This document shows, piece by piece, positions 1 to 64,000 of a DNA stretch of 64,000 bases. The notes under the pieces are model-generated. The model was not told the origin of the DNA, made no database searches, and saw nothing but the letters and a program-made list of their open reading frames with translations. Both the position numbers and the translations under genes were made by a program. Within the stretch, counting starts at the first letter, position 1, and each line of letters begins with the position of its first letter. The stretch comes from Scytonema millei VB511283 (GTDB lineage Bacteria; Cyanobacteriota; Cyanobacteriia; Cyanobacteriales; Chroococcidiopsidaceae): the NCBI RefSeq assembly GCF_000817735.3, contig NZ_JTJC03000017.1, forward strand, positions 124,001 to 188,000. The letters run 5' to 3'.

Positions 1-61
1 AGCGATGTAGCGTTTGGCTGTCTGGTGCGATCGAGCGAATATCTGTATTATAACGTTGAGA

Positions 62-1098
62 TTAATTCGCCTTTTCGGAGAAAAAATAACGTTGAATTAG
101 CGTAGTAATGGCGATCGCCAAAGCCAGAATCAAAGCAATTGCTGCCGCATAACCTAGATCCAAGCTTTTAAAAGCATATTGATAGATAAGTAGCACAACT
201 GTCAAAGTCGAGTTATCTGGTCCACCCGTACCGCGAGAGAAAATATAAGATTGATCGAATAAGTAAAAAGTTGCGGGGCGCTCAAATTCCTATCCCCGCC
301 GCAAGCGGACGGGGCATTACGGAATTTGCCCTTCGGGACGCACTCCCGCTGTGTTCATGAACGTGACAAGCCACGGGGAATCTACCCTTGATGAGATTGA
401 AACGTACCAACAATGCCCATCACAACCACAAAAAATGTGACTGATTTTAAGCTTGGTAGAGTAATATAAAATAATTTATCCCACCAACTTGCTCCATCAA
501 TTGCCGCTGCTTCGTAAAGGCTTTCAGGAATATCTTGTAAAGCAGCTAGATAAATCACCATAAATAAAGGTGCTGTTGACCAAATATTCATGATTGTAAT
601 TGCTTTTAAGGCAACATTTGGATCGCCAATCCAGTTATAAGTTGGCAAACCTAAAAAAGCCAGAACGCTGTTTATTAAACCATTTGAATTATACATCCAC
701 AAAAATATTATCGTTAATACTGCCGAGGAAGTCACTGTCGGCATAAAAAAAATAATTCTAAACCAATTTTTACCTTTGAGGTTAGCATTGAGAATTAAAG
801 CCAAGCCGAGAGCAATTATAGTTTGAATTGGTACGACGATCGCCACGTATTCAACCGTATTTCTTAGAGCAATCCACACGCGATCGTCATTGAGAAGACG
901 AGTAAAGTTTTTGAAGCCGTTGAATCTGTAGGTAAATTCTCCTAAAATCTGAATTTTATAAAAAGCCAGAACTAAAGCAATCAGAATAGGCAAAAGTACA
1001 AATAATCCTAAAATGATAATTGTAGGAACCATGAAAATATATCCAGCCAAGGCAGCTTTTGACTGAGGTTGATTTTTTAAAACACGATGCTCTCTCAC
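62..1098 (-). pseudogene. Sugar ABC transporter permease (MalF/UgpA type), interrupted
   Basis: Inner-membrane permease of a carbohydrate ABC importer. The intact N-terminal part (about 230 residues from the ATG at 1098) has hydrophobic segments and the permease EAA-type region (EAAAIDGASWWDKLFYITLP), which contacts the ATPase. The frame then runs into a stop at about 382. The missing C-terminus (LFDQSYIFSRGTGGPDNSTL through a last membrane helix and TAA at 62-64) continues beyond a roughly 125-bp insert. Removing the insert would rejoin a normal permease of about 300 residues, so this is a broken gene. It follows the binding-protein gene by 13 bp, as in an operon; the second permease would lie left of the window. 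Confidence 0.8.
271..396 (-). mobile_element. Hairpin-rich insert splitting the permease gene; IS200/IS605-like end or MITE
   Basis: Extra DNA between the two halves of the permease. It folds strongly: CAAATTCC at 283-290 pairs with GGAATTTG at 321-328 and encloses a second stem (CCCCGCCGC at 294-302 with GCGGACGGGG at 305-314). A small TTCG-loop stem and the palindrome GTTCATGAAC (353-362) follow. Nested hairpins without a transposase fit a remnant right end of an IS200/IS605 element or a related MITE. On the minus strand a short open frame ends in TAA just before the large stem, as a tnpB tail would. The borders are approximate and the family is inferred. Confidence 0.5.
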
Positions 1099-1111
1099 TG
1101 TAATTTCTACT

Positions 1112-2371
1112 TTACTTTGATAAAGCTATTTCTTGATTAGCGGTTTGCTGCGCTCTTTTCATTGCTGATGCTAAACTTTGCTGACCGATTATGGCACTAA
1201 CAAATTGATTGTTAAAATTATTGAGAATAATCGGTAAATCTTCATTCAACTGCCAAATAGTAGCATATTCAGCTCCGGCAATAAAAGGTGAATAAAGAGA
1301 ATGGCGATCGTATTGTAGGGCATCGGTTACAGATTTACGGGTAGGAAATACAGAACCTTGTCTCGTCCAGGCTTGCATTCCCTCTTGTCCAGTTAAGTAA
1401 GAGATTAATTCCCATGCTGCTGTTTTATATTTCGATTTTTGATTCATTACATAAGCAACTGTATAAGCCATCGTGCCTTTTTTCTGGTTAATAGTTGGGA
1501 CTTCAGCAGTGGCATATTCAAGCTGAGGAAAGGTCTCTTTCAAATAAGGAATTAACCAAGGACCATCGATCGCCATTGCGACCTTTTCTTGACCAAACAT
1601 TTCACCTGCTGAATTTGTACCAACATCAGAAGGTTGAGCTGCCGATTTATCTAAACGATATAAATCTACTAGTAATTGTAGCCCTTTTAAACTCTCTGGC
1701 TCGGCAAATGTAACATTTCCATTCGCGTCGATTAACTTTCCTCCAAAGGCTTCGATAATAAAAACTTGACGGGCAAGTTCTGGAACTAAAGCAAAACCAT
1801 ATCGATCGATTCTGCCATTCCGATCGCGATCGACTGTTAATTTTTCAGCATATTCTCGCAATTGCTCCCAAGTTTGAGGTGGTTGAGATAGACCTACAGA
1901 CTCAAAAGCTTTTTTATTATAAAATAGGGTAAGAGTAGAATAATCTTTAGGTAAACCGTAGATTATTTGTTCTTTTTGAAATACCTGAAGAAATTGAGGA
2001 TAAAAATCTGCTAAATCGAACTTTTCAGAAATATAACTATTTAGCGGCTCTAATACCCCAGGCAGCATAATTTCGGGAGCAGCAAAAGCTTCTAAATAAA
2101 ATACATCTGCGGCTGTTTCGCCAATCAATCTAGTCTTCATCACATCCATATATTCATCAGCGATCGCATCATATTTCACTTTGATGCGTGGATGTTTGGC
2201 TTCAAAATCTCTCAAAACCTTTTGCAGCAGTTGTTTTTCATTGAGATTACTCCAACCGCTAAGAGTGATGGTGACAACTCCAGGTTCTAGCTGTCTAGCC
2301 GTCATGCAACCAGTAAAAGCGATCGCTCCAACTACGAATAGAAGCAAAAATAACCAGACTTTTCTAAACAC
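1112..2371 (-). CDS. Sugar ABC transporter substrate-binding lipoprotein
   Basis: Extracellular solute-binding protein of family 1 (MalE/UgpB-like), 419 residues. It captures a sugar or glycerol-phosphate-type substrate for the neighbouring permease. Residues 1-22 form a lipoprotein signal peptide with lipobox FTGC (Cys22 the anchor). The mature part begins with a beta strand (VVTITLSGW) followed by NLNEKQLLQKVLRDFEAKHP, typical of the fold. Further family blocks are the YGLPKDYSTLTLFYNKKAFE region and AMAIDGPWLIPYL. It is first in an operon with the broken permease 13 bp downstream. The substrate cannot be named from sequence, and with a split permease the protein may have lost its partner. 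Confidence 0.88.
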   Translation of the reverse strand: MFRKVWLFLLLFVVGAIAFTGCMTARQLEPGVVTITLSGWSNLNEKQLLQKVLRDFEAKHPRIKVKYDAIADEYMDVMKTRLIGETAADVFYLEAFAAPEIMLPGVLEPLNSYISEKFDLADFYPQFLQVFQKEQIIYGLPKDYSTLTLFYNKKAFESVGLSQPPQTWEQLREYAEKLTVDRDRNGRIDRYGFALVPELARQVFIIEAFGGKLIDANGNVTFAEPESLKGLQLLVDLYRLDKSAAQPSDVGTNSAGEMFGQEKVAMAIDGPWLIPYLKETFPQLEYATAEVPTINQKKGTMAYTVAYVMNQKSKYKTAAWELISYLTGQEGMQAWTRQGSVFPTRKSVTDALQYDRHSLYSPFIAGAEYATIWQLNEDLPIILNNFNNQFVSAIIGQQSLASAMKRAQQTANQEIALSK

Positions 2372-2670
2372 AGTATGGCAAACTGAAGTGATGCTCTAAT
2401 TTCAATAAATTATCTAAATTTTAGCAACGAAGAGCGTGTTTCGACACTCTACAGAACTCACAGTAGCATAGCCTTCTAGCTTGCAGAAGCCGTGCAACAT
2501 TACTTCGTCCCCGTGCCACAAAAGAGCGATCGCATAGCGTGGAGTTCGTCAATTACCGTTCAAAACATCTTAACTAGTTTCTAGCAACCTCTCTCTTGAT
2601 AGAAGCTACACGCTGCCCAGCCCATTTATAAGTATCTTGTAACACTACATAAATAAAGTTGCATTACCTC
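2372..2670. other. Intergenic region between divergent genes
   Basis: About 300 bases separating the divergently transcribed sugar-binding lipoprotein gene and the fasciclin gene; it must hold both promoters. One GAGCGATCGC site lies near 2525. No convincing ORF, RNA gene or strong palindrome was seen. Confidence 0.5.
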
Positions 2671-3090
2671 ATGGCTGACCTTTTAGAAACTGCTGCCAAC
2701 GCGGGAAACTTCACAACTTTGGTAAAGGCTGTTGATGCGCTTGAACTAAAAGAAACTCTTGCGAGTCCTGGCATTTTTACAATTTTTGCCCCAACTGACG
2801 AAGCCTTCGCCAAACTGCCAGAGGGAACTTTAGATTCGCTGCTGCAAGATCTGCCTAAACTGAAAAAAATTGTGACTTATCATGTTGCTTTTGGCGACGT
2901 GAGATCTGATGATTTGGCACAAATTGACGAAGTAGAGACAGTTGAAGGGTCAGTCTTAGCAATTGAGTCAGCTAACGGTACAGTCAAAGTCAATGATGCC
3001 AGCATCCTCAAAACTGATATCGTGACTGATAACGGCACGATTCACGCGATTGATACAGTGTTGATGCCTGCAATTGTGGCTGGACAATGA
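2671..3090 (+). CDS. Fasciclin (FAS1) domain protein
   Basis: Single FAS1-domain protein of 139 residues. FAS1 domains mediate adhesion or ligand binding; the partner here is unknown. The two conserved boxes are visible: H1 as TIFAPTDEAFAKLP (about residues 36-49) and H2 as GTIHAIDTVLMP near the C-terminus. ATG 2671 (MADLLETAANAG) is preferred over an upstream TTG because it aligns with the start of the paralogue at 48091-48492. There is no signal peptide, unusual for this mostly extracellular family. It converges on the methylglutamate-synthase gene with only 17 bp between the stops. Confidence 0.9.
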   Translation: MADLLETAANAGNFTTLVKAVDALELKETLASPGIFTIFAPTDEAFAKLPEGTLDSLLQDLPKLKKIVTYHVAFGDVRSDDLAQIDEVETVEGSVLAIESANGTVKVNDASILKTDIVTDNGTIHAIDTVLMPAIVAGQ

Positions 3091-3107
3091 GGGCTTTTAG
3101 CCAAAGA

Positions 3108-4454
3108 TTACATTGGTTGAACGCCAGGAATCCAGTCAGTCCCTGCCAGGGGAAGACGTGCCATAGCAGCAGCTTCGATCGTTAGCGCGACTAGATCTTC
3201 CCGTTCTAAGTGATGCACGTTTTGCTTACCGCAAGCACGGGCGATCGTAGTTAATTCCATATTCAGGGTTTGCAGATAGTTTTTGACTCGCCGAGCGCCG
3301 ACTTCCGGTTCTAAGCGTTTTTCCAGAATTTCGTCTTGGGTTGTCACTCCTACGGGACACTTTCCGGTGTGGCAGTGGTGGCAATAACCTGGTGCTGTGC
3401 CGATCGCCGCGTAGTCTTCGATTGCCGAATAATGCGTCCCATTTTGCACGTAAGTTTCGCTATTGCAGCCCAAAGCCATCAAAATTGCTTGACCGATGGA
3501 AACAGCATCTGCACCCATCGCGATCGCTTTGGCAACATCGGCTCCCGTGCGAATGCCACCTGAAACAATCAGTTGTACCTCACCTTTCATATTCATGTCT
3601 TCTAGGGCATCCACCGCCTGCCGCACTGCTGCCAGCGTAGGAATGCCGACGTGTTCGATAAATACTGTCTGTGTCGCCGCAGTCCCCCCTTGCATCCCAT
3701 CAACAACTACAACATCCGCTCCAGCATGAACCGCCAGCTTGACATCGTTGAAAGTTCGTGCTGCACCCACTTTGACAAAAATCGGTTTTTCCCAATCGGT
3801 CAATTCGCGGAGTTGCTGAATTTTGATCGTTAAATCGTCGGGACCCGTCCAATCGGGGTGACGACAGGCAGAGCGTTGATCGACTCCTTCTGGCAGCGTC
3901 CGCATTTGGGCAACTCTAGGATTAATCTTCTGTCCGAGTAACATCCCGCCACCACCTGGTTTTGCCCCTTGACCCACAACAATTTCGATCGCATCGGCTT
4001 TACGCACGTCGTCCGGGTTGAAGCCGTAGCGAGAAGGCAAGCATTGGTAAATTAAGGTTTTTGAAGACAGCCGCTCCTCCGGTGTCATGCCACCATCCCC
4101 AGTTGTGGTAGAAGTCCCGACTGCGGTTGCCGCACGTCCCAGGGCTTCCTTCACGTTAGCCGACAGCGAACCAAAACTCATCCCCGCGATCGTGATGGGA
4201 ATCTCCAGTTGAATCGGTTTTGTGGCGTAGCGAGTGCCGAGAATCGTCTTGGTAGTGCATTTTTCCCGATAGCCTTCCAAAGGATAACGGGACATGGACG
4301 CGCCCAGAAACACCAAATCGTCAAAATGTGGCAACCGACGTTTTGCGCCCAAACCGCGAATTTCGTAAAGACCGTGTGCCGCTGCGTGTTGAATGTAATT
4401 GAGGATACGGCGATCGTAACCCCAAGATTCTTCGCGCGAGATTGATTGAGTCAT
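3108..4454 (-). CDS. mgsC: N-methylglutamate synthase, FMN/glutamate-synthase-like subunit
   Basis: FMN-binding glutamate-synthase domain protein of 448 residues, homologous to GlxD and the C-subunit of N-methylglutamate synthase. It is expected to transfer the methylamino group from gamma-glutamylmethylamide to make N-methylglutamate. Visible features are the barrel entry ITIAGMSFGSLSANVKEALG, GQGAKPGGGGMLLGQKI, VVVDGMQGGTAATQ, the phosphate-binding IVSGGIRTGADVAKA and a CHHCHTGKCPVG cysteine cluster like the 3Fe-4S site of glutamate synthase. ATG 4454 (MTQSISREES) is chosen. The longer open frame to 4616 translates only a repeat-bearing spacer. Last gene of the mgd-gmaS-mgs operon. Confidence 0.85.
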   Translation of the reverse strand: MTQSISREESWGYDRRILNYIQHAAAHGLYEIRGLGAKRRLPHFDDLVFLGASMSRYPLEGYREKCTTKTILGTRYATKPIQLEIPITIAGMSFGSLSANVKEALGRAATAVGTSTTTGDGGMTPEERLSSKTLIYQCLPSRYGFNPDDVRKADAIEIVVGQGAKPGGGGMLLGQKINPRVAQMRTLPEGVDQRSACRHPDWTGPDDLTIKIQQLRELTDWEKPIFVKVGAARTFNDVKLAVHAGADVVVVDGMQGGTAATQTVFIEHVGIPTLAAVRQAVDALEDMNMKGEVQLIVSGGIRTGADVAKAIAMGADAVSIGQAILMALGCNSETYVQNGTHYSAIEDYAAIGTAPGYCHHCHTGKCPVGVTTQDEILEKRLEPEVGARRVKNYLQTLNMELTTIARACGKQNVHHLEREDLVALTIEAAAMARLPLAGTDWIPGVQPM

Positions 4455-4615
4455 ATAACAGTGAGGAGTGAGTAGGGGAGGGGCGCACAGCTGTGCGCCC
4501 GTACAGTAGTGGTAAAAGAAGAAGTCGGAAGACAAGGGAGACAAGGAAAACAAGGCGGACAAGGAAACTTCAGGTGCTTTAGGTGCAGAGGGAGCAATTC
4601 TGGTTCCACCAGCCA
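4455..4615. repeat. Operon spacer with dispersed GGGCGCACAGC palindrome
   Basis: The 161 bp between mgsB and mgsC hold a perfect 20-bp palindrome at 4481-4500 (GGGCGCACAG with CTGTGCGCCC), flanked by GTAGGGG and GTAC. Related copies lie at 35416-35443 and, decayed, at 48556-48583. The rest is purine-rich tandem-like sequence. The spacer splits an otherwise tight operon. Confidence 0.75.
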
Positions 4616-5332
4616 CTAGCCACCAGCCACTGCATCCGCATTCCAGTGATAGAGTTGCTTGGCGGAAGCAACCCGTTTGAAATCTTGGGGATTGTATGAA
4701 AAACCCGCTTTTGCCAATAGCTCGGCTACCGTTGCATAATCGGCTTCAGACATGGATTCTATTTGAGCATCAGCACCGAGCGATTTAATCTCGCCTCGCA
4801 CGTAAATTACAGCTTCGTAAAGTGAATCTCCCAATGCTTCCCCTGCATTCCCACAGACCACAATTCGTCCAGCCTGTGCCATGAATGCGGCAAAGCTGCC
4901 GACGCTACCACCGACAACAATATCTGCTCCTTTGAGCGAAATGCCGCAGCGTAAACTGGCATCACCATCAATAATTAATAACCCTCCGTGGGCAGAGGCT
5001 CCAGCAGAAACTGAGGCAAAGCCTTTGACATGGACTCGACCGGACATCATATTTTCTGCAACACCCGTTCCCACATTCCCGGCGATCGCCACGTTTGCTA
5101 GCTGGTTCATGCTTGCCGCGTAGTAGCCTGCATGACCGAGAATCTCGACATCAACTGGAGCATTCAGTCCAACAGCTATATTATGCGCCCCATCGGGGTT
5201 GAGAATATGAATTTTTTTCTCGCCACGAGCTAGGTTGTGATGCAGGTAATGATTAATTTCGCGTAAGGAGGTTTGGGCGAGATCGAAGGTTATACTATCT
5301 GTTGTCGTACTGCTTGCCGTCAAACTGTCCAT
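4616..5332 (-). CDS. mgsB: N-methylglutamate synthase, GXGXG-domain subunit
   Basis: Protein of 238 residues built around a GXGXG beta-helix domain, as in the C-terminal domain of glutamate synthase, GlxC and MgsB. It is a structural subunit that couples the amidotransferase and FMN subunits. The repeated glycine pattern is seen in VAIAGNVGTGVAENMMSG, GGLLIIDGDASLRCGISLKG, DIVVGGSVGSFAAFMAQAG and RIVVCGNAGEALGDSLYEA. The start overlaps the end of mgsA by 13 bp, implying translational coupling. Its place between the amidotransferase-like and FMN subunits matches the mgsABC order known from methylotrophs. Confidence 0.85.
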   Translation of the reverse strand: MDSLTASSTTTDSITFDLAQTSLREINHYLHHNLARGEKKIHILNPDGAHNIAVGLNAPVDVEILGHAGYYAASMNQLANVAIAGNVGTGVAENMMSGRVHVKGFASVSAGASAHGGLLIIDGDASLRCGISLKGADIVVGGSVGSFAAFMAQAGRIVVCGNAGEALGDSLYEAVIYVRGEIKSLGADAQIESMSEADYATVAELLAKAGFSYNPQDFKRVASAKQLYHWNADAVAGG

Positions 5333-6213
5333 ACGTATAACTCCTCTGGTGCGGGTTCGTAGAGATGGGCGTTTTTCACATCTGGTAGGTGAGCTAGAGA
5401 GCGAAATTCAGAGGCTATCGCCACATACTCGTCAGTTTCAGCAACCACCGCAGGTTTACAAGCAAAGGCATCTCGTACGAGCGCGAGTTTATCTGCTGTT
5501 CCCATCAGAAACGTGTAAAAGCCGTCTAACTCGACAAAGCCTTGTTTGATGGCAGTTTCCAAATCGTCCCCTTCCCGCATCCGCCATTCGAGAAACCGAC
5601 AAGCTGCTTCCGTGTCGTTGTCAGTTTCAAAATGAATCCCAAGCGGTTCTAGACGACGACGAATCGAATAGGGATTGGAAAGAGAACCGTTATGTACCAA
5701 GCAAAAATCTTCTCCCGCCGTAAATGGGTGCGCGCGATCGGGAGTTACTGCCGATTCTGTTGCCATGCGCGTATGGGCGATCGCGTGGGAACCTTTCAGC
5801 GCCGAGAAATTATAGCGATCGGCTACCATCGCTGGTTTTCCCGTGTCTTTGTAGAGATCGATCGTCCGACCTGTTGACAGCAGGTGTAGTTGTGGATATT
5901 TAGCTTTGAGCCATTGCTTGACAAGATCCGGTTCTCGATCCGAAATTAGCACTGCCCGATTGCCATTGCTTTGAATCTCAGGCACAGTCGCGAAAGCTGC
6001 TGGAAACGATCGCCTCAAACTTTCCCAATCGAATTTGTCTTTTGAATAGAGGCTGTATTTGCGCTGCGGCTCTGGCAGGGTAGCAGTAAATACAGCCAGT
6101 CCGGCAGAGTCAGGTCCGCGATCGCTCATGCCAATCAGCATGGGAACCATGAGTTCGCCGAGCGATTCTCGCCATTCTGGTTTTTTAATCAGTAGTCCGA
6201 CAATTCCACACAC
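5320..6213 (-). CDS. mgsA: N-methylglutamate synthase, class II amidotransferase-like subunit
   Basis: Class II glutamine-amidotransferase domain protein of 297 residues (GlxB/MgsA family). The mature N-terminus would be CGIVGLL, with Cys2 as the Ntn nucleophile. The motifs DRGPDSAGLAVF, HTRMATESAVTPDRAHPF, VHNGSLSNPYSIRR and the ammonia-site-like ETDNDTEAACRFLEW all match PurF/GltB-type amidotransferases. In this cluster it should act on gamma-glutamylmethylamide and release methylamine for the synthase reaction; this is inferred from context. It lies 158 bp after gmaS, with a palindromic repeat in the gap. Confidence 0.87.
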   Translation of the reverse strand: MCGIVGLLIKKPEWRESLGELMVPMLIGMSDRGPDSAGLAVFTATLPEPQRKYSLYSKDKFDWESLRRSFPAAFATVPEIQSNGNRAVLISDREPDLVKQWLKAKYPQLHLLSTGRTIDLYKDTGKPAMVADRYNFSALKGSHAIAHTRMATESAVTPDRAHPFTAGEDFCLVHNGSLSNPYSIRRRLEPLGIHFETDNDTEAACRFLEWRMREGDDLETAIKQGFVELDGFYTFLMGTADKLALVRDAFACKPAVVAETDEYVAIASEFRSLAHLPDVKNAHLYEPAPEELYVWTV

Positions 6214-6250
6214 GATCGCACCTACATCTGTATTATTGGAAGAACTTGAG

Positions 6251-6344
6251 AGTTACGCACTTGAAGATTCAGAATCTCGATCCCCCCTAACCCCCCTTAA
6301 AAAGGGGGGAATAAATGCCCCCTTTTTAAGGGGGTTGGGGGATC
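6251..6344. repeat. Dispersed double-hairpin repeat (GATCCCCCC family)
   Basis: From 6279 to 6344 the repeat reads GATCCCCCCTAACCCCCC, then two G/C-run hairpins, and ends GGGGGATC. The upstream arm GCACTTGAAG (from about 6258) also recurs at 35563, so the unit is longer than the palindrome. Related copies are at 11340-11479, 35559-35607 and 44222-44253. It sits inside the operon between gmaS and mgsA. Confidence 0.85.
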
Positions 6345-6371
6345 TCAATTGCCTCCTGTAAAAAAACTTTT

Positions 6372-7700
6372 TTAGAAAAACTCCAAATACCGTTCCACTT
6401 CCCACTCCGAAACATGACGCATATATTCCACCCATTCCATTCGTTTCAAGTTAATAAATTCGTCTGCTAGCACCCCCAACGCACCTTTGATGACCTCATC
6501 CGCTTCCAATGCGGCGATCGCTTCGTGTAAACTCTGGGGTAAAGTGCGGATACCCTTGTCTTTCAGGTCTGCCTCAGATAGCTCGTACAAATTCAAGTTA
6601 TAGGGTTCGCCAGGATCGATTTCTTTGTCAATACCATCTAATCCAGCAGCGATCGCGGCAGCAGTAGCGAGATAAGGATTGCAGGAGCCATCGGCAAGGC
6701 GCAGTTCTAAACGTCCGCTGGGAATCCGTACCATGCTAGAACGATTGTTGTCGCCGTAGGTGATGTAAGCTGGTGCCCAAGTTGCACCGCTGAGCGATCG
6801 CCCCACAACGAGCCGCTTATAGGAATTGATTGTTGGGGCGCAGATGGCAGTGAGTGCGCCTGCATGGGCGAGTAAGCCACCTAGAAAATGATACGCCAGT
6901 TTCGAGAGTCCTAAATGGCGCGAGTCGCCCTCGTCAGCAAACAGATTCGCGCTGCCATCGCTTAAGGACATATGAATGTGCATTCCCGTCCCCGTGCGGT
7001 TGGCAAACGGTTTCGGCATGAACGAGCAAATTAGTCCCAGTTCTTTAGCAATTTCTGACGCTGCCATTTTGAAAAAGATGTAGCGATCGGCGGTCGTAAG
7101 GCAGTCGGTGTAAGTGTAGTTGATCTCAAACTGCCCGTTAGCATCTTCGTGGTCAATTTGATAGATGTCAAAGCCAGCCGCTTGCAGGTGGGTGACGAGT
7201 TTTTCCAGAAAAACCGCACTGCGCGACAAGCCGCGAAAGTCATAGCAGGGTTTCTCTAAGGTATCGGTAGCATCAAACGGGTGAATCTGTCCTCGTTCGT
7301 CTTTACGGAGTAAAGCAAATTCTGGCTCAACTCCGGTATTGAGCGTCCAGCCTCGCTGCTGCAACCGCTCGAACTGCTGCATCAAGATATAACGAGCGTC
7401 GTAGGGGTAAGGTTCACCTTTAACATGACCGACACAGGCAATTCGGGCAAATCCTGGCATCCAGGGGACGAGCGATAGGGTTGAGAGATCTCCAACTGCC
7501 ATGTAATCTGGACTGTGCGGCTCCATACCCAATCCCCACACTGCAAATCCAGCGAATCCGGCTCCTGGATGCAAAATATCTTCAAAATGAGTCACGGGTA
7601 CGGCTTTCGTTTTGGCAACCCCGTGAATATCGACAAATTGCGCCAGAACGAACTTGACTTGATGCGATTCGAGAAATGTTTTGGCTTCTGCTAGATTCAT
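6372..7700 (-). CDS. gmaS: Gamma-glutamylmethylamide synthetase (glutamine-synthetase family)
   Basis: Glutamine-synthetase-fold ligase of about 442 residues. In the N-methylglutamate pathway it joins methylamine to glutamate using ATP. Motifs seen are [19 protein letters not shown] at the N-terminus (typical of GmaS/GlnT), the metal-site region [58 protein letters not shown] and [18 protein letters not shown] 7700 ([12 protein letters not shown]) follows a GGAG; an alternative ATG at 7760 overlaps the mgdD stop as ATGA and would add 20 residues. Its location between mgd and mgs genes, rather than alone, argues for GmaS over an ordinary glutamine synthetase. Confidence 0.87.
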
Positions 7701-7756
7701 CCGCTTGGCTCCAGGTTGACTCAATCTGTTCAAATTCCACGAATACAGTAGCTTTG

Positions 7757-8401
7757 TCATAAAAATGATTCTGTGCCGATCGCGCCACCTCCCAACTCTG
7801 TAGCAATCTGAATCAGGGTTTGCCAGAAATACGTGCCAAACGTGCGATCGCACCAAATCCGATAGTAATCGCCGTCACTTGGAATCACTGTCACTGCTAC
7901 CCCAATCGCATTTGTCAAAACGACTGGACGATCGCTAAGCGATAATGCCTGAAAATTAAAACTACAGGTTTGGCGTAAAAGATCGTTGACGCGATCGCCT
8001 ACTAACCCCAGTGCCAGATCTTGCCGTAAAACTGGGTAAACTTTTGCAGGAGGAGACTTACAGGTAGTTGCTAACTGGGGAGAGATCGCGCTGTTGAGGC
8101 TATCTTCGATCAGAAATTCTGTCAGTCCCAACCGAGCAACGATCCCTCCTGCGGGTAAGGAATGCCAAGTATTCGGGCGATCGGGAATTGGCAGTCCGCG
8201 ATCGGCTAACCACTCGGCTGCATTTGCTCCTTTCACGCCAAAGCGGGTCAGAAAAGACAAATCGGCAATTCCCAACACAGAGGCAGACTGGCGATCGCCT
8301 GGTAGCGTGACTAAGGAGGGCATACCGTTGATGTCGCGCCACGCACCGTTAAGCGACTGGAGTGAATCGTGAATTGGACTCAGACGTAAAGGAGTCTTCA
8401 T
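7757..8401 (-). CDS. mgdD: N-methylglutamate dehydrogenase / sarcosine-oxidase-like gamma subunit
   Basis: Protein of 214 residues of the heterotetrameric sarcosine oxidase gamma family (SoxG/MgdD), related to the folate-binding GcvT fold. The pattern [28 protein letters not shown] and the C-terminal [20 protein letters not shown] fit the family and its usual length of about 200. It probably helps hold the folate site with the alpha subunit. The start overlaps the end of mgdC by 4 bp, and its stop overlaps a possible gmaS start. Weakly conserved family, so the call rests partly on position. Confidence 0.82.
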
Positions 8402-11301
8402 ACGATCGCCTCCTGGGGTTGTGCTGTTTCTTGCTGGCGTTGGTTTTCAGGGTCGTAGAATGGTGTCGGACTGACTGTTGCCGTGACGATCGCACCATCG
8501 GATAGACGAATTGAAATGCGATCGCCGATCGCTGCTAGTTCTGGTTTAACGTAGGCGAGTCCAATATACCGCTTTAAAACGGGACTAAAAGCAATACTCG
8601 TAACGCGACCTGCAATTTCACCGCGATCGATAATCAAATGACACTCTTGCGGTGCTGTACCCTGAAAGTTGGGGTCGAGCGTAAAACCAACTAACTTTTG
8701 GGCGATCGCTTGCTTGGCAATGGCTTGCAGGCTGCGCTGACCGATAAAAAACGGCTTATCCAATTTAACCGCCCACCCTAGATTAGCCTCCCTCGGAGTT
8801 GTCAAAGCATCGGTATCTTGACCGACAATCAAATGTCCTTTTTCCAACCGCAAAAGCCGCTGTGCTTCCACGCCAAAGGGTGCAATACCGTAAGTCTTAC
8901 CTGCGGCGAACAGAGCATCCCAAATAGCCGCAGCCGACTCAGCCGCAACGTGAATTTCGTAACCCCACTCGCCCACAAAACCAACTCGGATTAAAATTGC
9001 TTCAATTCCAGCCACCAATGCTTCTCGTACTGCTAGATAGGGAAAAGCAGCACTGGAAAGATCGCAATCCGTTAGCTGCGCCAAGACATCGCGGGCATAA
9101 ATTCCAGCAAGATTAATTGCCGATCGCGCCCCAGTTAAATTGACCAAGCCGCAATCTAAGCCCCACATTGTATTCAGCCGCGATAGTTCTCGGTAAATCG
9201 TCGCTGCACCGGAAGTCGTCGTCGTGAAATAAAAATGCTCGGTTCCCAGTCGCGCCATGACACCATCGTCAATAATTACGCCTGTCTCGTCTAGCATCAG
9301 TGCATAGCGCGACATCCCCAGTTTCAATTTGCCGTAGCGTCCGGTGTAAACTCGCTCTAAAAACTCGGCAGCATCCGCCCCGCGCAATTCTAATTTTCCT
9401 AACGTCCCAACATCGATCGCCCCTACGCGAGTCCGCACGGCTATGACTTCAGCCCGAATGCAATCTTCGCGGCTCTTTCCAGGTCGGGTGTAATATTCGG
9501 GTCGTCGCCAAGCTCCTGCCAGCATGAACTCAGCGCCCAAGGCAGCATGACGACTGTGTAAAGGAGTGTAACGCTCTGGAGTAAAGCCCCGTCCGGCTAA
9601 GTGCGATAAGGGAACCGGATGAAAGAACGGTCGAGCCGTGGTCGTACCGACTTCAGCAGGAGATTTACCTGTAATGCGTGCCAAAATGCGCAATGCATTC
9701 ATATTGGAATGCTTACCCTGACTCGGTCCCATGCCTACAGTGGTAAATCTTTTGAGCAATTCAATATTGTCAAATCCTTCCTGAATGGCGTTGGGAAAAT
9801 CCTTGAATTGAAGATCTTCATCAAAATCGACAAAGTTCTTACCTGCTGGATGTTCCACGATCGCCCACGGATGCGAGGGGGATTCTGAGCTGGGTGTAAC
9901 AGCACAATCGACGGGTTTTGTCAATCCTAGAAAAGCAGCCGCCTCTAATCCAGCCCGACGACCATCGAGTAACTTACGATCGAACTCGTACACGCCATTC
10001 ACCCGTCCGCAGGCAAACACACCCGCAGGTAAGCGATCGGGAACGAACTGCTGCAAGCTGTCATCGAAGCGCATTTTCGTTCCAGCTTGGTAGAGTAAAT
10101 TTGCTGCACCTGCCCAGCCGACACTCATCATAATCCCATCGCAGGCGATCGCTTGTTTGAATTCTGTCTGCGGTTTGCCGTTGGCATCAAGCGGACAAAT
10201 GACTGCACCCGAAACGCCATCGCTGGCTGGATTCGTTTTAGCTGCATAAATGCAATGACTGGTAAAAATGGGAATACCGAGCGCTTGTAAAGCTTGAGTT
10301 GTTGGGTTAGTCGTGTAAGTCGGACGTAAATCCGCGATCGCCTTCACCTCAATGCCATGCTTGGCTAAATCTAAAGCAGCCTGATAACCATCACTATTTG
10401 CCGTCAATACCACCGCTCGTTGCATCGGTTTGACGGCATAGCGATAAATTAATCGTTGTGCGGCAGAAGCTAACATCACTCCTGGTGAATCGTTATTGCG
10501 AAACACGGCAGGCTGTTCGTATGCCCCATTTGCCATAATGACCGTCTTTGCTCGCATTTTAGTCAGACGTTCTCGATCGACCAGTGGAATCCAGTTATCG
10601 GCATAATAGGCAGCGGCTACCGTTTCGGTGTAGAGACGGATGCGATCGCAGTTTTTAACTGCTTCTACGAGTTCGTTCGTCTGCATCATCCATGCACCAG
10701 AACCGCCTGCCCGTGCATTTTCATCTACGATCGCCACATTTGCCCCCGCATCGGCTGCGGCTAACGCTGCTGACAATCCCGCCACGCCTGCGCCAATGAC
10801 TAGCACGTCGCAGAAGTCATACTGCTTTGCCGTGCGAATGTGGGGTGTGGCAACATCGACTTTGCCTAATCCGCTCAAATTGCGGATCGTGCGTTCCCAG
10901 AAGGGGAACAGCCGTTTGTGATGAAAGGCTTTGTAATAAAACCCGACTGGGAGCAGAGGGGAGAAAAAATCTAAAATGCTGTGGCAATCGCCCATCACCC
11001 CACCATTTGTATTCACCGCATAGAGCGACATTCCCGCTTCTAATGGCGTAATATCGGCTCTCACGTTGAGCTGCTGACCATTTTGCATCAGAGCATTAAT
11101 ATCGTGACTTGCCAGACTCAAAATTCCGCGCGGACGATGGTATTTGAAACTGCGTCCCAACACTCGTTGTCCGGCAGCCCATAACGCACTCGCGATCGTG
11201 TCTCCGGCATAACCCCAAAAGCGATTTCCTTCAAAGGTAAAGTCAATTCGCTGACTGCGATCGATCCATTCACCGGAGATGGGTGGTAGGCGATTGCTCA
11301 T
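8398..11301 (-). CDS. mgdC: N-methylglutamate dehydrogenase / sarcosine-oxidase-like alpha subunit
   Basis: Large alpha subunit of 967 residues (SoxA/MgdC). Residues about 15-100 form a 2Fe-2S-ferredoxin-like domain typical of the family (FEGNRFWGYAGDTIASALWA). A dinucleotide-binding oxidoreductase domain follows, with GAGVAG at about 170-175, and a GcvT-like aminomethyltransferase domain from about 600 (IDVGTLGKLELRGADAAEFL, FVGEWGYEIHV) binds tetrahydrofolate. It should oxidise N-methylglutamate together with the beta subunit and pass the C1 unit to folate. Sarcosine or dimethylglycine are alternative substrates; linkage to gmaS and mgsABC favours N-methylglutamate. Confidence 0.88.
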   Translation of the reverse strand: MSNRLPPISGEWIDRSQRIDFTFEGNRFWGYAGDTIASALWAAGQRVLGRSFKYHRPRGILSLASHDINALMQNGQQLNVRADITPLEAGMSLYAVNTNGGVMGDCHSILDFFSPLLPVGFYYKAFHHKRLFPFWERTIRNLSGLGKVDVATPHIRTAKQYDFCDVLVIGAGVAGLSAALAAADAGANVAIVDENARAGGSGAWMMQTNELVEAVKNCDRIRLYTETVAAAYYADNWIPLVDRERLTKMRAKTVIMANGAYEQPAVFRNNDSPGVMLASAAQRLIYRYAVKPMQRAVVLTANSDGYQAALDLAKHGIEVKAIADLRPTYTTNPTTQALQALGIPIFTSHCIYAAKTNPASDGVSGAVICPLDANGKPQTEFKQAIACDGIMMSVGWAGAANLLYQAGTKMRFDDSLQQFVPDRLPAGVFACGRVNGVYEFDRKLLDGRRAGLEAAAFLGLTKPVDCAVTPSSESPSHPWAIVEHPAGKNFVDFDEDLQFKDFPNAIQEGFDNIELLKRFTTVGMGPSQGKHSNMNALRILARITGKSPAEVGTTTARPFFHPVPLSHLAGRGFTPERYTPLHSRHAALGAEFMLAGAWRRPEYYTRPGKSREDCIRAEVIAVRTRVGAIDVGTLGKLELRGADAAEFLERVYTGRYGKLKLGMSRYALMLDETGVIIDDGVMARLGTEHFYFTTTTSGAATIYRELSRLNTMWGLDCGLVNLTGARSAINLAGIYARDVLAQLTDCDLSSAAFPYLAVREALVAGIEAILIRVGFVGEWGYEIHVAAESAAAIWDALFAAGKTYGIAPFGVEAQRLLRLEKGHLIVGQDTDALTTPREANLGWAVKLDKPFFIGQRSLQAIAKQAIAQKLVGFTLDPNFQGTAPQECHLIIDRGEIAGRVTSIAFSPVLKRYIGLAYVKPELAAIGDRISIRLSDGAIVTATVSPTPFYDPENQRQQETAQPQEAIV

Positions 11302-11339
11302 AGGGCAATAGGTTGGGTTAAAAGCGATCGATCCTCGAA

Positions 11340-11479
11340 GATCCCCCCTAGCCCCCCTTCAAAAGGGGGGAACAATGCTTTCATTTTTAAAAGTTCCTTT
11401 AAAAGACTGAGCCAAACGCTCCACCAACATTGAAAAGAGGGGAACAATGCCCCCCTTTTCAAGGGGGGTTGGGGGGATC
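11340..11479. repeat. Expanded GATCCCCCC-family repeat with a duplicated 12-mer
   Basis: Same family as 6279-6344, but the two halves are pushed apart. GGGGAACAATGC occurs at 11367-11378 and again at 11439-11450, flanking 60 bp of unrelated AT-rich sequence. This looks like an insertion with target duplication, or a tandem copy. It lies in the mgdB-mgdC gap (11302-11503) and could form a large stem in the mRNA. A 69-codon open frame over it is only translated repeat. Confidence 0.8.
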
Positions 11480-11503
11480 GAGTCTTATCTAAACTAGATT
11501 GGC

Positions 11504-11767
11504 TCATCCAACTCCCTCCTTGTCGTACAAATAAGTCCGCAAGACCTCATCGGTCAGCGTATTGCGTTCTGCAATAAACCAGGTATGACTTGGCGTATGA
11601 CACCACCACTCCTGTTGAATTCCCGGTACGCTAGTGCGATTAAATACGTACTCTGCCCAAGTTTGGTCATCAACTGTTCGCGGATCGGGCATAGAGCGGA
11701 CTTCCCCGCCACAGATAAACTCAGAAATAGGTCTTGCTCCGTTAATCGGACAGGTCATCATTTTCAT
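11504..11767 (-). CDS. mgdB: N-methylglutamate dehydrogenase / sarcosine-oxidase-like delta subunit
   Basis: Small delta subunit of 87 residues (SoxD/MgdB). The N-terminal CPINGARPISEFICGGE and the later WWCHTPSHTWF carry the zinc-ligand cysteines and histidine of the family. RTVDDQTWAEYVFNRTSVPG and the C-terminal DEVLRTYLYD are also family-typical. It is a structural zinc subunit of the heterotetrameric dehydrogenase. It starts 2 bp after the mgdA stop, so the two are co-translated. A repeat-filled gap of about 200 bp separates it from mgdC. Confidence 0.88.
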   Translation of the reverse strand: MKMMTCPINGARPISEFICGGEVRSMPDPRTVDDQTWAEYVFNRTSVPGIQQEWWCHTPSHTWFIAERNTLTDEVLRTYLYDKEGVG

Positions 11768-11769
11768 CG

Positions 11770-13011
11770 TTAATGCCCCACTGATGCTGCACCCTTTTCA
11801 CCCACCAACGCATAATTTTTGAATCGATCGAGCGAGAATTTGGCAATTAATTCGTGACTGCGATCGCTTGCCACGGTGTACGCCATCGTTTTGCCACACA
11901 CCGGAGTTGCCTTAAAGCCCCAAGTCCCCCACCCAGCATCGAGATAAAACCCCGCGATCGCAGTTTTCCCCATAATTGGTGCAAAATCAGGAGTCATATC
12001 TGCCATACCTGCCCATTGCCGCACGATCTTAACGTGAGAGAGGAACGGAAACAGTTCGAGCATATGCGCTGCTAGCCCTTCCGCAAAATCTAGGGTCGAT
12101 CGCGTGGAATGTAATTCATACGGATCGAGAGAGGCTCCCATGACTAACTCACCGCGTGCGGTTTGACTGACATAGACATGCAGGCTACCCGAAACAATTA
12201 TTGGGTCGAGCCAGGGTTTCATTGGTTCGCTGACCATTGCTTGGAGTGGATGCACGTACAAGGGCGATCGCAGTCCTACCATTTGCAACAGGCGCGGTGT
12301 AAATCCAGCAACCGCACACAGTACCCGTGGTGTAGAAATCGTCCCTTTGGTGGTCTGTACTCCCGTCACTTTGCCCGATTCAACACTTATTCCCAAGACT
12401 TCGGTTTGCTGGTGGATCTCGACCCCCCGCCGATCTGCGCCGCGACCGTAACCCCACGCCACAGCATCGTGACGGGCAATACTCCCAGGTGCGTGATATA
12501 GTGCGCCCATTACAGGAGCCTTACCACCACACGTCAAATCCATGTGTGGGCAAGCTTTTTTAATTTGATTCGGCTCGACTAATTCGCTCTCAATGCCGAA
12601 ATGCTTATTCACCTCAGCCCGCCAGCGCATCGTTCGGATTGCAGAGTCAGTATGAGCTAGCGTGAAATGTCCCCGCGTGGAATAAAACAAATTTAAATCG
12701 AAATCCTGCGCTAAATCTTGCCAGAGTCGCACCGATTCATCGTAAAACTTTACGCCCTCTGGGGTGAGATAGTTGGAGCGAATAATCGTCGTGTTGCGTC
12801 CCGTATTCCCGCCGCCAAGATAACCTTTTTCAAGAACGGCTATATCGGTCATGCCGTAATCTCGCGCCAGATAATAAGCAGCTGCCAGCCCGTGTCCGCC
12901 TGCACCAATGATGACAGCATCGTAATTTGATTTGAGGCGATCGCGATGGCGGAACATCGCCGGTTCTGGATGCTGCTTCGCCAACGCAAATTTCAGCAGA
13001 TTTAAAGGCAT
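11770..13011 (-). CDS. mgdA: N-methylglutamate dehydrogenase / sarcosine-oxidase-like beta subunit
   Basis: FAD-dependent oxidoreductase of the DAO family, 413 residues (SoxB/MgdA). The Rossmann motif GAGGHG lies at 36-41 within YDAVIIGAGGHGLAAAYYLA. It is followed by GGGNTGRNTTIIRSNYL, a SoxB hallmark, and a C-terminal FAD region (TPDFAPIMGKTAIAGFYLDA). This subunit should carry out flavin oxidation of the secondary amine. It is the first gene of the operon, and its Shine-Dalgarno lies inside a 13-bp inverted repeat that faces the divergent regulator. Confidence 0.88.
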   Translation of the reverse strand: MPLNLLKFALAKQHPEPAMFRHRDRLKSNYDAVIIGAGGHGLAAAYYLARDYGMTDIAVLEKGYLGGGNTGRNTTIIRSNYLTPEGVKFYDESVRLWQDLAQDFDLNLFYSTRGHFTLAHTDSAIRTMRWRAEVNKHFGIESELVEPNQIKKACPHMDLTCGGKAPVMGALYHAPGSIARHDAVAWGYGRGADRRGVEIHQQTEVLGISVESGKVTGVQTTKGTISTPRVLCAVAGFTPRLLQMVGLRSPLYVHPLQAMVSEPMKPWLDPIIVSGSLHVYVSQTARGELVMGASLDPYELHSTRSTLDFAEGLAAHMLELFPFLSHVKIVRQWAGMADMTPDFAPIMGKTAIAGFYLDAGWGTWGFKATPVCGKTMAYTVASDRSHELIAKFSLDRFKNYALVGEKGAASVGH

Positions 13012-13018
13012 CGTAAGT

Positions 13019-13031
13019 TTCCTGTCAGGAA
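13019..13031. promoter_or_regulatory. Candidate operator: TTCCTG-T-CAGGAA inverted repeat
   Basis: A perfect 6-bp inverted repeat with a one-base centre lies just upstream of mgdA and overlaps its AGGAAA ribosome-binding sequence. A second copy of one arm (TTTCCTG) lies at 13078-13084 in the same 152-bp divergent intergenic region. The likely ligand is the XRE-cupin regulator encoded next door. The sequence is seen directly; the operator role is inferred. Confidence 0.5.
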
Positions 13032-13163
13032 CCTTTGCTGAATATCATGCATCAAAGATTTCTGGGTGTCAACAAAGTTTCCTGCTATGATTCAAGACGA
13101 TGCAGGGTGAAATGGTAGCCAGCGCTGTTTCTCCATACTGCTCCCATACTGTGAGGTAAGCGC

Positions 13164-13790
13164 ATGACAGATGCCACAGCAAACGGGCTGGAGCGTTCCG
13201 AAGTCCCAGCCGTCGATCCGCTCGAACGCTACATTGGCAGTACGATTCGCGAAATGCGCCAAAAACTCGGACTCACTATTGCCGAAATTTCGGAACAGAC
13301 AGGAATTTCGCGGGGGATGTTGTCCAAGATTGAAAACGCTCAAACTGCTACGAGTTTGGAAACATTGACGAAAATTGCTCGTGCTTTAGGTATTTCCCTG
13401 TCAGCCTTCTTTCGCAATTACGACGTACCCACGGGCAGCGCCCAGCTGGTGAAAAACGGTGAAGGGATGGAAGTCGTGCGTCGCGGCACGAAGCGAGGAC
13501 ATACCTATCAATTGCTGGCATACGATCGCGGTTCGACAAAACTATTCGAGCCTTTTCTGATCGCTATGGATGACGCTTCGGAAGTGTTTCCCACCTTTGA
13601 GCATCCTGGGGTTGAATTCATTTATATGCTAGAAGGCAAGCTGGAATACCGTCACGGACAATCAACTTATTTGTTAGAACCTGGTGACGCATTAACTTTT
13701 CGCGGTGATATTCCTCACGGTCCTGAAAAACTGATCGAGCTACCGATTCGCTTTCTTGCCATCATTCACTATGCCACGCCTGAAAGCTAA
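13164..13790 (+). CDS. XRE-family regulator with C-terminal cupin domain
   Basis: Transcription factor of 208 residues. A helix-turn-helix of the XRE type spans about 25-80 (IGSTIREMRQKLGLTIAEI, then SRGMLSKIENAQTATSLETL). A cupin sensor domain spans about 120-195 (PGVEFIYMLEGKLEYRHG, LEPGDALTFRGDIPHGPEKL). The family commonly controls amine or amino-acid use. ATG 13164 follows GAGGTAA. It is transcribed away from mgdA across a 152-bp gap that contains an inverted repeat. It therefore most likely regulates the methylamine operon, with a pathway amine or N-methylglutamate as a plausible inducer (inference). Confidence 0.9.
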   Translation: MTDATANGLERSEVPAVDPLERYIGSTIREMRQKLGLTIAEISEQTGISRGMLSKIENAQTATSLETLTKIARALGISLSAFFRNYDVPTGSAQLVKNGEGMEVVRRGTKRGHTYQLLAYDRGSTKLFEPFLIAMDDASEVFPTFEHPGVEFIYMLEGKLEYRHGQSTYLLEPGDALTFRGDIPHGPEKLIELPIRFLAIIHYATPES

Positions 13791-13806
13791 TGGCGATCGC
13801 CAAACA

Positions 13807-13835
13807 GGGAGTAGGGAGTAGGGAGCAGGGAGCAG
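13807..13835. repeat. Heptamer tandem repeat GGGAGTA/GGGAGCA
   Basis: Four 7-bp units (GGGAGTA, GGGAGTA, GGGAGCA, GGGAGCA) lie between the regulator stop and the clpB terminator. Short heptamer arrays of this kind recur across the window. Confidence 0.8.
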
Positions 13836-13882
13836 TAATTTACAGACAAAAACTCGACCTCATACAACGAGTGTAAAAAAAT

Positions 13883-13902
13883 AGGTGGGCATTTACCCAC
13901 CT
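13883..13902 (-). terminator. Rho-independent terminator after clpB
   Basis: AGGTGGG / CCCACCT stem with a 6-base loop just beyond the clpB stop. On the minus strand it is followed by ATTTTTTT, a normal intrinsic terminator. The other side is A-rich, so it may also stop transcripts from the regulator gene. Confidence 0.8.
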
Positions 13903-13907
13903 AAAAA

Positions 13908-16559
13908 CTAATTAGATTGTGTCGTTAAGATCTCCACGGGCAAACGCTTAAAAGCAAGGCGTTCGTTTTCCACATCGACAAAGATCGTGTCGCCGTCGTT
14001 GAATTCATTCCGCAGAATTGACTTAGCAATTTGCGTTTCCAATTCGCGCTGAATTGCTCGTTTTAACGGACGCGCACCAAACACGGGATCGTAACCTACC
14101 TCTGCCAAGAAATCTAAAGCAGCATCGGAAAGCCGCAACGACATCTTGCGATCGCCCAGTCTTTGCTCCAATCGCTGAATTTGTAACTTGACAATCTGCC
14201 GCAATTCCTGTAGCTGTAGGGCGTGGAAAATAATAATCTCGTCAATTCGGTTGAGGAATTCTGGACGGAAACTATTGCGCATCGCTTCCATCACTCGACT
14301 GCGCATTTCTTCATAGCGCGAGTCATCTCCGGCAATATCTAAAATGTATTGCGAACCGATGTTGCTGGTCATAATCACAATGGTATTCTTGAAATCCACC
14401 GTATGACCTTGAGCATCTGTCACCCTACCGTCATCTAAAATTTGCAGCATGACGTTGAAGACATCTGGGTGTGCTTTTTCGATTTCGTCAAATAGCACTA
14501 CAGAATACGGACGACGGCGAATCGCTTCAGTCAGTTGTCCCCCTTCGTCATAACCTACGTAACCAGGAGGCGCACCAATCAAACGTGATACGGCGTGTTT
14601 CTCCATGTACTCCGACATATCGATCCGTACCAACGCCTCTTCGGTGTCGAATAGGTATGCGGCTAAAGCCTTGGCGAGTTCAGTCTTGCCTACGCCCGTG
14701 GGACCGAGGAAAATAAAACTAGCAATCGGACGATTCGGATCGGCTAAACCAGCACGCGATCGCTGAATCGCATCAGCTACAGCTGTCACTGCTTCATTTT
14801 GCCCGATGACGCGATCGTGCAATTCGTCTTCTAAGTTGAGTAGTTTCTCTTTCTCAGTTTCAACTAACTTACTGATCGGAATACCCGTCCACTTAGAAAT
14901 AACTTCGGCAATATCGGCTTCGGTAACTTCCTCCCGTAGCAGCGATTTACCTGTTGTTTGCGTTTGGGTTAACTGACTTTCAGCGGCTTGCAATTGTCGA
15001 TGCAAATCGGTCAATTTGCCGTATTTTAATTCTGCCGCTTTATTGAGATCGTAATCTCTTTCTGCTTGCTGAATTTCGACGTTGACGCGATCGATCTCTT
15101 CTTTGACAGACTGGATTTTATCGATCACATCCTTTTCAGACTGCCATTGAGCGTTAAGCGCCGCTTGTTCTTCCTTGAGATCGGCAACTTCTTTTTCTAG
15201 CCGTCCCAATCTTTCTCGCGAAGCCGGATCGCTTTCTTTTTCTAAAGATAAGCGTTCCATTTCTAATTGCAAAATCTTGCGATCGATCTCGTCTAATTCT
15301 TCCGGCTTCGAGGTAATTTCCATCTTCAACCGCGCCGCCGCCTCGTCTACCAAGTCGATCGCTTTATCGGGTAAAAAGCGATCGCTAATATACCGATTTG
15401 ACAAAGTAGCCGCTGCAACCACAGCAGAATCGGAAATTCTCACCCCGTGGTGGACTTCATACCGTTCTTTCAAACCGCGCAGAATTGAAATTGTATCTTC
15501 TACGCTGGGTTGATCGACATAAACTTGTTGGAATCGCCGTTCCAACGCCGCATCTTTCTCAATATATTTGCGGTATTCATCCAAAGTCGTCGCCCCAATA
15601 CAACGCAGTTCGCCCCGCGCTAGCATTGGTTTGAGCAAGTTTCCCGCATCCATCGCCCCTTGGGTAGCACCCGCACCGACAACAGTATGGATTTCGTCGA
15701 TAAATAGGACGATATTACCTCTAGACTCGGTAACTTCTTTCAATACCGCTTTCAAGCGTTCTTCAAATTCACCCCGAAACTTTGCCCCGGCAATTAATGC
15801 TCCCATATCTAAGGCGATTAACTTGCGGTCTTTGAGCGACTGGGGTACGTCACCAGCGACAATCCGCTGCGCTAGTCCTTCGGCGATCGCAGTTTTACCC
15901 ACACCAGGTTCGCCAATCAGTACGGGGTTGTTTTTGGTACGGCGAGACAAAATCTGAATCGTGCGGCGAATTTCATCATCTCGTCCGATGACGGGATCGA
16001 GCTTACCTTGACGAGCCGCTTCCGTTAAGTCGCGTCCGTACTTTTCGAGTGCTTCGTATTTGCCTTCTGGGTTTTGGTCGGTCACTTTCTGATTTCCACG
16101 CACTTGTTTTATCGTATTTTTTAGTTTGTTTTCGTCTAACCCAAACTCTTGAAATAAACTCCTACCGAAGCGATCGTCCTTAGCGTAGGCTAACAACAAA
16201 TGCTCGATCGAAATGTATTCGTCAGCAAATTCCTGACGGTAAGCATCGGCTCTATCTAATAGGGTATCGAGGCTGCGTCCCAGATAGACAGAGCTAACGC
16301 TACCAGAAAGTTTAGGCTGACGTTGAATAAATTGCTCGGTGCGTTGGCGCAGCCTCTCTGAAAGAGACTCGCGTAACTTCGTGACATTAACGCCAACTTT
16401 ATTGAAAATACTAGTTGCCAGCCCTTCTTGTTCCAGCAGCGCCTTCATTAAGTGTTCGCTTTCAATTTGCTGCTGGGGAACGGCTTTAGCAATATCTGGG
16501 GTATGGGCGATCGCTTCCCAGGCTTTTTCGGTAAATTGATTGGGATTAGTGGGTTGCAT
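13908..16559 (-). CDS. clpB: ATP-dependent disaggregase ClpB
   Basis: Hexameric AAA+ chaperone of 883 residues, the normal length, which rescues aggregated proteins with DnaK. The N-terminal Clp repeat domain is at about 1-150. The first Walker A is GEPGVGKT at about 206 with its Walker [15 protein letters not shown] coiled-coil middle domain spans about 410-530 ([20 protein letters not shown]). The second Walker A is GPTGVGKT at about 608, with pore loop [13 protein letters not shown] and arginine region [10 protein letters not shown]. The middle domain marks ClpB rather than ClpC. No CIRCE-like inverted repeat was seen upstream. Confidence 0.96.
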
Positions 16560-16709
16560 CCGTTACTCTCCCCTCCTCTTGAAATCTACTAACCATCAGA
16601 GCTATTCCTAGCTCCTGCCTCCCTATACGGTCATTGTAGAAATACTGACATGGGATGCAAGATCGGTGTTTACGCAATCCATACGGGGTATTTCCGAATG
16701 GTTAGTGAC

Positions 16710-18284
16710 TTAATGCAAAAAATACCTTACACCTGTCAACACCATCACAATTCCCAATTCATTTGCTGCCTTAACTGAATCTGCGTCCCTAAGACTTCCA
16801 CCTGGTTGAACGATCGCAGTTATGCCAGCAGCGGCGGCTGTCTTGACTGAATCATCAAAAGGAAAAAACCCATCGCTAGCCAGTACTGCACCTTGAGCTT
16901 TTTCTCCAGCTTGTTCTAAGGCAATTTGTACCGAACCGACACGATTCATCTGTCCCGCACCTACACCAATGGTAGCGCGATCGCGGGTCACGACAATGGC
17001 ATTTGATTTGACGTGCTTGCACACCTTCCAAGCAAATAGTAATTCTTCTAACTGGGCTGGAGTTGGTTGTTTTTCTGTCACCATTTGCCACTGCTTAGGA
17101 TCGGCAACCATATCGTCAGATGCTTGTACTAAGAAACCACCAGCAATAACTTTTACTGTTTCCTTTGCACCCGTGCCTAATTCTGGTAACAGCAAAACCC
17201 TAACTTTAGATTTACTCGCCAGAATTTCCCGTGCTTCTGGTTCGCATTCTGGAGCAACAACGCATTCTAAAAATGTTTTTGTTAAAGCTGTAGCCGTAGC
17301 TGCATCAATCGCCCGATTTAAAGCAACAATTCCCCCAAAAGCTGAAACTGAATCAGCATTAAAAGCCTTTTCATAAGCTTCGGAAATTGTATTTCCCAAT
17401 GCCGTACCGCAAGGATTTGTATGTTTAATAATTGTCGCTGCGGGGATATCGGTAAATTCCGCAATGATTCGCCTTGCAGCTTCAAGATCGACTAAATTGT
17501 TATAACTTAATTCCTTACCTTGAAGTTTAGTCGCTGCCGCCCAACCCGTTGCTGTCGTTCCCGTCTGATACCAAGCCGCAGGCTGATGCGGATTCTCCCC
17601 ATAGCGCAAAGCTTGAACTTGTTCTCCTATCAGTGTAAATCTTTTAGGTAGTTCTTCCTGACTCCCGTACGGGCGGGTTTCTAAACCCGCCCCTACCGAC
17701 TCCTGACTCCCTAAAAAAGAAGCGATCGCGCGATCGTAATTCGATGTATGCCAAAAAGCTTTTTGGGCGCAGGCGGCGCGGAATTCAAATGAGATTTCCC
17801 CCTGTTGGCGTAATTCCTGCAAATATGTTGCATACATTGCTGGCTCGCACAATACGGTTAAATGAGCAAAATTCTTAGCCGCTGCCCGAATCATCGCGGG
17901 ACCACCAATATCGATTTGTTCTACTGCTTCTGCTAAACTCACGTCAGGCTTGGCGATCGTTTGCTCGAAGGGATAGAGATTGACTGCCACCAGATCGAAA
18001 GGGCGGATATTGTTAGCCTCTAGATCTGTCACGTCCTGCGGGACATCCCGCCGTGCTAAAATGCCACCATGAATCCGAGGGTGAAGAGTTTTGACGCGCC
18101 CACCGAGAATTTCCGGCGAACCAGTGTAATCTGCAACTTTAGTCACTGGTACTCCTGCTGCTTTAATGGCTTGAGCCGTTCCGCCGCTGCTCACAATTTC
18201 AAAACCAAATTCTTCTACCAAACTACGGGCAAAATCGATCAGCCCTGTTTTATCAGATACACTCAGCAGCGCCAAACGTGCCAT
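16710..18284 (-). CDS. purH: Bifunctional AICAR formyltransferase / IMP cyclohydrolase
   Basis: Catalyses the last two steps of purine synthesis (AICAR to FAICAR to IMP). The N-terminal cyclohydrolase begins MARLALLSVSDKTGLIDFAR and contains GGRVKTLHPRIHGGILARRD. The transformylase domain shows LRYGENPHQPAAWYQ, IIKHTNPCGTA and AFGGIVALNR. ATG 18284 is used because it matches the family start; the frame extends upstream without support. About 20 extra residues (about 191-210, SVGAGLETRPY with flanks) sit at the domain junction and are the translation of a dispersed palindrome also found in amiC. The domain cores are intact, so the enzyme is probably active. Confidence 0.95.
   Translation of the reverse strand: MARLALLSVSDKTGLIDFARSLVEEFGFEIVSSGGTAQAIKAAGVPVTKVADYTGSPEILGGRVKTLHPRIHGGILARRDVPQDVTDLEANNIRPFDLVAVNLYPFEQTIAKPDVSLAEAVEQIDIGGPAMIRAAAKNFAHLTVLCEPAMYATYLQELRQQGEISFEFRAACAQKAFWHTSNYDRAIASFLGSQESVGAGLETRPYGSQEELPKRFTLIGEQVQALRYGENPHQPAAWYQTGTTATGWAAATKLQGKELSYNNLVDLEAARRIIAEFTDIPAATIIKHTNPCGTALGNTISEAYEKAFNADSVSAFGGIVALNRAIDAATATALTKTFLECVVAPECEPEAREILASKSKVRVLLLPELGTGAKETVKVIAGGFLVQASDDMVADPKQWQMVTEKQPTPAQLEELLFAWKVCKHVKSNAIVVTRDRATIGVGAGQMNRVGSVQIALEQAGEKAQGAVLASDGFFPFDDSVKTAAAAGITAIVQPGGSLRDADSVKAANELGIVMVLTGVRYFLH
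17667..17696. repeat. GTACGGGCGGGTTT palindrome inside purH
   Basis: GTACGGGCGGGTTT, a 2-base centre, then AAACCCGCCCCTAC, bordered by GACTCCC-type short repeats. It is in frame with purH and adds a short peptide at the domain linker. Other copies are at 58215-58244 (inside amiC) and 48007-48073 (intergenic). Confidence 0.9.
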
Positions 18285-18337
18285 AGTTCCCAGTCCCCTG
18301 CAATTCAAATCAGACAAAGAACTATTGTACGTTGTTA

Positions 18338-18416
18338 GTTATTCAGTTATCAGTTATCAGTTGTCAGTTATCAGTTATCAGTTAATTCCGACTTACGACT
18401 TACGACTTACGACTTC
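18338..18416. repeat. Heptamer tandem repeats TTATCAG and GACTTAC
   Basis: Two adjoining arrays upstream of purH: about six TCAGTTA units, then about four GACTTAC units. They fill most of the divergent gap between purH and the DUF937-like gene. Confidence 0.85.
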
Positions 18417-18468
18417 CCAATTCATGGTATTAGACATTATGGAGATGTTAAATGGAGGATTAGAGTAA

Positions 18469-18993
18469 ATGGGACTCTTCGATCAAATCGTCAGTGCAGT
18501 CGGTAACTCTAACCAAGCTGGTAGCGCAGGTCAAATTGGTGCCATTGTCAACACGATCCAACAGCTCAGCAACAATACTGGTGCAGACCCTTCTACCCTA
18601 CAATCAGTATTGTCATTAGTGGGCGGTCAGGTGCGCTCGTCTTTACAACAACAACGTGCTGTTAATGGCGAAGCACAAGCACGGGCGATCGTCAACCAAT
18701 ATAGCGGTACGGAACCCAGCCCTCAAGCTGTTAATACTCTGTTTTCTTCTAACCAACAGCAACAACTGATCCAACAAATTGCCCAGATGACAGGAATGAA
18801 TTTGGGTTCGATCCAGCAGATGCTACCCGTACTCGTGCCAATAGTATTAAATTTGCTGCAATCTGGGAATCAGACTCAAAACCCCCAAGGCGGCGCTAAT
18901 CCCGTCCTCAACGCTTTTCTAGATGCCGATCGCGATGGGGATGTGGATATAGCCGATGCAATGCAAATGGCAAGCCGCTATTTAAGCCGATGA
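18469..18993 (+). CDS. DUF937-like protein with C-terminal calcium-binding motif
   Basis: Glutamine- and asparagine-rich protein of 174 residues. The body (MGLFDQIVSAVGN, QIGAIVNTIQQLSNN, LLQSGN) resembles the DUF937 family. The last 25 residues contain DADRDGDVDIAD, a textbook EF-hand or dockerin-type calcium loop. No signal peptide is seen. Function is unknown. ATG 18469 is preceded by GGAGGATTAGAGTAA. A strong hairpin follows the stop. The DUF937 assignment is from memory of the sequence style. Confidence 0.8.
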   Translation: MGLFDQIVSAVGNSNQAGSAGQIGAIVNTIQQLSNNTGADPSTLQSVLSLVGGQVRSSLQQQRAVNGEAQARAIVNQYSGTEPSPQAVNTLFSSNQQQQLIQQIAQMTGMNLGSIQQMLPVLVPIVLNLLQSGNQTQNPQGGANPVLNAFLDADRDGDVDIADAMQMASRYLSR

Positions 18994-19003
18994 AATAAAT
19001 TGT

Positions 19004-19034
19004 AAATTATGTCGTGCAAACCACGACATAATTT
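19004..19034 (+). terminator. Strong hairpin terminator after the DUF937-like gene
   Basis: Perfect 13-bp stem (AAATTATGTCGTG with CACGACATAATTT), 5-base loop, followed by ACTTTT. It lies 11 bp past the stop codon at 18993 and just upstream of fmt. It is AT-rich at the base and GC-rich near the loop. Confidence 0.75.
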
Positions 19035-19055
19035 ACTTTTACCCTTGACTTCCGA

Positions 19056-20048
19056 ATGAAAATCATCTTCTTCGGTACTCCCGAATTTGCCGTTCCAACT
19101 CTAGAAAAGCTACTCAATCATCCAGAATTTGACGTGGTGGCGGTTGTCACTCAACCAGATAAACGTAGAGGGCGAGGCAATGAATTAACACCCTCACCAG
19201 TAAAAAGTGTGGCGACAGCACGACAAATACCGGTGTGGCAACCTTCAAGGGTGAAAAAGGATGCTGAAACTCTGAATTTACTAGAACAGTCTGGGGCAGA
19301 TTTTTTTGTGGTTGCTGCCTACGGACAAATTCTTTCGCAGCAGATTCTCGATCTGCCACGCTTGGGTTGTATTAACGTGCATGGCTCGATTTTACCCAAA
19401 TATCGCGGTGCTGCACCCATACAGTGGTGTTTGTATAACGGCGAGACGGAAACCGGAATTACGACAATGTTAATGGATGCGGGGATGGATACGGGGGCAA
19501 TGCTACTGAAAGCATATACGCCGATTCATATCCTAGATAATGCCTACGAGTTAGCAGTCAGACTATCAACGTTGGGGGCAGATTTATTGATAGAAACGCT
19601 GTTGCAATTAGCAAGTCAGGAAATTGAACCCATTCCTCAAGATAATGACGAAGCAACCTACGCACCTTTGATTAAGAAAGAGAACTATGCCCTCGATTGG
19701 TCAAAAACTGCGATCGCCTTACACAATCAAATTAGGGGCTTCTATCCCAATTGCACGGCTACCTTTCGCGATCGCGCTCTCAAAATACTTGCTACTGTAC
19801 CTCTCGATGCTGCCTATACGTCGCAGCTCTCACCAGACTTGCAGCAGTTAACACATAAATTTTCTAATTTGTCAAGCGATCGCAGTCCTGGGGAAATCGT
19901 CCAGATTGTTAAGGGCATAGGAGCTATCATTCAAACTGGTGCGGGTTTATTATTGTTACGAGAAGTCCAGCCAGCCGGAAAACGCCCTCAGTCAGGCTGG
20001 GATTTTGTCAACGGCAATCGCTTAACTGTGGGTGAGGTATTCTTGTAG
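19056..20048 (+). CDS. fmt: Methionyl-tRNA formyltransferase
   Basis: Formylates initiator Met-tRNA with 10-formyl-tetrahydrofolate. The protein has 330 residues. It starts [20 protein letters not shown] and carries the formyltransferase core ([33 protein letters not shown] with catalytic Asn/His, and [20 protein letters not shown]). The C-terminal tRNA-binding domain includes [19 protein letters not shown]. Length and motifs are standard. A run of HIP1-type GCGATCGC cores occurs in the second half without disturbing the frame. Confidence 0.96.
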
Positions 20049-20068
20049 AGGTGCAAGATTTTGCTTTT

Positions 20069-20422
20069 CTACATATGGGTTTCATAATAGCGACAGCGAT
20101 CGCAAGGTCCCTCTGGATTTACCGCACAACGGATTAACTCGGAATGGGCGTTGAAGCGACAGCTAGCATCGCCAATCACCCAGCGTCCCTCTACAAAACT
20201 TTTCTCTGCTGGTCGCGCCGCTGACTGTACGTAAAGCGCAATCTTATTTAAACGATAACGCCCCGCTTTCAATTGATAGCGGTGGCGGCGTTCTAAAACA
20301 GCGTAGGTTTTTCCTTCTAAATCTAAATAGTTCCCTGGTTGGGGAGTCCAATCAAGCATAACTTTGCCGAGGGACTGACGCGGATGCGTCAGAATAACCT
20401 CGGTTAGTAAATCTGGTTCCAT
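20069..20422 (-). CDS. Conserved cyanobacterial protein (DUF6464-like)
   Basis: Protein of 117 residues. The stretch LGKVMLDWTPQPGNYLDLEG, the basic RRHRYQLKAGRYRLNKIALY, and a C-terminal cysteine group (CRFNAHSELIRC, GPCDRCRYYE) look like a small family that I recall as widespread in cyanobacteria. The four cysteines could bind zinc, but this is a guess. No signal peptide. It is convergent with fmt, 20 bp between the stops. Function unknown. Confidence 0.82.
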   Translation of the reverse strand: MEPDLLTEVILTHPRQSLGKVMLDWTPQPGNYLDLEGKTYAVLERRHRYQLKAGRYRLNKIALYVQSAARPAEKSFVEGRWVIGDASCRFNAHSELIRCAVNPEGPCDRCRYYETHM

Positions 20423-20622
20423 AACTCACATTCAGGTGTAATGCCGACTACTTTTTGGATGGTATCGCACAATTACCTTTGTCTGAGCAGTTTGAGACGA
20501 TGTTTTAGGATTGGTAAACTAGAAACATCATGCTTAACGCCTCGATCGCAATCCTCAGTCGCCACGCATTGAACTTACACGATCGGCGCGATCGCACCAC
20601 TTTCCACGATCGGTTCCAGAAA

Positions 20623-20650
20623 TTTTGACTTTTGCCTTTTAACTTTTGAC
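20623..20650. repeat. Heptamer tandem repeat TTTTGAC/TTTTAAC
   Basis: Four 7-bp units immediately downstream of the sugar-transferase stop, in the gap 20423-20655. Apart from this and one GATCGGCGCGATCG palindrome, no other feature was seen in the gap. Confidence 0.75.
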
Positions 20651-20655
20651 TTACG

Positions 20656-22089
20656 TTAGTACGCACCTTTGTGACTTAGCACTACCGCGATCGTTTTGAG
20701 TAGGATTTGGATATCTAACCACAGCGACCAGTTTTCCATATACTTGATATCTAGACTGACGACCTTATCGATTTCATAATCATCACTATTAGACCGACTA
20801 ACTTGCCATAAACCAGTCATACCAGGTAAAACTTGGTAGCGGATAAAATGGCGATCGGCAAATTTCTCTACATCTGAATTTGGGACTGGTCGCGGTCCAA
20901 CTAGGCTCATCTCACCGCGCACGACATTGAATAGTTGTGGTAGCTCGTCTAAGCTGTAGCGCCTCAAAAATTTGCCTATACGAGTAATCCGCGGATCGTT
21001 TTCTATTTGAAACAAAGCACCATCTTTCCACTGATGACTGAACTCTATACTCTTTTGCGATCGCTCGGCATCAGTTTTCATTGTTCTGAATTTCCAAATT
21101 TGGAAAGTTTTGCCATGCAATCCCATACGATTCTGTTTATAAAAAATAGAGCCAGATGAATCTATGGCAATTAGCAACGATATCAATAAATAAACTGGGA
21201 TTAAGATTAAAATAAGTGCGGTAGCGAAAATAAAGTCAAAGCATCTTTTAATTAAAAAATCGCTACCCGTCGTTAAGTAAGAACTGAGTTCAAAAGTAGG
21301 GATTTTACCCAAAAATCTCAACTTAATGTTTTGCTCGACAACTTGTAATCTTGTAGGCAGAATATATACATTAATTCCTGCATTTTTCAGTTTAAGATAG
21401 AAAAGAGGTTGAGAATTTATAGATTTCCAAGAGTAGATAAAAACGTCAGATACTTTTAACCTGTAAAGATCTTTTAGTACTATCTCTTGTTCATTTATAT
21501 TATTAATATCTGCCCAGCCGGCAAAATAATATCTTCGTTCGCTTTCTAATAACTTGATAGCTGAAGTTTTATCTTCGAGCTTAGAGATTAAATATATAGG
21601 GTAACGAAGAAAACCTTGTTGACGTAAGTTTTCAATGGTGATATCTATACTATATCTGAAGCTACAGACCAAAGCAACACTTAAAACTCCAGAAAGGATA
21701 AAAGATTGGCGGGAAATAGGAGTTGAGCTTTGAAAAAAGAAGATGGTAAATAATAGTAGTAAATGGGCAAGTGTCAGAGTTTTAGCAATATTAATATAAT
21801 CTCGGCGCTTGTCCCCTGCTTGATATAGCTCTTTTGAAGCTAATAAACTAATTTGAAATGCAATAATTGTGGCGATCGCGAGTAACCCATTTTGATTGCC
21901 ATTAAGTAAATAAAAAGGATTGTCAAAACTCGCTGTCACTTGCCAGGATATCATTAAAGCACCAATATCGAACAGCAATAATGTAATCAGTCTTCTCCAG
22001 CGTTGACCTATTCTCTTTCCGAGTTGGCTAAATAGTGGAGCGCGTAAATCCCGGTCGTACTGATTGTGTAAAACAGTAGTAGATGTCAT
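20656..22089 (-). CDS. Polyprenyl-phosphate sugar-1-phosphate transferase (exopolysaccharide initiation)
   Basis: Membrane enzyme of 477 residues of the WbaP/CpsE class. It transfers the first sugar phosphate to the lipid carrier. The N-terminal half has about four to five membrane helices followed by a CoA-binding-like region. The C-terminal catalytic domain (from about 280) shows KRCFDFIFATALILI, GSIFYKQNRMGLHGKTFQIW, KFRTMKTDAE, RRYSLDELPQLFNVVRGEMS and LVGPRPVP, the hallmark signature. It is the last gene of the exopolysaccharide locus, 396 bp beyond the RTX gene. The sugar specificity cannot be read. Confidence 0.9.
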   Translation of the reverse strand: MTSTTVLHNQYDRDLRAPLFSQLGKRIGQRWRRLITLLLFDIGALMISWQVTASFDNPFYLLNGNQNGLLAIATIIAFQISLLASKELYQAGDKRRDYINIAKTLTLAHLLLLFTIFFFQSSTPISRQSFILSGVLSVALVCSFRYSIDITIENLRQQGFLRYPIYLISKLEDKTSAIKLLESERRYYFAGWADINNINEQEIVLKDLYRLKVSDVFIYSWKSINSQPLFYLKLKNAGINVYILPTRLQVVEQNIKLRFLGKIPTFELSSYLTTGSDFLIKRCFDFIFATALILILIPVYLLISLLIAIDSSGSIFYKQNRMGLHGKTFQIWKFRTMKTDAERSQKSIEFSHQWKDGALFQIENDPRITRIGKFLRRYSLDELPQLFNVVRGEMSLVGPRPVPNSDVEKFADRHFIRYQVLPGMTGLWQVSRSNSDDYEIDKVVSLDIKYMENWSLWLDIQILLKTIAVVLSHKGAY

Positions 22090-22485
22090 AATCTATAAAT
22101 ACTGAGCTAAAATTGGTGAATTCGATCTAAGAATAAAAATTGCTGTGTTCAATATCAGATACTCTGATTAGTTCAAATGATGAAAGAAAATTTGTATAAC
22201 TATTAATTAAATCAAATCACTTGATTGGCATTGAATTTAAGCTTTCATCTCAATCGAAATCGATTATCTTTAATATATACATGAACTATAAAATAATAGT
22301 AGAGCTACTTAGTTATTTTTTAGTGCAGCAAATATACGGAAAATTTTTACTTTTAGATAAACGATTTATCAATAAATTCGGTGAATTCAAGTATGTAGAA
22401 TGAGAAGATATGCATTAGAGGTGCGCAGCAATTCACGCACCCCTATTTTGCAGTCAAGCTTAACGTTAGGCTAGCCAGAACTCAC
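22090..22485. other. AT-rich intergenic region with a hairpin after the RTX gene
   Basis: About 400 bases without a convincing gene. A stem at 22416-22445 (TAGAGGTGCG with CGCACCCCTA) lies 40 bp past the RTX stop codon and may terminate or process its transcript, although no long T-run follows. A 60-codon TTG-initiated frame on the plus strand has no supporting signal and is not called. Confidence 0.5.
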
Positions 22486-25400
22486 TTAGGCAATGATAAA
22501 ATCGTTGGCACTGAGAGTAGGTTTACCAGAGAGCTGAGCGACGGCTGACTCTCCTCCTAATACGCCTAGATCTGGGTTGTAGAACAAATTTCCAGTTTCT
22601 AAGCTGTATACGATTTTTGAAGTACTACTTTTAGCAGCAGCATCCGTACTAACTGATGCAAACTCTCCAGCAGAACTGAATCCATTACCAACATTGCTGG
22701 TAAGTCCGAAGGTTATTTTGCCGAGGACAATTTTGTCTAATTCGCTGGTCTTGAAATCGCTAATAATATCGACACCGATATCAAATGTAGAGAAGGCAGC
22801 ACCAGTATTGTAATCGAAGCGATCGGCTCCAAGTCCACCCACCAAAGTATCGTTGGCTCCTTGACCTACGAGGGTGTCATTGCCTGCACCGCCAAGCAGC
22901 GTGTCATTTCCCGTATCACCTGCAAGCCTATTAGCACCACTATTACCAGAAATGAGGTTATCAATATCGTTTCCAGTACCGTTAGTGTCTGCACTTCCAG
23001 TTAAAGTCAAGTTTTCTACATTAGTCGTGAGAGTGTAGTTGATGGAAGAAAATACGAGATCGACACCCGCATTGGAATTTTCTTCTACTACATCTCCAGC
23101 ATTATCAACTACATAAGATTCGTCACCGTCGCCTCCTTTCATGATGTCGCTGCCTAGCCCACCATCTAGGTAATCGTTGCCTGCCAGACCTTCAAGGGTG
23201 TTATTGCTAGTATTACCAATTAAAACGTTATTACCAGTATTACCAATACCATTGAGAGCATCAAAGCCAGTGAGAACAAGTTTCTCTACGTTATCTGTTA
23301 ACGTGTAACTGACTGAGGTATGAACAGTATCAAAACCTGTATCAGTTCCTGCTGACTCAACAACGATATCGCCAGTACTGTCAACGTAGTACACATCATT
23401 ACCTAGCCTACCAGACATGGTGTCGTTGCCTGCACCACCATTAATGATGTTGGCATATTGAGTAGTCTGACTACTATCAACTGAAATGTTGTTATCTAAA
23501 TCATTACCAGTACCACTAATGTTGCCTTGGTATAGCACTAAGTTTTCAACGTTATCGCTGATAGTATAGGAAGTTGCTGCGGAGTTGACAGTATCAAACC
23601 CCTCATTAGCAGCTTCTACAATTATGTCTTCCGGTAGACCAACTAAATAAGTATCGTCTCCCAGTCCTCCATACAAGGTGTCGATATCACCCGTACTGCC
23701 ATCAAGAGTATCGTTACCAAGCCCACCAATAATCAGGTCTTTGCCACCACCACCATCGAGGTAGTCGTTGCCTTCTTTACCGTCAAGGGTATTGGCTATG
23801 TTGTTACCAACAACTGAGTTATTCAAGCTATTGCCGGTACCGTTGCTAGCTAAATCGGTTAAGGTGAGATTCTCAACATTAGTTCCCAGAGAATAAGTGA
23901 TGGAAGACTTAACGGTGTCATTGCCACCAGTATCGCCTCCAGAACTCCAGGTTTCTACAACTTGATCTCTGAAATTATCAACAATATATGTATCGTTGCC
24001 AACTCCGCCTTTGAGATAATCTTTGCCAGCACCACCATCTAGCAAATCATTTCCATTTCCAGAATCATCGAGAAGCCAGTCATCTCCATCTCCTCCATAA
24101 AGAGAATCATCACCACCGTTTCCTCTAAGAGTGTTGATGCCAATATTGCCAGTTATCTTGTTATTGAGATTATTACCAGTGCCAGCACCATGAATTCCGG
24201 TCAAAGTCAAATCTTCAACGTTGTTCGTCAAAGTATAAGAAACTGACGCTTGTACGAGGTCAATCTCATTCGCCAACGTGGAGCTTTCCGTAACGACATC
24301 TCCAGTGTTGTCCACAATATATGTATCGTTGTTTGTTCCACCAGAGAGGTTATCAGCTCCAACTCCACCATCAAGAGTATCGTTACCGCTATCACCACTG
24401 AGAGTGTTATTGAGATTATTGCCGATAAGGATGTTATTGATGGTATTACCAACCCCAGTGGTAGCACTTCCAGTCAGAGTTAAATTTTCAACGTTGCTAT
24501 CTAGCGATCGCTCATAATTTATTGATGACAGAATCGTGTCAACGCCTTGACCGCCGTATTCAGTCACTCTATCAGCAACGTTGTCAACAATATAAATGTC
24601 GTTGCCAGTTCCTCCAGCTAGCGTATCATTACCAAGTCCACCATCAAGGAGGTTGTCACTACTATTGCCAGTTATAGTATTAGCAACGCTGTTACCTATC
24701 CCTTCAATCTTGCCAGTTCCCGTCAAGACTAATGTCTCAAATCTGTCTTTCAGGGTATAGCTGAAATCAGTTTCAATGGTGTCTCTGCCGCCGGTGTCAT
24801 TACCACTACTGTCAGATTCAATCGGATTATCGCTTGGGTTATCGAGAACGTATCTATCATCTCCAACACCACCTATAAGCGTGTCAATACCAGCACCACC
24901 ATTAAGAACATCGTTGCCCGCACCACCTGTCAGAGTATTGCTATTACTATTACCAATGAGTGTATTATCGCTACTGTTGCCCGTGCCATCGATTTGGCTA
25001 GTTCCCAAAAGAGTTAAGTTCTCTACGTTGGCAAGATTAGCTAAGGAGTAAGTGAAATTAGCTTGAATGGTATCGCTACTTGGATCGGCATCTTCAATAA
25101 CCGTGTCTCCTACGTTATCTAGAACGTAAGTATCGTCACCAATTCCACCTGTTAAAATATCAGCGCCAGCTTTGCCATCAAGGATGTCGTTGCCAGCCTG
25201 ACCATCAAGGGTATTGTTACCACTGTTACCAATTAGGTTATTATTGCTGCTGTTACCAGTTCCAGTCAGATCTTCAGTTCCCAGTAAGGTAAGATTTTCG
25301 ACGTTAGGGGTTGAGGTTGATAAAGAATAGTTAAAGTTAGCTCGAACAGTATCAATGCCTGCATTTAAATCTTCGACAACTGTGTCTGTACTATCAATGG

Positions 25401-25965
25401 TGTAAGTGTCGTCACCAATTCCACCCTTTAAGGTATCAGTACCTGCTTTACCATCTAGGTTATCGTTACCTGCCAGTCCCTCTAGGGTATTAGAGCCACT
25501 ATTACCCGTCAGAACGTTGTTACCACCATTACCCATGCCATTAATATTAGCAGTACTAGTAAGAGCCAGATTTTCAACGTTGGTAGGTAAAGTTGTGGTG
25601 ATATCTGCAACTTTAGTGTCAGTAAGTTTACCAACTCCAGTAACTGTCAGAATGTCTGTAGTACCGCTATTAAGGGGAGTGCCTTTAGGAATGAAAACAT
25701 TAACTAAGAATGTTTCATCTGTTTCGTTAATGTTGTCATTGAGAATGGGAATGCTAATAGTCTTAACAGTTTCACCTGGATTAAAAGTGACAGTTAAATT
25801 ACTAGCAGCCGTATAGTCCTGTCCGCTCGTAGCTGTAGCATTAACTGTACTGTATTTTAAGATTTGACTAAAGGCAAGAGGTTCTGAAAGGCTAATTGTG
25901 AAAACTAGGCTAGTAGTTTCACCCTCGACAATTGTAGCACCACTGATATTGAATGTAGGAGCCAT
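22486..25965 (-). CDS. Giant Calx-beta / RTX calcium-binding repeat protein
   Basis: Secreted-type protein of 1159 residues. Residues 1-110 form a Calx-beta domain (ATIVEGETTSLVFTISLSEP, FNPGETVKTISIPILND). About ten units of roughly 90 residues follow, each with a NVENLTLTG strand, a GNSGNNTL segment, hemolysin-type GGxGxDxxx nonapeptides (LDGGAGNDTL-like) and a GNDTYVVDNxGDVVxE block. The end (FDIGVDIISDFKTSELDKIV to SANDFIIA) resembles serralysin-type C-terminal type I secretion signals. There is no Sec signal. ATG 25965 has GGAGGACAA just upstream; the longer frame is not needed. Its place within polysaccharide genes suggests a surface or matrix protein. Confidence 0.9.
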   Translation of the reverse strand: MAPTFNISGATIVEGETTSLVFTISLSEPLAFSQILKYSTVNATATSGQDYTAASNLTVTFNPGETVKTISIPILNDNINETDETFLVNVFIPKGTPLNSGTTDILTVTGVGKLTDTKVADITTTLPTNVENLALTSTANINGMGNGGNNVLTGNSGSNTLEGLAGNDNLDGKAGTDTLKGGIGDDTYTIDSTDTVVEDLNAGIDTVRANFNYSLSTSTPNVENLTLLGTEDLTGTGNSSNNNLIGNSGNNTLDGQAGNDILDGKAGADILTGGIGDDTYVLDNVGDTVIEDADPSSDTIQANFTYSLANLANVENLTLLGTSQIDGTGNSSDNTLIGNSNSNTLTGGAGNDVLNGGAGIDTLIGGVGDDRYVLDNPSDNPIESDSSGNDTGGRDTIETDFSYTLKDRFETLVLTGTGKIEGIGNSVANTITGNSSDNLLDGGLGNDTLAGGTGNDIYIVDNVADRVTEYGGQGVDTILSSINYERSLDSNVENLTLTGSATTGVGNTINNILIGNNLNNTLSGDSGNDTLDGGVGADNLSGGTNNDTYIVDNTGDVVTESSTLANEIDLVQASVSYTLTNNVEDLTLTGIHGAGTGNNLNNKITGNIGINTLRGNGGDDSLYGGDGDDWLLDDSGNGNDLLDGGAGKDYLKGGVGNDTYIVDNFRDQVVETWSSGGDTGGNDTVKSSITYSLGTNVENLTLTDLASNGTGNSLNNSVVGNNIANTLDGKEGNDYLDGGGGKDLIIGGLGNDTLDGSTGDIDTLYGGLGDDTYLVGLPEDIIVEAANEGFDTVNSAATSYTISDNVENLVLYQGNISGTGNDLDNNISVDSSQTTQYANIINGGAGNDTMSGRLGNDVYYVDSTGDIVVESAGTDTGFDTVHTSVSYTLTDNVEKLVLTGFDALNGIGNTGNNVLIGNTSNNTLEGLAGNDYLDGGLGSDIMKGGDGDESYVVDNAGDVVEENSNAGVDLVFSSINYTLTTNVENLTLTGSADTNGTGNDIDNLISGNSGANRLAGDTGNDTLLGGAGNDTLVGQGANDTLVGGLGADRFDYNTGAAFSTFDIGVDIISDFKTSELDKIVLGKITFGLTSNVGNGFSSAGEFASVSTDAAAKSSTSKIVYSLETGNLFYNPDLGVLGGESAVAQLSGKPTLSANDFIIA

Positions 25966-26478
25966 TTGTCCTCCGTTACAAATTTGAAAAAACCATGACA
26001 CAAACTTTCAATCTTCACTGTTGTAGCAGCAGGTATCAGCAATAAGATAATAGAGAAATTACTGATTTATAAAACTTTAGTTTTTTTTAAATCGAGAAAA
26101 ATTACTGAAAAATTCCAATTTAAGGTAAAACACAAACATGAAAAAAGAGTTTTAAGGTAAAATCATCCTCTAACTCGATCTCAGTCAATTAGTGACAATC
26201 GACCATGAGAAAAACATCTGTAAAAACACGCTTACAAACAATCAATTTCAGTTTTTATCTCGGTAGAACTACTAAACTACGAAACACTTAACAAATTCAA
26301 AATACGCTCAAAAAAATATTAAATACTCAATTTTTTGTTTATATTCCGTATGATTTAACAATGTTTTATATATAGTTTTGATATTAAAATTAATATCTAA
26401 AGAGATTTTGTAGTTAGAAACATCTTGATAGATCAACTCTATTAAACCACCGCTAGTACGAGGCTAAATCTATTTAAA
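25966..26478. other. AT-rich 0.5-kb leader/promoter region of the RTX gene
   Basis: No ORF of note. The sequence is strongly AT-rich with many A- and T-tracts, unlike the flanking coding DNA. It must contain the RTX promoter and the 3' end of the glycosyltransferase transcript. The RTX ribosome-binding site (GGAGGACAA) lies directly at its left edge. Confidence 0.5.
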
Positions 26479-27621
26479 CTAAAAATACTCTGTAATACGC
26501 TTTTGATGCCTATTTAGCTGTATTTCAAGAAAATCTATGATTTCTCTACTAAATCTCTCTTGAGAAAAGAGTGTAGTATGTGTAGCAATCTGTTCGCTTG
26601 ACCAAGTAACTCTTTCCAAGGCCAAAATTGCTTCATTTAGAGAATCAGCAGTTGCTTCTACAAAGAAAATTCCTGTTACTCCTTCTACAACTGTTTCGAT
26701 CGCTCCACCTTTTTTATAAGCGATTACGGGCTTACCACAAGCCATCGCCTCAACAGGAGCTATACCAAAATCTTCTTCCCCAGGAAAAATAAATCCTCGG
26801 CAGCGTTGCATATAATCAACAATCATATCATCAGACTGACGACCTAAAAATTTAATATTTTTCTTAGCTGGAGATTCAAGGCGAGATCGTTCTGGTCCAT
26901 CGCCAATAATAATTAAATTCCGTCCATTTTTATTAAATGCTTCTATTGCTAAATCATGGCGCTTATAAGCTACTATACGTCCGACCATCAAGTAAAAATC
27001 TTCACTAGTATTAGTAGAAATAAAGCGTCGAATGTCGACAGGAGGATAAATCACTTTTGCTTCCCGACGATAGTATTTTTTAATTCGTCGAGCAACATGG
27101 TGTGAGTTAGCAATAAACTCGTCTACTCTATCTGCACTCACCCGATCCCATGTTCTCAAATAATTCATTAACCAAGGAACTAGAGGTTTTTGCCATTGCT
27201 TAACGTCATTTTTCAGATAGAGGTGATATAGATCCCATGCATACCTCATGGGGCTATGGCAGTAACAGATATGTAGGGTTTCTGGTGGCGTAATAATACC
27301 TTTAATAACAGAATGATGACTTGATATAACTAAGTCATAACCGTCAAAGTTTAATTGCTCCACTGCTGTTGGCATCAGCGGTAAATACATTTGATAATGA
27401 GTTTTTGCACCTGGTAGTTTTTGAATGAATGAAGGTCGAATATCCCATTGACTAAAAAAGTCAGGTATTTTTTCAGAGTTATAAAGAGTAGTGTAAACAG
27501 GTGCATCTGAAAATAATTTTCTGAGTGCTAATAATACTTTTTCTGAACCAGCTATTCCTCCCATTAACGACAATTGGTCATGTGCGATCGCTACACAAAT
27601 TTCTGAAAAATCAACTTTCAT
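26479..27621 (-). CDS. GT4 glycosyltransferase (mannosyltransferase-like)
   Basis: GT-B fold glycosyltransferase of 380 residues. The N-terminal acceptor half has VAIAHDQLSLMGGIAGSEKV and ICYCHSPMRYAWDLYHLYLK, typical of WbaZ-like enzymes. The C-terminal donor half has YPPVDIRRF, LMVGRIVAYKRHDLAIEAFN, IIGDGPERSRLE and the E-x7-E nucleotide-sugar motif within GEEDFGIAPVEAMACGKPVI. It adds a hexose to the lipid-linked repeat unit on the cytoplasmic face. It lies 45 bp after the GT2 gene in the exopolysaccharide operon. Confidence 0.9.
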   Translation of the reverse strand: MKVDFSEICVAIAHDQLSLMGGIAGSEKVLLALRKLFSDAPVYTTLYNSEKIPDFFSQWDIRPSFIQKLPGAKTHYQMYLPLMPTAVEQLNFDGYDLVISSHHSVIKGIITPPETLHICYCHSPMRYAWDLYHLYLKNDVKQWQKPLVPWLMNYLRTWDRVSADRVDEFIANSHHVARRIKKYYRREAKVIYPPVDIRRFISTNTSEDFYLMVGRIVAYKRHDLAIEAFNKNGRNLIIIGDGPERSRLESPAKKNIKFLGRQSDDMIVDYMQRCRGFIFPGEEDFGIAPVEAMACGKPVIAYKKGGAIETVVEGVTGIFFVEATADSLNEAILALERVTWSSEQIATHTTLFSQERFSREIIDFLEIQLNRHQKRITEYF

Positions 27622-27666
27622 AGTTTCTGACTGTATTTTTATATCAATAAAATATAATTTAAATTT

Positions 27667-28557
27667 CTATGAATCATACTTTTTATAAATTATTTTCTCA
27701 GCCATCCACCAAATTCCCATTTTTTCAAGCATAAAACGCAAGCAGTTTAATAGAAAGAATATTAGCATTATCATTATAGAGTAAAGATAATGAGCACCAT
27801 GTGAGACTCGCAATCGATGTAATTCTATATTTTTCACAAAATAATTACCAGAAGCTCCCATCGGTGCCATATGAGTTATAACTCGTGGAATGCAAAGCAA
27901 CCTTATATTTTTATGTATGCGGAGGAGAAAATCATAATCACTTATAATCCGATAGTTTAGGGAATATAAACCAAAGCATTTATATGTCTCGATTGGAATG
28001 AATAAAGATGGTTGTGGTACAGACATTCGTTTATCAATATTTTCTAGAATGGGTACATAATTATACGTAACACCATGCCTAGTGGTAACTTGTGTAGTAC
28101 CAGCTATTAGAGTATGTTTCTTGTCACTCGCCTGGTACAAAGCAATGACTAACTCTACAGTATTAGGAAGGTAATAATCTCCAGCATTCAAAACAGCGAT
28201 AATTTCACCAGATGCTAAAGCAATTCCTTTATTCATTGCATCATATATACCTCGATCAGGTTCGCTCAACCAGTAGTCTATTTTATTACTGTATTTCTTG
28301 ATTATATTTAAAGTTTGGTCAGTAGAATCACCATCAATAATAATATATTCAAGATTTTGATAAGTTTGTTCAATTACGCTTTTTATAGTTCTTTCTATAT
28401 ATTCCTCAGAATTTCTAACTATAGTAACAATACTAATTAATGGGAGATTACACGCTCTTTTTTTATCAAGAAACACATGAGTTCTTTTACCTCCTTCTAT
28501 TCGATTTAAATGTGGAGATTGGTGATAGTAGCGATCTAAAGTTGAAGTTTGATACAT
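27667..28557 (-). CDS. GT2 glycosyltransferase
   Basis: GT-A family 2 transferase of 296 residues. Motifs are LISIVTIVRNSEEYIERTIKS, LEYIIIDGDSTDQTLNIIKK, and IYDAMNKGIALASGEIIAVL then NAGDYY as the DxD-equivalent. A hydrophobic helix near the C-terminus (YSIMIMLIFFLLNCLRFML) may tie it to the membrane. It resembles the WcaA/colanic-type enzymes. It is within the exopolysaccharide operon; donor and acceptor are not deducible. Confidence 0.9.
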   Translation of the reverse strand: MYQTSTLDRYYHQSPHLNRIEGGKRTHVFLDKKRACNLPLISIVTIVRNSEEYIERTIKSVIEQTYQNLEYIIIDGDSTDQTLNIIKKYSNKIDYWLSEPDRGIYDAMNKGIALASGEIIAVLNAGDYYLPNTVELVIALYQASDKKHTLIAGTTQVTTRHGVTYNYVPILENIDKRMSVPQPSLFIPIETYKCFGLYSLNYRIISDYDFLLRIHKNIRLLCIPRVITHMAPMGASGNYFVKNIELHRLRVSHGAHYLYSIMIMLIFFLLNCLRFMLEKMGIWWMAEKIIYKKYDS

Positions 28558-28611
28558 ATTATCAATCGTTAGTCAATTAATTGTTAGTTTCAGTTTTATA
28601 AGCAAGAAGAT

Positions 28612-29889
28612 CTATACTTTTTTTATCTGCATTTGCCTTGCCGTCACAGTTGTAATAGTCTGTTTGCTCAAATAAGTTGATAGAAATACGTATAAAGCCC
28701 ACAGAATATTGCCTGCTGTAAGCCCTGAGTCTACCAAGTTGATTGTAATTAAGCAAACTAAAAAAGTAATAGGTAGTAGTGATTCAAGTTTATTAGATCG
28801 GTTCAATTCTACAATTGCTTTAAAAATATTCCTAAACAATGAAAGCAAAAAAGAAACTAAACCTATTAAACCTACTTGTAACCAAATATCTAATATTGCA
28901 TTATGAGCATGAGCTGCTTTCCAACCAGCAATTAACCAAACAATTGTAGAAGGTCCATTTCCTGTCCAAAAAGCACCGTATCCATATCCAAACCAGGGTT
29001 GTTGAAAAATCATTTCAAAAACACCAATCCAGAGTGGTATGCGTCCAGTCAAGGTGATGTCACGATTAAAAGAAGTAAGTACCAGATTATGGTTGATTAG
29101 CAAGCCTAGAACAATACTAGGAATTATGACTGCCCAAGTAATGAGAACTAGATTGCGATATCGACCGCGACTCGTCAACAGTACTGTCATTAAAGCAACA
29201 ACAAAAAGTATTGATATATATCCACTAACAGCATGAGATAAAAAAGTAAGGATAACCGACAGTAAGATCATGCCACAGCTAAATATGCGATATTGCTGCA
29301 CGCTCAGCAAGCAAAGCAGCCAACTTACCGTACTCAGCGCCATGATACGTCCAAAGTGTGTGGGGTGTGCGAGTACTCCTTGCCAGCGCCAAGAACTACG
29401 TCCGAAATCATTTACTATTGCTTCAGATGGGCTAAACCATGTAAAAAATAAGCTAGATATAGCTACTATGCCTAGTGATAAACACAGTATTTGAAATAAT
29501 CTAGTTAAGCTATAACGAGAGGCTAGATAAGTACCAAGTATTGTTACTCCAAAAAGTGCAGTGCTGCGTCCTATAGTAAGAATAGGATTCTCTGACCAGA
29601 TTGAGGAGAGAACAGTTGTAGCGATAAATACCCATAGAAAAATATCTTTGAAAGCAAATTTTAGAATCCGCTTATATTGCGATAATCCTAGAAAAATACC
29701 CAAGATATAAGCACTGTAATTCATTAATTGTGCTAAGGGACTCACAGAACCAAAATCTTCTGCAACGACACCCACTCTGCTTCTATCTAAAACGACTCCC
29801 ATTAAAATACATAGAGCTAAGATTACTAAAACAGTTTCTGCAATGGAAAAAACTAATTCTACAAAAGAAGATGATTTTTGTTTCTTCAT
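28612..29889 (-). CDS. Wzy-like polysaccharide polymerase / O-antigen ligase family protein
   Basis: Polytopic membrane protein of 425 residues with about ten to twelve helices and the O-antigen ligase family layout. A periplasmic loop holds WFGYGYGAFWTGNGPSTIVW and AHAHNAILDIWLQVGLIGLV, the conserved His-rich motif of the family. An earlier block is RWQGVLAHPTHFGRIMALS. In this locus it is the likely polymerase that joins lipid-linked repeat units outside the inner membrane, although a ligase role cannot be excluded from sequence alone. Confidence 0.87.
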   Translation of the reverse strand: MKKQKSSSFVELVFSIAETVLVILALCILMGVVLDRSRVGVVAEDFGSVSPLAQLMNYSAYILGIFLGLSQYKRILKFAFKDIFLWVFIATTVLSSIWSENPILTIGRSTALFGVTILGTYLASRYSLTRLFQILCLSLGIVAISSLFFTWFSPSEAIVNDFGRSSWRWQGVLAHPTHFGRIMALSTVSWLLCLLSVQQYRIFSCGMILLSVILTFLSHAVSGYISILFVVALMTVLLTSRGRYRNLVLITWAVIIPSIVLGLLINHNLVLTSFNRDITLTGRIPLWIGVFEMIFQQPWFGYGYGAFWTGNGPSTIVWLIAGWKAAHAHNAILDIWLQVGLIGLVSFLLSLFRNIFKAIVELNRSNKLESLLPITFLVCLITINLVDSGLTAGNILWALYVFLSTYLSKQTITTVTARQMQIKKV

Positions 29890-29963
29890 GCACTTATTTA
29901 AAAATTGTTTATGTTCGGCACAAGAGTTTAATTCAATAGCGAAATTAAATCATTGATTCAATA

Positions 29964-30893
29964 CTATTTCAGAATACAATCATTAATTATTTTTTGTAGC
30001 TTGGCTTGTAATCGAATAGATATAGGCGTGTTAAACCTCGTCCTCTGAGTTAGTTTATCTGCTTCTATGTCCCGTAAAATAAACGGAGGGTGTTTAATAG
30101 GAAAATCAATAGCTTCTGTTGGTAAGTCAGAGTAAGATCTTTTAATTATTGTATGTGTTGCATCTTTACTAAAACCAATATTCGATACTAAATTTACACT
30201 AGGAAAAATTCCAAGTCCACTTTGCATCCAGCAAGAAAATAGCCATCTGTAGTACCAACTGTTGATACGTCCGTTATATGTGGAACTAAACTCATAATCC
30301 CAATGTTTAAACATTCTCCGGTCAAATAACTTGTCTTTCAACAAGCCACTATTTTTAATTTTAGACCAAAGCTTCATCTCGAAGTCAAAGTGTTGCCACG
30401 CTCGTTTCCAAGTTGCCCAGCCCCAGCAATCATGAAATTGAGAAAAGTAATAACTATACTCAGTTTCTTGCTGATCTTGCTGAAAGTTAACTCCAGCAAT
30501 AGACATAATTCGGTAATCGCATTTGTATTTAGTAAGAAGTTCTTCGCAATAGCGAAAAAAAGAAGGATGGGGAAGGCAATCATCTTCAAGAATTATAGTC
30601 TCTTCTACATGGCTGAAAACCCATTTCAATCCGCTAGAAACGCGCATCTGGCAGCCGAGGTTAATATCTGAATAGTTCTTGACAACTTCACAATCCCAGT
30701 CAACTTGTTCAATAATTAAACGAGTATTGTGGCATTTTTCGACATCATGCAATTTATTATTCCGAGGTCCATCAGCAATAACAAACAGTTTAGGAGGCTT
30801 AATTTCACGGATCGCTTCAAAAACTTTCGCAGTAGTGTCAGGACGATTGAAAATGATAAATGTAATAGGAGTTTGTAACTGCCAGTGAGACAT
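29964..30893 (-). CDS. GT-A type glycosyltransferase
   Basis: Protein of 309 residues with a nucleotide-sugar transferase start (PITFIIFNRPDTTAKVFEAI) and FVIADGPRNNKLHDVEKC. The acidic metal site is in IILEDDCLPHPSFFRYCEEL. The middle segment HDCWGWATWKRAWQHFDFEM is typical of hemolytic-protein-HlpA-like transferases found in polysaccharide loci. It starts 2 bp after the FkbM gene stop and is clearly in the same operon. The sugar is unknown. Confidence 0.83.
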   Translation of the reverse strand: MSHWQLQTPITFIIFNRPDTTAKVFEAIREIKPPKLFVIADGPRNNKLHDVEKCHNTRLIIEQVDWDCEVVKNYSDINLGCQMRVSSGLKWVFSHVEETIILEDDCLPHPSFFRYCEELLTKYKCDYRIMSIAGVNFQQDQQETEYSYYFSQFHDCWGWATWKRAWQHFDFEMKLWSKIKNSGLLKDKLFDRRMFKHWDYEFSSTYNGRINSWYYRWLFSCWMQSGLGIFPSVNLVSNIGFSKDATHTIIKRSYSDLPTEAIDFPIKHPPFILRDIEADKLTQRTRFNTPISIRLQAKLQKIINDCILK

Positions 30894-30895
30894 AA

Positions 30896-31609
30896 TTAAA
30901 GCTTTGAGTTTTGAAAAATCAAGGTTCTACAAGTTTTTGCAAAAAAATCGTATCCTTGTTCGCGTAAGAACTTATACGTTTCATTGCTTTGAATGTTGTT
31001 GATGTGAAAATTCAAACATTCAATTAAAAGATAGTTAGGTCTGAAAACTTGCCAGTTATTTGATTGAATAACTTCTAAATCTAATCCTTCTACATCAATA
31101 GACATAAAATCTATTTGAGATGTAGCTACAAGGTTTTGAGATAACAATTCTTGTAAAGTCGTAGTAAAAATTTTTTTCTCTTTAACAATTTTATAACCTT
31201 GAGAAATTCTCTGTTGAGCTAAATCTCGCTCAAAAGTATTAAGAGCTGCATCATCAAAAATAAAAAATGTCATCTCTGTAGATGCTTTAGCGATTGCTGC
31301 TTCTATATTAATATCCCTTGATCTAATTTTCTTGAAAAACTTCATACTGCCAGGCATTGCATCAACGTTTATGCCTGACCAGCCTTTTTTGTAGAAAAAA
31401 TATGTATTAGAGAAACGTTTTGGATGATGAGCACCGATATCAACATAAAAGCCTTTTTTCTTGAAATCAAATATTGAGTTTAATATCATGTCTTCTCCAT
31501 CTTGTGAATAAGATCGATTTGAATAACTCTTAGGTATAAACAATTTATATTCCTGAAATGCCGAATACATAAAACTGGGTACGAGTGTTTTAAATTGTCG
31601 TGATATCAT
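30896..31609 (-). CDS. FkbM-family methyltransferase
   Basis: SAM-dependent methyltransferase of 237 residues, probably O-methylating a sugar of the exopolysaccharide. The start is preceded in the fold by SYSQDGEDMIL. The SAM-site block is GFYVDIGAHHPKRFSNTYFF, followed by WSGINVDAMPGSMKFF and the IDFMSIDVEGLDLEVIQSN signature of FkbM proteins. Its start codon overlaps the flippase stop by 4 bp (ATGA), giving translational coupling. The target position on the sugar cannot be read. Confidence 0.9.
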   Translation of the reverse strand: MISRQFKTLVPSFMYSAFQEYKLFIPKSYSNRSYSQDGEDMILNSIFDFKKKGFYVDIGAHHPKRFSNTYFFYKKGWSGINVDAMPGSMKFFKKIRSRDINIEAAIAKASTEMTFFIFDDAALNTFERDLAQQRISQGYKIVKEKKIFTTTLQELLSQNLVATSQIDFMSIDVEGLDLEVIQSNNWQVFRPNYLLIECLNFHINNIQSNETYKFLREQGYDFFAKTCRTLIFQNSKL

Positions 31610-32928
31610 TTTGTCTTACTCCAATATTTAATCAGTAATGAGTCTATTTGAATGAAAAATATTTTCTTTGTGTTTTTGTTAAAATAGTTAGCTACAAAAG
31701 CAGCGATCGCATAAGAAATTACTGTGGCAATAGCCGCACCATTCCCAGAGCAAGTAGGAATTAAGAGAAAATTTAGTAACACATTAGCGATCGCACCAAT
31801 CAACGTTCTTTGTAAAGAAAGCTTTGTCAAACCTTCAGTGATAAACCAAGGAGAAGTAGCAACACCCATAAAGACGAATAGAGATGCCCAAATATGGATG
31901 GCAAGAATGGAACTGGCTGCAATATATTCTTGACCGAACAACCCTACAACTAAGGTTTTTGATAGAAAAGTCATAGGTATTGCGATCGCGGTGGATAAGA
32001 ATACCATCAGCCGCAATAGCTGTTTTATGCGCTGATAGTAAAGACTCTCACTTATCGCCTTCGCCTCGATGATTGTTGGAAAAACAGAAGTGGAAATCGC
32101 CATCGGTATAAAGTACCAGACTTCAGAGATCCGAGTCGCTGCTGAGTAAAGCCCAACGGCGCGATCGTCAATCATCTCTCCTAGCATCAGCTGATCGATC
32201 CGCATATAAATCATAATTGTCAGCCCCGAAAGCATCAGCGCCCAACTTTCTTTTAGTAAGGCGATCGCACGGGTAAGGCTCCAACGCCAAGCTAAAAGGC
32301 TATATCCTTGCACTCGGTAGTTGATCGCTAATCCAATTGCACCTAACACGCTTTCTGCCAAAACTACCCAAGCAAAAGCTATTAGAGATGCATTAATTTG
32401 AATCAAAATTATTTTGACAAAGGCGATCGTAATAAACGCTAGATTCTTAGCAATAACCGTATATTTTGATTGAACCTGCGCCTGAAACTGCAAATCAATT
32501 GTGTCAAAAGCTTGAAAAATTACTCCAGCTGACAAAACACTGACTACCCAGTAAGTTAGCTGCTCTCCTGAACGCAGCAGGGAGATGCTAATAAGTGCTA
32601 ATCCAACTAATACAAATCCGCCAAGAAATTTGAGAAAGAAAGTAGTACCAAGAATTTCATTCTTATGTGAAGAGTTCCGTACAATTTCACGAACTACGAT
32701 GTTATCCAAACCTAAAGTTGCAAATGGTGTTAGCAAAGCTACAAACGCAGTGGCATAGTTTAACAAACCAAATTGCTGTGTTCCTAAATAACGAGCTACC
32801 CATACACCCACAATAAGCCCTACACCCATACGGAGAATGCGGTCAGCAAATAGCCAACTAGTATTTACCGCAACTTTGCGTAACTGAGGATTTAATCTCT
32901 GGCTAATAGTTTCAATTGGTTTGAACAT
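31606..32928 (-). CDS. Wzx-like polysaccharide flippase
   Basis: MOP-superfamily exporter of 440 residues with about twelve membrane helices. The N-terminus (VAVNTSWLFADRILRMGVGL, VARYLGTQQFGLLNYATAF, LDNIVVREIVR) matches the RfbX/Wzx family. It moves lipid-linked repeat units across the inner membrane for the polymerase. It begins 8 bp after the Wzc-type kinase gene and overlaps the FkbM gene by 4 bp, so the three are tightly co-transcribed. Confidence 0.92.
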   Translation of the reverse strand: MFKPIETISQRLNPQLRKVAVNTSWLFADRILRMGVGLIVGVWVARYLGTQQFGLLNYATAFVALLTPFATLGLDNIVVREIVRNSSHKNEILGTTFFLKFLGGFVLVGLALISISLLRSGEQLTYWVVSVLSAGVIFQAFDTIDLQFQAQVQSKYTVIAKNLAFITIAFVKIILIQINASLIAFAWVVLAESVLGAIGLAINYRVQGYSLLAWRWSLTRAIALLKESWALMLSGLTIMIYMRIDQLMLGEMIDDRAVGLYSAATRISEVWYFIPMAISTSVFPTIIEAKAISESLYYQRIKQLLRLMVFLSTAIAIPMTFLSKTLVVGLFGQEYIAASSILAIHIWASLFVFMGVATSPWFITEGLTKLSLQRTLIGAIANVLLNFLLIPTCSGNGAAIATVISYAIAAFVANYFNKNTKKIFFIQIDSLLIKYWSKTK

Positions 32929-32936
32929 TGCTCCTG

Positions 32937-35147
32937 TTATGTCTTGCGCTTAGCTGTAGAACGCTGATGACTAGTAGAATCTTCTTCCATGTAGTAGTCT
33001 TTGACGTAGTAATAGTAACTATCAGATTCGTTCTCCAAAATCACGCCATTGACAACCAAACCTAAAACTTTCTGACTGGAAGATTGCAACAGATCTCTAG
33101 CAGTAGCAGCAGTATTAGAACTCACAACACCGGGTCTTGCTACCATCAATAAACCATCTGTCATCTTACCCAACATGAGAGCATCAGCAGCTACTAAGAC
33201 AGGCGGAGCATCAATAATTACAAAATCAAACGATTTCGCAAAATTATCGATTAATGATGTCATTTGCACGGAATCGAGTAGTGCTACGGGGTTTGGAGGA
33301 GTCGCGCCAGCGGTGAGAATATGTAACTTAGGTAGAACTTCTTTGATTGCAAATTGGTAATCTACCTGACCGACGATCGCATCGCTCAAACCCTCAGTAT
33401 TAGCCTTTTCCCAAATATGATGTTGTCTGGGACGGCGCATGTCTGCATCAACAATTAAGACTCTGTTTCCTAACTGAGCGATCGCCGCTCCTAAATTCGC
33501 AGAAACCGTAGATTTACCTTCGCCAGGGACAGAACTCGTGACTAAAATTACTTTCAATTTGTCCGAACTGGAAAATTTTAAATTAGCCTGAAGCATCCGA
33601 AAAGCTTCGGCGATCGGCGCACGCGGAGTATCTCTGACTGGAAGGGCGATCGCAGCTGTTTCCCCATTTTTTCCATCGACAGCAGCTTTTTTGGTCAGAG
33701 AAGGAATAGCTCCTAAAAAGGTATAGCCAAATAACTCTCTTGCTTCCTTCAGAGTTTTAACCGATATATCCTTAACTTCTAAGACTGCAACTGTGCCACT
33801 TGATAACATTACGCTCAACAATATCCCTGCTGCCAAAATCATCACTGGTTTAAGCAACAAAGCTTTTTCGGGAGCTAACGCAGATTCAATAATCCGAGCG
33901 TTACCCATATTTTGATTCTCTGCTACCTTCACCTCTTGCAGCTTTTGCAGCAGAATTTCATATGTCGATTGAGCCGCTTTGAGTTGTCTTTCGAGTTCCC
34001 GTTGTTGCTGTTCTAATTTGGGCAGAATATTCGCTCTTTGTTTGTAAAGCTTATATTCACCAGATATAGACGCTAAACGACTCGCTAAACCCAGACGCTC
34101 TACTTCTAATTGAATATACGCTTCAGTCAGTTTCTGTTTGCTTTCACCGATTTGTAATTTACCATCAGCTACGGCTCGCGCCTTTCCTACAGCCTGGGCG
34201 ATCCGTTGGCTTAGTAAGGCTTGGAGAGCTGTTCTCTTTTGCTGGAGATTAGAGATCCCCGGATAGGTTTCGGCATAGCGCGTCCGCAGTTGTGCTAGTT
34301 CGGCTTCCGTTTTTTGATATTCTGTTAAAACTCTTTGCACGCCACGAGACTGATTGAGCGCGTTGAGGTTTAAGCTATTATCTGCATCCATACCGACTTG
34401 TTGCCGCAGTTTTGCCAGTTTAGTATTAGCATCTGCCAATTCTGCTCGAACCTGAGCGATTTGTCCTTCTAAAGTTTGGATAACTGTGACTGCGCCTTGT
34501 GCTTCTACTTCTAAAGCAATTAGGTGATTCTTTTCTTTAAAACGGCGCAGAGCGCTTTCAGCACGACGCACGCGAGCTTCAACATCAGGAATTTGCTTAG
34601 CAATAAAATCTCCGGCTGCTGTTGCCGTTACTCGATTAGTTTGAATATTATTTTCTAAATAAACGTTCATCAATTTATTGACGACAGCAGCAGCTTCATC
34701 AGGACTGATGCTCTTGTACGTCACCTGCATTACGTCAGTGCCACCAATATTTTTCAACTTTAGCTTGTCGATAAAATCTTCAGGCTTAAGTGGTTCATTT
34801 GTGCGATCGTCTTTGAGATTTAGCGCCGCTATAGTTTTTTGTAATAAAGGAATGGAACGTACTACTTCAATTTCTGTATTGACAGGATTACTTTGAAGAT
34901 TTAAGCCTTCCAAGTCTCCAATTCCCTGCCCCAAACCTGTGAGAGCAGCCGTTTGATCGTTTTTCTTAATCAGCAGTTTCCCAGTTGCTTCATAAACAGG
35001 TTTCTGCAAGCATACAGCTATAATTGTCAAACCTAGAATGATACTGAAAACGCCTGTACCAGGCAACCAACGGCGTTTAAGAATTAACCATAATTTTGAA
35101 AAATCTAAATCTAGATTTTCCGAGGTTTCAATAAGTCGCTCTTGCAT
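32937..35147 (-). CDS. Wzc-type chain-length regulator and tyrosine autokinase
   Basis: Protein of 736 residues that controls export and length of the exopolysaccharide. Two membrane helices flank a periplasmic Wzz domain (KLWLILKRRWLPG at the N-terminus) with long coiled coils between about 180 and 400. The cytoplasmic BY-kinase domain has Walker A VPGEGKST at about 540, Walker A' VDADMRRP and Walker B DFVIIDAPP. The C-terminal tail is tyrosine-rich (SYYYYVKDYYMEE), the expected autophosphorylation cluster. It is the first gene of the operon. No Wza-type outer-membrane exporter is present in the window. Confidence 0.93.
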   Translation of the reverse strand: MQERLIETSENLDLDFSKLWLILKRRWLPGTGVFSIILGLTIIAVCLQKPVYEATGKLLIKKNDQTAALTGLGQGIGDLEGLNLQSNPVNTEIEVVRSIPLLQKTIAALNLKDDRTNEPLKPEDFIDKLKLKNIGGTDVMQVTYKSISPDEAAAVVNKLMNVYLENNIQTNRVTATAAGDFIAKQIPDVEARVRRAESALRRFKEKNHLIALEVEAQGAVTVIQTLEGQIAQVRAELADANTKLAKLRQQVGMDADNSLNLNALNQSRGVQRVLTEYQKTEAELAQLRTRYAETYPGISNLQQKRTALQALLSQRIAQAVGKARAVADGKLQIGESKQKLTEAYIQLEVERLGLASRLASISGEYKLYKQRANILPKLEQQQRELERQLKAAQSTYEILLQKLQEVKVAENQNMGNARIIESALAPEKALLLKPVMILAAGILLSVMLSSGTVAVLEVKDISVKTLKEARELFGYTFLGAIPSLTKKAAVDGKNGETAAIALPVRDTPRAPIAEAFRMLQANLKFSSSDKLKVILVTSSVPGEGKSTVSANLGAAIAQLGNRVLIVDADMRRPRQHHIWEKANTEGLSDAIVGQVDYQFAIKEVLPKLHILTAGATPPNPVALLDSVQMTSLIDNFAKSFDFVIIDAPPVLVAADALMLGKMTDGLLMVARPGVVSSNTAATARDLLQSSSQKVLGLVVNGVILENESDSYYYYVKDYYMEEDSTSHQRSTAKRKT

Positions 35148-35415
35148 AACTCAAAAATAATAGAGAGAATAGTTCGGGCAAAGATTCCTGAAATACCAAG
35201 TTATAAGTTCTCAGTACAACGCGAATCTTTACAAAGTTATTAAGGATTTTGAGATACTACGGTTCAGTAAACTAAAATTCAAATAAAAGCTAACTTGAGT
35301 AATACAAGATATCCAAGCGAGTTTTTACCGATAACTTTATTTAAAGTTAATTTGCTATTAAGATTTTTCCGTAGATTTACGTATATAGCGTTTTCCATGC
35401 AGGTGTAATACATGC

Positions 35416-35443
35416 GTAGGGACGCACGGCTGTGCGCCCCTAC
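35416..35443. repeat. GTAGGGACGCACGGC palindrome
   Basis: GTAGGGACGCAC with GTGCGCCCCTAC forms a near-perfect stem. It belongs to the same family as the copy inside the mgs operon (4481-4500) and the decayed copy at 48556-48583. Confidence 0.8.
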
Positions 35444-35558
35444 AGATCTATGTACCTCATTCAACTGAGAATAACTATGGATATAAAAAATCAAATATTT
35501 TATCTTGTAAACAACTCTTTTGACATAGGACAATTAGAGATTTTAAATTTAATCAGAA

Positions 35559-35607
35559 TTATGCACTTGAAGCTTGAGATCCCCCCTAACCCCCCTTAAA
35601 AAGGGGG
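35559..35607. repeat. GATCCCCCC-family repeat, 3' of the NCS1 permease
   Basis: ATGCACTTGAAG and GATCCCCCCTAACCCCCC, then a CCCCC/GGGGG hairpin; only the left half of the full unit at 6251-6344. It lies 12 bp beyond the permease stop codon and may serve as its transcription terminator. Confidence 0.8.
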
Positions 35608-35619
35608 AATTAATCAGAG

Positions 35620-36912
35620 TCATTGATTCACTCTGTTATTTTTAGGAATCAGAAATTTACTCAAAATAAAATAGGCGATCGCAGCTGCAATAATGCCATT
35701 AATGGGCTTGATACCGGGAGAGAAGTAGGCGACTGCACTTGCTAACACGTAAGCAATAATTCCCGCCCAATTGAATGCAGGTTGTTTTTCGGCGAGTGCA
35801 GGGAACTGTCCTTTGTGATGCAGCCAGTAATCTGCCATTATCACCCCACCAATGGGAGGAATAAACGTTCCTAGTAAGATCAGGTAGGGTACGAGTAAAT
35901 TGTAAATTCCGCCCCAGGCTAATACTAAAGCAACAGTCGCCCCACCCAAAACGAAAGCCGTCCGTTTGTTAGTACGGAACATATGCGCGCCTGCAACGGA
36001 GAATGCATAGATGGTGTTGTCTTGAGTCGTCCACATATTCAAGAACAACAGCACCAAACCCCAAAATAGCAATCCTTGCTGCGCCATGACTTGTACGATG
36101 TCTTCATTACCGTAAACCAGAGCGCAGAATGCACCGCTAAATATGAGTAAGCCGTTGGCAAAGAAAAAGGCAGTGAGGGTGCTGACCCATGCAGTACGTC
36201 CTGAATTGGCAAATCGACTCCAGTTAGTAGCTTGAGTTCCGCCTGAAATAAACGTCCCGACAATAATAGTAATGGCTTCACCAATTGGCATTGGTTCTTT
36301 AGGGACGATCGCCTGCAACCCTGCAAACCCTCCTACCTTTGTCGCGGCGATCGCCAAACTCCAAACCATTAAAATTAACATTGCTGGGACGGCAATTCGA
36401 CTCAGCCAGTCCATTGCTCGATAGCCAATATACGCTGTAGAACAGAAGAAATAAGTAAAAAATAGAATAATCAGCCAATTCCAGCCAGCCGGAACGCCTA
36501 AAAGCTTATTTGCTAACTCTGCCATTAGTGCCGATCCCCAAGCATACCAGCCAATTTGGGTAAAACCAAGCAGAAAATCGACCCAACGAGAACCCACATT
36601 GCCAAAGCTGAAGCGCGACATCAAAACCGTACTCAGTCCCGTCTTGGCTGAAATATAAGCCAGTAGACTCGCATAAATGCCTAAAATTAAATTACCGACA
36701 ACAATCAGCGAGACGAGATCGGGGAAAAATCGAAACGATGGACCTACCCTACCCCCAGCAAATAGCGTACCTGAGTATAAGGTAAAACCCATCAGCAAGG
36801 GAGCTAAAGACCAAATTGATTTGCGTGCTGATATAGGGACAGCACTCAGGGGATAATCTTCACTCACTGGCGATCGCGCTACGACTTGCTGTTCTTCTGA
36901 CGTGCTACTCAT
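35620..36912 (-). CDS. NCS1-family nucleobase permease (cytosine permease-like)
   Basis: Secondary transporter of 430 residues with about twelve hydrophobic segments. The N-terminal VPISARKSIWSLAPLLMGFT, GRVGPSFRFFPDLVSLIVVG and SRFSFGNVGSRWVDFLLGFT match NCS1 proteins of the CodB branch. A later block is FISGGTQATNWSRFANSGRT and MWTTQDNTIYAFSVAG. The substrate is probably a purine, pyrimidine or related heterocycle taken up with H+ or Na+. No deaminase or catabolic gene is adjacent, so the substrate remains open. Confidence 0.87.
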   Translation of the reverse strand: MSSTSEEQQVVARSPVSEDYPLSAVPISARKSIWSLAPLLMGFTLYSGTLFAGGRVGPSFRFFPDLVSLIVVGNLILGIYASLLAYISAKTGLSTVLMSRFSFGNVGSRWVDFLLGFTQIGWYAWGSALMAELANKLLGVPAGWNWLIILFFTYFFCSTAYIGYRAMDWLSRIAVPAMLILMVWSLAIAATKVGGFAGLQAIVPKEPMPIGEAITIIVGTFISGGTQATNWSRFANSGRTAWVSTLTAFFFANGLLIFSGAFCALVYGNEDIVQVMAQQGLLFWGLVLLFLNMWTTQDNTIYAFSVAGAHMFRTNKRTAFVLGGATVALVLAWGGIYNLLVPYLILLGTFIPPIGGVIMADYWLHHKGQFPALAEKQPAFNWAGIIAYVLASAVAYFSPGIKPINGIIAAAIAYFILSKFLIPKNNRVNQ

Positions 36913-37351
36913 ACTCAGGCTAATAAAAGGTTGAAATTATTCTCAGGGCGATCGCGATCGAGTAAATGTATCATAGTTAACACGATCTGCGCCGAATTTT
37001 GCGTTACTAGCCTATCGAACTGTAGCGATATGACTGCATAAATTAATATCGTAACTACAACATATAGCCGACCGAAAAGATCGGAAATTGCCGAAAATCT
37101 TACCTTGAGAAGATGCGCGATCGCCTAAATCTAGCTTTGCATAGGTTAATAGTTGTAGCTGCTAAAAGAGATAGGTGATAAGGCAGATGGTAGAAGGCAG
37201 AAAGGAAAAGCGATCTTTATATTTTGCCCTTCTAGCTAACAAAAGTATTATAAAATACAAAACTCTTATTTTTGACTTTTAGCTTTTAACTTTTGACTTT
37301 ATTCTTATTTTTGACTTTTAGCTTTTAACTTTTGACTTTTTCACAGGAACC
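36913..37351. other. Divergent intergenic region between NCS1 permease and aconitase
   Basis: About 440 bases carrying promoters for both neighbours. A TATAAAAT-type hexamer at about 37249 could be an aconitase -10 element. The right end is occupied by a duplicated heptamer block. No RNA gene or ORF was seen. Confidence 0.5.
37264..37340. repeat. Tandem 39-bp duplication of TTTTGAC-type heptamers
   Basis: A block of TCTTATTTTTGAC, TTTTAGC, TTTTAAC and TTTTGAC units occurs twice in direct tandem, about 39 bp apart. It ends a few bases before the CAGGAACC ribosome-binding site of the aconitase, so it lies in the 5' leader of that mRNA. Confidence 0.85.
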
Positions 37352-39391
37352 ATGATGCCAATGAACGTCACTCAAAAGCTGATCCAGTCTCATTTAGTCT
37401 CGGGAAAAATGATTCCAGGGCAGGAGATTGGAATCAAAATCGATCAGTCTCTGACCCAAGATGCTACGGGTACGATGGTAATGTTGGAGTTGGAAGCTTT
37501 GGGAATCGATCGCGTTAAAACCGAACTTTCCGCCCAATATGTAGATCACAATTTATTACAGACAGATTATAAAAACGCCGACGATCATTTATTTCTGCGT
37601 TCTGCCTGTCAGCGATTTGGTATTTGGTACAGTCGCCCTGGAAACGGTGTCAGTCATCCCGTCCACATGGAACGATTCGGTATTCCTGGGAAAACTCTGA
37701 TCGGTTCCGACAGCCACACCCCCGCCGCTGGTTCTTTGGGAATGTTAGCTTTTGGCGCGGGTGGAATTGATGTAGCAATGGCGATGGCAGGGGAACCGAT
37801 GTATCTCAAAATGCCGAAAGTCTTGGGCGTGAAACTAACTGGACAGTTGCCTGACTGGGTAAGCGCCAAAGATGTCGTGCTGGAGATGCTGCGGCGCTAC
37901 GATGTCCACGGCTGTCGCAATACAATTATCGAGTACTACGGATCGGGGCTGGAAAACTTGAGTGCAATGGATCGGCACGTTATTGCCAACATGGGTACGG
38001 AGATGGGGGCGACAACGACGGTATTTCCATCCGATGCCGAGGTAAAACGGTTTTTAGCTTCCCAAGGACGGGGTGAAGATTGGGTAGAACTAATCGCCGA
38101 TGCTGCCGCAGAATACGACCTTCATGACGAAATTAATTTATCTGAATTAGTCCCTTTAATTGCTTGTCCCAGCAGTCCTGGGAATGTTGTCCCCGTGCGA
38201 GACGTGCAAGGCAGATCGGTACAGCAAGTGGTAATTGGTTCTTCCGCAAATCCAGGCATACGAGATTTTTGGATTGTGAGTCAAATTGTCAAAGGTAAAG
38301 CAGCAAGCGATCGCGTTTCCTTTGACGTTAATCCTACCTCGCGCCAGGGAATCGAGAATTTGGCTGCGATGGGAACGGCTTTCTTAGATCTGATCCACGC
38401 TGGGGCGCGGTTTCATCAAGCGGGTTGTCTCGGTTGTATCGGTATGGGACAAGCCCCCGCCTCGAATCAAATTTCTTTACGCACGTTTCCCCGCAATTTT
38501 CCTGGGCGATCTGGAACTGCTGACGACAAAGTATATTTGTGTAGCCCTGAAACAGCAGCAGCAGCGGCTTTGACGGGGGTAATTACAGATCCGCGAGATT
38601 TAGAACAAATCTACGGCATGAATTATCCCCAATTTGTTGCCCCAGAAAAAGAGATGATTAATACAGAAATGCTCGTTCCACCTCCTACAGATGGAAGCCA
38701 AATTCAGTTAGAAAAAGGACCAAATATTAAATCTTTACCAGATTTTCCAGAGTTACCCAATCGGGTTACTGCTCCCGTTTTGCTTAAAGTTGGTAACAAT
38801 ATTTCTACAGATGAAATTATGCCAGCAGGGGCGCGAGTTTTACCATTTCGTAGTAATATTCCTGGAATTAGTCAGTTTGTCTACTATATGGTAGATGAAA
38901 CTTTTGCGGAGCGAGCTAAAGTTGCTCAGAAAGAATATAGCGGTCATGTCATTGTTGCAGGCGACAACTACGCCCAAGGTTCGAGTCGAGAACACGCCGC
39001 GATCGCACCCAAATATTTAGGACAAGTAGCGGTGTTAGCTAAGTCTTACGCTCGAATTGGGTGGCAAAATTTAGTTAATTTCGGCATTATGCCGCTAGAA
39101 TTTGTCAATCCTGATGATTACAATACTATCGATCGCGATGATGAAATTGAAATTGTAGGAATGCGCGATGCCTTAACTGCTGGACAACCAATTGTGGCGA
39201 AAAACAAGACAAAAAACCTTGTTTATGAAATGACTCATAGCATTAGCCCGCGTCAAATTAATATCCTTCTACATGGAGGTACGATTAATGAGTTTAGGGA
39301 AAAATTGAGCGATCGACAAGATTTAAGCGAAGATCCTAGTATTTCTGCCAAGCAAGAATCTTTTGCCGATAAACAGGATGTATTGGGGTAG
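37352..39391 (+). CDS. Aconitate hydratase, short Aquifex-type
   Basis: 4Fe-4S hydro-lyase of 679 residues. The iron-sulfur cysteines are in QAGCLGCIGMGQAP at about 356-362, with a third cysteine earlier. The substrate-site motifs are GSDSHTPAAGSLG at about 115, GSSANPGIRDFW, and, in the swivel domain, GDNYAQGSSREHAAIAPKYL. Length and arrangement match the putative Aquifex-type aconitases rather than the larger AcnA or the AcnB that cyanobacteria usually use in the citrate branch. A homoaconitase-like role is possible. ATG 37352 follows AGGAACC. Confidence 0.88.
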   Translation: MMPMNVTQKLIQSHLVSGKMIPGQEIGIKIDQSLTQDATGTMVMLELEALGIDRVKTELSAQYVDHNLLQTDYKNADDHLFLRSACQRFGIWYSRPGNGVSHPVHMERFGIPGKTLIGSDSHTPAAGSLGMLAFGAGGIDVAMAMAGEPMYLKMPKVLGVKLTGQLPDWVSAKDVVLEMLRRYDVHGCRNTIIEYYGSGLENLSAMDRHVIANMGTEMGATTTVFPSDAEVKRFLASQGRGEDWVELIADAAAEYDLHDEINLSELVPLIACPSSPGNVVPVRDVQGRSVQQVVIGSSANPGIRDFWIVSQIVKGKAASDRVSFDVNPTSRQGIENLAAMGTAFLDLIHAGARFHQAGCLGCIGMGQAPASNQISLRTFPRNFPGRSGTADDKVYLCSPETAAAAALTGVITDPRDLEQIYGMNYPQFVAPEKEMINTEMLVPPPTDGSQIQLEKGPNIKSLPDFPELPNRVTAPVLLKVGNNISTDEIMPAGARVLPFRSNIPGISQFVYYMVDETFAERAKVAQKEYSGHVIVAGDNYAQGSSREHAAIAPKYLGQVAVLAKSYARIGWQNLVNFGIMPLEFVNPDDYNTIDRDDEIEIVGMRDALTAGQPIVAKNKTKNLVYEMTHSISPRQINILLHGGTINEFREKLSDRQDLSEDPSISAKQESFADKQDVLG

Positions 39392-39429
39392 TTGGTAGTT
39401 GGTAGTTGGTAGTTGGTAGTTGGTAGTTA
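39388..39429. repeat. Heptamer tandem repeat TAGTTGG
   Basis: Six TAGTTGG/GGTAGTT units begin at the aconitase stop codon (TAG at 39389-39391); the stop is effectively part of the array. Confidence 0.85.
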
Positions 39430-39567
39430 ACTCTTCTCGCCGTTCGATCTCATTCCATTTACCGATCGCTATTTATAACTGTTGGAGGAGATGGCAATCA
39501 AAACTTCTGTGACAGACTACGGAATAATTCAGTAAAAAAATCTTGCCCGACCGTTAGGAGACAGATT

Positions 39568-39918
39568 ATGGGTATAGGCGATTTTTTTAAAAACATTCCT
39601 GGTGTAGGCGATCGCAGACGAGATGACGATCGAGATCATCGCGATCGCAATGACGACGACGATCGCAGATATCGCCATCGTGACGAAGATGAGGACGACG
39701 ATCGCGAGTATAGATATCGTTCGCGGGTAGAAGAAGAACGAGAATATAGAGATCGGTACGACGAAGAGGATGAAGACGACAACGATCGCAAATACAGGAG
39801 GCGCGATCGCGGCGATGACGATGACGATCGAGAGTATAGAAGTCGCAGTCGCGATGACGATGACGAGGATCGGGAATATCGATCCCGCGATCGCGATGAC
39901 GATGACGATGATGATTAA
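39568..39918 (+). CDS. Asp/Arg-rich low-complexity protein with IGDFFKNIPG N-terminus
   Basis: Protein of 116 residues. A short ordered-looking N-terminus (MGIGDFFKNIPGVGDRR) is followed by about 100 residues made almost only of D, R, E and Y in units like DDDREYRSR. The same N-terminus and unit occur in the protein at 41596-41832, so both ORFs are real and paralogous. A ribosome-binding site (TTAGGAGACAG) precedes the ATG. The chain should be a disordered polyampholyte with tyrosines at regular spacing. At DNA level the units contain GATCGC/HIP1 cores. Function unknown; not a recognised domain. Confidence 0.75.
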   Translation: MGIGDFFKNIPGVGDRRRDDDRDHRDRNDDDDRRYRHRDEDEDDDREYRYRSRVEEEREYRDRYDEEDEDDNDRKYRRRDRGDDDDDREYRSRSRDDDDEDREYRSRDRDDDDDDD

Positions 39919-39921
39919 TTA

Positions 39922-41185
39922 TCAACCAACTAGCGATCGCCCCATCCTTTCCTGTTGAAGGCTATTTGTCTCTGGCATTAGTAACCAAAAGCAGGCGAGG
40001 GCAACAGTGGCGATCGCTGCTAAGGTGAGGAAACCTGCATTGTACCCCGCCTCTTGCACTACAAAACCCGTAAGTAAATTACTCAGGGAAGCCCCAATTC
40101 CTACAGCAGTACTAATTGCACCTTGAGTCAGGTTAAAACGACCAGTCCCTTTAGTTAAATCTGCAACTATCAACACAGATAGGACTCCAAAGATACCAGC
40201 GCCAATTCCATCTAAAATTTGTACGGAGACGAGAAAAAAGGGATTATCGCTAAAGGTGTAGAGTACGCCCCGAATTGGCAAAATAGCAAAGCCTAACAAG
40301 AAGACTGGTTTGCGTCCTGCGTGGGCTAAACTTCCTGCCCAAGCCGACACGGGAATCATTACCAACTGCGCCACAATGATGCAAGCAGACATATATAAAG
40401 AAGCCCCTGTAGCCTTACCGTCTGCAAGTCTTTGTCCGACAAGGGGTAACATCGCTGCGTTAGCAAAGTGAAATAGCACGGCAGAAACGGCAAAGATTAG
40501 GATGCGACGATCCCTTAAGATTTGACCGATGCCAGAAATATGCGATCGCTTTTCCTGTCCCTCTTCATCTTGCCTATCTTTTGCAGCCCTTGCCAAGTCG
40601 GGATCGATGTCTCGATTGCGAATTTGGAGTAGGGAAATTGCACTCGCGATCGCCATGACTGCGACGAGAACAAAGATTCCTTCTCTGGCGACGAAATGAC
40701 CAATAGTACCCGCCAAAGCTGCCGCAGCAACATTTCCAGCATGATTGAAAGCCTCGTTGCGACCGATCCGATGGTCTAGTTTGTTATATCCGACGATTCC
40801 TAGCGTAATTGCTGCTATAGCTGGGGGAAAAATGGCGGCTGCTACACCAATTAAAGCTTGTGCCGAGACGACTGTAGGTAGTGTTGGTGACAGCACCATG
40901 CCGATGCAACCTACCGCAACTAGCACAGCCAGCCGCCACCACAACTAACAAGCGTTTTTGTCGCAGGCGATCGACCACAGCACCTGCTGGGGTTTGGGCG
41001 ACAACTGTTGCAATTCCCATAGCAGACATGGCAATGCCGATATTGGCTGGATTCCATTTATGGGAAGCTTGCAAGTAGATGGCTAAGTATGGACCGACTC
41101 CATCCCGCACGTCAGCAAGGAAAAAATTGAGTCGGTCGAGCGATCGCAAACTTTTCTTCGACGAACCAAGATAGTTTTTAGACAT
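39922..41185 (-). pseudogene. MFS transporter gene with a 4-bp duplication frameshift
   Basis: Major facilitator superfamily transporter of about 420 residues in two frames. The first part (MSKNYLGSSKK to PAGAVVDRLRQKRLLVVVAA) contains helix 1 and the loop 2-3 motif. The second part starts in the next frame at LAVLVAVGCIGMVL and runs to the C-terminus at 39922 with the remaining helices. At the joint, AGCC occurs twice in tandem (40927-40930 and 40931-40934). Deleting one copy restores LLVVVAAVLVAVGCIG. Either a recent natural frameshift or a sequencing error. Substrate unknown. It lies between the two Asp/Arg-rich genes, its stop 3 bp from the first. Confidence 0.82.
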
Positions 41186-41595
41186 AGGATTGCAGCCCTT
41201 TATCAGGAGAAAAAGGGATTTAATCTATTTATTAAGATAGATTACAGATTAAGCCAAACGGTTGAATTCAAAAATCTACTCTAAGATATAGGCTTGTTGT
41301 TACTTTGCGCAATTTGTAAATATAAAAAAGGAAATTTGCCAATCAACTCCAACACCCACAAGCCTTTTCACCACAAGCAATAGATGTTTTTTAGGAGGGC
41401 GGATAATTTCTGCACTACGCTTGAGATTCATAAGTTAAATATGAGTAAGATATACGAATACATCCTCTCTATTTATAAGTCTTATCTCTATAAGTCCAAA
41501 TCGATGAATCTGTCGCTTTGTCGTTAAAAATTCTTTTGATTCGATCGAGACAAGTTGTTAGAAAATACTCTTAATCGATCTCCCAAGGAGTTATT
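41186..41595. other. Divergent intergenic region, MFS gene and second Asp/Arg-rich gene
   Basis: About 410 AT-rich bases. They hold the promoters of the MFS gene and of the charged-repeat gene. No ORF, strong palindrome or RNA gene was recognised. Confidence 0.5.
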
Positions 41596-41832
41596 ATGGA
41601 GATAGGCGATTTTCTCAAAAATATTCCTGGTTTTCCGCAAGATCGTCGCGATGGCGATGACGATCGCAGATATAGAGACGACGGTGATGATGACGATCGC
41701 AGGTATAGAAGCCGCGATGGCGATGACGATCGCAGATATAGAGACGACGATGATGACGATGACGATCGCAGGTATAGAAGCCGTAAACGCGATGACGATG
41801 ATGATGATGACGACGATGACGATGATGACTAA
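41596..41832 (+). CDS. Asp/Arg-rich low-complexity protein, second paralogue
   Basis: Protein of 78 residues with N-terminus MEIGDFLKNIPGFPQDRR, clearly homologous to the protein at 39568-39918. It is followed by DDDRRYRDD and DDDDRRYRSR units and ends in a run of more than ten aspartates. The ATG follows CCAAGGAGTTATT, a strong ribosome-binding site. Repeats are DNA-level units around GACGATCGCAG. It is probably intrinsically disordered and strongly acidic at the tail, so metal or protein binding is conceivable. No known family. Confidence 0.75.
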   Translation: MEIGDFLKNIPGFPQDRRDGDDDRRYRDDGDDDDRRYRSRDGDDDRRYRDDDDDDDDRRYRSRKRDDDDDDDDDDDDD

Positions 41833-42000
41833 AACCGTCGTCTTGAGCTAGATTGCAGCACCATTTTTGCTTAGAATGAACCAAGTAAGGCTTCGTTTGG
41901 CGTTAGCTTCCCAGTTAGCGCCATTTTTGTCGCTCTAAACTATTGCATATCTAATTTTGCACCATGCAATTAACCAGCATCAGATATACTGTGTCTCAGC

Positions 42001-42033
42001 TTTTTGACTTTTGACTTTTCACTTTTGACTTTC
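42001..42033. repeat. Heptamer tandem repeat TTTTGAC upstream of acyP
   Basis: Four TTTTGAC/TTTTCAC units end 2 bp before the acylphosphatase ATG, leaving no room for a normal Shine-Dalgarno sequence. Confidence 0.8.
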
Positions 42034-42035
42034 TA

Positions 42036-42314
42036 ATGCAAGATCGACTTCGCGCCCATGTATTCGTTTCTGGTAGAGTCCAAGGAGTGGGCTACCGCAT
42101 GTCAACTGCCCAGATGGCTGTTGAGATGGGGTTGCATGGCTGGGTACGCAATCTACCTGATGGGAGAGTAGAAGCCGTATTTGAAGGAACGAGAGAATTG
42201 GTAGCAGAGGCGATCGCGTGGTGTCGTCAGGGAAACCCGCCTGCTGTTGTTAAAGACGTGGCGGTTGAGTACGAGACACCAGAAGGGTTACACAAGTTTG
42301 AGATCCGACGTTGA
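42036..42314 (+). CDS. acyP: Acylphosphatase
   Basis: Small enzyme of 92 residues that hydrolyses carboxyl-phosphate bonds. The signature [14 protein letters not shown] holds the phosphate-binding arginine. The catalytic asparagine is in [19 protein letters not shown]. Length is typical of the family. The start codon directly follows a heptamer array with no clear Shine-Dalgarno, so translation may be leader-independent or weak. A toxin-antitoxin pair follows. Confidence 0.93.
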
Positions 42315-42378
42315 GTTAATGCACTCGTCATATAGATATAATGGCTTTGCTAGGTACGCTCACTCGAACAGATACGGA

Positions 42379-42630
42379 ATGGTTTCACTCACTTTGCTGG
42401 AAATTGAGCGCTCGATCTATGCTTTGCCACCTGAAGAACAGTTGTGGCTGTTGGAGCGAATTGCCCGTCACTTACGAGAACAGACAAATTCCACTACACA
42501 ACCCTCAAATCATCAAAACAGGCTAGAAGAATTGTCTGCTATGGCTTGCGATCCACAGATCGAAGCTGAACTTGTCGCCATTAACAAGGAATTTGCTATG
42601 ACTGAAATGGACGGATTGACAAGTTTGTGA
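42379..42630 (+). CDS. Antitoxin of a PemK/MazF module
   Basis: Small protein of 83 residues preceding a MazF-type toxin and overlapping it by 4 bp (GTGA). It begins MVSLTLLEIERSIYALPPEE and contains LWLLERIARHLREQ, a helical segment resembling cyanobacterial antitoxins of this arrangement. The C-terminus (INKEFAMTEMDGLTSL) would be the toxin-binding tail. ATG 42379 is preferred, though the frame is open further upstream to an ATG at 42319. No classical AbrB-type MazE domain is obvious. Confidence 0.7.
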   Translation: MVSLTLLEIERSIYALPPEEQLWLLERIARHLREQTNSTTQPSNHQNRLEELSAMACDPQIEAELVAINKEFAMTEMDGLTSL

Positions 42631-42974
42631 GTATTGAGCGGGGACAGATTTACTTTGTCAACCTTAACCCAGTCCAGGGAAGAGAAAAGGCAGGAGAAAG
42701 ACCCATATTAGTACTATCTGTTAATGAGATTAACAGGTTGCCTCTAGTAATAACTGTGGTTATTGGCACAAAAGGAGCTAATATTCGCCGCGACTACTTG
42801 ACCAATGTGCGCGTTTCCCCTGACGAGAGCGGACTGCCGATGGAAACAGTGTTTCTGTGTTTTCAAATCCGTTCTTTAGATCCCAAGCGTTTTTCTAGCG
42901 AACCATCTGGTCAGCTTTCAGAAGCAAAGATGCTACAAGTAGAGGCAGCCGTGCGCTACTGTTTAGGTTTATGA
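42627..42974 (+). CDS. PemK/MazF-family mRNA-cleaving toxin
   Basis: Endoribonuclease toxin of 115 residues. The N-terminal IERGQIYFVNLNPVQGREKA then GERPILVLSVNEIN is the PemK/MazF core, and the C-terminal block is MLQVEAAVRYCLGL. The start is GTG at 42627, overlapping the antitoxin stop. The tight overlap is typical of type II modules. The cleavage sequence cannot be told from the protein. Confidence 0.88.
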   Translation: MSIERGQIYFVNLNPVQGREKAGERPILVLSVNEINRLPLVITVVIGTKGANIRRDYLTNVRVSPDESGLPMETVFLCFQIRSLDPKRFSSEPSGQLSEAKMLQVEAAVRYCLGL

Positions 42975-43150
42975 CAGGTCATGACAACGATGTGGAAATC
43001 GCGATCGCGCCTGGTGTAGTCTTTTTTAGACCATCTAGAACGCTTAGGGGAATTTTTCTGTCAAATTGTTTCATCTGCCTCTATTTAGAAAATACTATAC
43101 TGAATATTGGTTTTATCTGTAGTCGTTCTTCAAAATAGGTAATCTTTACT

Positions 43151-44221
43151 ATGCACGATCGTATTGCCGATATCCGTATTGATAATTCACATATCTTAAT
43201 AACTCCGAAAGAACTAAAAACGAAGTTACCCTTAACGGAAAAAGCAGAAAAAACTGTTCTCCGCTTTCGGAAAGAATTAGAAAATATATTAGATGGTATA
43301 GATAATAGAAAGTTTATTGTAGTTGGTCCCTGTTCTATTCATGATGTCGCAGCAGCAGAAGAGTATGCGAGGAGATTGAAGAATTTAGCAGACAAAGTTC
43401 AAGATAAATTACTACTGATTATGCGCGTGTATTTTGAGAAACCCCGCACGACAGTAGGATGGAAAGGATTGATTAACGACCCCGATATGGATGATTCTTT
43501 CCATATTGAAAAAGGTCTGCATTTAGCACGTAGTCTATCATTAAAGCTGGCAGAAATGGGCATTCCTGCGGCAACAGAGGCACTCGATCCAATCGTACCG
43601 CAGTATATTAGCGAACTCATGTCCTGGGCGGCGATCGGTGCGAGAACAACTGAATCGCAAACTCACCGAGAAATTGCTAGCGGGCTATCGATGCCAGTAG
43701 GATTTAAGAATGGGACTGATGGTGGAATTCAAGTTGCTCTCAATGCCCTCCATGCAGCAAGTACACCTCATAATTTTCTAGGTATCGATCAAAGAGGAAG
43801 AGTGAGCGTTTTTAAAACTAAAGGAAACGCTTACGGTCATATTATTTTACGCGGTGGTGGTGGCAAGCCTAATTACGATACTGCCCACGTTAAGAAAGTA
43901 GAAGAAAAGTTAAAAGAGGCAGGTTTACCTCCACGAATTGTTATCGATTGCAGCCACGGTAACTCGAATAAAAACTACAAATTACAAACTGTAGCTTTTA
44001 ACGATGCGATCGCGCAAGTTGTAGAGGGAAATACATCAATTCTAGGGATGATGTTAGAATCTCATTTATATGAAGGTCATCAGTCTATTCCTTGCGATTT
44101 GTCAAAATTGAAATATGGTATTTCGGTGACAGATCAATGTATCGGTTGGGAAGAAACTGAGGAAGTCATTTTGGCTGCTCATGAGAAATTGAGTAAGGAG
44201 GCGATCGCAGTAGGTGGTTGA
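43151..44221 (+). CDS. 3-deoxy-7-phosphoheptulonate synthase, class I
   Basis: First enzyme of the shikimate pathway, condensing phosphoenolpyruvate with erythrose 4-phosphate; 356 residues. Motifs are FIVVGPCSIHDVAAAEEYA, MRVYFEKPRTTVGWKGLIND, WAAIGARTTESQTHRE, PVGFKNGTDG and VIDCSHGNSNKNY. The long N-terminal extension before the barrel is the regulatory segment of AroF/AroG/AroH-type enzymes, so aromatic-amino-acid feedback is likely, but which one is not readable. The stop codon abuts a GATCCCCCC repeat. Confidence 0.94.
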   Translation: MHDRIADIRIDNSHILITPKELKTKLPLTEKAEKTVLRFRKELENILDGIDNRKFIVVGPCSIHDVAAAEEYARRLKNLADKVQDKLLLIMRVYFEKPRTTVGWKGLINDPDMDDSFHIEKGLHLARSLSLKLAEMGIPAATEALDPIVPQYISELMSWAAIGARTTESQTHREIASGLSMPVGFKNGTDGGIQVALNALHAASTPHNFLGIDQRGRVSVFKTKGNAYGHIILRGGGGKPNYDTAHVKKVEEKLKEAGLPPRIVIDCSHGNSNKNYKLQTVAFNDAIAQVVEGNTSILGMMLESHLYEGHQSIPCDLSKLKYGISVTDQCIGWEETEEVILAAHEKLSKEAIAVGG

Positions 44222-44253
44222 GATCCCCCCAACCCCCCTTTTTAAGGGGGGCT
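44222..44253. repeat. GATCCCCCC-family half repeat
   Basis: GATCCCCCCAACCCCCC then TTTTTAAGGGGGG, starting at the base after the DAHP synthase stop codon. It can form a hairpin and may end that transcript. Same family as 6279-6344. Confidence 0.8.
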
Positions 44254-44280
44254 AAAGATATTTCCAATATTCCTTAGAAA

Positions 44281-44310
44281 TGTAGAGACGTTATATGTAA
44301 TGTCTCTACA
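44281..44310. repeat. TGTAGAGACG palindrome
   Basis: TGTAGAGACG and TGTCTCTACA arms around a 10-base centre, 28 bp after the preceding repeat. Related copies lie at 55185-55213 and 61344-61367. Confidence 0.8.
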
Positions 44311-44378
44311 GTGAAATTACCGATCGCTTCCTCACTAATTAACAGTTATATTCAGAGTCAAAAAATTGCTCACTCCCA

Positions 44379-45845
44379 ATGAATGACTCTGAATCTGAAC
44401 AGCATATTCACTCTAAGTTACAACAAATCTGGGGATATTCAGATTTTCGTCCACCCCAAGGGGAAATTATTCGTAGTATATTATCAGGGCAAGATGCTTT
44501 GATAATTATGCCTACGGGTGGAGGTAAGTCAATTTGTTTTCAACTTCCAGCGCTACTACAAACAGGTTTAACTATAGTCGTTTCTCCTCTAGTAGCGTTG
44601 ATGGAAAACCAAGTCAAAGAATTATGCGATCGCCATCTTCCTGCTGCTTTATTACACAGTGAACTACCAAAAGATAGCCGTTTCAAAACTCTACAACAAT
44701 TAGAACGGCAACAGTTAAAATTACTTTATTTATCACCAGAAACTTTACTTAGTAAACCGATCTGGGAAAGGCTTTCTCAACCACAATTACACATTAATAC
44801 TTTAATCTTAGACGAAGCTCATTGCTTATCTCAATGGGGAGATACATTTCGTCCAGCTTATCGCCGTTTGGGGACAGTGAGATCGGCTTTACTTCAGTCT
44901 AAACCAGTTGGAACAAAAATCGCGATCGCTGCCTTTACTGCAACTGCCAATCCGACAACTCAGCAGACAATTCAGCAAGTCTTACAACTACAACAACCAA
45001 CAATTTTTCGTCAAAATCCCTACCGTTCTAATCTGCATCTTCAGGTAAAAATAGTTTGGACACCTAAAGGACGAAAACAACAATTAGCGAATTTTATTCA
45101 GTCACAACAGGGGGAAGCTGGGTTAGTTTACGTGCGTACCCGCCGCGATAGCGAAAGTTTAGCAGAATGGATGACACAACGAGGATATGTGACTGCGGCT
45201 TATCATGCAGGTTTGAGTCCAGAAGAACGCCGTAGAATTGAGGCTAGTTGGTTGAGTGGAGAAATGCAATTTGTTGTCTGTACCAGTGCTTTTGGCATGG
45301 GAATCAATAAACCCAATGTCAGATGGGTAGTACATTTCCACTCTCCCTTATTATTATCAGAATACGTGCAGGAAGTTGGACGTGCTGGTAGAGATGGGAA
45401 ACCAAGTGTCGCATTAACGTTAATTAGCGAACCTACAGGATGGTTAGATTCAGAAGATAAACAGCGTCAGCAGTTTTTTGAAAATAAAATGCGATCGCAA
45501 TATTTAGCAGCACAACAATTAGCCAAAAAACTTCCAGTTAAAGGAGAAGTAGAGGCTGTAGCACGCAAATTTTCTGATGGTGCGATTGCGTTATCTCTCC
45601 TCCACAGTGCCAATTTGTTAGACTGGCAAGATCCATTTTATTACACGATCCGTCAACCAATTAAACTACAACCACCTAAACAATTTCTCGCAGTACAGCA
45701 GATGACTCAGTATCTCACAACGAAACAGTGTCGCTGGCAATATTTGTTAAAATGTTTTGGTTTCAGTCAAGAATTACCATCTTCAGGTTGCGCACATTGC
45801 GATCGATGTACTTACTCTTCTACATCGAACTCAACTTTATCATAA
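44379..45845 (+). CDS. recQ: RecQ-type ATP-dependent DNA helicase
   Basis: 3'-5' DNA helicase of 488 residues. Helicase motif 0 and I are GYSDFRPPQGEIIRSILSG and MPTGGGKSICFQLPALL (Walker A at about 44). Motif II is LDEAHCLSQWG (about 144), then FTATANPTTQQ, and motif VI is VQEVGRAGRDGKPSVAL. A C-terminal zinc-binding region has cysteines including CAHCDRC. There is no winged-helix or HRDC extension, so this is a short RecQ. Its last 34 bp overlap the convergent Uma2 gene. Confidence 0.92.
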   Translation: MNDSESEQHIHSKLQQIWGYSDFRPPQGEIIRSILSGQDALIIMPTGGGKSICFQLPALLQTGLTIVVSPLVALMENQVKELCDRHLPAALLHSELPKDSRFKTLQQLERQQLKLLYLSPETLLSKPIWERLSQPQLHINTLILDEAHCLSQWGDTFRPAYRRLGTVRSALLQSKPVGTKIAIAAFTATANPTTQQTIQQVLQLQQPTIFRQNPYRSNLHLQVKIVWTPKGRKQQLANFIQSQQGEAGLVYVRTRRDSESLAEWMTQRGYVTAAYHAGLSPEERRRIEASWLSGEMQFVVCTSAFGMGINKPNVRWVVHFHSPLLLSEYVQEVGRAGRDGKPSVALTLISEPTGWLDSEDKQRQQFFENKMRSQYLAAQQLAKKLPVKGEVEAVARKFSDGAIALSLLHSANLLDWQDPFYYTIRQPIKLQPPKQFLAVQQMTQYLTTKQCRWQYLLKCFGFSQELPSSGCAHCDRCTYSSTSNSTLS

Positions 45846-46405
45846 ATATCTGATAGCGAAATTTGAAATTGAATCGTAGTTAAAGCTAACGTTGCTGTTT
45901 CTCCATCATACTCAGAAAAAAGCCATTGACTTGTTGCAGTTTGTGAGCTTGCGGTTTTTGAATACTGCTCAATGTGCATTTCTGATTGTTCAATTAATAT
46001 ATACTCTTGAAAAGAGGGAATAGTGCGATAAAGTCTAAATTTCTCGCCGCGATCGTAGTTTTCGGTCGATTCAGATAATACCTCAACAATGAGTGAAGGA
46101 TTAGTAATTGTATCTTTCCGACCTTCGACAAACTGCAACTGATCTGAGACTACCATAACATCGGGATAAGTGTAGAATCGCTGTTGAGGTATCCACAGGC
46201 GCATATCACCTATAAATACTCGATATGGTTGTCTTTTTAAGGCAAAATTAAGTGCTGCATACAAGTTCCCTGCAATTTGATTGTGATTTGGCGTTCCACC
46301 AGCCATCGGCACTATTTGACCATTATGATATTCACTTTTATACTCTGCATCTATTTCTAATGCCAGATATTCTTCAGGTGAGTGGTAAAGCTGTGTTTGG
46401 TACAT
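45812..46405 (-). CDS. Uma2-family putative endonuclease (DUF820)
   Basis: PD-(D/E)XK-type nuclease-like protein of 197 residues, a family greatly expanded in cyanobacteria. The N-terminal LYHSPEEYLALEIDAEYKSE and GQIVPMAGGTPNHNQIAGNL are typical. The core is YTYPDVMVVSDQLQF, IVEVLSESTENYDRGEKFRL and EYILIEQSEMHIEQYS. The ATG at 46405 (MYQTQLYHSPEE) is preferred; 46459 is also possible. The physiological role of Uma2 proteins is unsettled. Its 3' end overlaps recQ tail to tail. Confidence 0.9.
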   Translation of the reverse strand: MYQTQLYHSPEEYLALEIDAEYKSEYHNGQIVPMAGGTPNHNQIAGNLYAALNFALKRQPYRVFIGDMRLWIPQQRFYTYPDVMVVSDQLQFVEGRKDTITNPSLIVEVLSESTENYDRGEKFRLYRTIPSFQEYILIEQSEMHIEQYSKTASSQTATSQWLFSEYDGETATLALTTIQFQISLSDIYDKVEFDVEE

Positions 46406-46655
46406 AACTATCTTCGGAGGATAGACTCTGATGCGATCGCGATGAACATTTACTTCCATTGGCTTCAGCTGAATATTCTAACAAACTGCTCAAGCTCGTA
46501 CTACTAAATTGTTGAATTTGATACGAAAATACGTTCATTTACCCCCGTCTCTATTTCTCGCCATACAGCAAATGACTCAGTAGCGATCGATAGCAAGTTT
46601 TATTCAGAATTGCTAGAATTTGACCTTATACCACACTTTCGACAATAGTTCAGAA

Positions 46656-46928
46656 ATGCTTGTGTCTATTTGTCGCGATCTTAACCTTGGTTTGCTACTT
46701 ATATTATGTTTAGTAGTAATACATCAATTGATGTTATTTCTTCACCTACCCGTAAGTTATCCTTACATAGATTATATATTTGAATTCACTCCTAGTTTTT
46801 TCAAAAGTCCTTTGATTGCTTTGTTTTACCTCCTTCCAATTTTGATGGAAATATCGCAGGTAAATTTATTTTATAAATTCTCCAATAGGAACTATGATGA
46901 ACAATCCAGAACAATTCGCCAGCGATAA
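46656..46928 (+). CDS. Possible small membrane protein overlapping the threonine aldolase start
   Basis: Open frame of about 90 residues from ATG 46656 with two hydrophobic stretches (LGLLLILCLVVIHQLMLFLH and SPLIALFYLLPILM). It overlaps the start of the threonine aldolase gene by 35 bp in another frame. There is no clear ribosome-binding site and no recognised family, so it may be only leader sequence. The 490-bp gap (46406-46893) holds nothing else that I can support. Confidence 0.2.
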   Translation: MLVSICRDLNLGLLLILCLVVIHQLMLFLHLPVSYPYIDYIFEFTPSFFKSPLIALFYLLPILMEISQVNLFYKFSNRNYDEQSRTIRQR

Positions 46929-47928
46929 CTACTCTGGAATTTGTCCAGAAGCTTTAGAATATATGCTCAAAGCTAATTCAGGAAGTTCGCCTGCATACGG
47001 TAATGATGAATGGACGCAAAAAGCCTCAGATTATTTTCGGCAAATCTTTGAAACTGACTGCGAAGTCTTTTTTGTGTTTAACGGTACAGCTGCCAACTCT
47101 CTATCTTTAGCTGCACTTTGTCAGTCTTACCATAGTGTCATTTGTCACGAAGTTGCACATATTGAAACTGATGAATGCGGTGCGCCAGAATTTGCTTCTA
47201 ACGGTTCTAAGTTATTACTAGCCAGAGGCGAAATGGGTAAGTTAAACCCAGCGTCAGTAGAGGCGATTGTCAGCAAACGTGCGGATATTCACTTTCCCAA
47301 ACCTAAAGTTATCAGCTTAACGCAAGCCACAGAACTAGGAACTTTATACTCTATTGACGAACTTTTAGCAATTAAAGTAGTTGCTCAAAAATACAACTTA
47401 AAAATTCATATGGATGGCGCACGCTTTGCTAATGCTGTCGTGGCGATGAATAAAACTCCAGCCGAAATTACCTGGAAAAATGGCGTTGATGTCTTGTGTT
47501 TTTGCGGGACAAAAAATGGTACGGCAATGGGTGAGGCAATTATCTTCTTTAATAAAGACTTAGCAGAAGATTTTGCCTATCGCTGCAAGCAAGCAGGACA
47601 ATTAGCATCAAAAATGCGATTTATTTCCGCGCCTTGGCTAGGTTTGTTAGAAACGGGTGCTTGGTTAAAAAATGCACGTCATGCTAATGAGTGTGCGGCA
47701 TATTTAGAAAATCAACTTTTAAATATTGATGGTGTAGAAATTCTATTTCCCAGGCAAGTCAATGGCGTGTTCGTACAGCTATCAGAACATACCATTAATC
47801 AATTACGTGCCAAGAATTGGCAGTTCTATACTTTTATCGGTGCTGGTGGTGTAAGATTTATGTGTTCTTGGGGAACGACTAAGGAAAGAATTGATGAGTT
47901 GGTTGCAGATATTAAAGCTTCGCTTTAG
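46894..47928 (+). CDS. Low-specificity L-threonine aldolase
   Basis: PLP-dependent enzyme of 344 residues of the beta-eliminating lyase/threonine aldolase family, splitting L-threonine to glycine and acetaldehyde. Motifs are FASDNYSGICPEALEYMLKA, AYGNDEWTQKASDYF, FVFNGTAANSLSLAALC, HIETDECGAPEF, and IHMDGARFANAV. The Schiff-base lysine lies in FCGTKNGTAMGEA (about residue 204). An AGGAACT precedes the double ATG. The stop codon abuts a TCAAAAG array. Confidence 0.92.
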   Translation: MMNNPEQFASDNYSGICPEALEYMLKANSGSSPAYGNDEWTQKASDYFRQIFETDCEVFFVFNGTAANSLSLAALCQSYHSVICHEVAHIETDECGAPEFASNGSKLLLARGEMGKLNPASVEAIVSKRADIHFPKPKVISLTQATELGTLYSIDELLAIKVVAQKYNLKIHMDGARFANAVVAMNKTPAEITWKNGVDVLCFCGTKNGTAMGEAIIFFNKDLAEDFAYRCKQAGQLASKMRFISAPWLGLLETGAWLKNARHANECAAYLENQLLNIDGVEILFPRQVNGVFVQLSEHTINQLRAKNWQFYTFIGAGGVRFMCSWGTTKERIDELVADIKASL

Positions 47929-47955
47929 TCAAAAGTCAAAAGTCAAAAGTCAAAA
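47929..47955. repeat. Heptamer tandem repeat TCAAAAG
   Basis: Four units directly after the threonine aldolase stop codon (TAG at 47926-47928). Confidence 0.85.
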
Positions 47956-48006
47956 CTAATCACAGCTAACTATCGATTACTACAAATGACCCATGACCAC
48001 TGACTA

Positions 48007-48073
48007 GTACGGGCGGGTTTAGCAAAGAGATTAATGGCTTTGGCACAAAATTTTGGTCAAAACCCGCCCCTAC
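48007..48073. repeat. GTACGGGCGGGTTT palindrome with an expanded loop
   Basis: The arms GTACGGGCGGGTTT and AAACCCGCCCCTAC are the same as in purH and amiC, but here they are separated by about 39 unrelated bases instead of 2. It lies between the convergent ends of threonine aldolase and the fasciclin gene and could act as a terminator. Confidence 0.85.
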
Positions 48074-48090
48074 AAATGACCAATGACAAA

Positions 48091-48492
48091 TTACCCCATT
48101 AAAATCACGCGATTAATTACATGAATCACGCCGTTATCAGCTTCAATATCCGGTGCTAATACTGTGGCATTTTTGACTTCAAAGCCATCTGTACAATTAA
48201 TCGGAATGGGAGAACCTTCTACCGAAATGACAGAATCAACTTTTGCTAAATCAGCTTGCATCAACTTACCAGAAACAACGTGAAAGGTTAAAATTCTTGC
48301 CAGTTGAGGGATATTTTGCAGTAAAGTTTGGATGGTTCCAGGTGGGAGTTGAGCAAAAGCTTCGTCGTTGGGTGCAAACACCGTGAAGGGACCAGGACTT
48401 TTGAGAGTGTCTACTAACCCTGCTGCCTGTACTGCCGCTACTAAAGTATTGAAAGAACCCGCACCAACAGCAATATCGACAATATCAGCCAT
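48091..48492 (-). CDS. Fasciclin (FAS1) domain protein, second paralogue
   Basis: Single FAS1 domain of 133 residues, paralogous to the protein at 2671-3090. H1 is [20 protein letters not shown] and the C-terminal H2 box is [14 protein letters not shown]. The start [20 protein letters not shown] parallels its paralogue. Like it, this protein lacks a signal peptide, so a cytoplasmic role or non-classical export is implied. Ligand unknown. Related cyanobacterial proteins are often called beta-Ig-H3/fasciclin. Confidence 0.92.
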
Positions 48493-48555
48493 GTATCTTA
48501 CCTAGAGTATAAAAAAATGCTCGTATAGCAATTACCAATTACGAACATATCATAG

Positions 48556-48583
48556 GTAGGGACACATAGCTGTACGCTCCTAT
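48556..48583. repeat. Decayed GTAGGGACGCAC-type palindrome
   Basis: GTAGGGACACATAGC and TGTACGCTCCTATA retain the outline of the palindrome at 35416-35443 with several mismatches. Confidence 0.55.
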
Positions 48584-48622
48584 AAATTATATGTTATTCA
48601 AACGATAGAATTGACTCTACGA

Positions 48623-49492
48623 TTATTCATTACTCAACTGCTTGGTTTTCACCTGTCGCCAGCGCATGAAAACGCCGTAATTGGGACTGAATAAAAAAGC
48701 TAAGGCAAATAATCCCGAAACAACTAAGACGATCGCGGGACCGGATGGTAAGTTAAAAAAGTAACTGAGATACATGCCGCTAATACTAGAAACAATCCCA
48801 ATCGCCGCACCTAAAATCATGACTTGGTGCAAGCGAGTTACGAGTAAATAAGCTGTCGCCCCAGGTGTAATGAGGAGGGATAATACTAAAATTACGCCGA
48901 CTGCTTTCATGCTGGCAACAATTGTTAAAGCAATTAATAACATTAAGCCAAAATTCAGCTGATTTACTGGTAAGCCAGCAGCTTGAGCGCCTAGCGGATC
49001 GAAGGTATAAAATAGGAGTTCCTTATATAAGAGGAAAACAATAATTAATACTATTGTGGCAATAATCGCCGTGTCCCGAACATCGTCAAAAGTTACGCCG
49101 AGAATGTTGCCAAATAAAAAGTGGTTGAGATCGATTTTATTCTGCTTCTGAATCGTCGTAATTAAGGTAATTCCTAGTGCAAAAAAAGCTGAAAAAACGA
49201 TACCCATCGCTGCATCTTCTTTAATTGGGGATCGCGTGCGTATCCAAGCAATCAGCAGCGTACTAATTACCCCAGCAATAAATGCACCAACAAAAATATT
49301 TGCTCCAACTAAAAAGGCGATCGCCAATCCTGGTAAAACAGAATGACTGATGGCATCGCCCAACAAAGCTAAGCGTTGTACCATCAAGTAACTGCCGACG
49401 ACAGCACACAACAAACCAACAAGAATCGCGACGACAAGCGATCGCTGCATGAACCCATACTGCAATGGCTCAATCAGTGCCTCAAGCATCAA
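48623..49492 (-). CDS. Mn/Zn ABC transporter permease
   Basis: Integral membrane component of 289 residues of the ABC-3 family (MntB/ZnuB-like) with about eight helices. Signature regions are LLCAVVGSYLMVQRLALLGD then AISHSVLPGLAIAFLVGANI, and SMKAVGVILVLSLLITPGAT. It forms the channel for Mn2+ or Zn2+ uptake with the ATPase encoded just upstream, overlapping it by 4 bp. The binding lipoprotein is divergently encoded at 50399. Metal specificity is not decided by the sequence. Confidence 0.92.
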   Translation of the reverse strand: MMLEALIEPLQYGFMQRSLVVAILVGLLCAVVGSYLMVQRLALLGDAISHSVLPGLAIAFLVGANIFVGAFIAGVISTLLIAWIRTRSPIKEDAAMGIVFSAFFALGITLITTIQKQNKIDLNHFLFGNILGVTFDDVRDTAIIATIVLIIVFLLYKELLFYTFDPLGAQAAGLPVNQLNFGLMLLIALTIVASMKAVGVILVLSLLITPGATAYLLVTRLHQVMILGAAIGIVSSISGMYLSYFFNLPSGPAIVLVVSGLFALAFLFSPNYGVFMRWRQVKTKQLSNE

Positions 49493-50322
49493 GCAGCAGC
49501 TCCACTAAAATACATTACCTTACCACTGTAGGCACGATAAAGATTATCTTCAGTTAACACTGAAACGCGATCGCCTGTAGCAATTATCTCGCGATTGAGC
49601 AAAATCAAATCGTCAAAGTGCCGAATCGATTCTCCCAAGTCGTGATTCACAACTAATACGATTTTTCCAGCTTGGGCTAATTCGTGGAAAACATCGAAAA
49701 TGACAGTTTGGGTTTTTTGATCGATCCCCACCAATGGTTCGTCAAAGCAAAATATTTCTGCTTCTTGAGTCAAAGCCCGTGCCAAAAACACTCGTTGCTG
49801 CTGTCCTCCCGATAGCTGTCCGATGGGGCGATTTTTATATGCGTCCATTCCCACCCGTTCTAATGCAGATTGGGCGACTTTACGACTGACAGTAGAGAAA
49901 CGCTGGAATAAACCCGTTTTCTTGACTCTACCCATCATCACCACATCCCACACCGTAGCAGGATAAGTCCAGTCAATCTGCGATCGCTGGGGAACGTATG
50001 CAACTTTTTCCAACTGCTGCACCAACGGCTTTCCCTGGTATAGCACGTTACCAGTAGACAAAGGAACCAGCCCCAACATTGCTTTGATTAAAGTACTTTT
50101 ACCCGCACCATTAGGACCAAAAACTCCTGTCAGTCTTCCAGAACGCACCGTACAGTTCACATCGCGTAGTGCTTCCTGCGTGCGGTACTGCACCCCTACA
50201 TGGCTGATATTAATATTTGCGGCGCTGGCGATATTTCTATCCATTTTCTGTACGTTCGCAGCAGTTGGTACTAACCCATGAGTATTTATTCTGGGCTGGA
50301 GTTTCAAATGAAAAGTTTTCAT
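49489..50322 (-). CDS. Mn/Zn ABC transporter ATP-binding protein
   Basis: ABC ATPase of 277 residues. Walker A is FGPNGAGKSTLIKAMLGL, the Q-loop region is KVAYVPQRSQIDWTYPATVW (typical of metal ABC systems), the signature is QLSGGQQQRVFLARALTQ, and Walker B is EIFCFDEPLVGID. The first 26 residues are not family-conserved; ATG 50244 (MDRNIASAANIN) is an alternative start. It powers import with the permease that overlaps its 3' end. Confidence 0.92.
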   Translation of the reverse strand: MKTFHLKLQPRINTHGLVPTAANVQKMDRNIASAANINISHVGVQYRTQEALRDVNCTVRSGRLTGVFGPNGAGKSTLIKAMLGLVPLSTGNVLYQGKPLVQQLEKVAYVPQRSQIDWTYPATVWDVVMMGRVKKTGLFQRFSTVSRKVAQSALERVGMDAYKNRPIGQLSGGQQQRVFLARALTQEAEIFCFDEPLVGIDQKTQTVIFDVFHELAQAGKIVLVVNHDLGESIRHFDDLILLNREIIATGDRVSVLTEDNLYRAYSGKVMYFSGAAA

Positions 50323-50398
50323 AACACTAACTTTTTTTGTCTACTTTGAGCATACTGTAAAAATGAAAAGAATATGAAAACATCTATAAAAGGAAATA
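50323..50398. promoter_or_regulatory. Divergent promoter region of the metal transporter
   Basis: A 76-bp AT-rich gap between the two divergent transporter units. ATGAAAA occurs at 50363-50369 and 50374-50380, one helical turn (11 bp) apart, a possible site for a response regulator or metalloregulator. No TGATAAT-type Zur box was seen. AAAAGGAAATA upstream of 50399 is the ribosome-binding site of the lipoprotein. Confidence 0.4.
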
Positions 50399-51466
50399 AT
50401 GTTGAAGATAAGCGGGCGTAATAGAGTAGAGAGCAGGGAGCAGGGAGCAGGGAGCAGGGAGGTAAGAGAGCTGAGGGAGCTGAGAAAGCTGAGGGAGAAA
50501 AATGACTTACGACTTACGACTTACGACTTACGACTTCTCCTTTTGCCTCTTGCCCTTCTATCTAGTTGTAGCCAACCAGATGCAAGCCGCACCTCTCCAG
50601 AGATGGAGAAGCCGCAAGTGGTAGCAACTAGCACCATCATTAACGATTTGGCAGAACGGGTAGGAGGAGAAGAAATTCAACTGCGGGGAATTTTGCAGCC
50701 AGGGGACGATCCCCACGTTTACGAACCAGTCCCAGCCGATAGTCAGGCATTGGAAGATGCGGACTTAATTTTGTATAACGGCTACAATTTGGAGCCAGGA
50801 CTAATTAAGCTGATGAATGCGGCAGGGTTGAAAGGGCGTAAATTAGCTGTGGGGGAAGTTGTGAAACCTTTACAGCTAGATAAAGGCAAAGGGGAAATCG
50901 TCCCCGATCCTCATGTTTGGGGCGATGTGGAAAATTCAATTCAAATGGTGAACAGAATTCGCGACGCTTTGATTGAATTGTCACCAGAAGATAAAGAGAA
51001 ATTTACTCAAAATGCCGCAAAACTGATCGCCCAGTTGCAGGAATTAGATACTTGGATGACTCAGCAAATTCAAACCATTCCCGCAGAACGACGAAAATTA
51101 GTTACGACTCACGATGCATTTCAATATTTCGGTCGCGCCTACGGAATTGCGATCGCCGGGACTTTAATTGGGATCAGTACGGAAGAACAACCCAGCGCCC
51201 AAACTGTCCAAAAATTAGTCGAAGCCGTGAAAAAAGCTGGAGTTCCCGCGATTTTTGCCGAAACCACAATTAATCCTGCTTTAATTACTACTGTTGCTCA
51301 GGAAGCAGGAGTCAAATTAGCACCGCGCCAACTCTACTCTGACTCGATCGGCGCTGCTGGTAGTAATGGAGATTCTTATATCAAAATGATGGCAGCAAAT
51401 ACGCAAACGATTGTAGAAGCACTGGGAGGAAAGTATACGCCTTTTAAATCAGTGGCTGGTGGCTAG
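50399..51466 (+). CDS. Mn/Zn ABC transporter substrate-binding lipoprotein with repeat-derived leader
   Basis: Cluster A-I metal-binding protein of 355 residues (MntC/ZnuA-like). Metal ligands are the histidines in GDDPHVYEPVP and VPDPHVWGDVEN, plus acids in IFAETTINP and LYSDSIGAAG. A lipobox (LLLLPLALLSSC) ends the signal region. Unusually, residues 10-46 before the hydrophobic core are the direct translation of heptamer arrays (ESREQGAGSREVRELRELRK, then [10 protein letters not shown]), so the n-region is about 45 residues long. No better in-frame ATG retains the lipobox. Transcribed away from its ATPase and permease. Confidence 0.9.
   Translation: MLKISGRNRVESREQGAGSREVRELRELRKLREKNDLRLTTYDLRLLLLPLALLSSCSQPDASRTSPEMEKPQVVATSTIINDLAERVGGEEIQLRGILQPGDDPHVYEPVPADSQALEDADLILYNGYNLEPGLIKLMNAAGLKGRKLAVGEVVKPLQLDKGKGEIVPDPHVWGDVENSIQMVNRIRDALIELSPEDKEKFTQNAAKLIAQLQELDTWMTQQIQTIPAERRKLVTTHDAFQYFGRAYGIAIAGTLIGISTEEQPSAQTVQKLVEAVKKAGVPAIFAETTINPALITTVAQEAGVKLAPRQLYSDSIGAAGSNGDSYIKMMAANTQTIVEALGGKYTPFKSVAGG
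50427..50537. repeat. Heptamer arrays inside the lipoprotein leader
   Basis: GGGAGCA units (x4), then GAGCTGA-type units (x3), then GACTTAC units (x4-5). They are in frame and encode the N-terminal extension of the metal-binding lipoprotein. Confidence 0.88.
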
Positions 51467-51543
51467 TGGCTAGTGGCTAGATGTTCACTACCAACTACCA
51501 ACTACCAACTACCAATTACCAACTACCAACTACCAACTACCAA
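51454..51543. repeat. Heptamer arrays at the lipoprotein/ureD junction
   Basis: GGCTAGT units (x4) contain the lipoprotein stop codon (TAG). They are followed, from 51488, by CCAACTA units (x7) that are translated as the first residues of UreD (TTNYQLPTTNYQ). Confidence 0.88.
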
Positions 51544-52521
51544 AATTCCGTGCATCAAGAAAAAAATATTCCTTCTAGCTGGCATGGCAATTTAGATATC
51601 GTGTATGCTCTGCGCAACGGTAAGACACAACCGATACGCGATCGCGTTCAAGCACCGTTAAAAGTGCAGCGTCCGTTTTACCCAGAAGGAGAAATTTGTC
51701 ACACAGCAATATTACATACAGCGGGGGGAATTGTGGGGGGCGATCGCCTTTCAATTAACCTGCAACTCCAACCGCGATCGCAAGCTTTAGTCACCACAAC
51801 AGCCGCGACTAAAATTTATCGCAGCAACGGTTTACCAGCTAGACAAACAGTCGAGATGCAGATCGATGCAGGTGCTTGTTTGGAGTGGTTGCCTCAAGAA
51901 ACAATCGTCTTTAACGAGGCAAATTATCGCCAAGACTTGCGCGTGGAATTAGCCCCAGGTGCTAGCTGGTTGGGCTGGGAAATTACCAGATTTGGGCGCA
52001 GTGCTAGAGGAGAAAGATTTTTACAAGGAGAATGGCGATCGCACACCGAAGTCTGGCAACAAGGACAACCTTTGTGGATCGATCGGCAATGGTTGCCAGG
52101 AGAAGAGGCGGTTCTCAACAGTCCCCACGATTTAGCGAGACATTCCATCGTCGCCAGCCTCACTTGGATCGGATGCGAAGTCTCACCAGAATTAGTGGTG
52201 CAAGCGAGAGAATTATGGGGACAAGGTTCGGGAGTCGGGAGTCGGGAATCGGGAGTCGGAAAAGAGAGCAGGAGAGCAGGAAAGCAGGGGAGCAGAGGGA
52301 GCATTTCTAGCCACCAGTCACTAGCCACTCAACTACCAACTACCAACTACCAACTACCAACTACCAACCACGGAGTCACCCGTCTCCCACAGGGATTATT
52401 GTGTCGCTACCGTGGCTCTAGTTCGATCGAAGTACGACACTGGTTTACATCTGTGTGGCAGTTACTGCGCTTATCATTATTAGACAGGTCTAGCTGTTTA
52501 CCTAGAGTTTGGCAACAATAA
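51481..52521 (+). CDS. ureD: Urease accessory protein UreD with repeat-derived insertions
   Basis: UreD/UreH chaperone that helps insert nickel into urease; 346 residues. Family blocks are WHGNLDIVYALRNGKTQP, RPFYPEGEICHTAILHTAGG then IVGGDRLSINLQL, and ETIVFNEANYRQDLRVELA. Residues 1-23 are a translated CCAACTA array; the native start may be the GTG at 51550 (VHQEKNIPSSWHG). Residues about 249-297 are an extra segment read from GGGAGTC, GCAGGAG and CCAACTA arrays, splitting the conserved C-terminal part, which resumes at HGVTRLPQGLLCRYRG. The frame is kept. ureA follows after 12 bp. Confidence 0.9.
   Translation: MFTTNYQLPTTNYQLPTTNYQNSVHQEKNIPSSWHGNLDIVYALRNGKTQPIRDRVQAPLKVQRPFYPEGEICHTAILHTAGGIVGGDRLSINLQLQPRSQALVTTTAATKIYRSNGLPARQTVEMQIDAGACLEWLPQETIVFNEANYRQDLRVELAPGASWLGWEITRFGRSARGERFLQGEWRSHTEVWQQGQPLWIDRQWLPGEEAVLNSPHDLARHSIVASLTWIGCEVSPELVVQARELWGQGSGVGSRESGVGKESRRAGKQGSRGSISSHQSLATQLPTTNYQLPTTNHGVTRLPQGLLCRYRGSSSIEVRHWFTSVWQLLRLSLLDRSSCLPRVWQQ
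52227..52370. repeat. Composite heptamer insertion inside ureD
   Basis: GGGAGTC units, AGCAGGA-type units, a short TAGCCAC stretch, then CCAACTA units, about 144 bp in all (divisible by three), keeping the ureD frame open. Confidence 0.85.
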
Positions 52522-52533
52522 AAAGGACACTCA

Positions 52534-52836
52534 ATGCAACTTACGCCACAGGAAAAGGATAAACTACTCATCTTTACCGCTGCTTTGGTAGCAGAACGCC
52601 GTAAAACTAGAGGACTAAAACTCAACTATCCAGAAGCAGTGGCGTACATTTCTGCTGCTATTCTGGAAGGGGCGCGAGAAGGGCGTACTGTCGCCGAATT
52701 GATGAGTTTTGGCGCAACTCTCCTGATGCGAGATGAAGTCATGGAGGGAGTACCGGAGATGTTAAATGAAGTCCAGGTAGAAGCAACATTTCCTGATGGG
52801 ACAAAACTAGTTACCGTCCATAACCCGATTCGTTAA
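52534..52836 (+). CDS. ureA: Urease gamma subunit
   Basis: Structural gamma subunit of 100 residues, the standard length. It begins [20 protein letters not shown] and contains [35 protein letters not shown] and the end [17 protein letters not shown]. It forms the urease trimer with UreB and UreC. It lies 12 bp after ureD. The expected ureB does not follow; a heptamer array and an unrelated methyltransferase-like gene do. Confidence 0.96.
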
Positions 52837-52866
52837 GTCGTAAGTCGTAAGTCGTAAGTCGTAAGT
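52834..52866. repeat. Heptamer tandem repeat TAAGTCG
   Basis: Four to five units that begin at the ureA stop codon (TAA at 52834-52836 is the start of the first unit). Confidence 0.85.
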
Positions 52867-52984
52867 GAAGAAAAAACGATTGTGAATATATTACTAGCTA
52901 CGACTTGTTCGAGCGGGAGGATGACTTTACACTTTGTAATTTTTTCTAAACTGAGAAGAGTAGAGGTATTGAAACACTCGAATT

Positions 52985-53629
52985 ATGATTTTGCGCCCTC
53001 ACGACCGGATCAAGTTAGACGATACCAATGACCAGCAGTTCTATTCTTTTCCGCGATTTGTCACCCATGTGGATGATAATTTCATTCAACAGCTAACTCA
53101 GCTCTACAGGGAACGCCTCAAACCCCAGACTCGGATTTTTGACATGATGAGTAGCTGGGTATCTCACCTCCCAGAGGAGATGGAATTTGCTCATGTAGAG
53201 GGACACGGGATGAATGAGGAGGAACTAGCCCGCAATCCTCGGTTGCATCATTATTTCGTGCAAAATCTGAATGAGAATCCTAAATTTCCGCTACTAGACC
53301 AAGATTTCGACGCAGTTTTGAATACTGTTTCAATCCAGTACTTGCAGTATCCAGAAGCAGTGTTTAACGAGATTCATCGGATTCTGAAACCGAGCGGAAT
53401 TGTCATCATCAGCTTTTCCAACCGCATGTTTTACCAAAAAGCAATTCAGGCTTGGCGCGATGGGACGGAATCGAGTCGGGTAGAATTAGTCAAACAGTAT
53501 TTTCGAGCTGTACCAGGATTCTCCGAACCCGAACTTATTGCCCATCAGTCCGGCACTAATAATTTCATCCAGTGGCTAGGTGTCGGTGCGAAAGATCCGT
53601 TTTATGCTGTCATTGCTCAGCGCATCTAA
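52985..53629 (+). CDS. Methyltransferase-like protein lacking the glycine-rich SAM loop
   Basis: Protein of 214 residues. The middle and C-terminal parts match class I methyltransferases of type 11: DFDAVLNTVSIQYLQYPEAV, then FNEIHRILKPSGIVIISFSN. At the place where motif I (DxGxGxG) should be, the sequence reads TRIFDMMSSWVSHLPEEM, without glycines. It may bind a cofactor differently or be non-catalytic. No signal peptide. The substrate is unknown. It interrupts what would normally be a ureABC order. Confidence 0.78.
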   Translation: MILRPHDRIKLDDTNDQQFYSFPRFVTHVDDNFIQQLTQLYRERLKPQTRIFDMMSSWVSHLPEEMEFAHVEGHGMNEEELARNPRLHHYFVQNLNENPKFPLLDQDFDAVLNTVSIQYLQYPEAVFNEIHRILKPSGIVIISFSNRMFYQKAIQAWRDGTESSRVELVKQYFRAVPGFSEPELIAHQSGTNNFIQWLGVGAKDPFYAVIAQRI

Positions 53630-53699
53630 AATCTTCCGAAACTAAACCAAGCGATCGCCAGAATAAATGATAAGTGTAAGGAATCGAGCAGGAGGCGTT

Positions 53700-54215
53700 A
53701 TGTTTTTTCGTCAAGGGCGTAAAATTTTAGTGGCGTTAATGCTGTCATTGTTACTATTTACTACGGCATGTACGGCTACAAAAACTCCAGGGCGGTTTGA
53801 CCAAGCACAACAGGTCAGCAATCAGCAAAAAAGCGGTCAAGCAGTAGCAAAAGAGGCGACTCAGGGCAGCGAGTTCAATCGATTTTTCCCAGCCGCTAGC
53901 GGTGAATTTCAACGGGTTTATACTCAAGAGAAAAAAGGTTTTGCTGAGGCAAAATTGAAGAAAGATGGTAAAGATCTGGCAATGCTGTCTATTTCCGATA
54001 CCAAGAGCTTGCCCACTGCCGCAGCAAAATTTAAGACAAGTACAAAACAAATTAACGGTTATCCTGCTGTAGAAGTTGGCACGACACAAACAGCAGTATT
54101 AGTGGGCGATCGCTATCAAGTTAAAGTATTATCTCGCGATCCATCTTTTACAGCTAGCGATCGCGAAGCTTGGTTAAAAAAATTCAACCTCAATGGACTC
54201 TCAAAATTGCAATAA
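53700..54215 (+). CDS. Small lipoprotein of unknown function
   Basis: Protein of 171 residues from ATG 53700 (AGGAGGCGTT just upstream, which decides the start over 53667). It has a lipoprotein signal peptide (FFRQGRKILVALMLSLLLFT) with lipobox TTAC. The mature part (FNRFFPAASGEFQRVYTQEK, KFKTSTKQINGYPAVEVG, YQVKVLSRDPSF) looks like a small alpha/beta domain seen in other cyanobacterial lipoproteins, but I cannot name a family. Probably anchored to a membrane on the periplasmic side. Confidence 0.85.
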   Translation: MFFRQGRKILVALMLSLLLFTTACTATKTPGRFDQAQQVSNQQKSGQAVAKEATQGSEFNRFFPAASGEFQRVYTQEKKGFAEAKLKKDGKDLAMLSISDTKSLPTAAAKFKTSTKQINGYPAVEVGTTQTAVLVGDRYQVKVLSRDPSFTASDREAWLKKFNLNGLSKLQ

Positions 54216-54236
54216 ATTAGTCATTCAGCGATCGCC

Positions 54237-54264
54237 AATGACAAATGACAAATGACAAATGACT
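54237..54264. repeat. Heptamer tandem repeat ATGACAA
   Basis: Four ATGACAA/ATGACTA units between the lipoprotein gene and the next gene, ending near its ribosome-binding site AAGGAG. Confidence 0.85.
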
Positions 54265-54280
54265 AATCAAGGAGTTTAAT

Positions 54281-55168
54281 ATGAGCAAATCAATTATTGA
54301 GTTGGTAGACGGACTATCTACTAACAATATGACTGTTTCCATGCTGCGATCGCTTGATTTTGTGATTCCGGGGCAGTGGAATAATTTAGTTGGCTTTGAA
54401 AATACAATTCGTACCGTTACAGGCGAGATTGACGAAAGTATTATTCAACAAGTTGGCGAACGGGCAATCTATCTTTACAACGATCGCTCTCAAGGATATC
54501 AAAGAGCGATGTGGTTATATCAAACTGTAGATAGTACTGATAAAGCTCTAGGTGCAGCAGCTTTAGCAAATAAAGTTGGGGAAAAAATTCCGCTTTTAGG
54601 TTTCTTAAATAAAGTCACTCCTAAAGCTGATAAAGCCCAAACTATCGACTTAACTTTAAAATTAGTCGTCGAGTTGCTCGCTTTTTGTCAAATTAACGGT
54701 ATCCCTGGCGATAGTATTGGTGATTTCGTCAATTCCCTGGCTGATTACAGCGGCGAATCTTTGATGCGCATGGTGGCTTTAGTTTGCGTCGATGGCTTGA
54801 TTCCTTTTGGTCCTGATTTTATTCAAAAGGCTTTAGCAACTTTAGATAAAACGAGTCCCCAGGAATTAGAGAAAAACTCTACCTTCCAAAATATCAATAG
54901 CGATATTCCAGGGAGTAACTCCGCCAGTAAGTTGAACTTTATCGGCGAAAGTTTTAACTCTGTCACGGGGTGGATGAACGATTTAGTCGTTTCTCGTGGA
55001 TTAACGCCGCAAAAAGTTGTCAGCAACCTACAAGGTTTTATCGAAGTTGCTGACGATAAGTTAGACTATCTTGCTGCTTTTCTGGATGTTTCAACTAATT
55101 ATTACGAACATACAGGAACCCAAACCTTAGCGCGACGGTTAATTGAAAGAGCAGTAGCAGAAATATAA
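54281..55168 (+). CDS. Conserved hypothetical helical protein
   Basis: Protein of 295 residues, mostly helical by composition, with no membrane segment or signal peptide. I do not recognise a family. Notable stretches are GFENTIRTVTGEIDESIIQQ, ERAIYLYNDRSQGYQRAMWL, GESLMRMVALVCVDGLIPFG and SFNSVTGWMNDLVVSRGLTP. AAGGAGTTTAAT gives a strong start. Codon use resembles its neighbours. A TGTAGAGGCG palindrome follows its stop by 17 bp. The protein looks real, but function is unknown. Confidence 0.8.
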   Translation: MSKSIIELVDGLSTNNMTVSMLRSLDFVIPGQWNNLVGFENTIRTVTGEIDESIIQQVGERAIYLYNDRSQGYQRAMWLYQTVDSTDKALGAAALANKVGEKIPLLGFLNKVTPKADKAQTIDLTLKLVVELLAFCQINGIPGDSIGDFVNSLADYSGESLMRMVALVCVDGLIPFGPDFIQKALATLDKTSPQELEKNSTFQNINSDIPGSNSASKLNFIGESFNSVTGWMNDLVVSRGLTPQKVVSNLQGFIEVADDKLDYLAAFLDVSTNYYEHTGTQTLARRLIERAVAEI

Positions 55169-55184
55169 GTTTGATGTAGACATT

Positions 55185-55213
55185 TGTAGAGGCGTACGCA
55201 TAGCGTCTCTACA
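55185..55213. repeat. TGTAGAGGCG palindrome
   Basis: TGTAGAGGCG and CGTCTCTACA arms (one mismatch) 17 bp beyond the preceding stop codon; same family as 44281-44310 and 61344-61367. It may serve as a terminator on the plus strand. Confidence 0.75.
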
Positions 55214-55363
55214 TTCCAAGCTTTTTTCACAAAATCTCTACAGCAAAGTCTCTCTGTAGGGGGATTGATTTTTAGCAATCGATCCTCTACATTCTCCTAT
55301 CAATAAGTCTTGCTCGTATTCGCTATATCAAATTATACCAAACTAAAGCTAGTAGTAAATAAT

Positions 55364-55738
55364 ATGGAAGAAACATTTGAACTAACAGAATTACAACCTG
55401 AAGATTTGGAAACAATTAAAGTTGACTCTTTAGCAGAGCTAGACAGTTTAATAGCAGAAAAATTCAATCTATTCGTACGTCCCTATTCTACAGACATCAG
55501 AGCTGCATTAGAATTAGTGGCTTGGGATTTAGAAAATTCAGATGCACCTCACTTTGAGTTATTTCGAGTTGAGGAACATTCTTTACCAGGATTACCTTTT
55601 GTGGCTAGCTTTATCCCAAATGGCGTTTGGGGTTATGGTGAAACTGCGCCTCTAGCAATTTGTCAAGCAGCACTATTTCGACACAAACAAATTAAGTTTG
55701 AGCTATCAGTCAATTCGTATAGTAGCGAACGAACTTGA
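55364..55738 (+). CDS. Small acidic hypothetical protein
   Basis: Protein of 124 residues from ATG 55364 (MEETFELTELQPEDLETIKV). The upstream frame to 55310 looks non-coding. The N-terminal third is very acidic. The rest contains RPYSTDIRAALELVAWDLEN, FVASFIPNGVWGYGETAPLA and ICQAALFRHKQ, a pattern that resembles small cyanobacterial phage-ABA-sandwich-like proteins, but this is uncertain. No signal peptide. Confidence 0.7.
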   Translation: MEETFELTELQPEDLETIKVDSLAELDSLIAEKFNLFVRPYSTDIRAALELVAWDLENSDAPHFELFRVEEHSLPGLPFVASFIPNGVWGYGETAPLAICQAALFRHKQIKFELSVNSYSSERT

Positions 55739-55749
55739 AAAATCGTCTG

Positions 55750-55779
55750 CTTCCTACTCCTTGCTCCCTGCTCCCTGCT
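55750..55779. repeat. Heptamer tandem repeat TGCTCCC upstream of nagB
   Basis: About four units of CTTCCTA/CTTGCTC/CCTGCTC type, the complement of the GGGAGCA arrays at 13807 and 50427. Confidence 0.75.
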
Positions 55780-55816
55780 ATATATAGAGTGGCGGTACGC
55801 TTGTAAGGCTGTTTAA

Positions 55817-56635
55817 ATGTCTTCTCTTCCTCACAACTTCCAAACCGACACACTCGCTAAAATTTTTCCAGTAGATGCGCTGACAGTACGTTTGTACGAT
55901 CGCACTGATGAACTTACCACAGACGCAGCTAAGATCGCGCAACGCTATTTACAAAACTTACTGACGCAGCAAGATACTGCTACGGTAATATTAGCAACTG
56001 GCAATTCTCAAATTGATTTTCTCTCAAAATTGGTAAATTTAGGTGAGATAGACTGGTCGCGAATTGTCTTTTTCCATCTCGATGAATACTTAGGAATTAA
56101 TGCTAACCATCCGGCAAGTTTTCGACGTTACTTACGCGAACGAGTCGAACAGAAAGTCAATCCAGCAGCATTTCACTATATTGAAGGCGATACCGTACAA
56201 CCGCTAGCAGAATGCGATCGCTACACTAAGTTATTATTGTCACAGCCTATCGACCTATGTTGTTTGGGATTAGGAGGCAACGGACACTTAGCATTTAACG
56301 AACCATCAGTAGCAGATTTTCAAGATCCTCACTACATAAAACTCGTAAAATTAGAATTGTCTACCCGTCAGCAACAAGTTAACCAAGGCTATTTTACCAA
56401 TATTGAAGTCGTACCACAATATGCTTTTACGCTGACAATTCCAGCAATTTGTTTAGCACAAAAAATATTTTGTTTTGCACCGGGAAAGCATAAAGCTAAA
56501 GCAGTGCAGCAGATGTTAGAAAAAGTAGTTTCTCCAGCAATTCCTGCTTCTGTACTGCGCGATCAAAGGGAAACGGCATTGTTTTTAGATGCAGATTCAG
56601 CTAACCTTTTAAGTCAGTCAAAAGTTAAAAGTTAA
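55817..56635 (+). CDS. Glucosamine-6-phosphate deaminase / 6-phosphogluconolactonase family
   Basis: Isomerase-deaminase of 272 residues. The active-site pattern LGLGGNGHLAFNEP is diagnostic of NagB. RIVFFHLDEYLGINANHPAS and TVILATGNSQIDFL are also conserved. It converts glucosamine 6-phosphate to fructose 6-phosphate and ammonia. The last residues (SQSKVKS) are read from a TCAAAAG/TTAAAAG array, so the native C-terminus has been replaced or extended by a few repeat codons. No other amino-sugar genes are adjacent. Confidence 0.9.
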   Translation: MSSLPHNFQTDTLAKIFPVDALTVRLYDRTDELTTDAAKIAQRYLQNLLTQQDTATVILATGNSQIDFLSKLVNLGEIDWSRIVFFHLDEYLGINANHPASFRRYLRERVEQKVNPAAFHYIEGDTVQPLAECDRYTKLLLSQPIDLCCLGLGGNGHLAFNEPSVADFQDPHYIKLVKLELSTRQQQVNQGYFTNIEVVPQYAFTLTIPAICLAQKIFCFAPGKHKAKAVQQMLEKVVSPAIPASVLRDQRETALFLDADSANLLSQSKVKS

Positions 56636-56646
56636 AAGTCAAAAAC
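56616..56646. repeat. Heptamer repeat TCAAAAG/TTAAAAG at the nagB end
   Basis: Four units spanning the last codons and stop (TAA) of the nagB-like gene. Confidence 0.8.
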
Positions 56647-56747
56647 TTAAATTTAAGTTTTTGTACGTTCGGATTCTTGGACTGAAACCTACATAAACAT
56701 GAAACTAATAACTGCTCGTGCGCTCCCTGCTCCCTATCAACTACGCA

Positions 56748-57551
56748 ATGAATTTTACTCATAAAACGATTTTGATTACAGGTGCTTCTGCTGGCATCGG
56801 GCAAGCACTGGCGATCGCCCTAGCCGAACGTGGGGCAAAATTAGTATTGGCTGCAAGAAGTCAAACCGATTTAGCAGCAACAGCTAAAATTTGTCTAGAA
56901 AAGGGAGGAAATGCGATCGCTGTCCCTACTGACGTGACACAGCCGCAAGCTTGTCAGCACTTAGTTGAGATGGCAGTCAAAAATTTCGGTCAAATTGATA
57001 TTTTGGTAAATAATGCTGGTATTTCCGCGATCGCTCGGTTTGAAGAAATTACAGACTTGTCGATTTTCGAGCAAATTATGCGGGTGAATTATCTCGGTGC
57101 GGTATATTGCACCCATTACGCCTTACCTTACCTGAAAGCTAGTCAGGGGCTGTTGGTGGCGGTTTCTTCGCTTTCGGGTAAAACAGGAATCCCCACGCGC
57201 TCGGCATATGTCGCCAGCAAGCACGCCATGCAAGGCTTTTTCGACACGCTGAGGATTGAATTACGGGGAACGGGAGTTGACGTTCTAGTTATCTCACCTG
57301 GATTTGTCGCCACTGATATCCGTCAACGCGCATTTGGTGGTGATGGTAAGCCGTTGGGGAAAAATCTGCGGGACGAAACGCAAGATACTATGTCTGTAGA
57401 AGAATGCGTGCGTCAGATCTTGGTAGGTATGGAACGACGACGGCGAGAAACAATTTTGACGCTGAAAGGACGAGTGTTACCTTGGGCAAGATTAGTCGCA
57501 CCTGGGTTGGTAGATCGGATTGCTGCACGTTCGGCGCGGTTACAGTCTTAG
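56748..57551 (+). CDS. Short-chain dehydrogenase/reductase
   Basis: NAD(P)-dependent SDR of 267 residues. The cofactor motif is ITGASAGIGQALAIALAERG. NNAGISAIA is the structural Asn motif. The catalytic Ser (AVSSLSGKTG) and YxxxK (YVASKHAMQGFF) are present. LVISPGFVATDIRQRAF follows. ATG 56748 (MNFTHKTILITG) is chosen; the frame upstream to 56718 reads a short CTCCCTG repeat. Substrate unknown, resembling the DltE/YqjQ-like cyanobacterial SDRs. Confidence 0.9.
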   Translation: MNFTHKTILITGASAGIGQALAIALAERGAKLVLAARSQTDLAATAKICLEKGGNAIAVPTDVTQPQACQHLVEMAVKNFGQIDILVNNAGISAIARFEEITDLSIFEQIMRVNYLGAVYCTHYALPYLKASQGLLVAVSSLSGKTGIPTRSAYVASKHAMQGFFDTLRIELRGTGVDVLVISPGFVATDIRQRAFGGDGKPLGKNLRDETQDTMSVEECVRQILVGMERRRRETILTLKGRVLPWARLVAPGLVDRIAARSARLQS

Positions 57552-57638
57552 TAATTGCATTTAAGATATTGTCACGCAAAGGCGCATACGTGGAGCGTTC
57601 TCGTAGAGTAGGCGCAAAGAAGGATGCTAAAGATATAG

Positions 57639-59543
57639 CTAAATATTGCTAAACCAGTGGGTGATTCCTTGGGCGATCGCGCTGGCTAGTTGTTGTTGTG
57701 CTTGCAGGTTGACAATCCATTCAAATTCGTAGGGGTTAATCATAAATCCTAGTTCTAATAATATTGTCGGGGCTGAAGCGGGACGAGTTAAAGCGAGGTT
57801 GTTCCAGTACAGTCCGTAGTCAGGGCGGTTCAGTTTTTGAACTAAATAACCATGTAAAAATCTGGCGAGATCGTGTGCTTGGGGATGATACCAAAAGGCG
57901 GCTAATCCTTGAGTTTTCATAGCATCGCCTGCATCTGGCAGAGCATTGTAATGTAGGGAAATTGCGATCGCAGGGTCAATTTTATCGATTATGGTTACTC
58001 GATCTGGTAACGATAAATCTATATCACTTTCCCGCGTCATGTAAACCGTAGCGCCGCGTTTTTCTAGTTGTTCTCGAACTAATTTAGACATTAGTAAATT
58101 GATATCTTTTTCAGGATAACCCGTTGGTCCCAAAGCCCCAGTTTCCTTCCCTCCATGTCCAGGATCGAGTAGTATTTTGATTCCAGCAAGAGGGGAGTTG
58201 GGAGTCGGGAGTCGGTAGGGGCGGGTTTCCAAACCCGCCCGTACAGGAGTCGGGAGTTGGGAGTCAGAAGCTTGTAATTTTGAATTTTGAATTTTGACTT
58301 GTCTCCCCGTCCTTGGTTGATGTCGCAGTGTCAATATCAAACTCGTACCGTCATACCTCAACTTATAGCCCCATTGCTGTTGAGATTTGAGGTTAAAAAT
58401 ATATTCCAAGCGATCGGGTGTGACTTGCTGCCAATCGAGGCGAGAAATAATTGGGTCGTCGTCGAAGCGGATTGTGTCGGTTTGAGCAGTAGTATTATGT
58501 AGAGTCAAAGTTAAACTGCGATCGCCTTGCTTGATACTCACGGGTACGGGGACTTGTAGCGGAAACACGATTTCTGTTGCCCCAGGTACGCGACGGGCGC
58601 TGACACTCCGAATTAGCGATCGCGGTGGGATCGCTCCTGGTATGATTCTAGTTTCCTTACTATTAATCCAACCGCCATAGTCTAAGCGCAACCATTCCCC
58701 TTCTTTGCCTGTAACTGCTGCCCGCGTACCCTTGGGTAAAGGTGTGAGGCGAGAGTAATCGGTACTTGCACCAGTTCGCGCTACTCCTTCATTTGCCGTG
58801 ACTTCGACGACTGCTAAATTCGCGGGTGAGAGGATTGTAACTTTCCCTGGACTTGGTTGAGTCACAGTTTGACCGTTTAATGTTAGTTGAAACTGTGGTT
58901 GAATTCCAGAACCAGGAGTGAAACCGCCAGAAATAGCATTATTGCCATCTACGAAATTACCTAATTCTGGTAGAGTGGTACACCCTTGATATTGCCCAGA
59001 TGTTAATTGGCGAGTTGGCTGATTTCGTCCGGTTAAAAGTGCAGAGTTAGCTGGCAGTTGTACTTGTTGTATTTGGGGAAAAAGGCGAATGTTATCTTTG
59101 CCCAATTGAACGGAAACTACAGATTGAGGAGGAGCGATCGCGCTAAAACAAACTAATTCTCCTGGCATTCTGGCTATATCGACATTAGGAGTCAAGGAAT
59201 CTTTACCAAATGCCAATCCTACAGGTGGTACGGGGGTTGTATCCTGTCGCTGTACCTTTAATTGCACCTGTTGGTTTTGATATTGCAACGTAAATGTATT
59301 ATCTCCTACCTGCAAGGGAAAACTAGGGGCAAAATGTCCGGCGCGACTGCGTTCTATCGGCTTACCGTTAACCAAAACTTTACCCGAAGGTGGTGCTGTT
59401 CCTACTAAAAAGATGCGATCTGCTACTGTTTGATGGTTCGCAGGGGGATAAACTACCGCTAGTGGCTGTTTTGCTCCAACCGGACGCACCATCAGCAGAA
59501 TAAAGATAGTTCCGAGAAAGAATAATCCGAAAAGTTTTTTCAC
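57639..59543 (-). CDS. N-acetylmuramoyl-L-alanine amidase with AMIN domain
   Basis: Periplasmic peptidoglycan amidase of 634 residues (AmiC-like). Residues 1-25 form a signal peptide. An SH3-like domain (about 255-300, RLTPLPKGTRAAVTGKEGEW) is followed by an AMIN-type domain (about 320-410). The catalytic amidase_3 domain (about 451-625) has zinc ligands in ILLDPGHGGKETGALGP, an acid in MTRESDIDLSLPDR, SLHYNALPD and a final ILLELGFMIN. A segment at about 414-450 between the AMIN and catalytic domains is translated from heptamer repeats and a dispersed palindrome (RAGLETRPY). In filamentous relatives such enzymes make septal nanopores. Confidence 0.93.
   Translation of the reverse strand: MKKLFGLFFLGTIFILLMVRPVGAKQPLAVVYPPANHQTVADRIFLVGTAPPSGKVLVNGKPIERSRAGHFAPSFPLQVGDNTFTLQYQNQQVQLKVQRQDTTPVPPVGLAFGKDSLTPNVDIARMPGELVCFSAIAPPQSVVSVQLGKDNIRLFPQIQQVQLPANSALLTGRNQPTRQLTSGQYQGCTTLPELGNFVDGNNAISGGFTPGSGIQPQFQLTLNGQTVTQPSPGKVTILSPANLAVVEVTANEGVARTGASTDYSRLTPLPKGTRAAVTGKEGEWLRLDYGGWINSKETRIIPGAIPPRSLIRSVSARRVPGATEIVFPLQVPVPVSIKQGDRSLTLTLHNTTAQTDTIRFDDDPIISRLDWQQVTPDRLEYIFNLKSQQQWGYKLRYDGTSLILTLRHQPRTGRQVKIQNSKLQASDSQLPTPVRAGLETRPYRLPTPNSPLAGIKILLDPGHGGKETGALGPTGYPEKDINLLMSKLVREQLEKRGATVYMTRESDIDLSLPDRVTIIDKIDPAIAISLHYNALPDAGDAMKTQGLAAFWYHPQAHDLARFLHGYLVQKLNRPDYGLYWNNLALTRPASAPTILLELGFMINPYEFEWIVNLQAQQQLASAIAQGITHWFSNI
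58194..58302. repeat. Composite repeat inside amiC with GTAGGGGCGGGTTT palindrome
   Basis: GGGAGTC heptamers, the palindrome at 58215-58244 (GTAGGGGCGGGTTT, CC, AAACCCGCCCGTAC), more GGGAGTC units, then TTGAATT heptamers. The 36-codon block is in frame in the interdomain linker. The palindrome matches the one inside purH. Confidence 0.88.
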
Positions 59544-59560
59544 GCCAAAATAGGGGAATT

Positions 59561-59617
59561 AGGGAGTCGGGAGTCGGGAGTCGGGGATTTTGACTTTTGA
59601 CTTTTGACTTTTGACTT
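59561..59617. repeat. Heptamer arrays GGGAGTC and TTTTGAC in the amiC-pyrG divergent gap
   Basis: About three GGGAGTC units followed by four TTTTGAC units occupy most of the 152-bp divergent intergenic region. Confidence 0.85.
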
Positions 59618-59659
59618 AATCCCCAGCCCCTCGATAATATGTCACAATTATCGGGGTGA

Positions 59660-61333
<1,674 letters not shown>

Positions 61334-61343
61334 AGCGGTTAGT

Positions 61344-61367
61344 AGAGACGTTACGTGTAACGTCTCT
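61344..61367. terminator. AGAGACGTTACG palindrome between convergent pyrG and Nif11-like gene
   Basis: AGAGACGTTACG and TGTAACGTCTCT arms, 10 bp after the pyrG stop and 11 bp from the convergent Nif11-like stop. It belongs to the TGTAGAGACG family. A bidirectional terminator role is inferred from position. Confidence 0.55.
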
Positions 61368-61378
61368 CAAAGTGGACA

Positions 61379-61612
61379 TTATCTAGGCATTAAGCGCCGT
61401 CTGGGAGAAATTCCTGGGTTGATTACCGCAGCAAACTCTTCAGGGGTTAGTTTACCAATCTGAGCATCCAATTCGGCAACTGTGAATTTGTATCCTCGCT
61501 CAGCTGCAATTTGAATGAAAGCTTCTGGTTCAGTTGTAGCCTTGAGTTTAGCCTTCAATGCCTCATCTTGATGTATGGCTTTAAAAAAGCGGGCAGCATG
61601 TTCTTGGGTCAT
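61379..61612 (-). CDS. Nif11-like leader peptide family protein
   Basis: Peptide of 77 residues. MTQEHAARFFKAIHQDEALK, KATTEPEAFIQIAAERGYKF and TVAELDAQIGKLTPEEFAAV match the Nif11 domain used as leader in some ribosomal peptide natural products and also found as stand-alone proteins in nitrogen-fixing cyanobacteria. The tail after the domain (INPGISPRRRLMPR) is short and basic, lacks Cys, Ser and Thr clusters and has no GG cleavage site. No modification enzyme or peptidase-transporter is adjacent. Stand-alone regulatory use is therefore at least as likely as a natural-product precursor. Confidence 0.82.
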   Translation of the reverse strand: MTQEHAARFFKAIHQDEALKAKLKATTEPEAFIQIAAERGYKFTVAELDAQIGKLTPEEFAAVINPGISPRRRLMPR

Positions 61613-61935
61613 ATAAATCTCCTGCTGTTAAAGAGCAATTAAATCTAGTGACTCATGAGCGAAGTTTGACAAAGTTAACTCCACTCCCCACCCAAACTGC
61701 GATCGCACCTAAATTCGCAAAGATTTTATCTAGCTGCTCCTGTATCTGTGAGCATAGACCCTTTTCTGAAAAAAATTCATCAAATCTTGATATAAATTAA
61801 AGTTGTTGGTAACAATGTAAACAAAAATTGGTTAACGGTTGACGGTTGACGGTTAACTGACAACTGACAACTGACAACTGATAACTGGTCGCTGGTCACT
61901 GATAAAGTGGTATTGCTGCTAATTCTGAAACAATC
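61613..61935. other. Intergenic region upstream of dxr with heptamer arrays
   Basis: About 320 bases. From 61830 to about 61900 lie GGTTGAC units, then CAACTGA units (x4) and GCTGGTC-like units. Promoters for the Nif11-like gene and dxr must lie here. No further ORF or RNA was recognised. Confidence 0.6.
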
Positions 61936-63132
61936 GTGAAAGCAATTACTCTCCTGGGATCGACTGGTTCTATTGGTACTCAAACTCTGGATATTGTGGC
62001 ACAGCACCCCGACCAATTTCGGATTGTCGGGTTGGCGGCTGGACGCAACGTGGAAATGCTGGCGGCGCAAATTCGGCAGTTTAAACCGAGTATTGCGGCT
62101 ATCTGCGATATGGATAAGTTATCAGAGTTGAAGGAGGCGATCGCAGATCTCGACCCACAGCCGATTATATTGGCAGGAGAAGAGGGTATTGTAGAAGTTG
62201 CCCGTTATGGCGATGCCGAAAGCGTGGTGACGGGAATTGTCGGCTGTGCGGGGTTGCTACCCACAATTGCGGCGATTGAGGCGGGTAAAGATATTGCATT
62301 GGCAAATAAAGAAACTTTGATTGCGGGTGGTCCCGTTGTCTTACCATTAGTAGAAAAACACGGAATTAAACTTTTACCCGCAGATTCGGAACACTCGGCT
62401 ATTTTTCAGTGTCTTCAAGGCGTACCAGAACGCGGTTTGCGGCGAATTTTACTTACGGCTTCTGGGGGTTCTTTCCGCGATTTACCTGTAGAAAAGTTAG
62501 CAAATGTCACCGTTGCCGATGCTTTAAAACATCCTAACTGGACGATGGGACGGAAAATTACAATCGATTCAGCGACGTTGATGAATAAGGGATTGGAAGT
62601 CATTGAAGCTCATTACTTATTTGGATTAGATTACGATCGCATCGATATTGTCATCCATCCCCAAAGTATTATCCATTCTTTAATTGAATTACAAGATACT
62701 TCGGTATTAGCACAACTAGGCTGGGCAGATATGCGCTTACCGTTGCTATATGCCATGTCATATCCAGACAGGATTTATACTGATTGGAAGCAATTAGATC
62801 TCGTAGAAATTGGCAGTTTAACTTTTAAAGCCCCAGACCACGATAAATATCCTTGTATGCAATTAGCATATAGCGCGGGTCGTGCAGGTGGCTCGATGCC
62901 AGCAGTTTTAAATGCCGCTAACGAACAAGCTGTAGCCTTATTTTTAGAAGAAAAAATTCGCTTTTTAGATATTCCTCGCTGTATCGAACTCGTTTGCGAT
63001 CGCCACTCTTCCGATAACTGTTCTACCCCATCTTTAGATGACATTGTAGCAGCAGATCGTTGGGCGAGACAAGAAGTATTAACAGCTAGCGAAGATCTGA
63101 GTAAAGACGATCGGTTAATTACTTTACGATAG
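61936..63132 (+). CDS. dxr: 1-deoxy-D-xylulose 5-phosphate reductoisomerase
   Basis: Second step of the MEP isoprenoid pathway; 398 residues, standard length. NADPH motif is [20 protein letters not shown]. Catalytic regions include [30 protein letters not shown], and [23 protein letters not shown] is the start (61936-61938), deduced because the conserved [11 protein letters not shown] begins at the next codon. No strong ribosome-binding site is visible. Confidence 0.96.
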
Positions 63133-63184
63133 ATCGCTCGGCAAACTTTTGTTCATTTAAGCTGCCCAACTATAGGTTCAATCG

Positions 63185-63216
63185 TTTTGAATTTTAACTT
63201 TTAACTTTTGGCTTTT
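63185..63216. repeat. Heptamer repeat TTTTAAC/TTTTGGC
   Basis: Four imperfect 7-bp units ending a few bases before the ATG of the next gene at 63219. Confidence 0.7.
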
Positions 63217-63218
63217 CC

Positions 63219-63875
63219 ATGATTGAGTTTGCCATCAAGTGGGGTACGAAAACATTTCCTACTGAATATATTGCTCTATGTATCTCTATTTTGGCAGTGG
63301 TTGCTACTTGGGGAAATTTCTGGAACTCAAGAAGAACGTTTGCGGCGGCAAATTATCCTAAATTAAGAGCAGAACTCAACTGGCTGTCGAATCAAATCTT
63401 TCCTAGCTGTAGTTTGTTCAACGAAAGTGACAAAATTTCTGCTAACGATGTTCATATTACCGTGAGTGTTGCTCAAAGCGATCGCTGGTATTTCGATAGT
63501 GAAAGATGGTTTACTTACGAATACGCAGAATTAGCTAGACTCAAACCATTAGAAGGTTTTCCCCCTCCTCAAGAAGATGATTTGATTCAATGGTGTCAAA
63601 CCAGAGGTTACAAACAAAGGTTGTTTATTCCATCCGAATCCGCACAACTGCAAGATATCGTTCGACAAATTTCTAATTCAGATTCCTATTACATTCGTCT
63701 CAAAGTAGCTTATACATCTAACGTATTTGGAGCTAATAAAATATGTAAAATTTCTCGAACATACAGAATAGAACGCCAGCAAAATATGCCAGAATTACCA
63801 GCGGGCGATCGCTTAATTTGGGAGACACGTCAAGAAACTCAAACTCTGCATCAAGATGAAATTTCTCCCAACTGA
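63219..63875 (+). CDS. Hypothetical protein with one N-terminal membrane segment
   Basis: Protein of 218 residues. A single hydrophobic stretch at about 17-33 (YIALCISILAVVATWGNF) precedes a soluble domain (LRAELNWLSNQIFPS, VHITVSVAQSDRWYFDSERW, SYYIRLKVAYTSNVFG). The topology suggests a membrane-anchored domain on one face. No family recognised. The start follows a heptamer array without a clear ribosome-binding site. Confidence 0.7.
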   Translation: MIEFAIKWGTKTFPTEYIALCISILAVVATWGNFWNSRRTFAAANYPKLRAELNWLSNQIFPSCSLFNESDKISANDVHITVSVAQSDRWYFDSERWFTYEYAELARLKPLEGFPPPQEDDLIQWCQTRGYKQRLFIPSESAQLQDIVRQISNSDSYYIRLKVAYTSNVFGANKICKISRTYRIERQQNMPELPAGDRLIWETRQETQTLHQDEISPN

Positions 63876-63954
63876 TAGCTTATATTTATCACTCCATTTG
63901 GAATTATAAAGTATTTAGAGCTGGTTGCAATTGGGTAATCTTGAGGAGGGAAAA

Positions 63955-64000
63955 ATGGAACTCAAATCTGTGGCAATGGAAATTCCTGAAGGTAGCAATA
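63955..64000 (+). CDS. Start of a probable adenosine-specific kinase (partial)
   Basis: The window ends 15 codons into this gene. ATG 63955 follows GAGGAGGGAAAA, a strong ribosome-binding site. The visible MELKSVAMEIPEGSN resembles the N-terminus of the adenosine-specific kinase family known from archaea and some bacteria (MELK.V.IE.PE..N...G). Only the very start is available, so the call is tentative. Confidence 0.4.
   Translation, partial: MELKSVAMEIPEGSN

Follow-up and report, generated by a model that had tools for sequence, protein, structure and literature searches.

Organization and genomic setting of the locus

In the window, that is, the whole stretch of 64,000 nucleotides analyzed, an XRE-cupin regulator diverges from eight structural genes arranged as mgdABCD-gmaS-mgsABC (Table 1), a layout proposed in the initial annotation and confirmed, coordinates included, by open reading frames and family profiles. 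Translation of mgsC probably does not begin at the GTG at 4616, nor that of gmaS at the TTG at 7856: the MgsC proteins of relatives align only from residues 43 to 60 of the long reading, and for gmaS the alternatives are an ATG at 7760 that overlaps the stop codon of mgdD and an internal ATG at 7700.

Table 1. Features of the N-methylglutamate (NMG) block and their positions in the window
Feature	Position	Strand	Basis
Whole block: regulator and eight structural genes	3108-13790		Open reading frames and family profiles
mgsC, predicted FMN-binding glutamate-synthase-like subunit with three GltS Fe-S cysteines	3108..about 4454	-	PF01645, 317 bits; GltS alignment
mgsB, predicted GXGXG (GltS domain 3-like) subunit	4616..5332	-	PF01493
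mgsA, predicted class II glutamine amidotransferase subunit of N-methylglutamate synthase	5320..6213	-	GATase_6; Met-Cys N terminus, [V/M]CGIVG
gmaS, predicted gamma-glutamylmethylamide synthetase	about 6372..7760	-	TIGR03105, 9qur match, residues, tree
mgdD, predicted SoxG-like subunit	7757..8401	-	TIGR01375, E 4e-6; conserved position in blocks
mgdC, predicted SoxA-like subunit with folate-binding GCV_T domain	8398..11301	-	TIGR01372, 836 bits; GCV_T, SO_alpha_A3
mgdB, predicted SoxD-like small subunit without the SoxD zinc cysteines	11504..11767	-	PF04267; CPING replaces CPNCG
mgdA, predicted SoxB-like flavin subunit of N-methylglutamate dehydrogenase	11770..13011	-	TIGR01373, 473 bits; tree
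Palindrome TTCCTGTCAGGAA, candidate operator of the divergent regulator	13019..13031	.	Exact-match count; half-sites in relatives
Candidate sigma-70-like operon promoter, TTGACA-17 nt-CATGAT	13044..13072	-	Scan and conservation in loci
Divergent XRE-cupin regulator, PuuR-like architecture	13164..13790	+	HTH_3, Cupin_2; counterpart at the equivalent place elsewhere

An identically ordered set of these genes is found in cyanobacterial members of the family, with 53 to 99% identity per protein, and in many proteobacterial loci (about 32 to 86%), which excludes a chance arrangement. In particular, the order matches that of Methylovorus, Novimethylophilus, Zoogloea, and Thiobacillus. The Methylovorus menthalis operon shares the divergent regulator and the whole gene series, with 71% identity for MgdA, 68% for GmaS, and 70% for MgsC, but it belongs to a methylotrophic betaproteobacterium, and its MgsC is devoid of the three Fe-S cysteines kept in cyanobacteria. 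The operons of Zoogloea, Azoarcus, Thiobacillus, and Acidithiobacillus, which belong to the clade sister to the cyanobacterial blocks, resemble the window in order, regulator, and MgsC Fe-S cysteines, with identities of about 61 to 65% for MgdC and 70 to 73% for GmaS; however, they are proteobacterial, and several of them, different from the window, carry purU between the regulator and mgdA.

The block lies on a 455-kb contig, and in the window as well as in both other genus members examined its flanks are formed by clpB and purH and, at the opposite end, by fasciclin-like and ABC-transporter-like genes, so that a contaminating contig is unlikely. A search of 11 genomes of the family for an empty site at this clpB/fasciclin locus yielded no informative one, as the best clpB and fasciclin matches were located on different contigs or far apart. 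Inspection by eye of the neighboring open reading frames revealed neither a methylamine-specific transporter nor tri- or dimethylamine genes.

Relationships of the predicted enzymes

The window GmaS scored 647 bits against TIGR03105, above the cut-off (the Methylovorus protein scores 648), and its best PDB match was 9qur, the crystallized Methylovorus mays enzyme (MmGMAS; 716 bits, 68% identical), to which the M. menthalis GmaS is nearly identical. In the GmaS tree, 16 cyanobacterial block rows formed one clade (SH-aLRT, 98) within the branch containing 9qur, and the three other glutamine synthetase (GS)-like proteins of the host fell outside the GmaS clade on very long branches. The comparison with true glutamine synthetases recommended in the initial annotation thus placed the window protein with the characterized Methylovorus enzyme and not with the GS-like proteins of its own genome. 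In RhGmaS, R312, D177, and E186 are catalytic, Y147, Q175, E179, N188, and K30' form the methylamine pocket, and W300 and A48 replace GS residues (PMC7948447). These eight pocket and catalytic residues, together with W300 and A48, are kept in 19/19 cyanobacterial block rows (18 distinct genomes, window included), and the ATP-site W189 of RhGmaS is a Tyr in all 19 and in 65 of the 67 other block rows. The eight residues are shared with RhGmaS-type ligases and also with 17 of 20 cyanobacterial GmaS-like orphans, which have no adjoining pathway, are 39 to 46% identical to the window GmaS, and lie outside its clade; it follows that the pocket residues alone do not prove a GmaS role. Nor can the GmaS sequence alone fix the substrate, since MmGMAS accepts a broader set of substrates than RhGmaS, among them ethylamine (PMC12588301). 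Taken together, residues and tree agree with the characterized enzymes and support the prediction of the window gmaS as a gamma-glutamylmethylamide synthetase.

With regard to MgdABCD, all window proteins scored below the NCBIfam cut-offs of the SoxBDAG profiles, namely, 473 bits for soxB (TIGR01373; cut-off, 529.45), 836 for soxA (TIGR01372; 1164), 61 for soxD (116.5), and 27 for soxG (TIGR01375; 144). As controls for TIGR01373, true SoxB proteins reached 694 to 729 bits and the MgdA proteins of three methylotrophs 489 to 504. The window MgdA is 71 to 79% identical to the five proteobacterial MgdA proteins checked, versus 45 to 48% to four true SoxB proteins, and in the tree it is placed with methylotroph MgdA, apart from true SoxB; the grouping with sarcosine oxidase that the initial annotation had named as a refutation was therefore not found for this subunit. 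The cysteines of the SoxD delta subunit bind zinc. In MgdB, the CPNCG motif of SoxD is replaced by CPING, and the later SoxD cysteine has no counterpart. MgdC contains a folate-binding GCV_T domain (PF01571; E, 1.6e-70) and is 50 to 53% identical to the MgdC of Methylovorus, Methylophaga, and Novimethylophilus, and mgdD occupies the equivalent position in cyanobacterial blocks and in most proteobacterial mgd blocks. Even though SoxBDAG (2gag, 1vrq) offers beta, delta, and alpha chains matched by MgdA, MgdB, and MgdC, the sub-cut-off scores, the MgdA tree, and the absence of the zinc cysteines led us to reject a sarcosine oxidase as the identity of MgdABCD, and the evidence supports a predicted N-methylglutamate dehydrogenase.

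Profiles and gene order also identified, adjoining gmaS, a glutamate synthase whose GATase-II, GXGXG, and FMN domains are separate subunits, which supports the prediction of MgsABC as an N-methylglutamate synthase. PMC6237917 reports that mgsABC-gmaS of M. extorquens led to N-methylglutamate formation in P. putida, and it describes the redox partner of the synthase as unknown, with NADH, NADPH, and reduced ferredoxin as candidates. When aligned to GltS, the window MgsC retains the three Fe-S cysteines, as do 72 of the 79 MgsC proteins examined, including all 15 cyanobacterial ones and that of the methylotroph Novimethylophilus; the cysteines are missing from the other seven, among them Methylovorus and Methylophaga. 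Their retention makes reduced ferredoxin a plausible donor for the cyanobacterial MgsC.

Distribution in cyanobacteria and control region

The search for the eight-gene block in other cyanobacteria, which had been suggested as a check, recovered complete or partial copies from several families, 21 cyanobacterial genomes in all; carriers include Phormidesmis priestleyi BC1401 and Stenomitos rutilans. Of 386 genomes sampled from the phylum, 3 had a full-length MgdC. In cyanobacteria, the NMG block is thus rare, patchy, and dispensable; the last is indicated by relative G390, where transposases have broken it, and by relative G060, where gmaS is missing from it. Furthermore, the gmaS reading is shortened in the G401 bin, and the partial block of G308 has one in-frame stop.

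TIGR03105 was exceeded in 24/386 cyanobacterial genomes, a tally based on at most four scored candidates per genome, so that copies may be missed. Besides block carriers G000 and G308, 19 of the other 22 genomes were covered (all but G175, G314, and G322), and no mgs or mgd gene was present in the fetched stretches, some of them on short contigs, around their 20 loci; one locus gave a 32% match to the GcvT-like end of MgdC only, and one of the 19 genomes is G060, whose gmaS-less block sits on another contig. Cyanobacterial TIGR03105 proteins in general were therefore discarded as a sign of the pathway.

In a tree of six proteins, from which cyanobacterial loci with one of the six cut, broken, missing, or incompletely extracted were excluded, 12/12 cyanobacterial rows grouped in a single clade (100/100), as expected for a single origin of the cyanobacterial operon, next to a clade of beta- and gammaproteobacteria, with the root not inferred and bootstraps of 48 to 56 on the deepest branches. 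With regard to vertical versus horizontal spread within the window family, its six carriers in the tree did not group together, but a single clade was not rejected (p-AU, 0.463).

The promoter scan by itself proves nothing, since such sites are no more numerous in the region than chance would give and the candidate is one of three with 10/12 matches. Across 15 cyanobacterial loci, window included, TTGA does not vary and the -10 region hardly does. The palindrome, a pattern picked after viewing the sequence, has one exact match in 64 kb versus 0.02 expected, and the 15-locus consensus also shows its half-sites. A relative of the regulator, likewise divergent, is found at the same place in most cyanobacterial blocks and in many proteobacterial ones. 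The conserved promoter and the palindrome suggest that the operon may be controlled by the XRE-cupin regulator of the block itself. In Methyloversatilis, the NMG genes and a co-clustered regulator are reported to be 6- to 10-fold up on methylamine (PMC5023235), with q-values of 0.65 to 0.73 in the table lines inspected.

As an alternative, control by NtcA was considered, whose box is GTA-N8-TAC. The strict box was absent from the regulator-mgdA gap (13012-13163) and from the region upstream of the operon in 15 cyanobacterial relatives, which led us to reject this candidate; loose matches occurred in some relatives. The 11 hits of the box in the 64 kb are at chance level. The upstream sequence thus gives no indication of the nitrogen control usual in cyanobacteria or of a link to nitrogen limitation.

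Proposed pathway and physiological role

In cyanobacteria, methylammonium is classically considered non-metabolized and mainly a non-nutritive analogue of ammonium. In the literature searched, the NMG pathway itself is known, with no description in cyanobacteria; the earlier remark that cyanobacteria are not usually described as its users held in this respect, but one GmaS from Cyanophyceae was already included in an alignment of 2020 (PMC7948447, Fig. 10 legend).

To the gene set and order, family placement, conserved residues, relatives, and promoter conservation, which are directly established, we add a pathway deduced from characterized homologues. Methylammonium would enter the cell, probably through Amt; GmaS would join it to glutamate at the expense of ATP, yielding gamma-glutamylmethylamide; MgsABC, built like glutamate synthase, would form N-methylglutamate and glutamate by transferring the methylamine group onto 2-oxoglutarate; and oxidation of N-methylglutamate by MgdABCD would yield glutamate, with the methyl carbon handed to tetrahydrofolate. 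On balance, one methylamine would contribute its nitrogen to glutamate and a C1 unit to the folate pool, and the XRE-cupin protein would probably act on the operon via the promoter palindrome.

The host genome encodes two Amt proteins, FolD, and PurU, the latter above the cut-off. Four cyanobacterial loci (L063, L067, L068, and L070) and proteobacterial loci have purU between the regulator and mgdA, the scanned copies of L067 and of Acidithiobacillus L091 being PurU above the cut-off, and in L091 a FolD gene follows mgsC. A supply of nitrogen, with the C1 unit going to folate, would fit this gene content, namely, GCV_T in MgdC and purU in the operons of some relatives. PurU was discarded as an independent pathway marker: relatives lacking the block have it too, it is above the cut-off in 27/40 genomes, most relatives carry it with or without the block, and block carriers G308, G398, and G399 have none above the cut-off.

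We consider it very probable that the block is a complete canonical NMG operon of the Methylovorus/Zoogloea kind, patchy in cyanobacteria and working as proposed, where the reactions would be those of characterized homologues and we infer the use of methylamine as a nitrogen source in vivo. A possible but rather unlikely alternative is that the operon mainly clears methylammonium, or the gamma-glutamylmethylamide that ordinary glutamine synthetase would form from it as a dead-end analogue. The uptake of methylammonium described for several cyanobacteria (PMC10794816), the dedicated regulator with an operator-like palindrome in place of an NtcA box, and the patchy, dispensable distribution would agree with such a role, but the route runs to glutamate and a C1 unit, beyond what detoxification needs, and in the bacteria studied it sustains growth on methylamine. 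A different alkylamine or N-methyl compound as the substrate of the set, such as ethylamine or, for the dehydrogenase, sarcosine, appears improbable: the range of MmGMAS, wider than that of RhGmaS, and the standing of SoxBDAG as the nearest solved family for the searched MgdA to MgdC subunits speak for it, and the MgdA identities, the missing zinc cysteines of MgdB, and the linkage of mgd to gmaS-mgsABC in the methylotroph order speak against it. Finally, a recently acquired, decaying operon with no present function in this strain is very improbable, as the damaged copies of G390 and G060 and the G+C content of the block (0.506, versus 0.42 in the remainder of the window) are countered by eight open frames, retained by two congeners at 88 to 98% protein identity, by the promoter conserved in 15 loci, and by the intact catalytic and pocket residues of GmaS.

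Within the reading of a working NMG operon, it is possible to hypothesize, albeit with considerable doubt, that in cyanobacteria it forms a second, light-driven GS/GOGAT-like cycle, in which an Fe-S synthase fed by photosynthetic ferredoxin would convert methylammonium to usable nitrogen and a C1 unit, and that N-methylglutamate synthases comprise two mechanistic classes, one with an externally reduced Fe-S center and one, cysteine-less, which may exchange with glutamate.

These data place a complete predicted methylamine route in oxygenic phototrophs. If the proposal is true, the cyanobacteria carrying the block could use the nitrogen of methylamine and take its carbon via folate. Moreover, the redox partner of N-methylglutamate synthase becomes a testable question, and the clean split of MgsC proteins with and without the Fe-S cysteines indicates which enzymes to compare.

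Gene content and identity of the ligase and dehydrogenase

The window covers 64 kb of a 455-kb contig, in a genome of 5.97 Mb. ORF calls and profile scans confirmed what the initial annotation had read there, namely, eight structural genes on the minus strand in the order mgdA-mgdB-mgdC-mgdD-gmaS-mgsA-mgsB-mgsC and a divergent regulator, which is of the XRE-cupin type; both this gene set and its assignment to the N-methylglutamate (NMG) pathway are strongly supported. mgdC overlaps mgdD, mgsA overlaps mgsB, and the mgdD stop lies within the overlap with an ATG of gmaS; a gap of about 200 nt separates mgdB from mgdC, and gaps of about 160 nt separate gmaS from mgsA and mgsB from the likely mgsC start. 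The G+C content of the block is 0.506, compared to 0.42 in the remaining window.

Positions of the features discussed
Feature	Stretch	Position
NMG block with its regulator	window	3108-13790
1171-aa repeat ORF	window	22486-26001
G060 block lacking gmaS	L207	G060:C23:585500-605400
mgdD-mgsA junction of the G060 block	L207	~7650-7690
Second partial mgsC-like piece	L056	~18262-18680

The GmaS of the window scored 647 bits on TIGR03105 (cut-off, 469.6) in the profile scan. Since the Methylovorus GmaS, taken as a control, scores 648 bits on the same model, the model's name, type III glutamate-ammonia ligase, is no evidence for glutamine synthesis. The closest solved structure is 9qur (716 bits, 68% identical), the Methylovorus mays enzyme according to PMC12588301; the match to RhGmaS (7cql) reaches 373 bits. 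In a tree of 65 rows, with SH-aLRT support only, the 16 rows from cyanobacterial blocks make up a single clade (98) inside a branch (96) that holds 9qur and other block rows, and the three other GS-like proteins of the window genome fall outside this branch, on very long branches, in keeping with the GmaS-type ligase first proposed. The catalytic and methylamine-pocket residues of RhGmaS are present in 19/19 cyanobacterial block rows examined, representing 18 genomes (L060 and L064 are one contig); the whole set counts 22 rows, from which the broken L055 and the short readings L059 and L065, on one contig, were omitted. The ATP-site residue W189 (RhGmaS numbering) is replaced by Tyr in all 19 and in 65 of the 67 other block rows among the loci listed. 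All eight pocket and catalytic residues are also kept in 17 of 20 cyanobacterial orphans, GmaS-like ligases with no mgs or mgd genes beside them; thus, the GmaS assignment rests on context and tree, not on residues alone.

Six orphans (L033, L035, L036, L038, L039, and L042) adjoin proteins named by eye as fatty-acid-desaturase-like and alpha/beta-hydrolase-like. A second kind of GmaS-like ligase, with Ser and Asp in place of Q175 and N188, occurs in L048 (G170), L051 (G304), and L052 (G342), where it clusters with HypA, HypB, and a hydrolase of the agmatinase family, as scanned for L048, and with a substrate-binding-like protein; this arrangement resembles guanidine-hydrolase clusters.

The Mgd subunits match the SoxB, SoxD, SoxA, and SoxG families, each below the curated cut-off; because MgdA and MgdC of the methylotroph controls (Methylovorus, a Methylophaga MAG, and Novimethylophilus) score below it too, such values are normal for N-methylglutamate dehydrogenases. 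True SoxB was found in 4 of the 9 genomes searched (694 to 729 bits), and the remaining 5, one of them cyanobacterial, gave MgdA-type matches only (479 to 504 bits); the window MgdA scored 473 bits on the SoxB model. In a 48-row tree, built after removal of 17 rows below 35% identity, SoxB (4 rows) and MgdA split apart (100), with a support of only 85 for the cyanobacterial MgdA clade. The window MgdA is 71 to 79% identical to five proteobacterial MgdA and 45 to 48% to SoxB, which bears out its separation from sarcosine oxidase. Different from the SoxD structures, the window MgdB presents CPING at the position of CPNCG and no counterpart of a later SoxD cysteine; no CPxCG motif occurs among the MgdB sequences compared.

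Distribution among cyanobacteria

Among the 40 nearest genomes, the window's own included, 9 have full-length MgdC, every one of them a member of the window's family; in an even sample of 386 genomes across the phylum, it was found in 3. Many of these 386 are small genomes from outside the class of the window and probably non-photosynthetic, so that the rate among photosynthetic cyanobacteria should be higher. Of the 462 loci confirmed in a public-genome scan with a GmaS alignment, the best 80 comprise 13 from cyanobacteria (L061 to L073), 2 of these from genomes already counted, and 67 others. The block first read in S. millei does recur in other cyanobacteria: at least 21 cyanobacterial genomes carry it in some form, among them Phormidesmis priestleyi, a Hydrococcus MAG, Stenomitos rutilans, Tildeniella nuda, and Microcoleus sp. 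FACHB-1515. All eight genes are found in at least 17 of these, counting L066 (mgsC cut by a contig end), L059 (mgdA cut by a contig end, shortened gmaS reading), and L073 (mgdC split in reading); the L071 and L072 blocks are cut by contig ends. The G390 block (L055) is broken: an insertion with transposase-like ORFs splits mgdA, gmaS is truncated, with transposase-like ORFs after it, and the stretch contains no mgs genes. The G060 block is complete except for gmaS, mgdD being directly followed by mgsA. As mgsABC alone yielded some N-methylglutamate in P. putida, according to PMC6237917, this block need not be dead. G060 also has a GmaS-like ligase on a different contig (L050).

In a six-protein tree of 34 loci from which all six proteins were extracted, thinned from 41 by dropping near-identical proteobacterial rows, all 12 rows from cyanobacteria group in a single clade (100/100, recovered in all 200 bootstrap trees), adjoining a beta/gammaproteobacterial clade. 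Our reading is a single entry into the cyanobacteria, or a single origin among them, and then patchy spread or loss.

The second mgsC-like piece of L056 lies downstream of an intact mgsC. Many Burkholderiales loci (L100, L105 to L109, L111, L126, L127, L131, L134, and similar) hold only regulator-gmaS-mgsABC, with no mgdABCD beside. NMG genes also occur in two MAG records under the title Klebsiella pneumoniae (L120 and L130). The tree joins L120 in a pair with a gammaproteobacterial MAG of environmental origin, and the record is therefore probably misnamed.

Control region and neighboring genes

The 152-nt gap between the regulator and mgdA contains TTGACA-17-CATGAT, and the TTGA and -10 region are among the best conserved columns across 15 cyanobacterial loci, made up of the window plus every one of the 15 extracted relatives except L057. 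The 13-nt palindrome TTCCTGTCAGGAA, a pattern picked after seeing the sequence, occurs once in the window against 0.02 expected, and its half-sites reappear in the consensus of the 15 loci. Upstream of the operon, a strict NtcA box was found neither in the window nor in any of the 15 cyanobacterial relatives.

Between the regulator and mgdA, 4 cyanobacterial loci and several from proteobacteria carry a formyltetrahydrofolate deformylase gene (the two copies that were scanned exceed the PurU cut-off), and in Acidithiobacillus mgsC is followed by FolD, which directly links these operons to folate C1 chemistry. In the window genome, PurU and FolD are located elsewhere, outside the block.

Elsewhere in the window, close to exopolysaccharide-type genes, the 1171-aa ORF shows, read by eye, a start resembling Calx-beta and numerous repeats of the GGxGxDxLxG type.

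Cyanobacteria as carriers and a possible electron donor of MgsC

In the literature accessible to our search, we found no description of the NMG pathway in cyanobacteria; PMC7948447 colors a Cyanophyceae GmaS in an alignment, and PMC12588301 reports the expression of MmGMAS in Synechocystis to make theanine. The pathway itself is known, and cyanobacteria are apparently a new phylum for it; methylamine use by the carrier organism is likely.

Aligned to glutamate synthase (GltS), beside the window genome's own two GltS proteins, MgsC of the window retains the three GltS Fe-S cysteines (LGC ... CHTGKCPVG) and one further cysteine. All of them are present in 72 of 79 rows among the loci examined (15/15 cyanobacterial and 57/64 others), and D/Y/W/D replaces them in the other 7, Methylovorus and the Methylophaga MAG among them. 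The cysteines do occur in Novimethylophilus, whose name likewise marks it as a methylotroph. There is no GltD-like subunit within the block. According to PMC6237917, it is not known with which redox partner N-methylglutamate synthase works. In a phototroph, ferredoxin could be the electron donor of MgsC, and the cyanobacterial block offers a testable point on the electron donor of the pathway.
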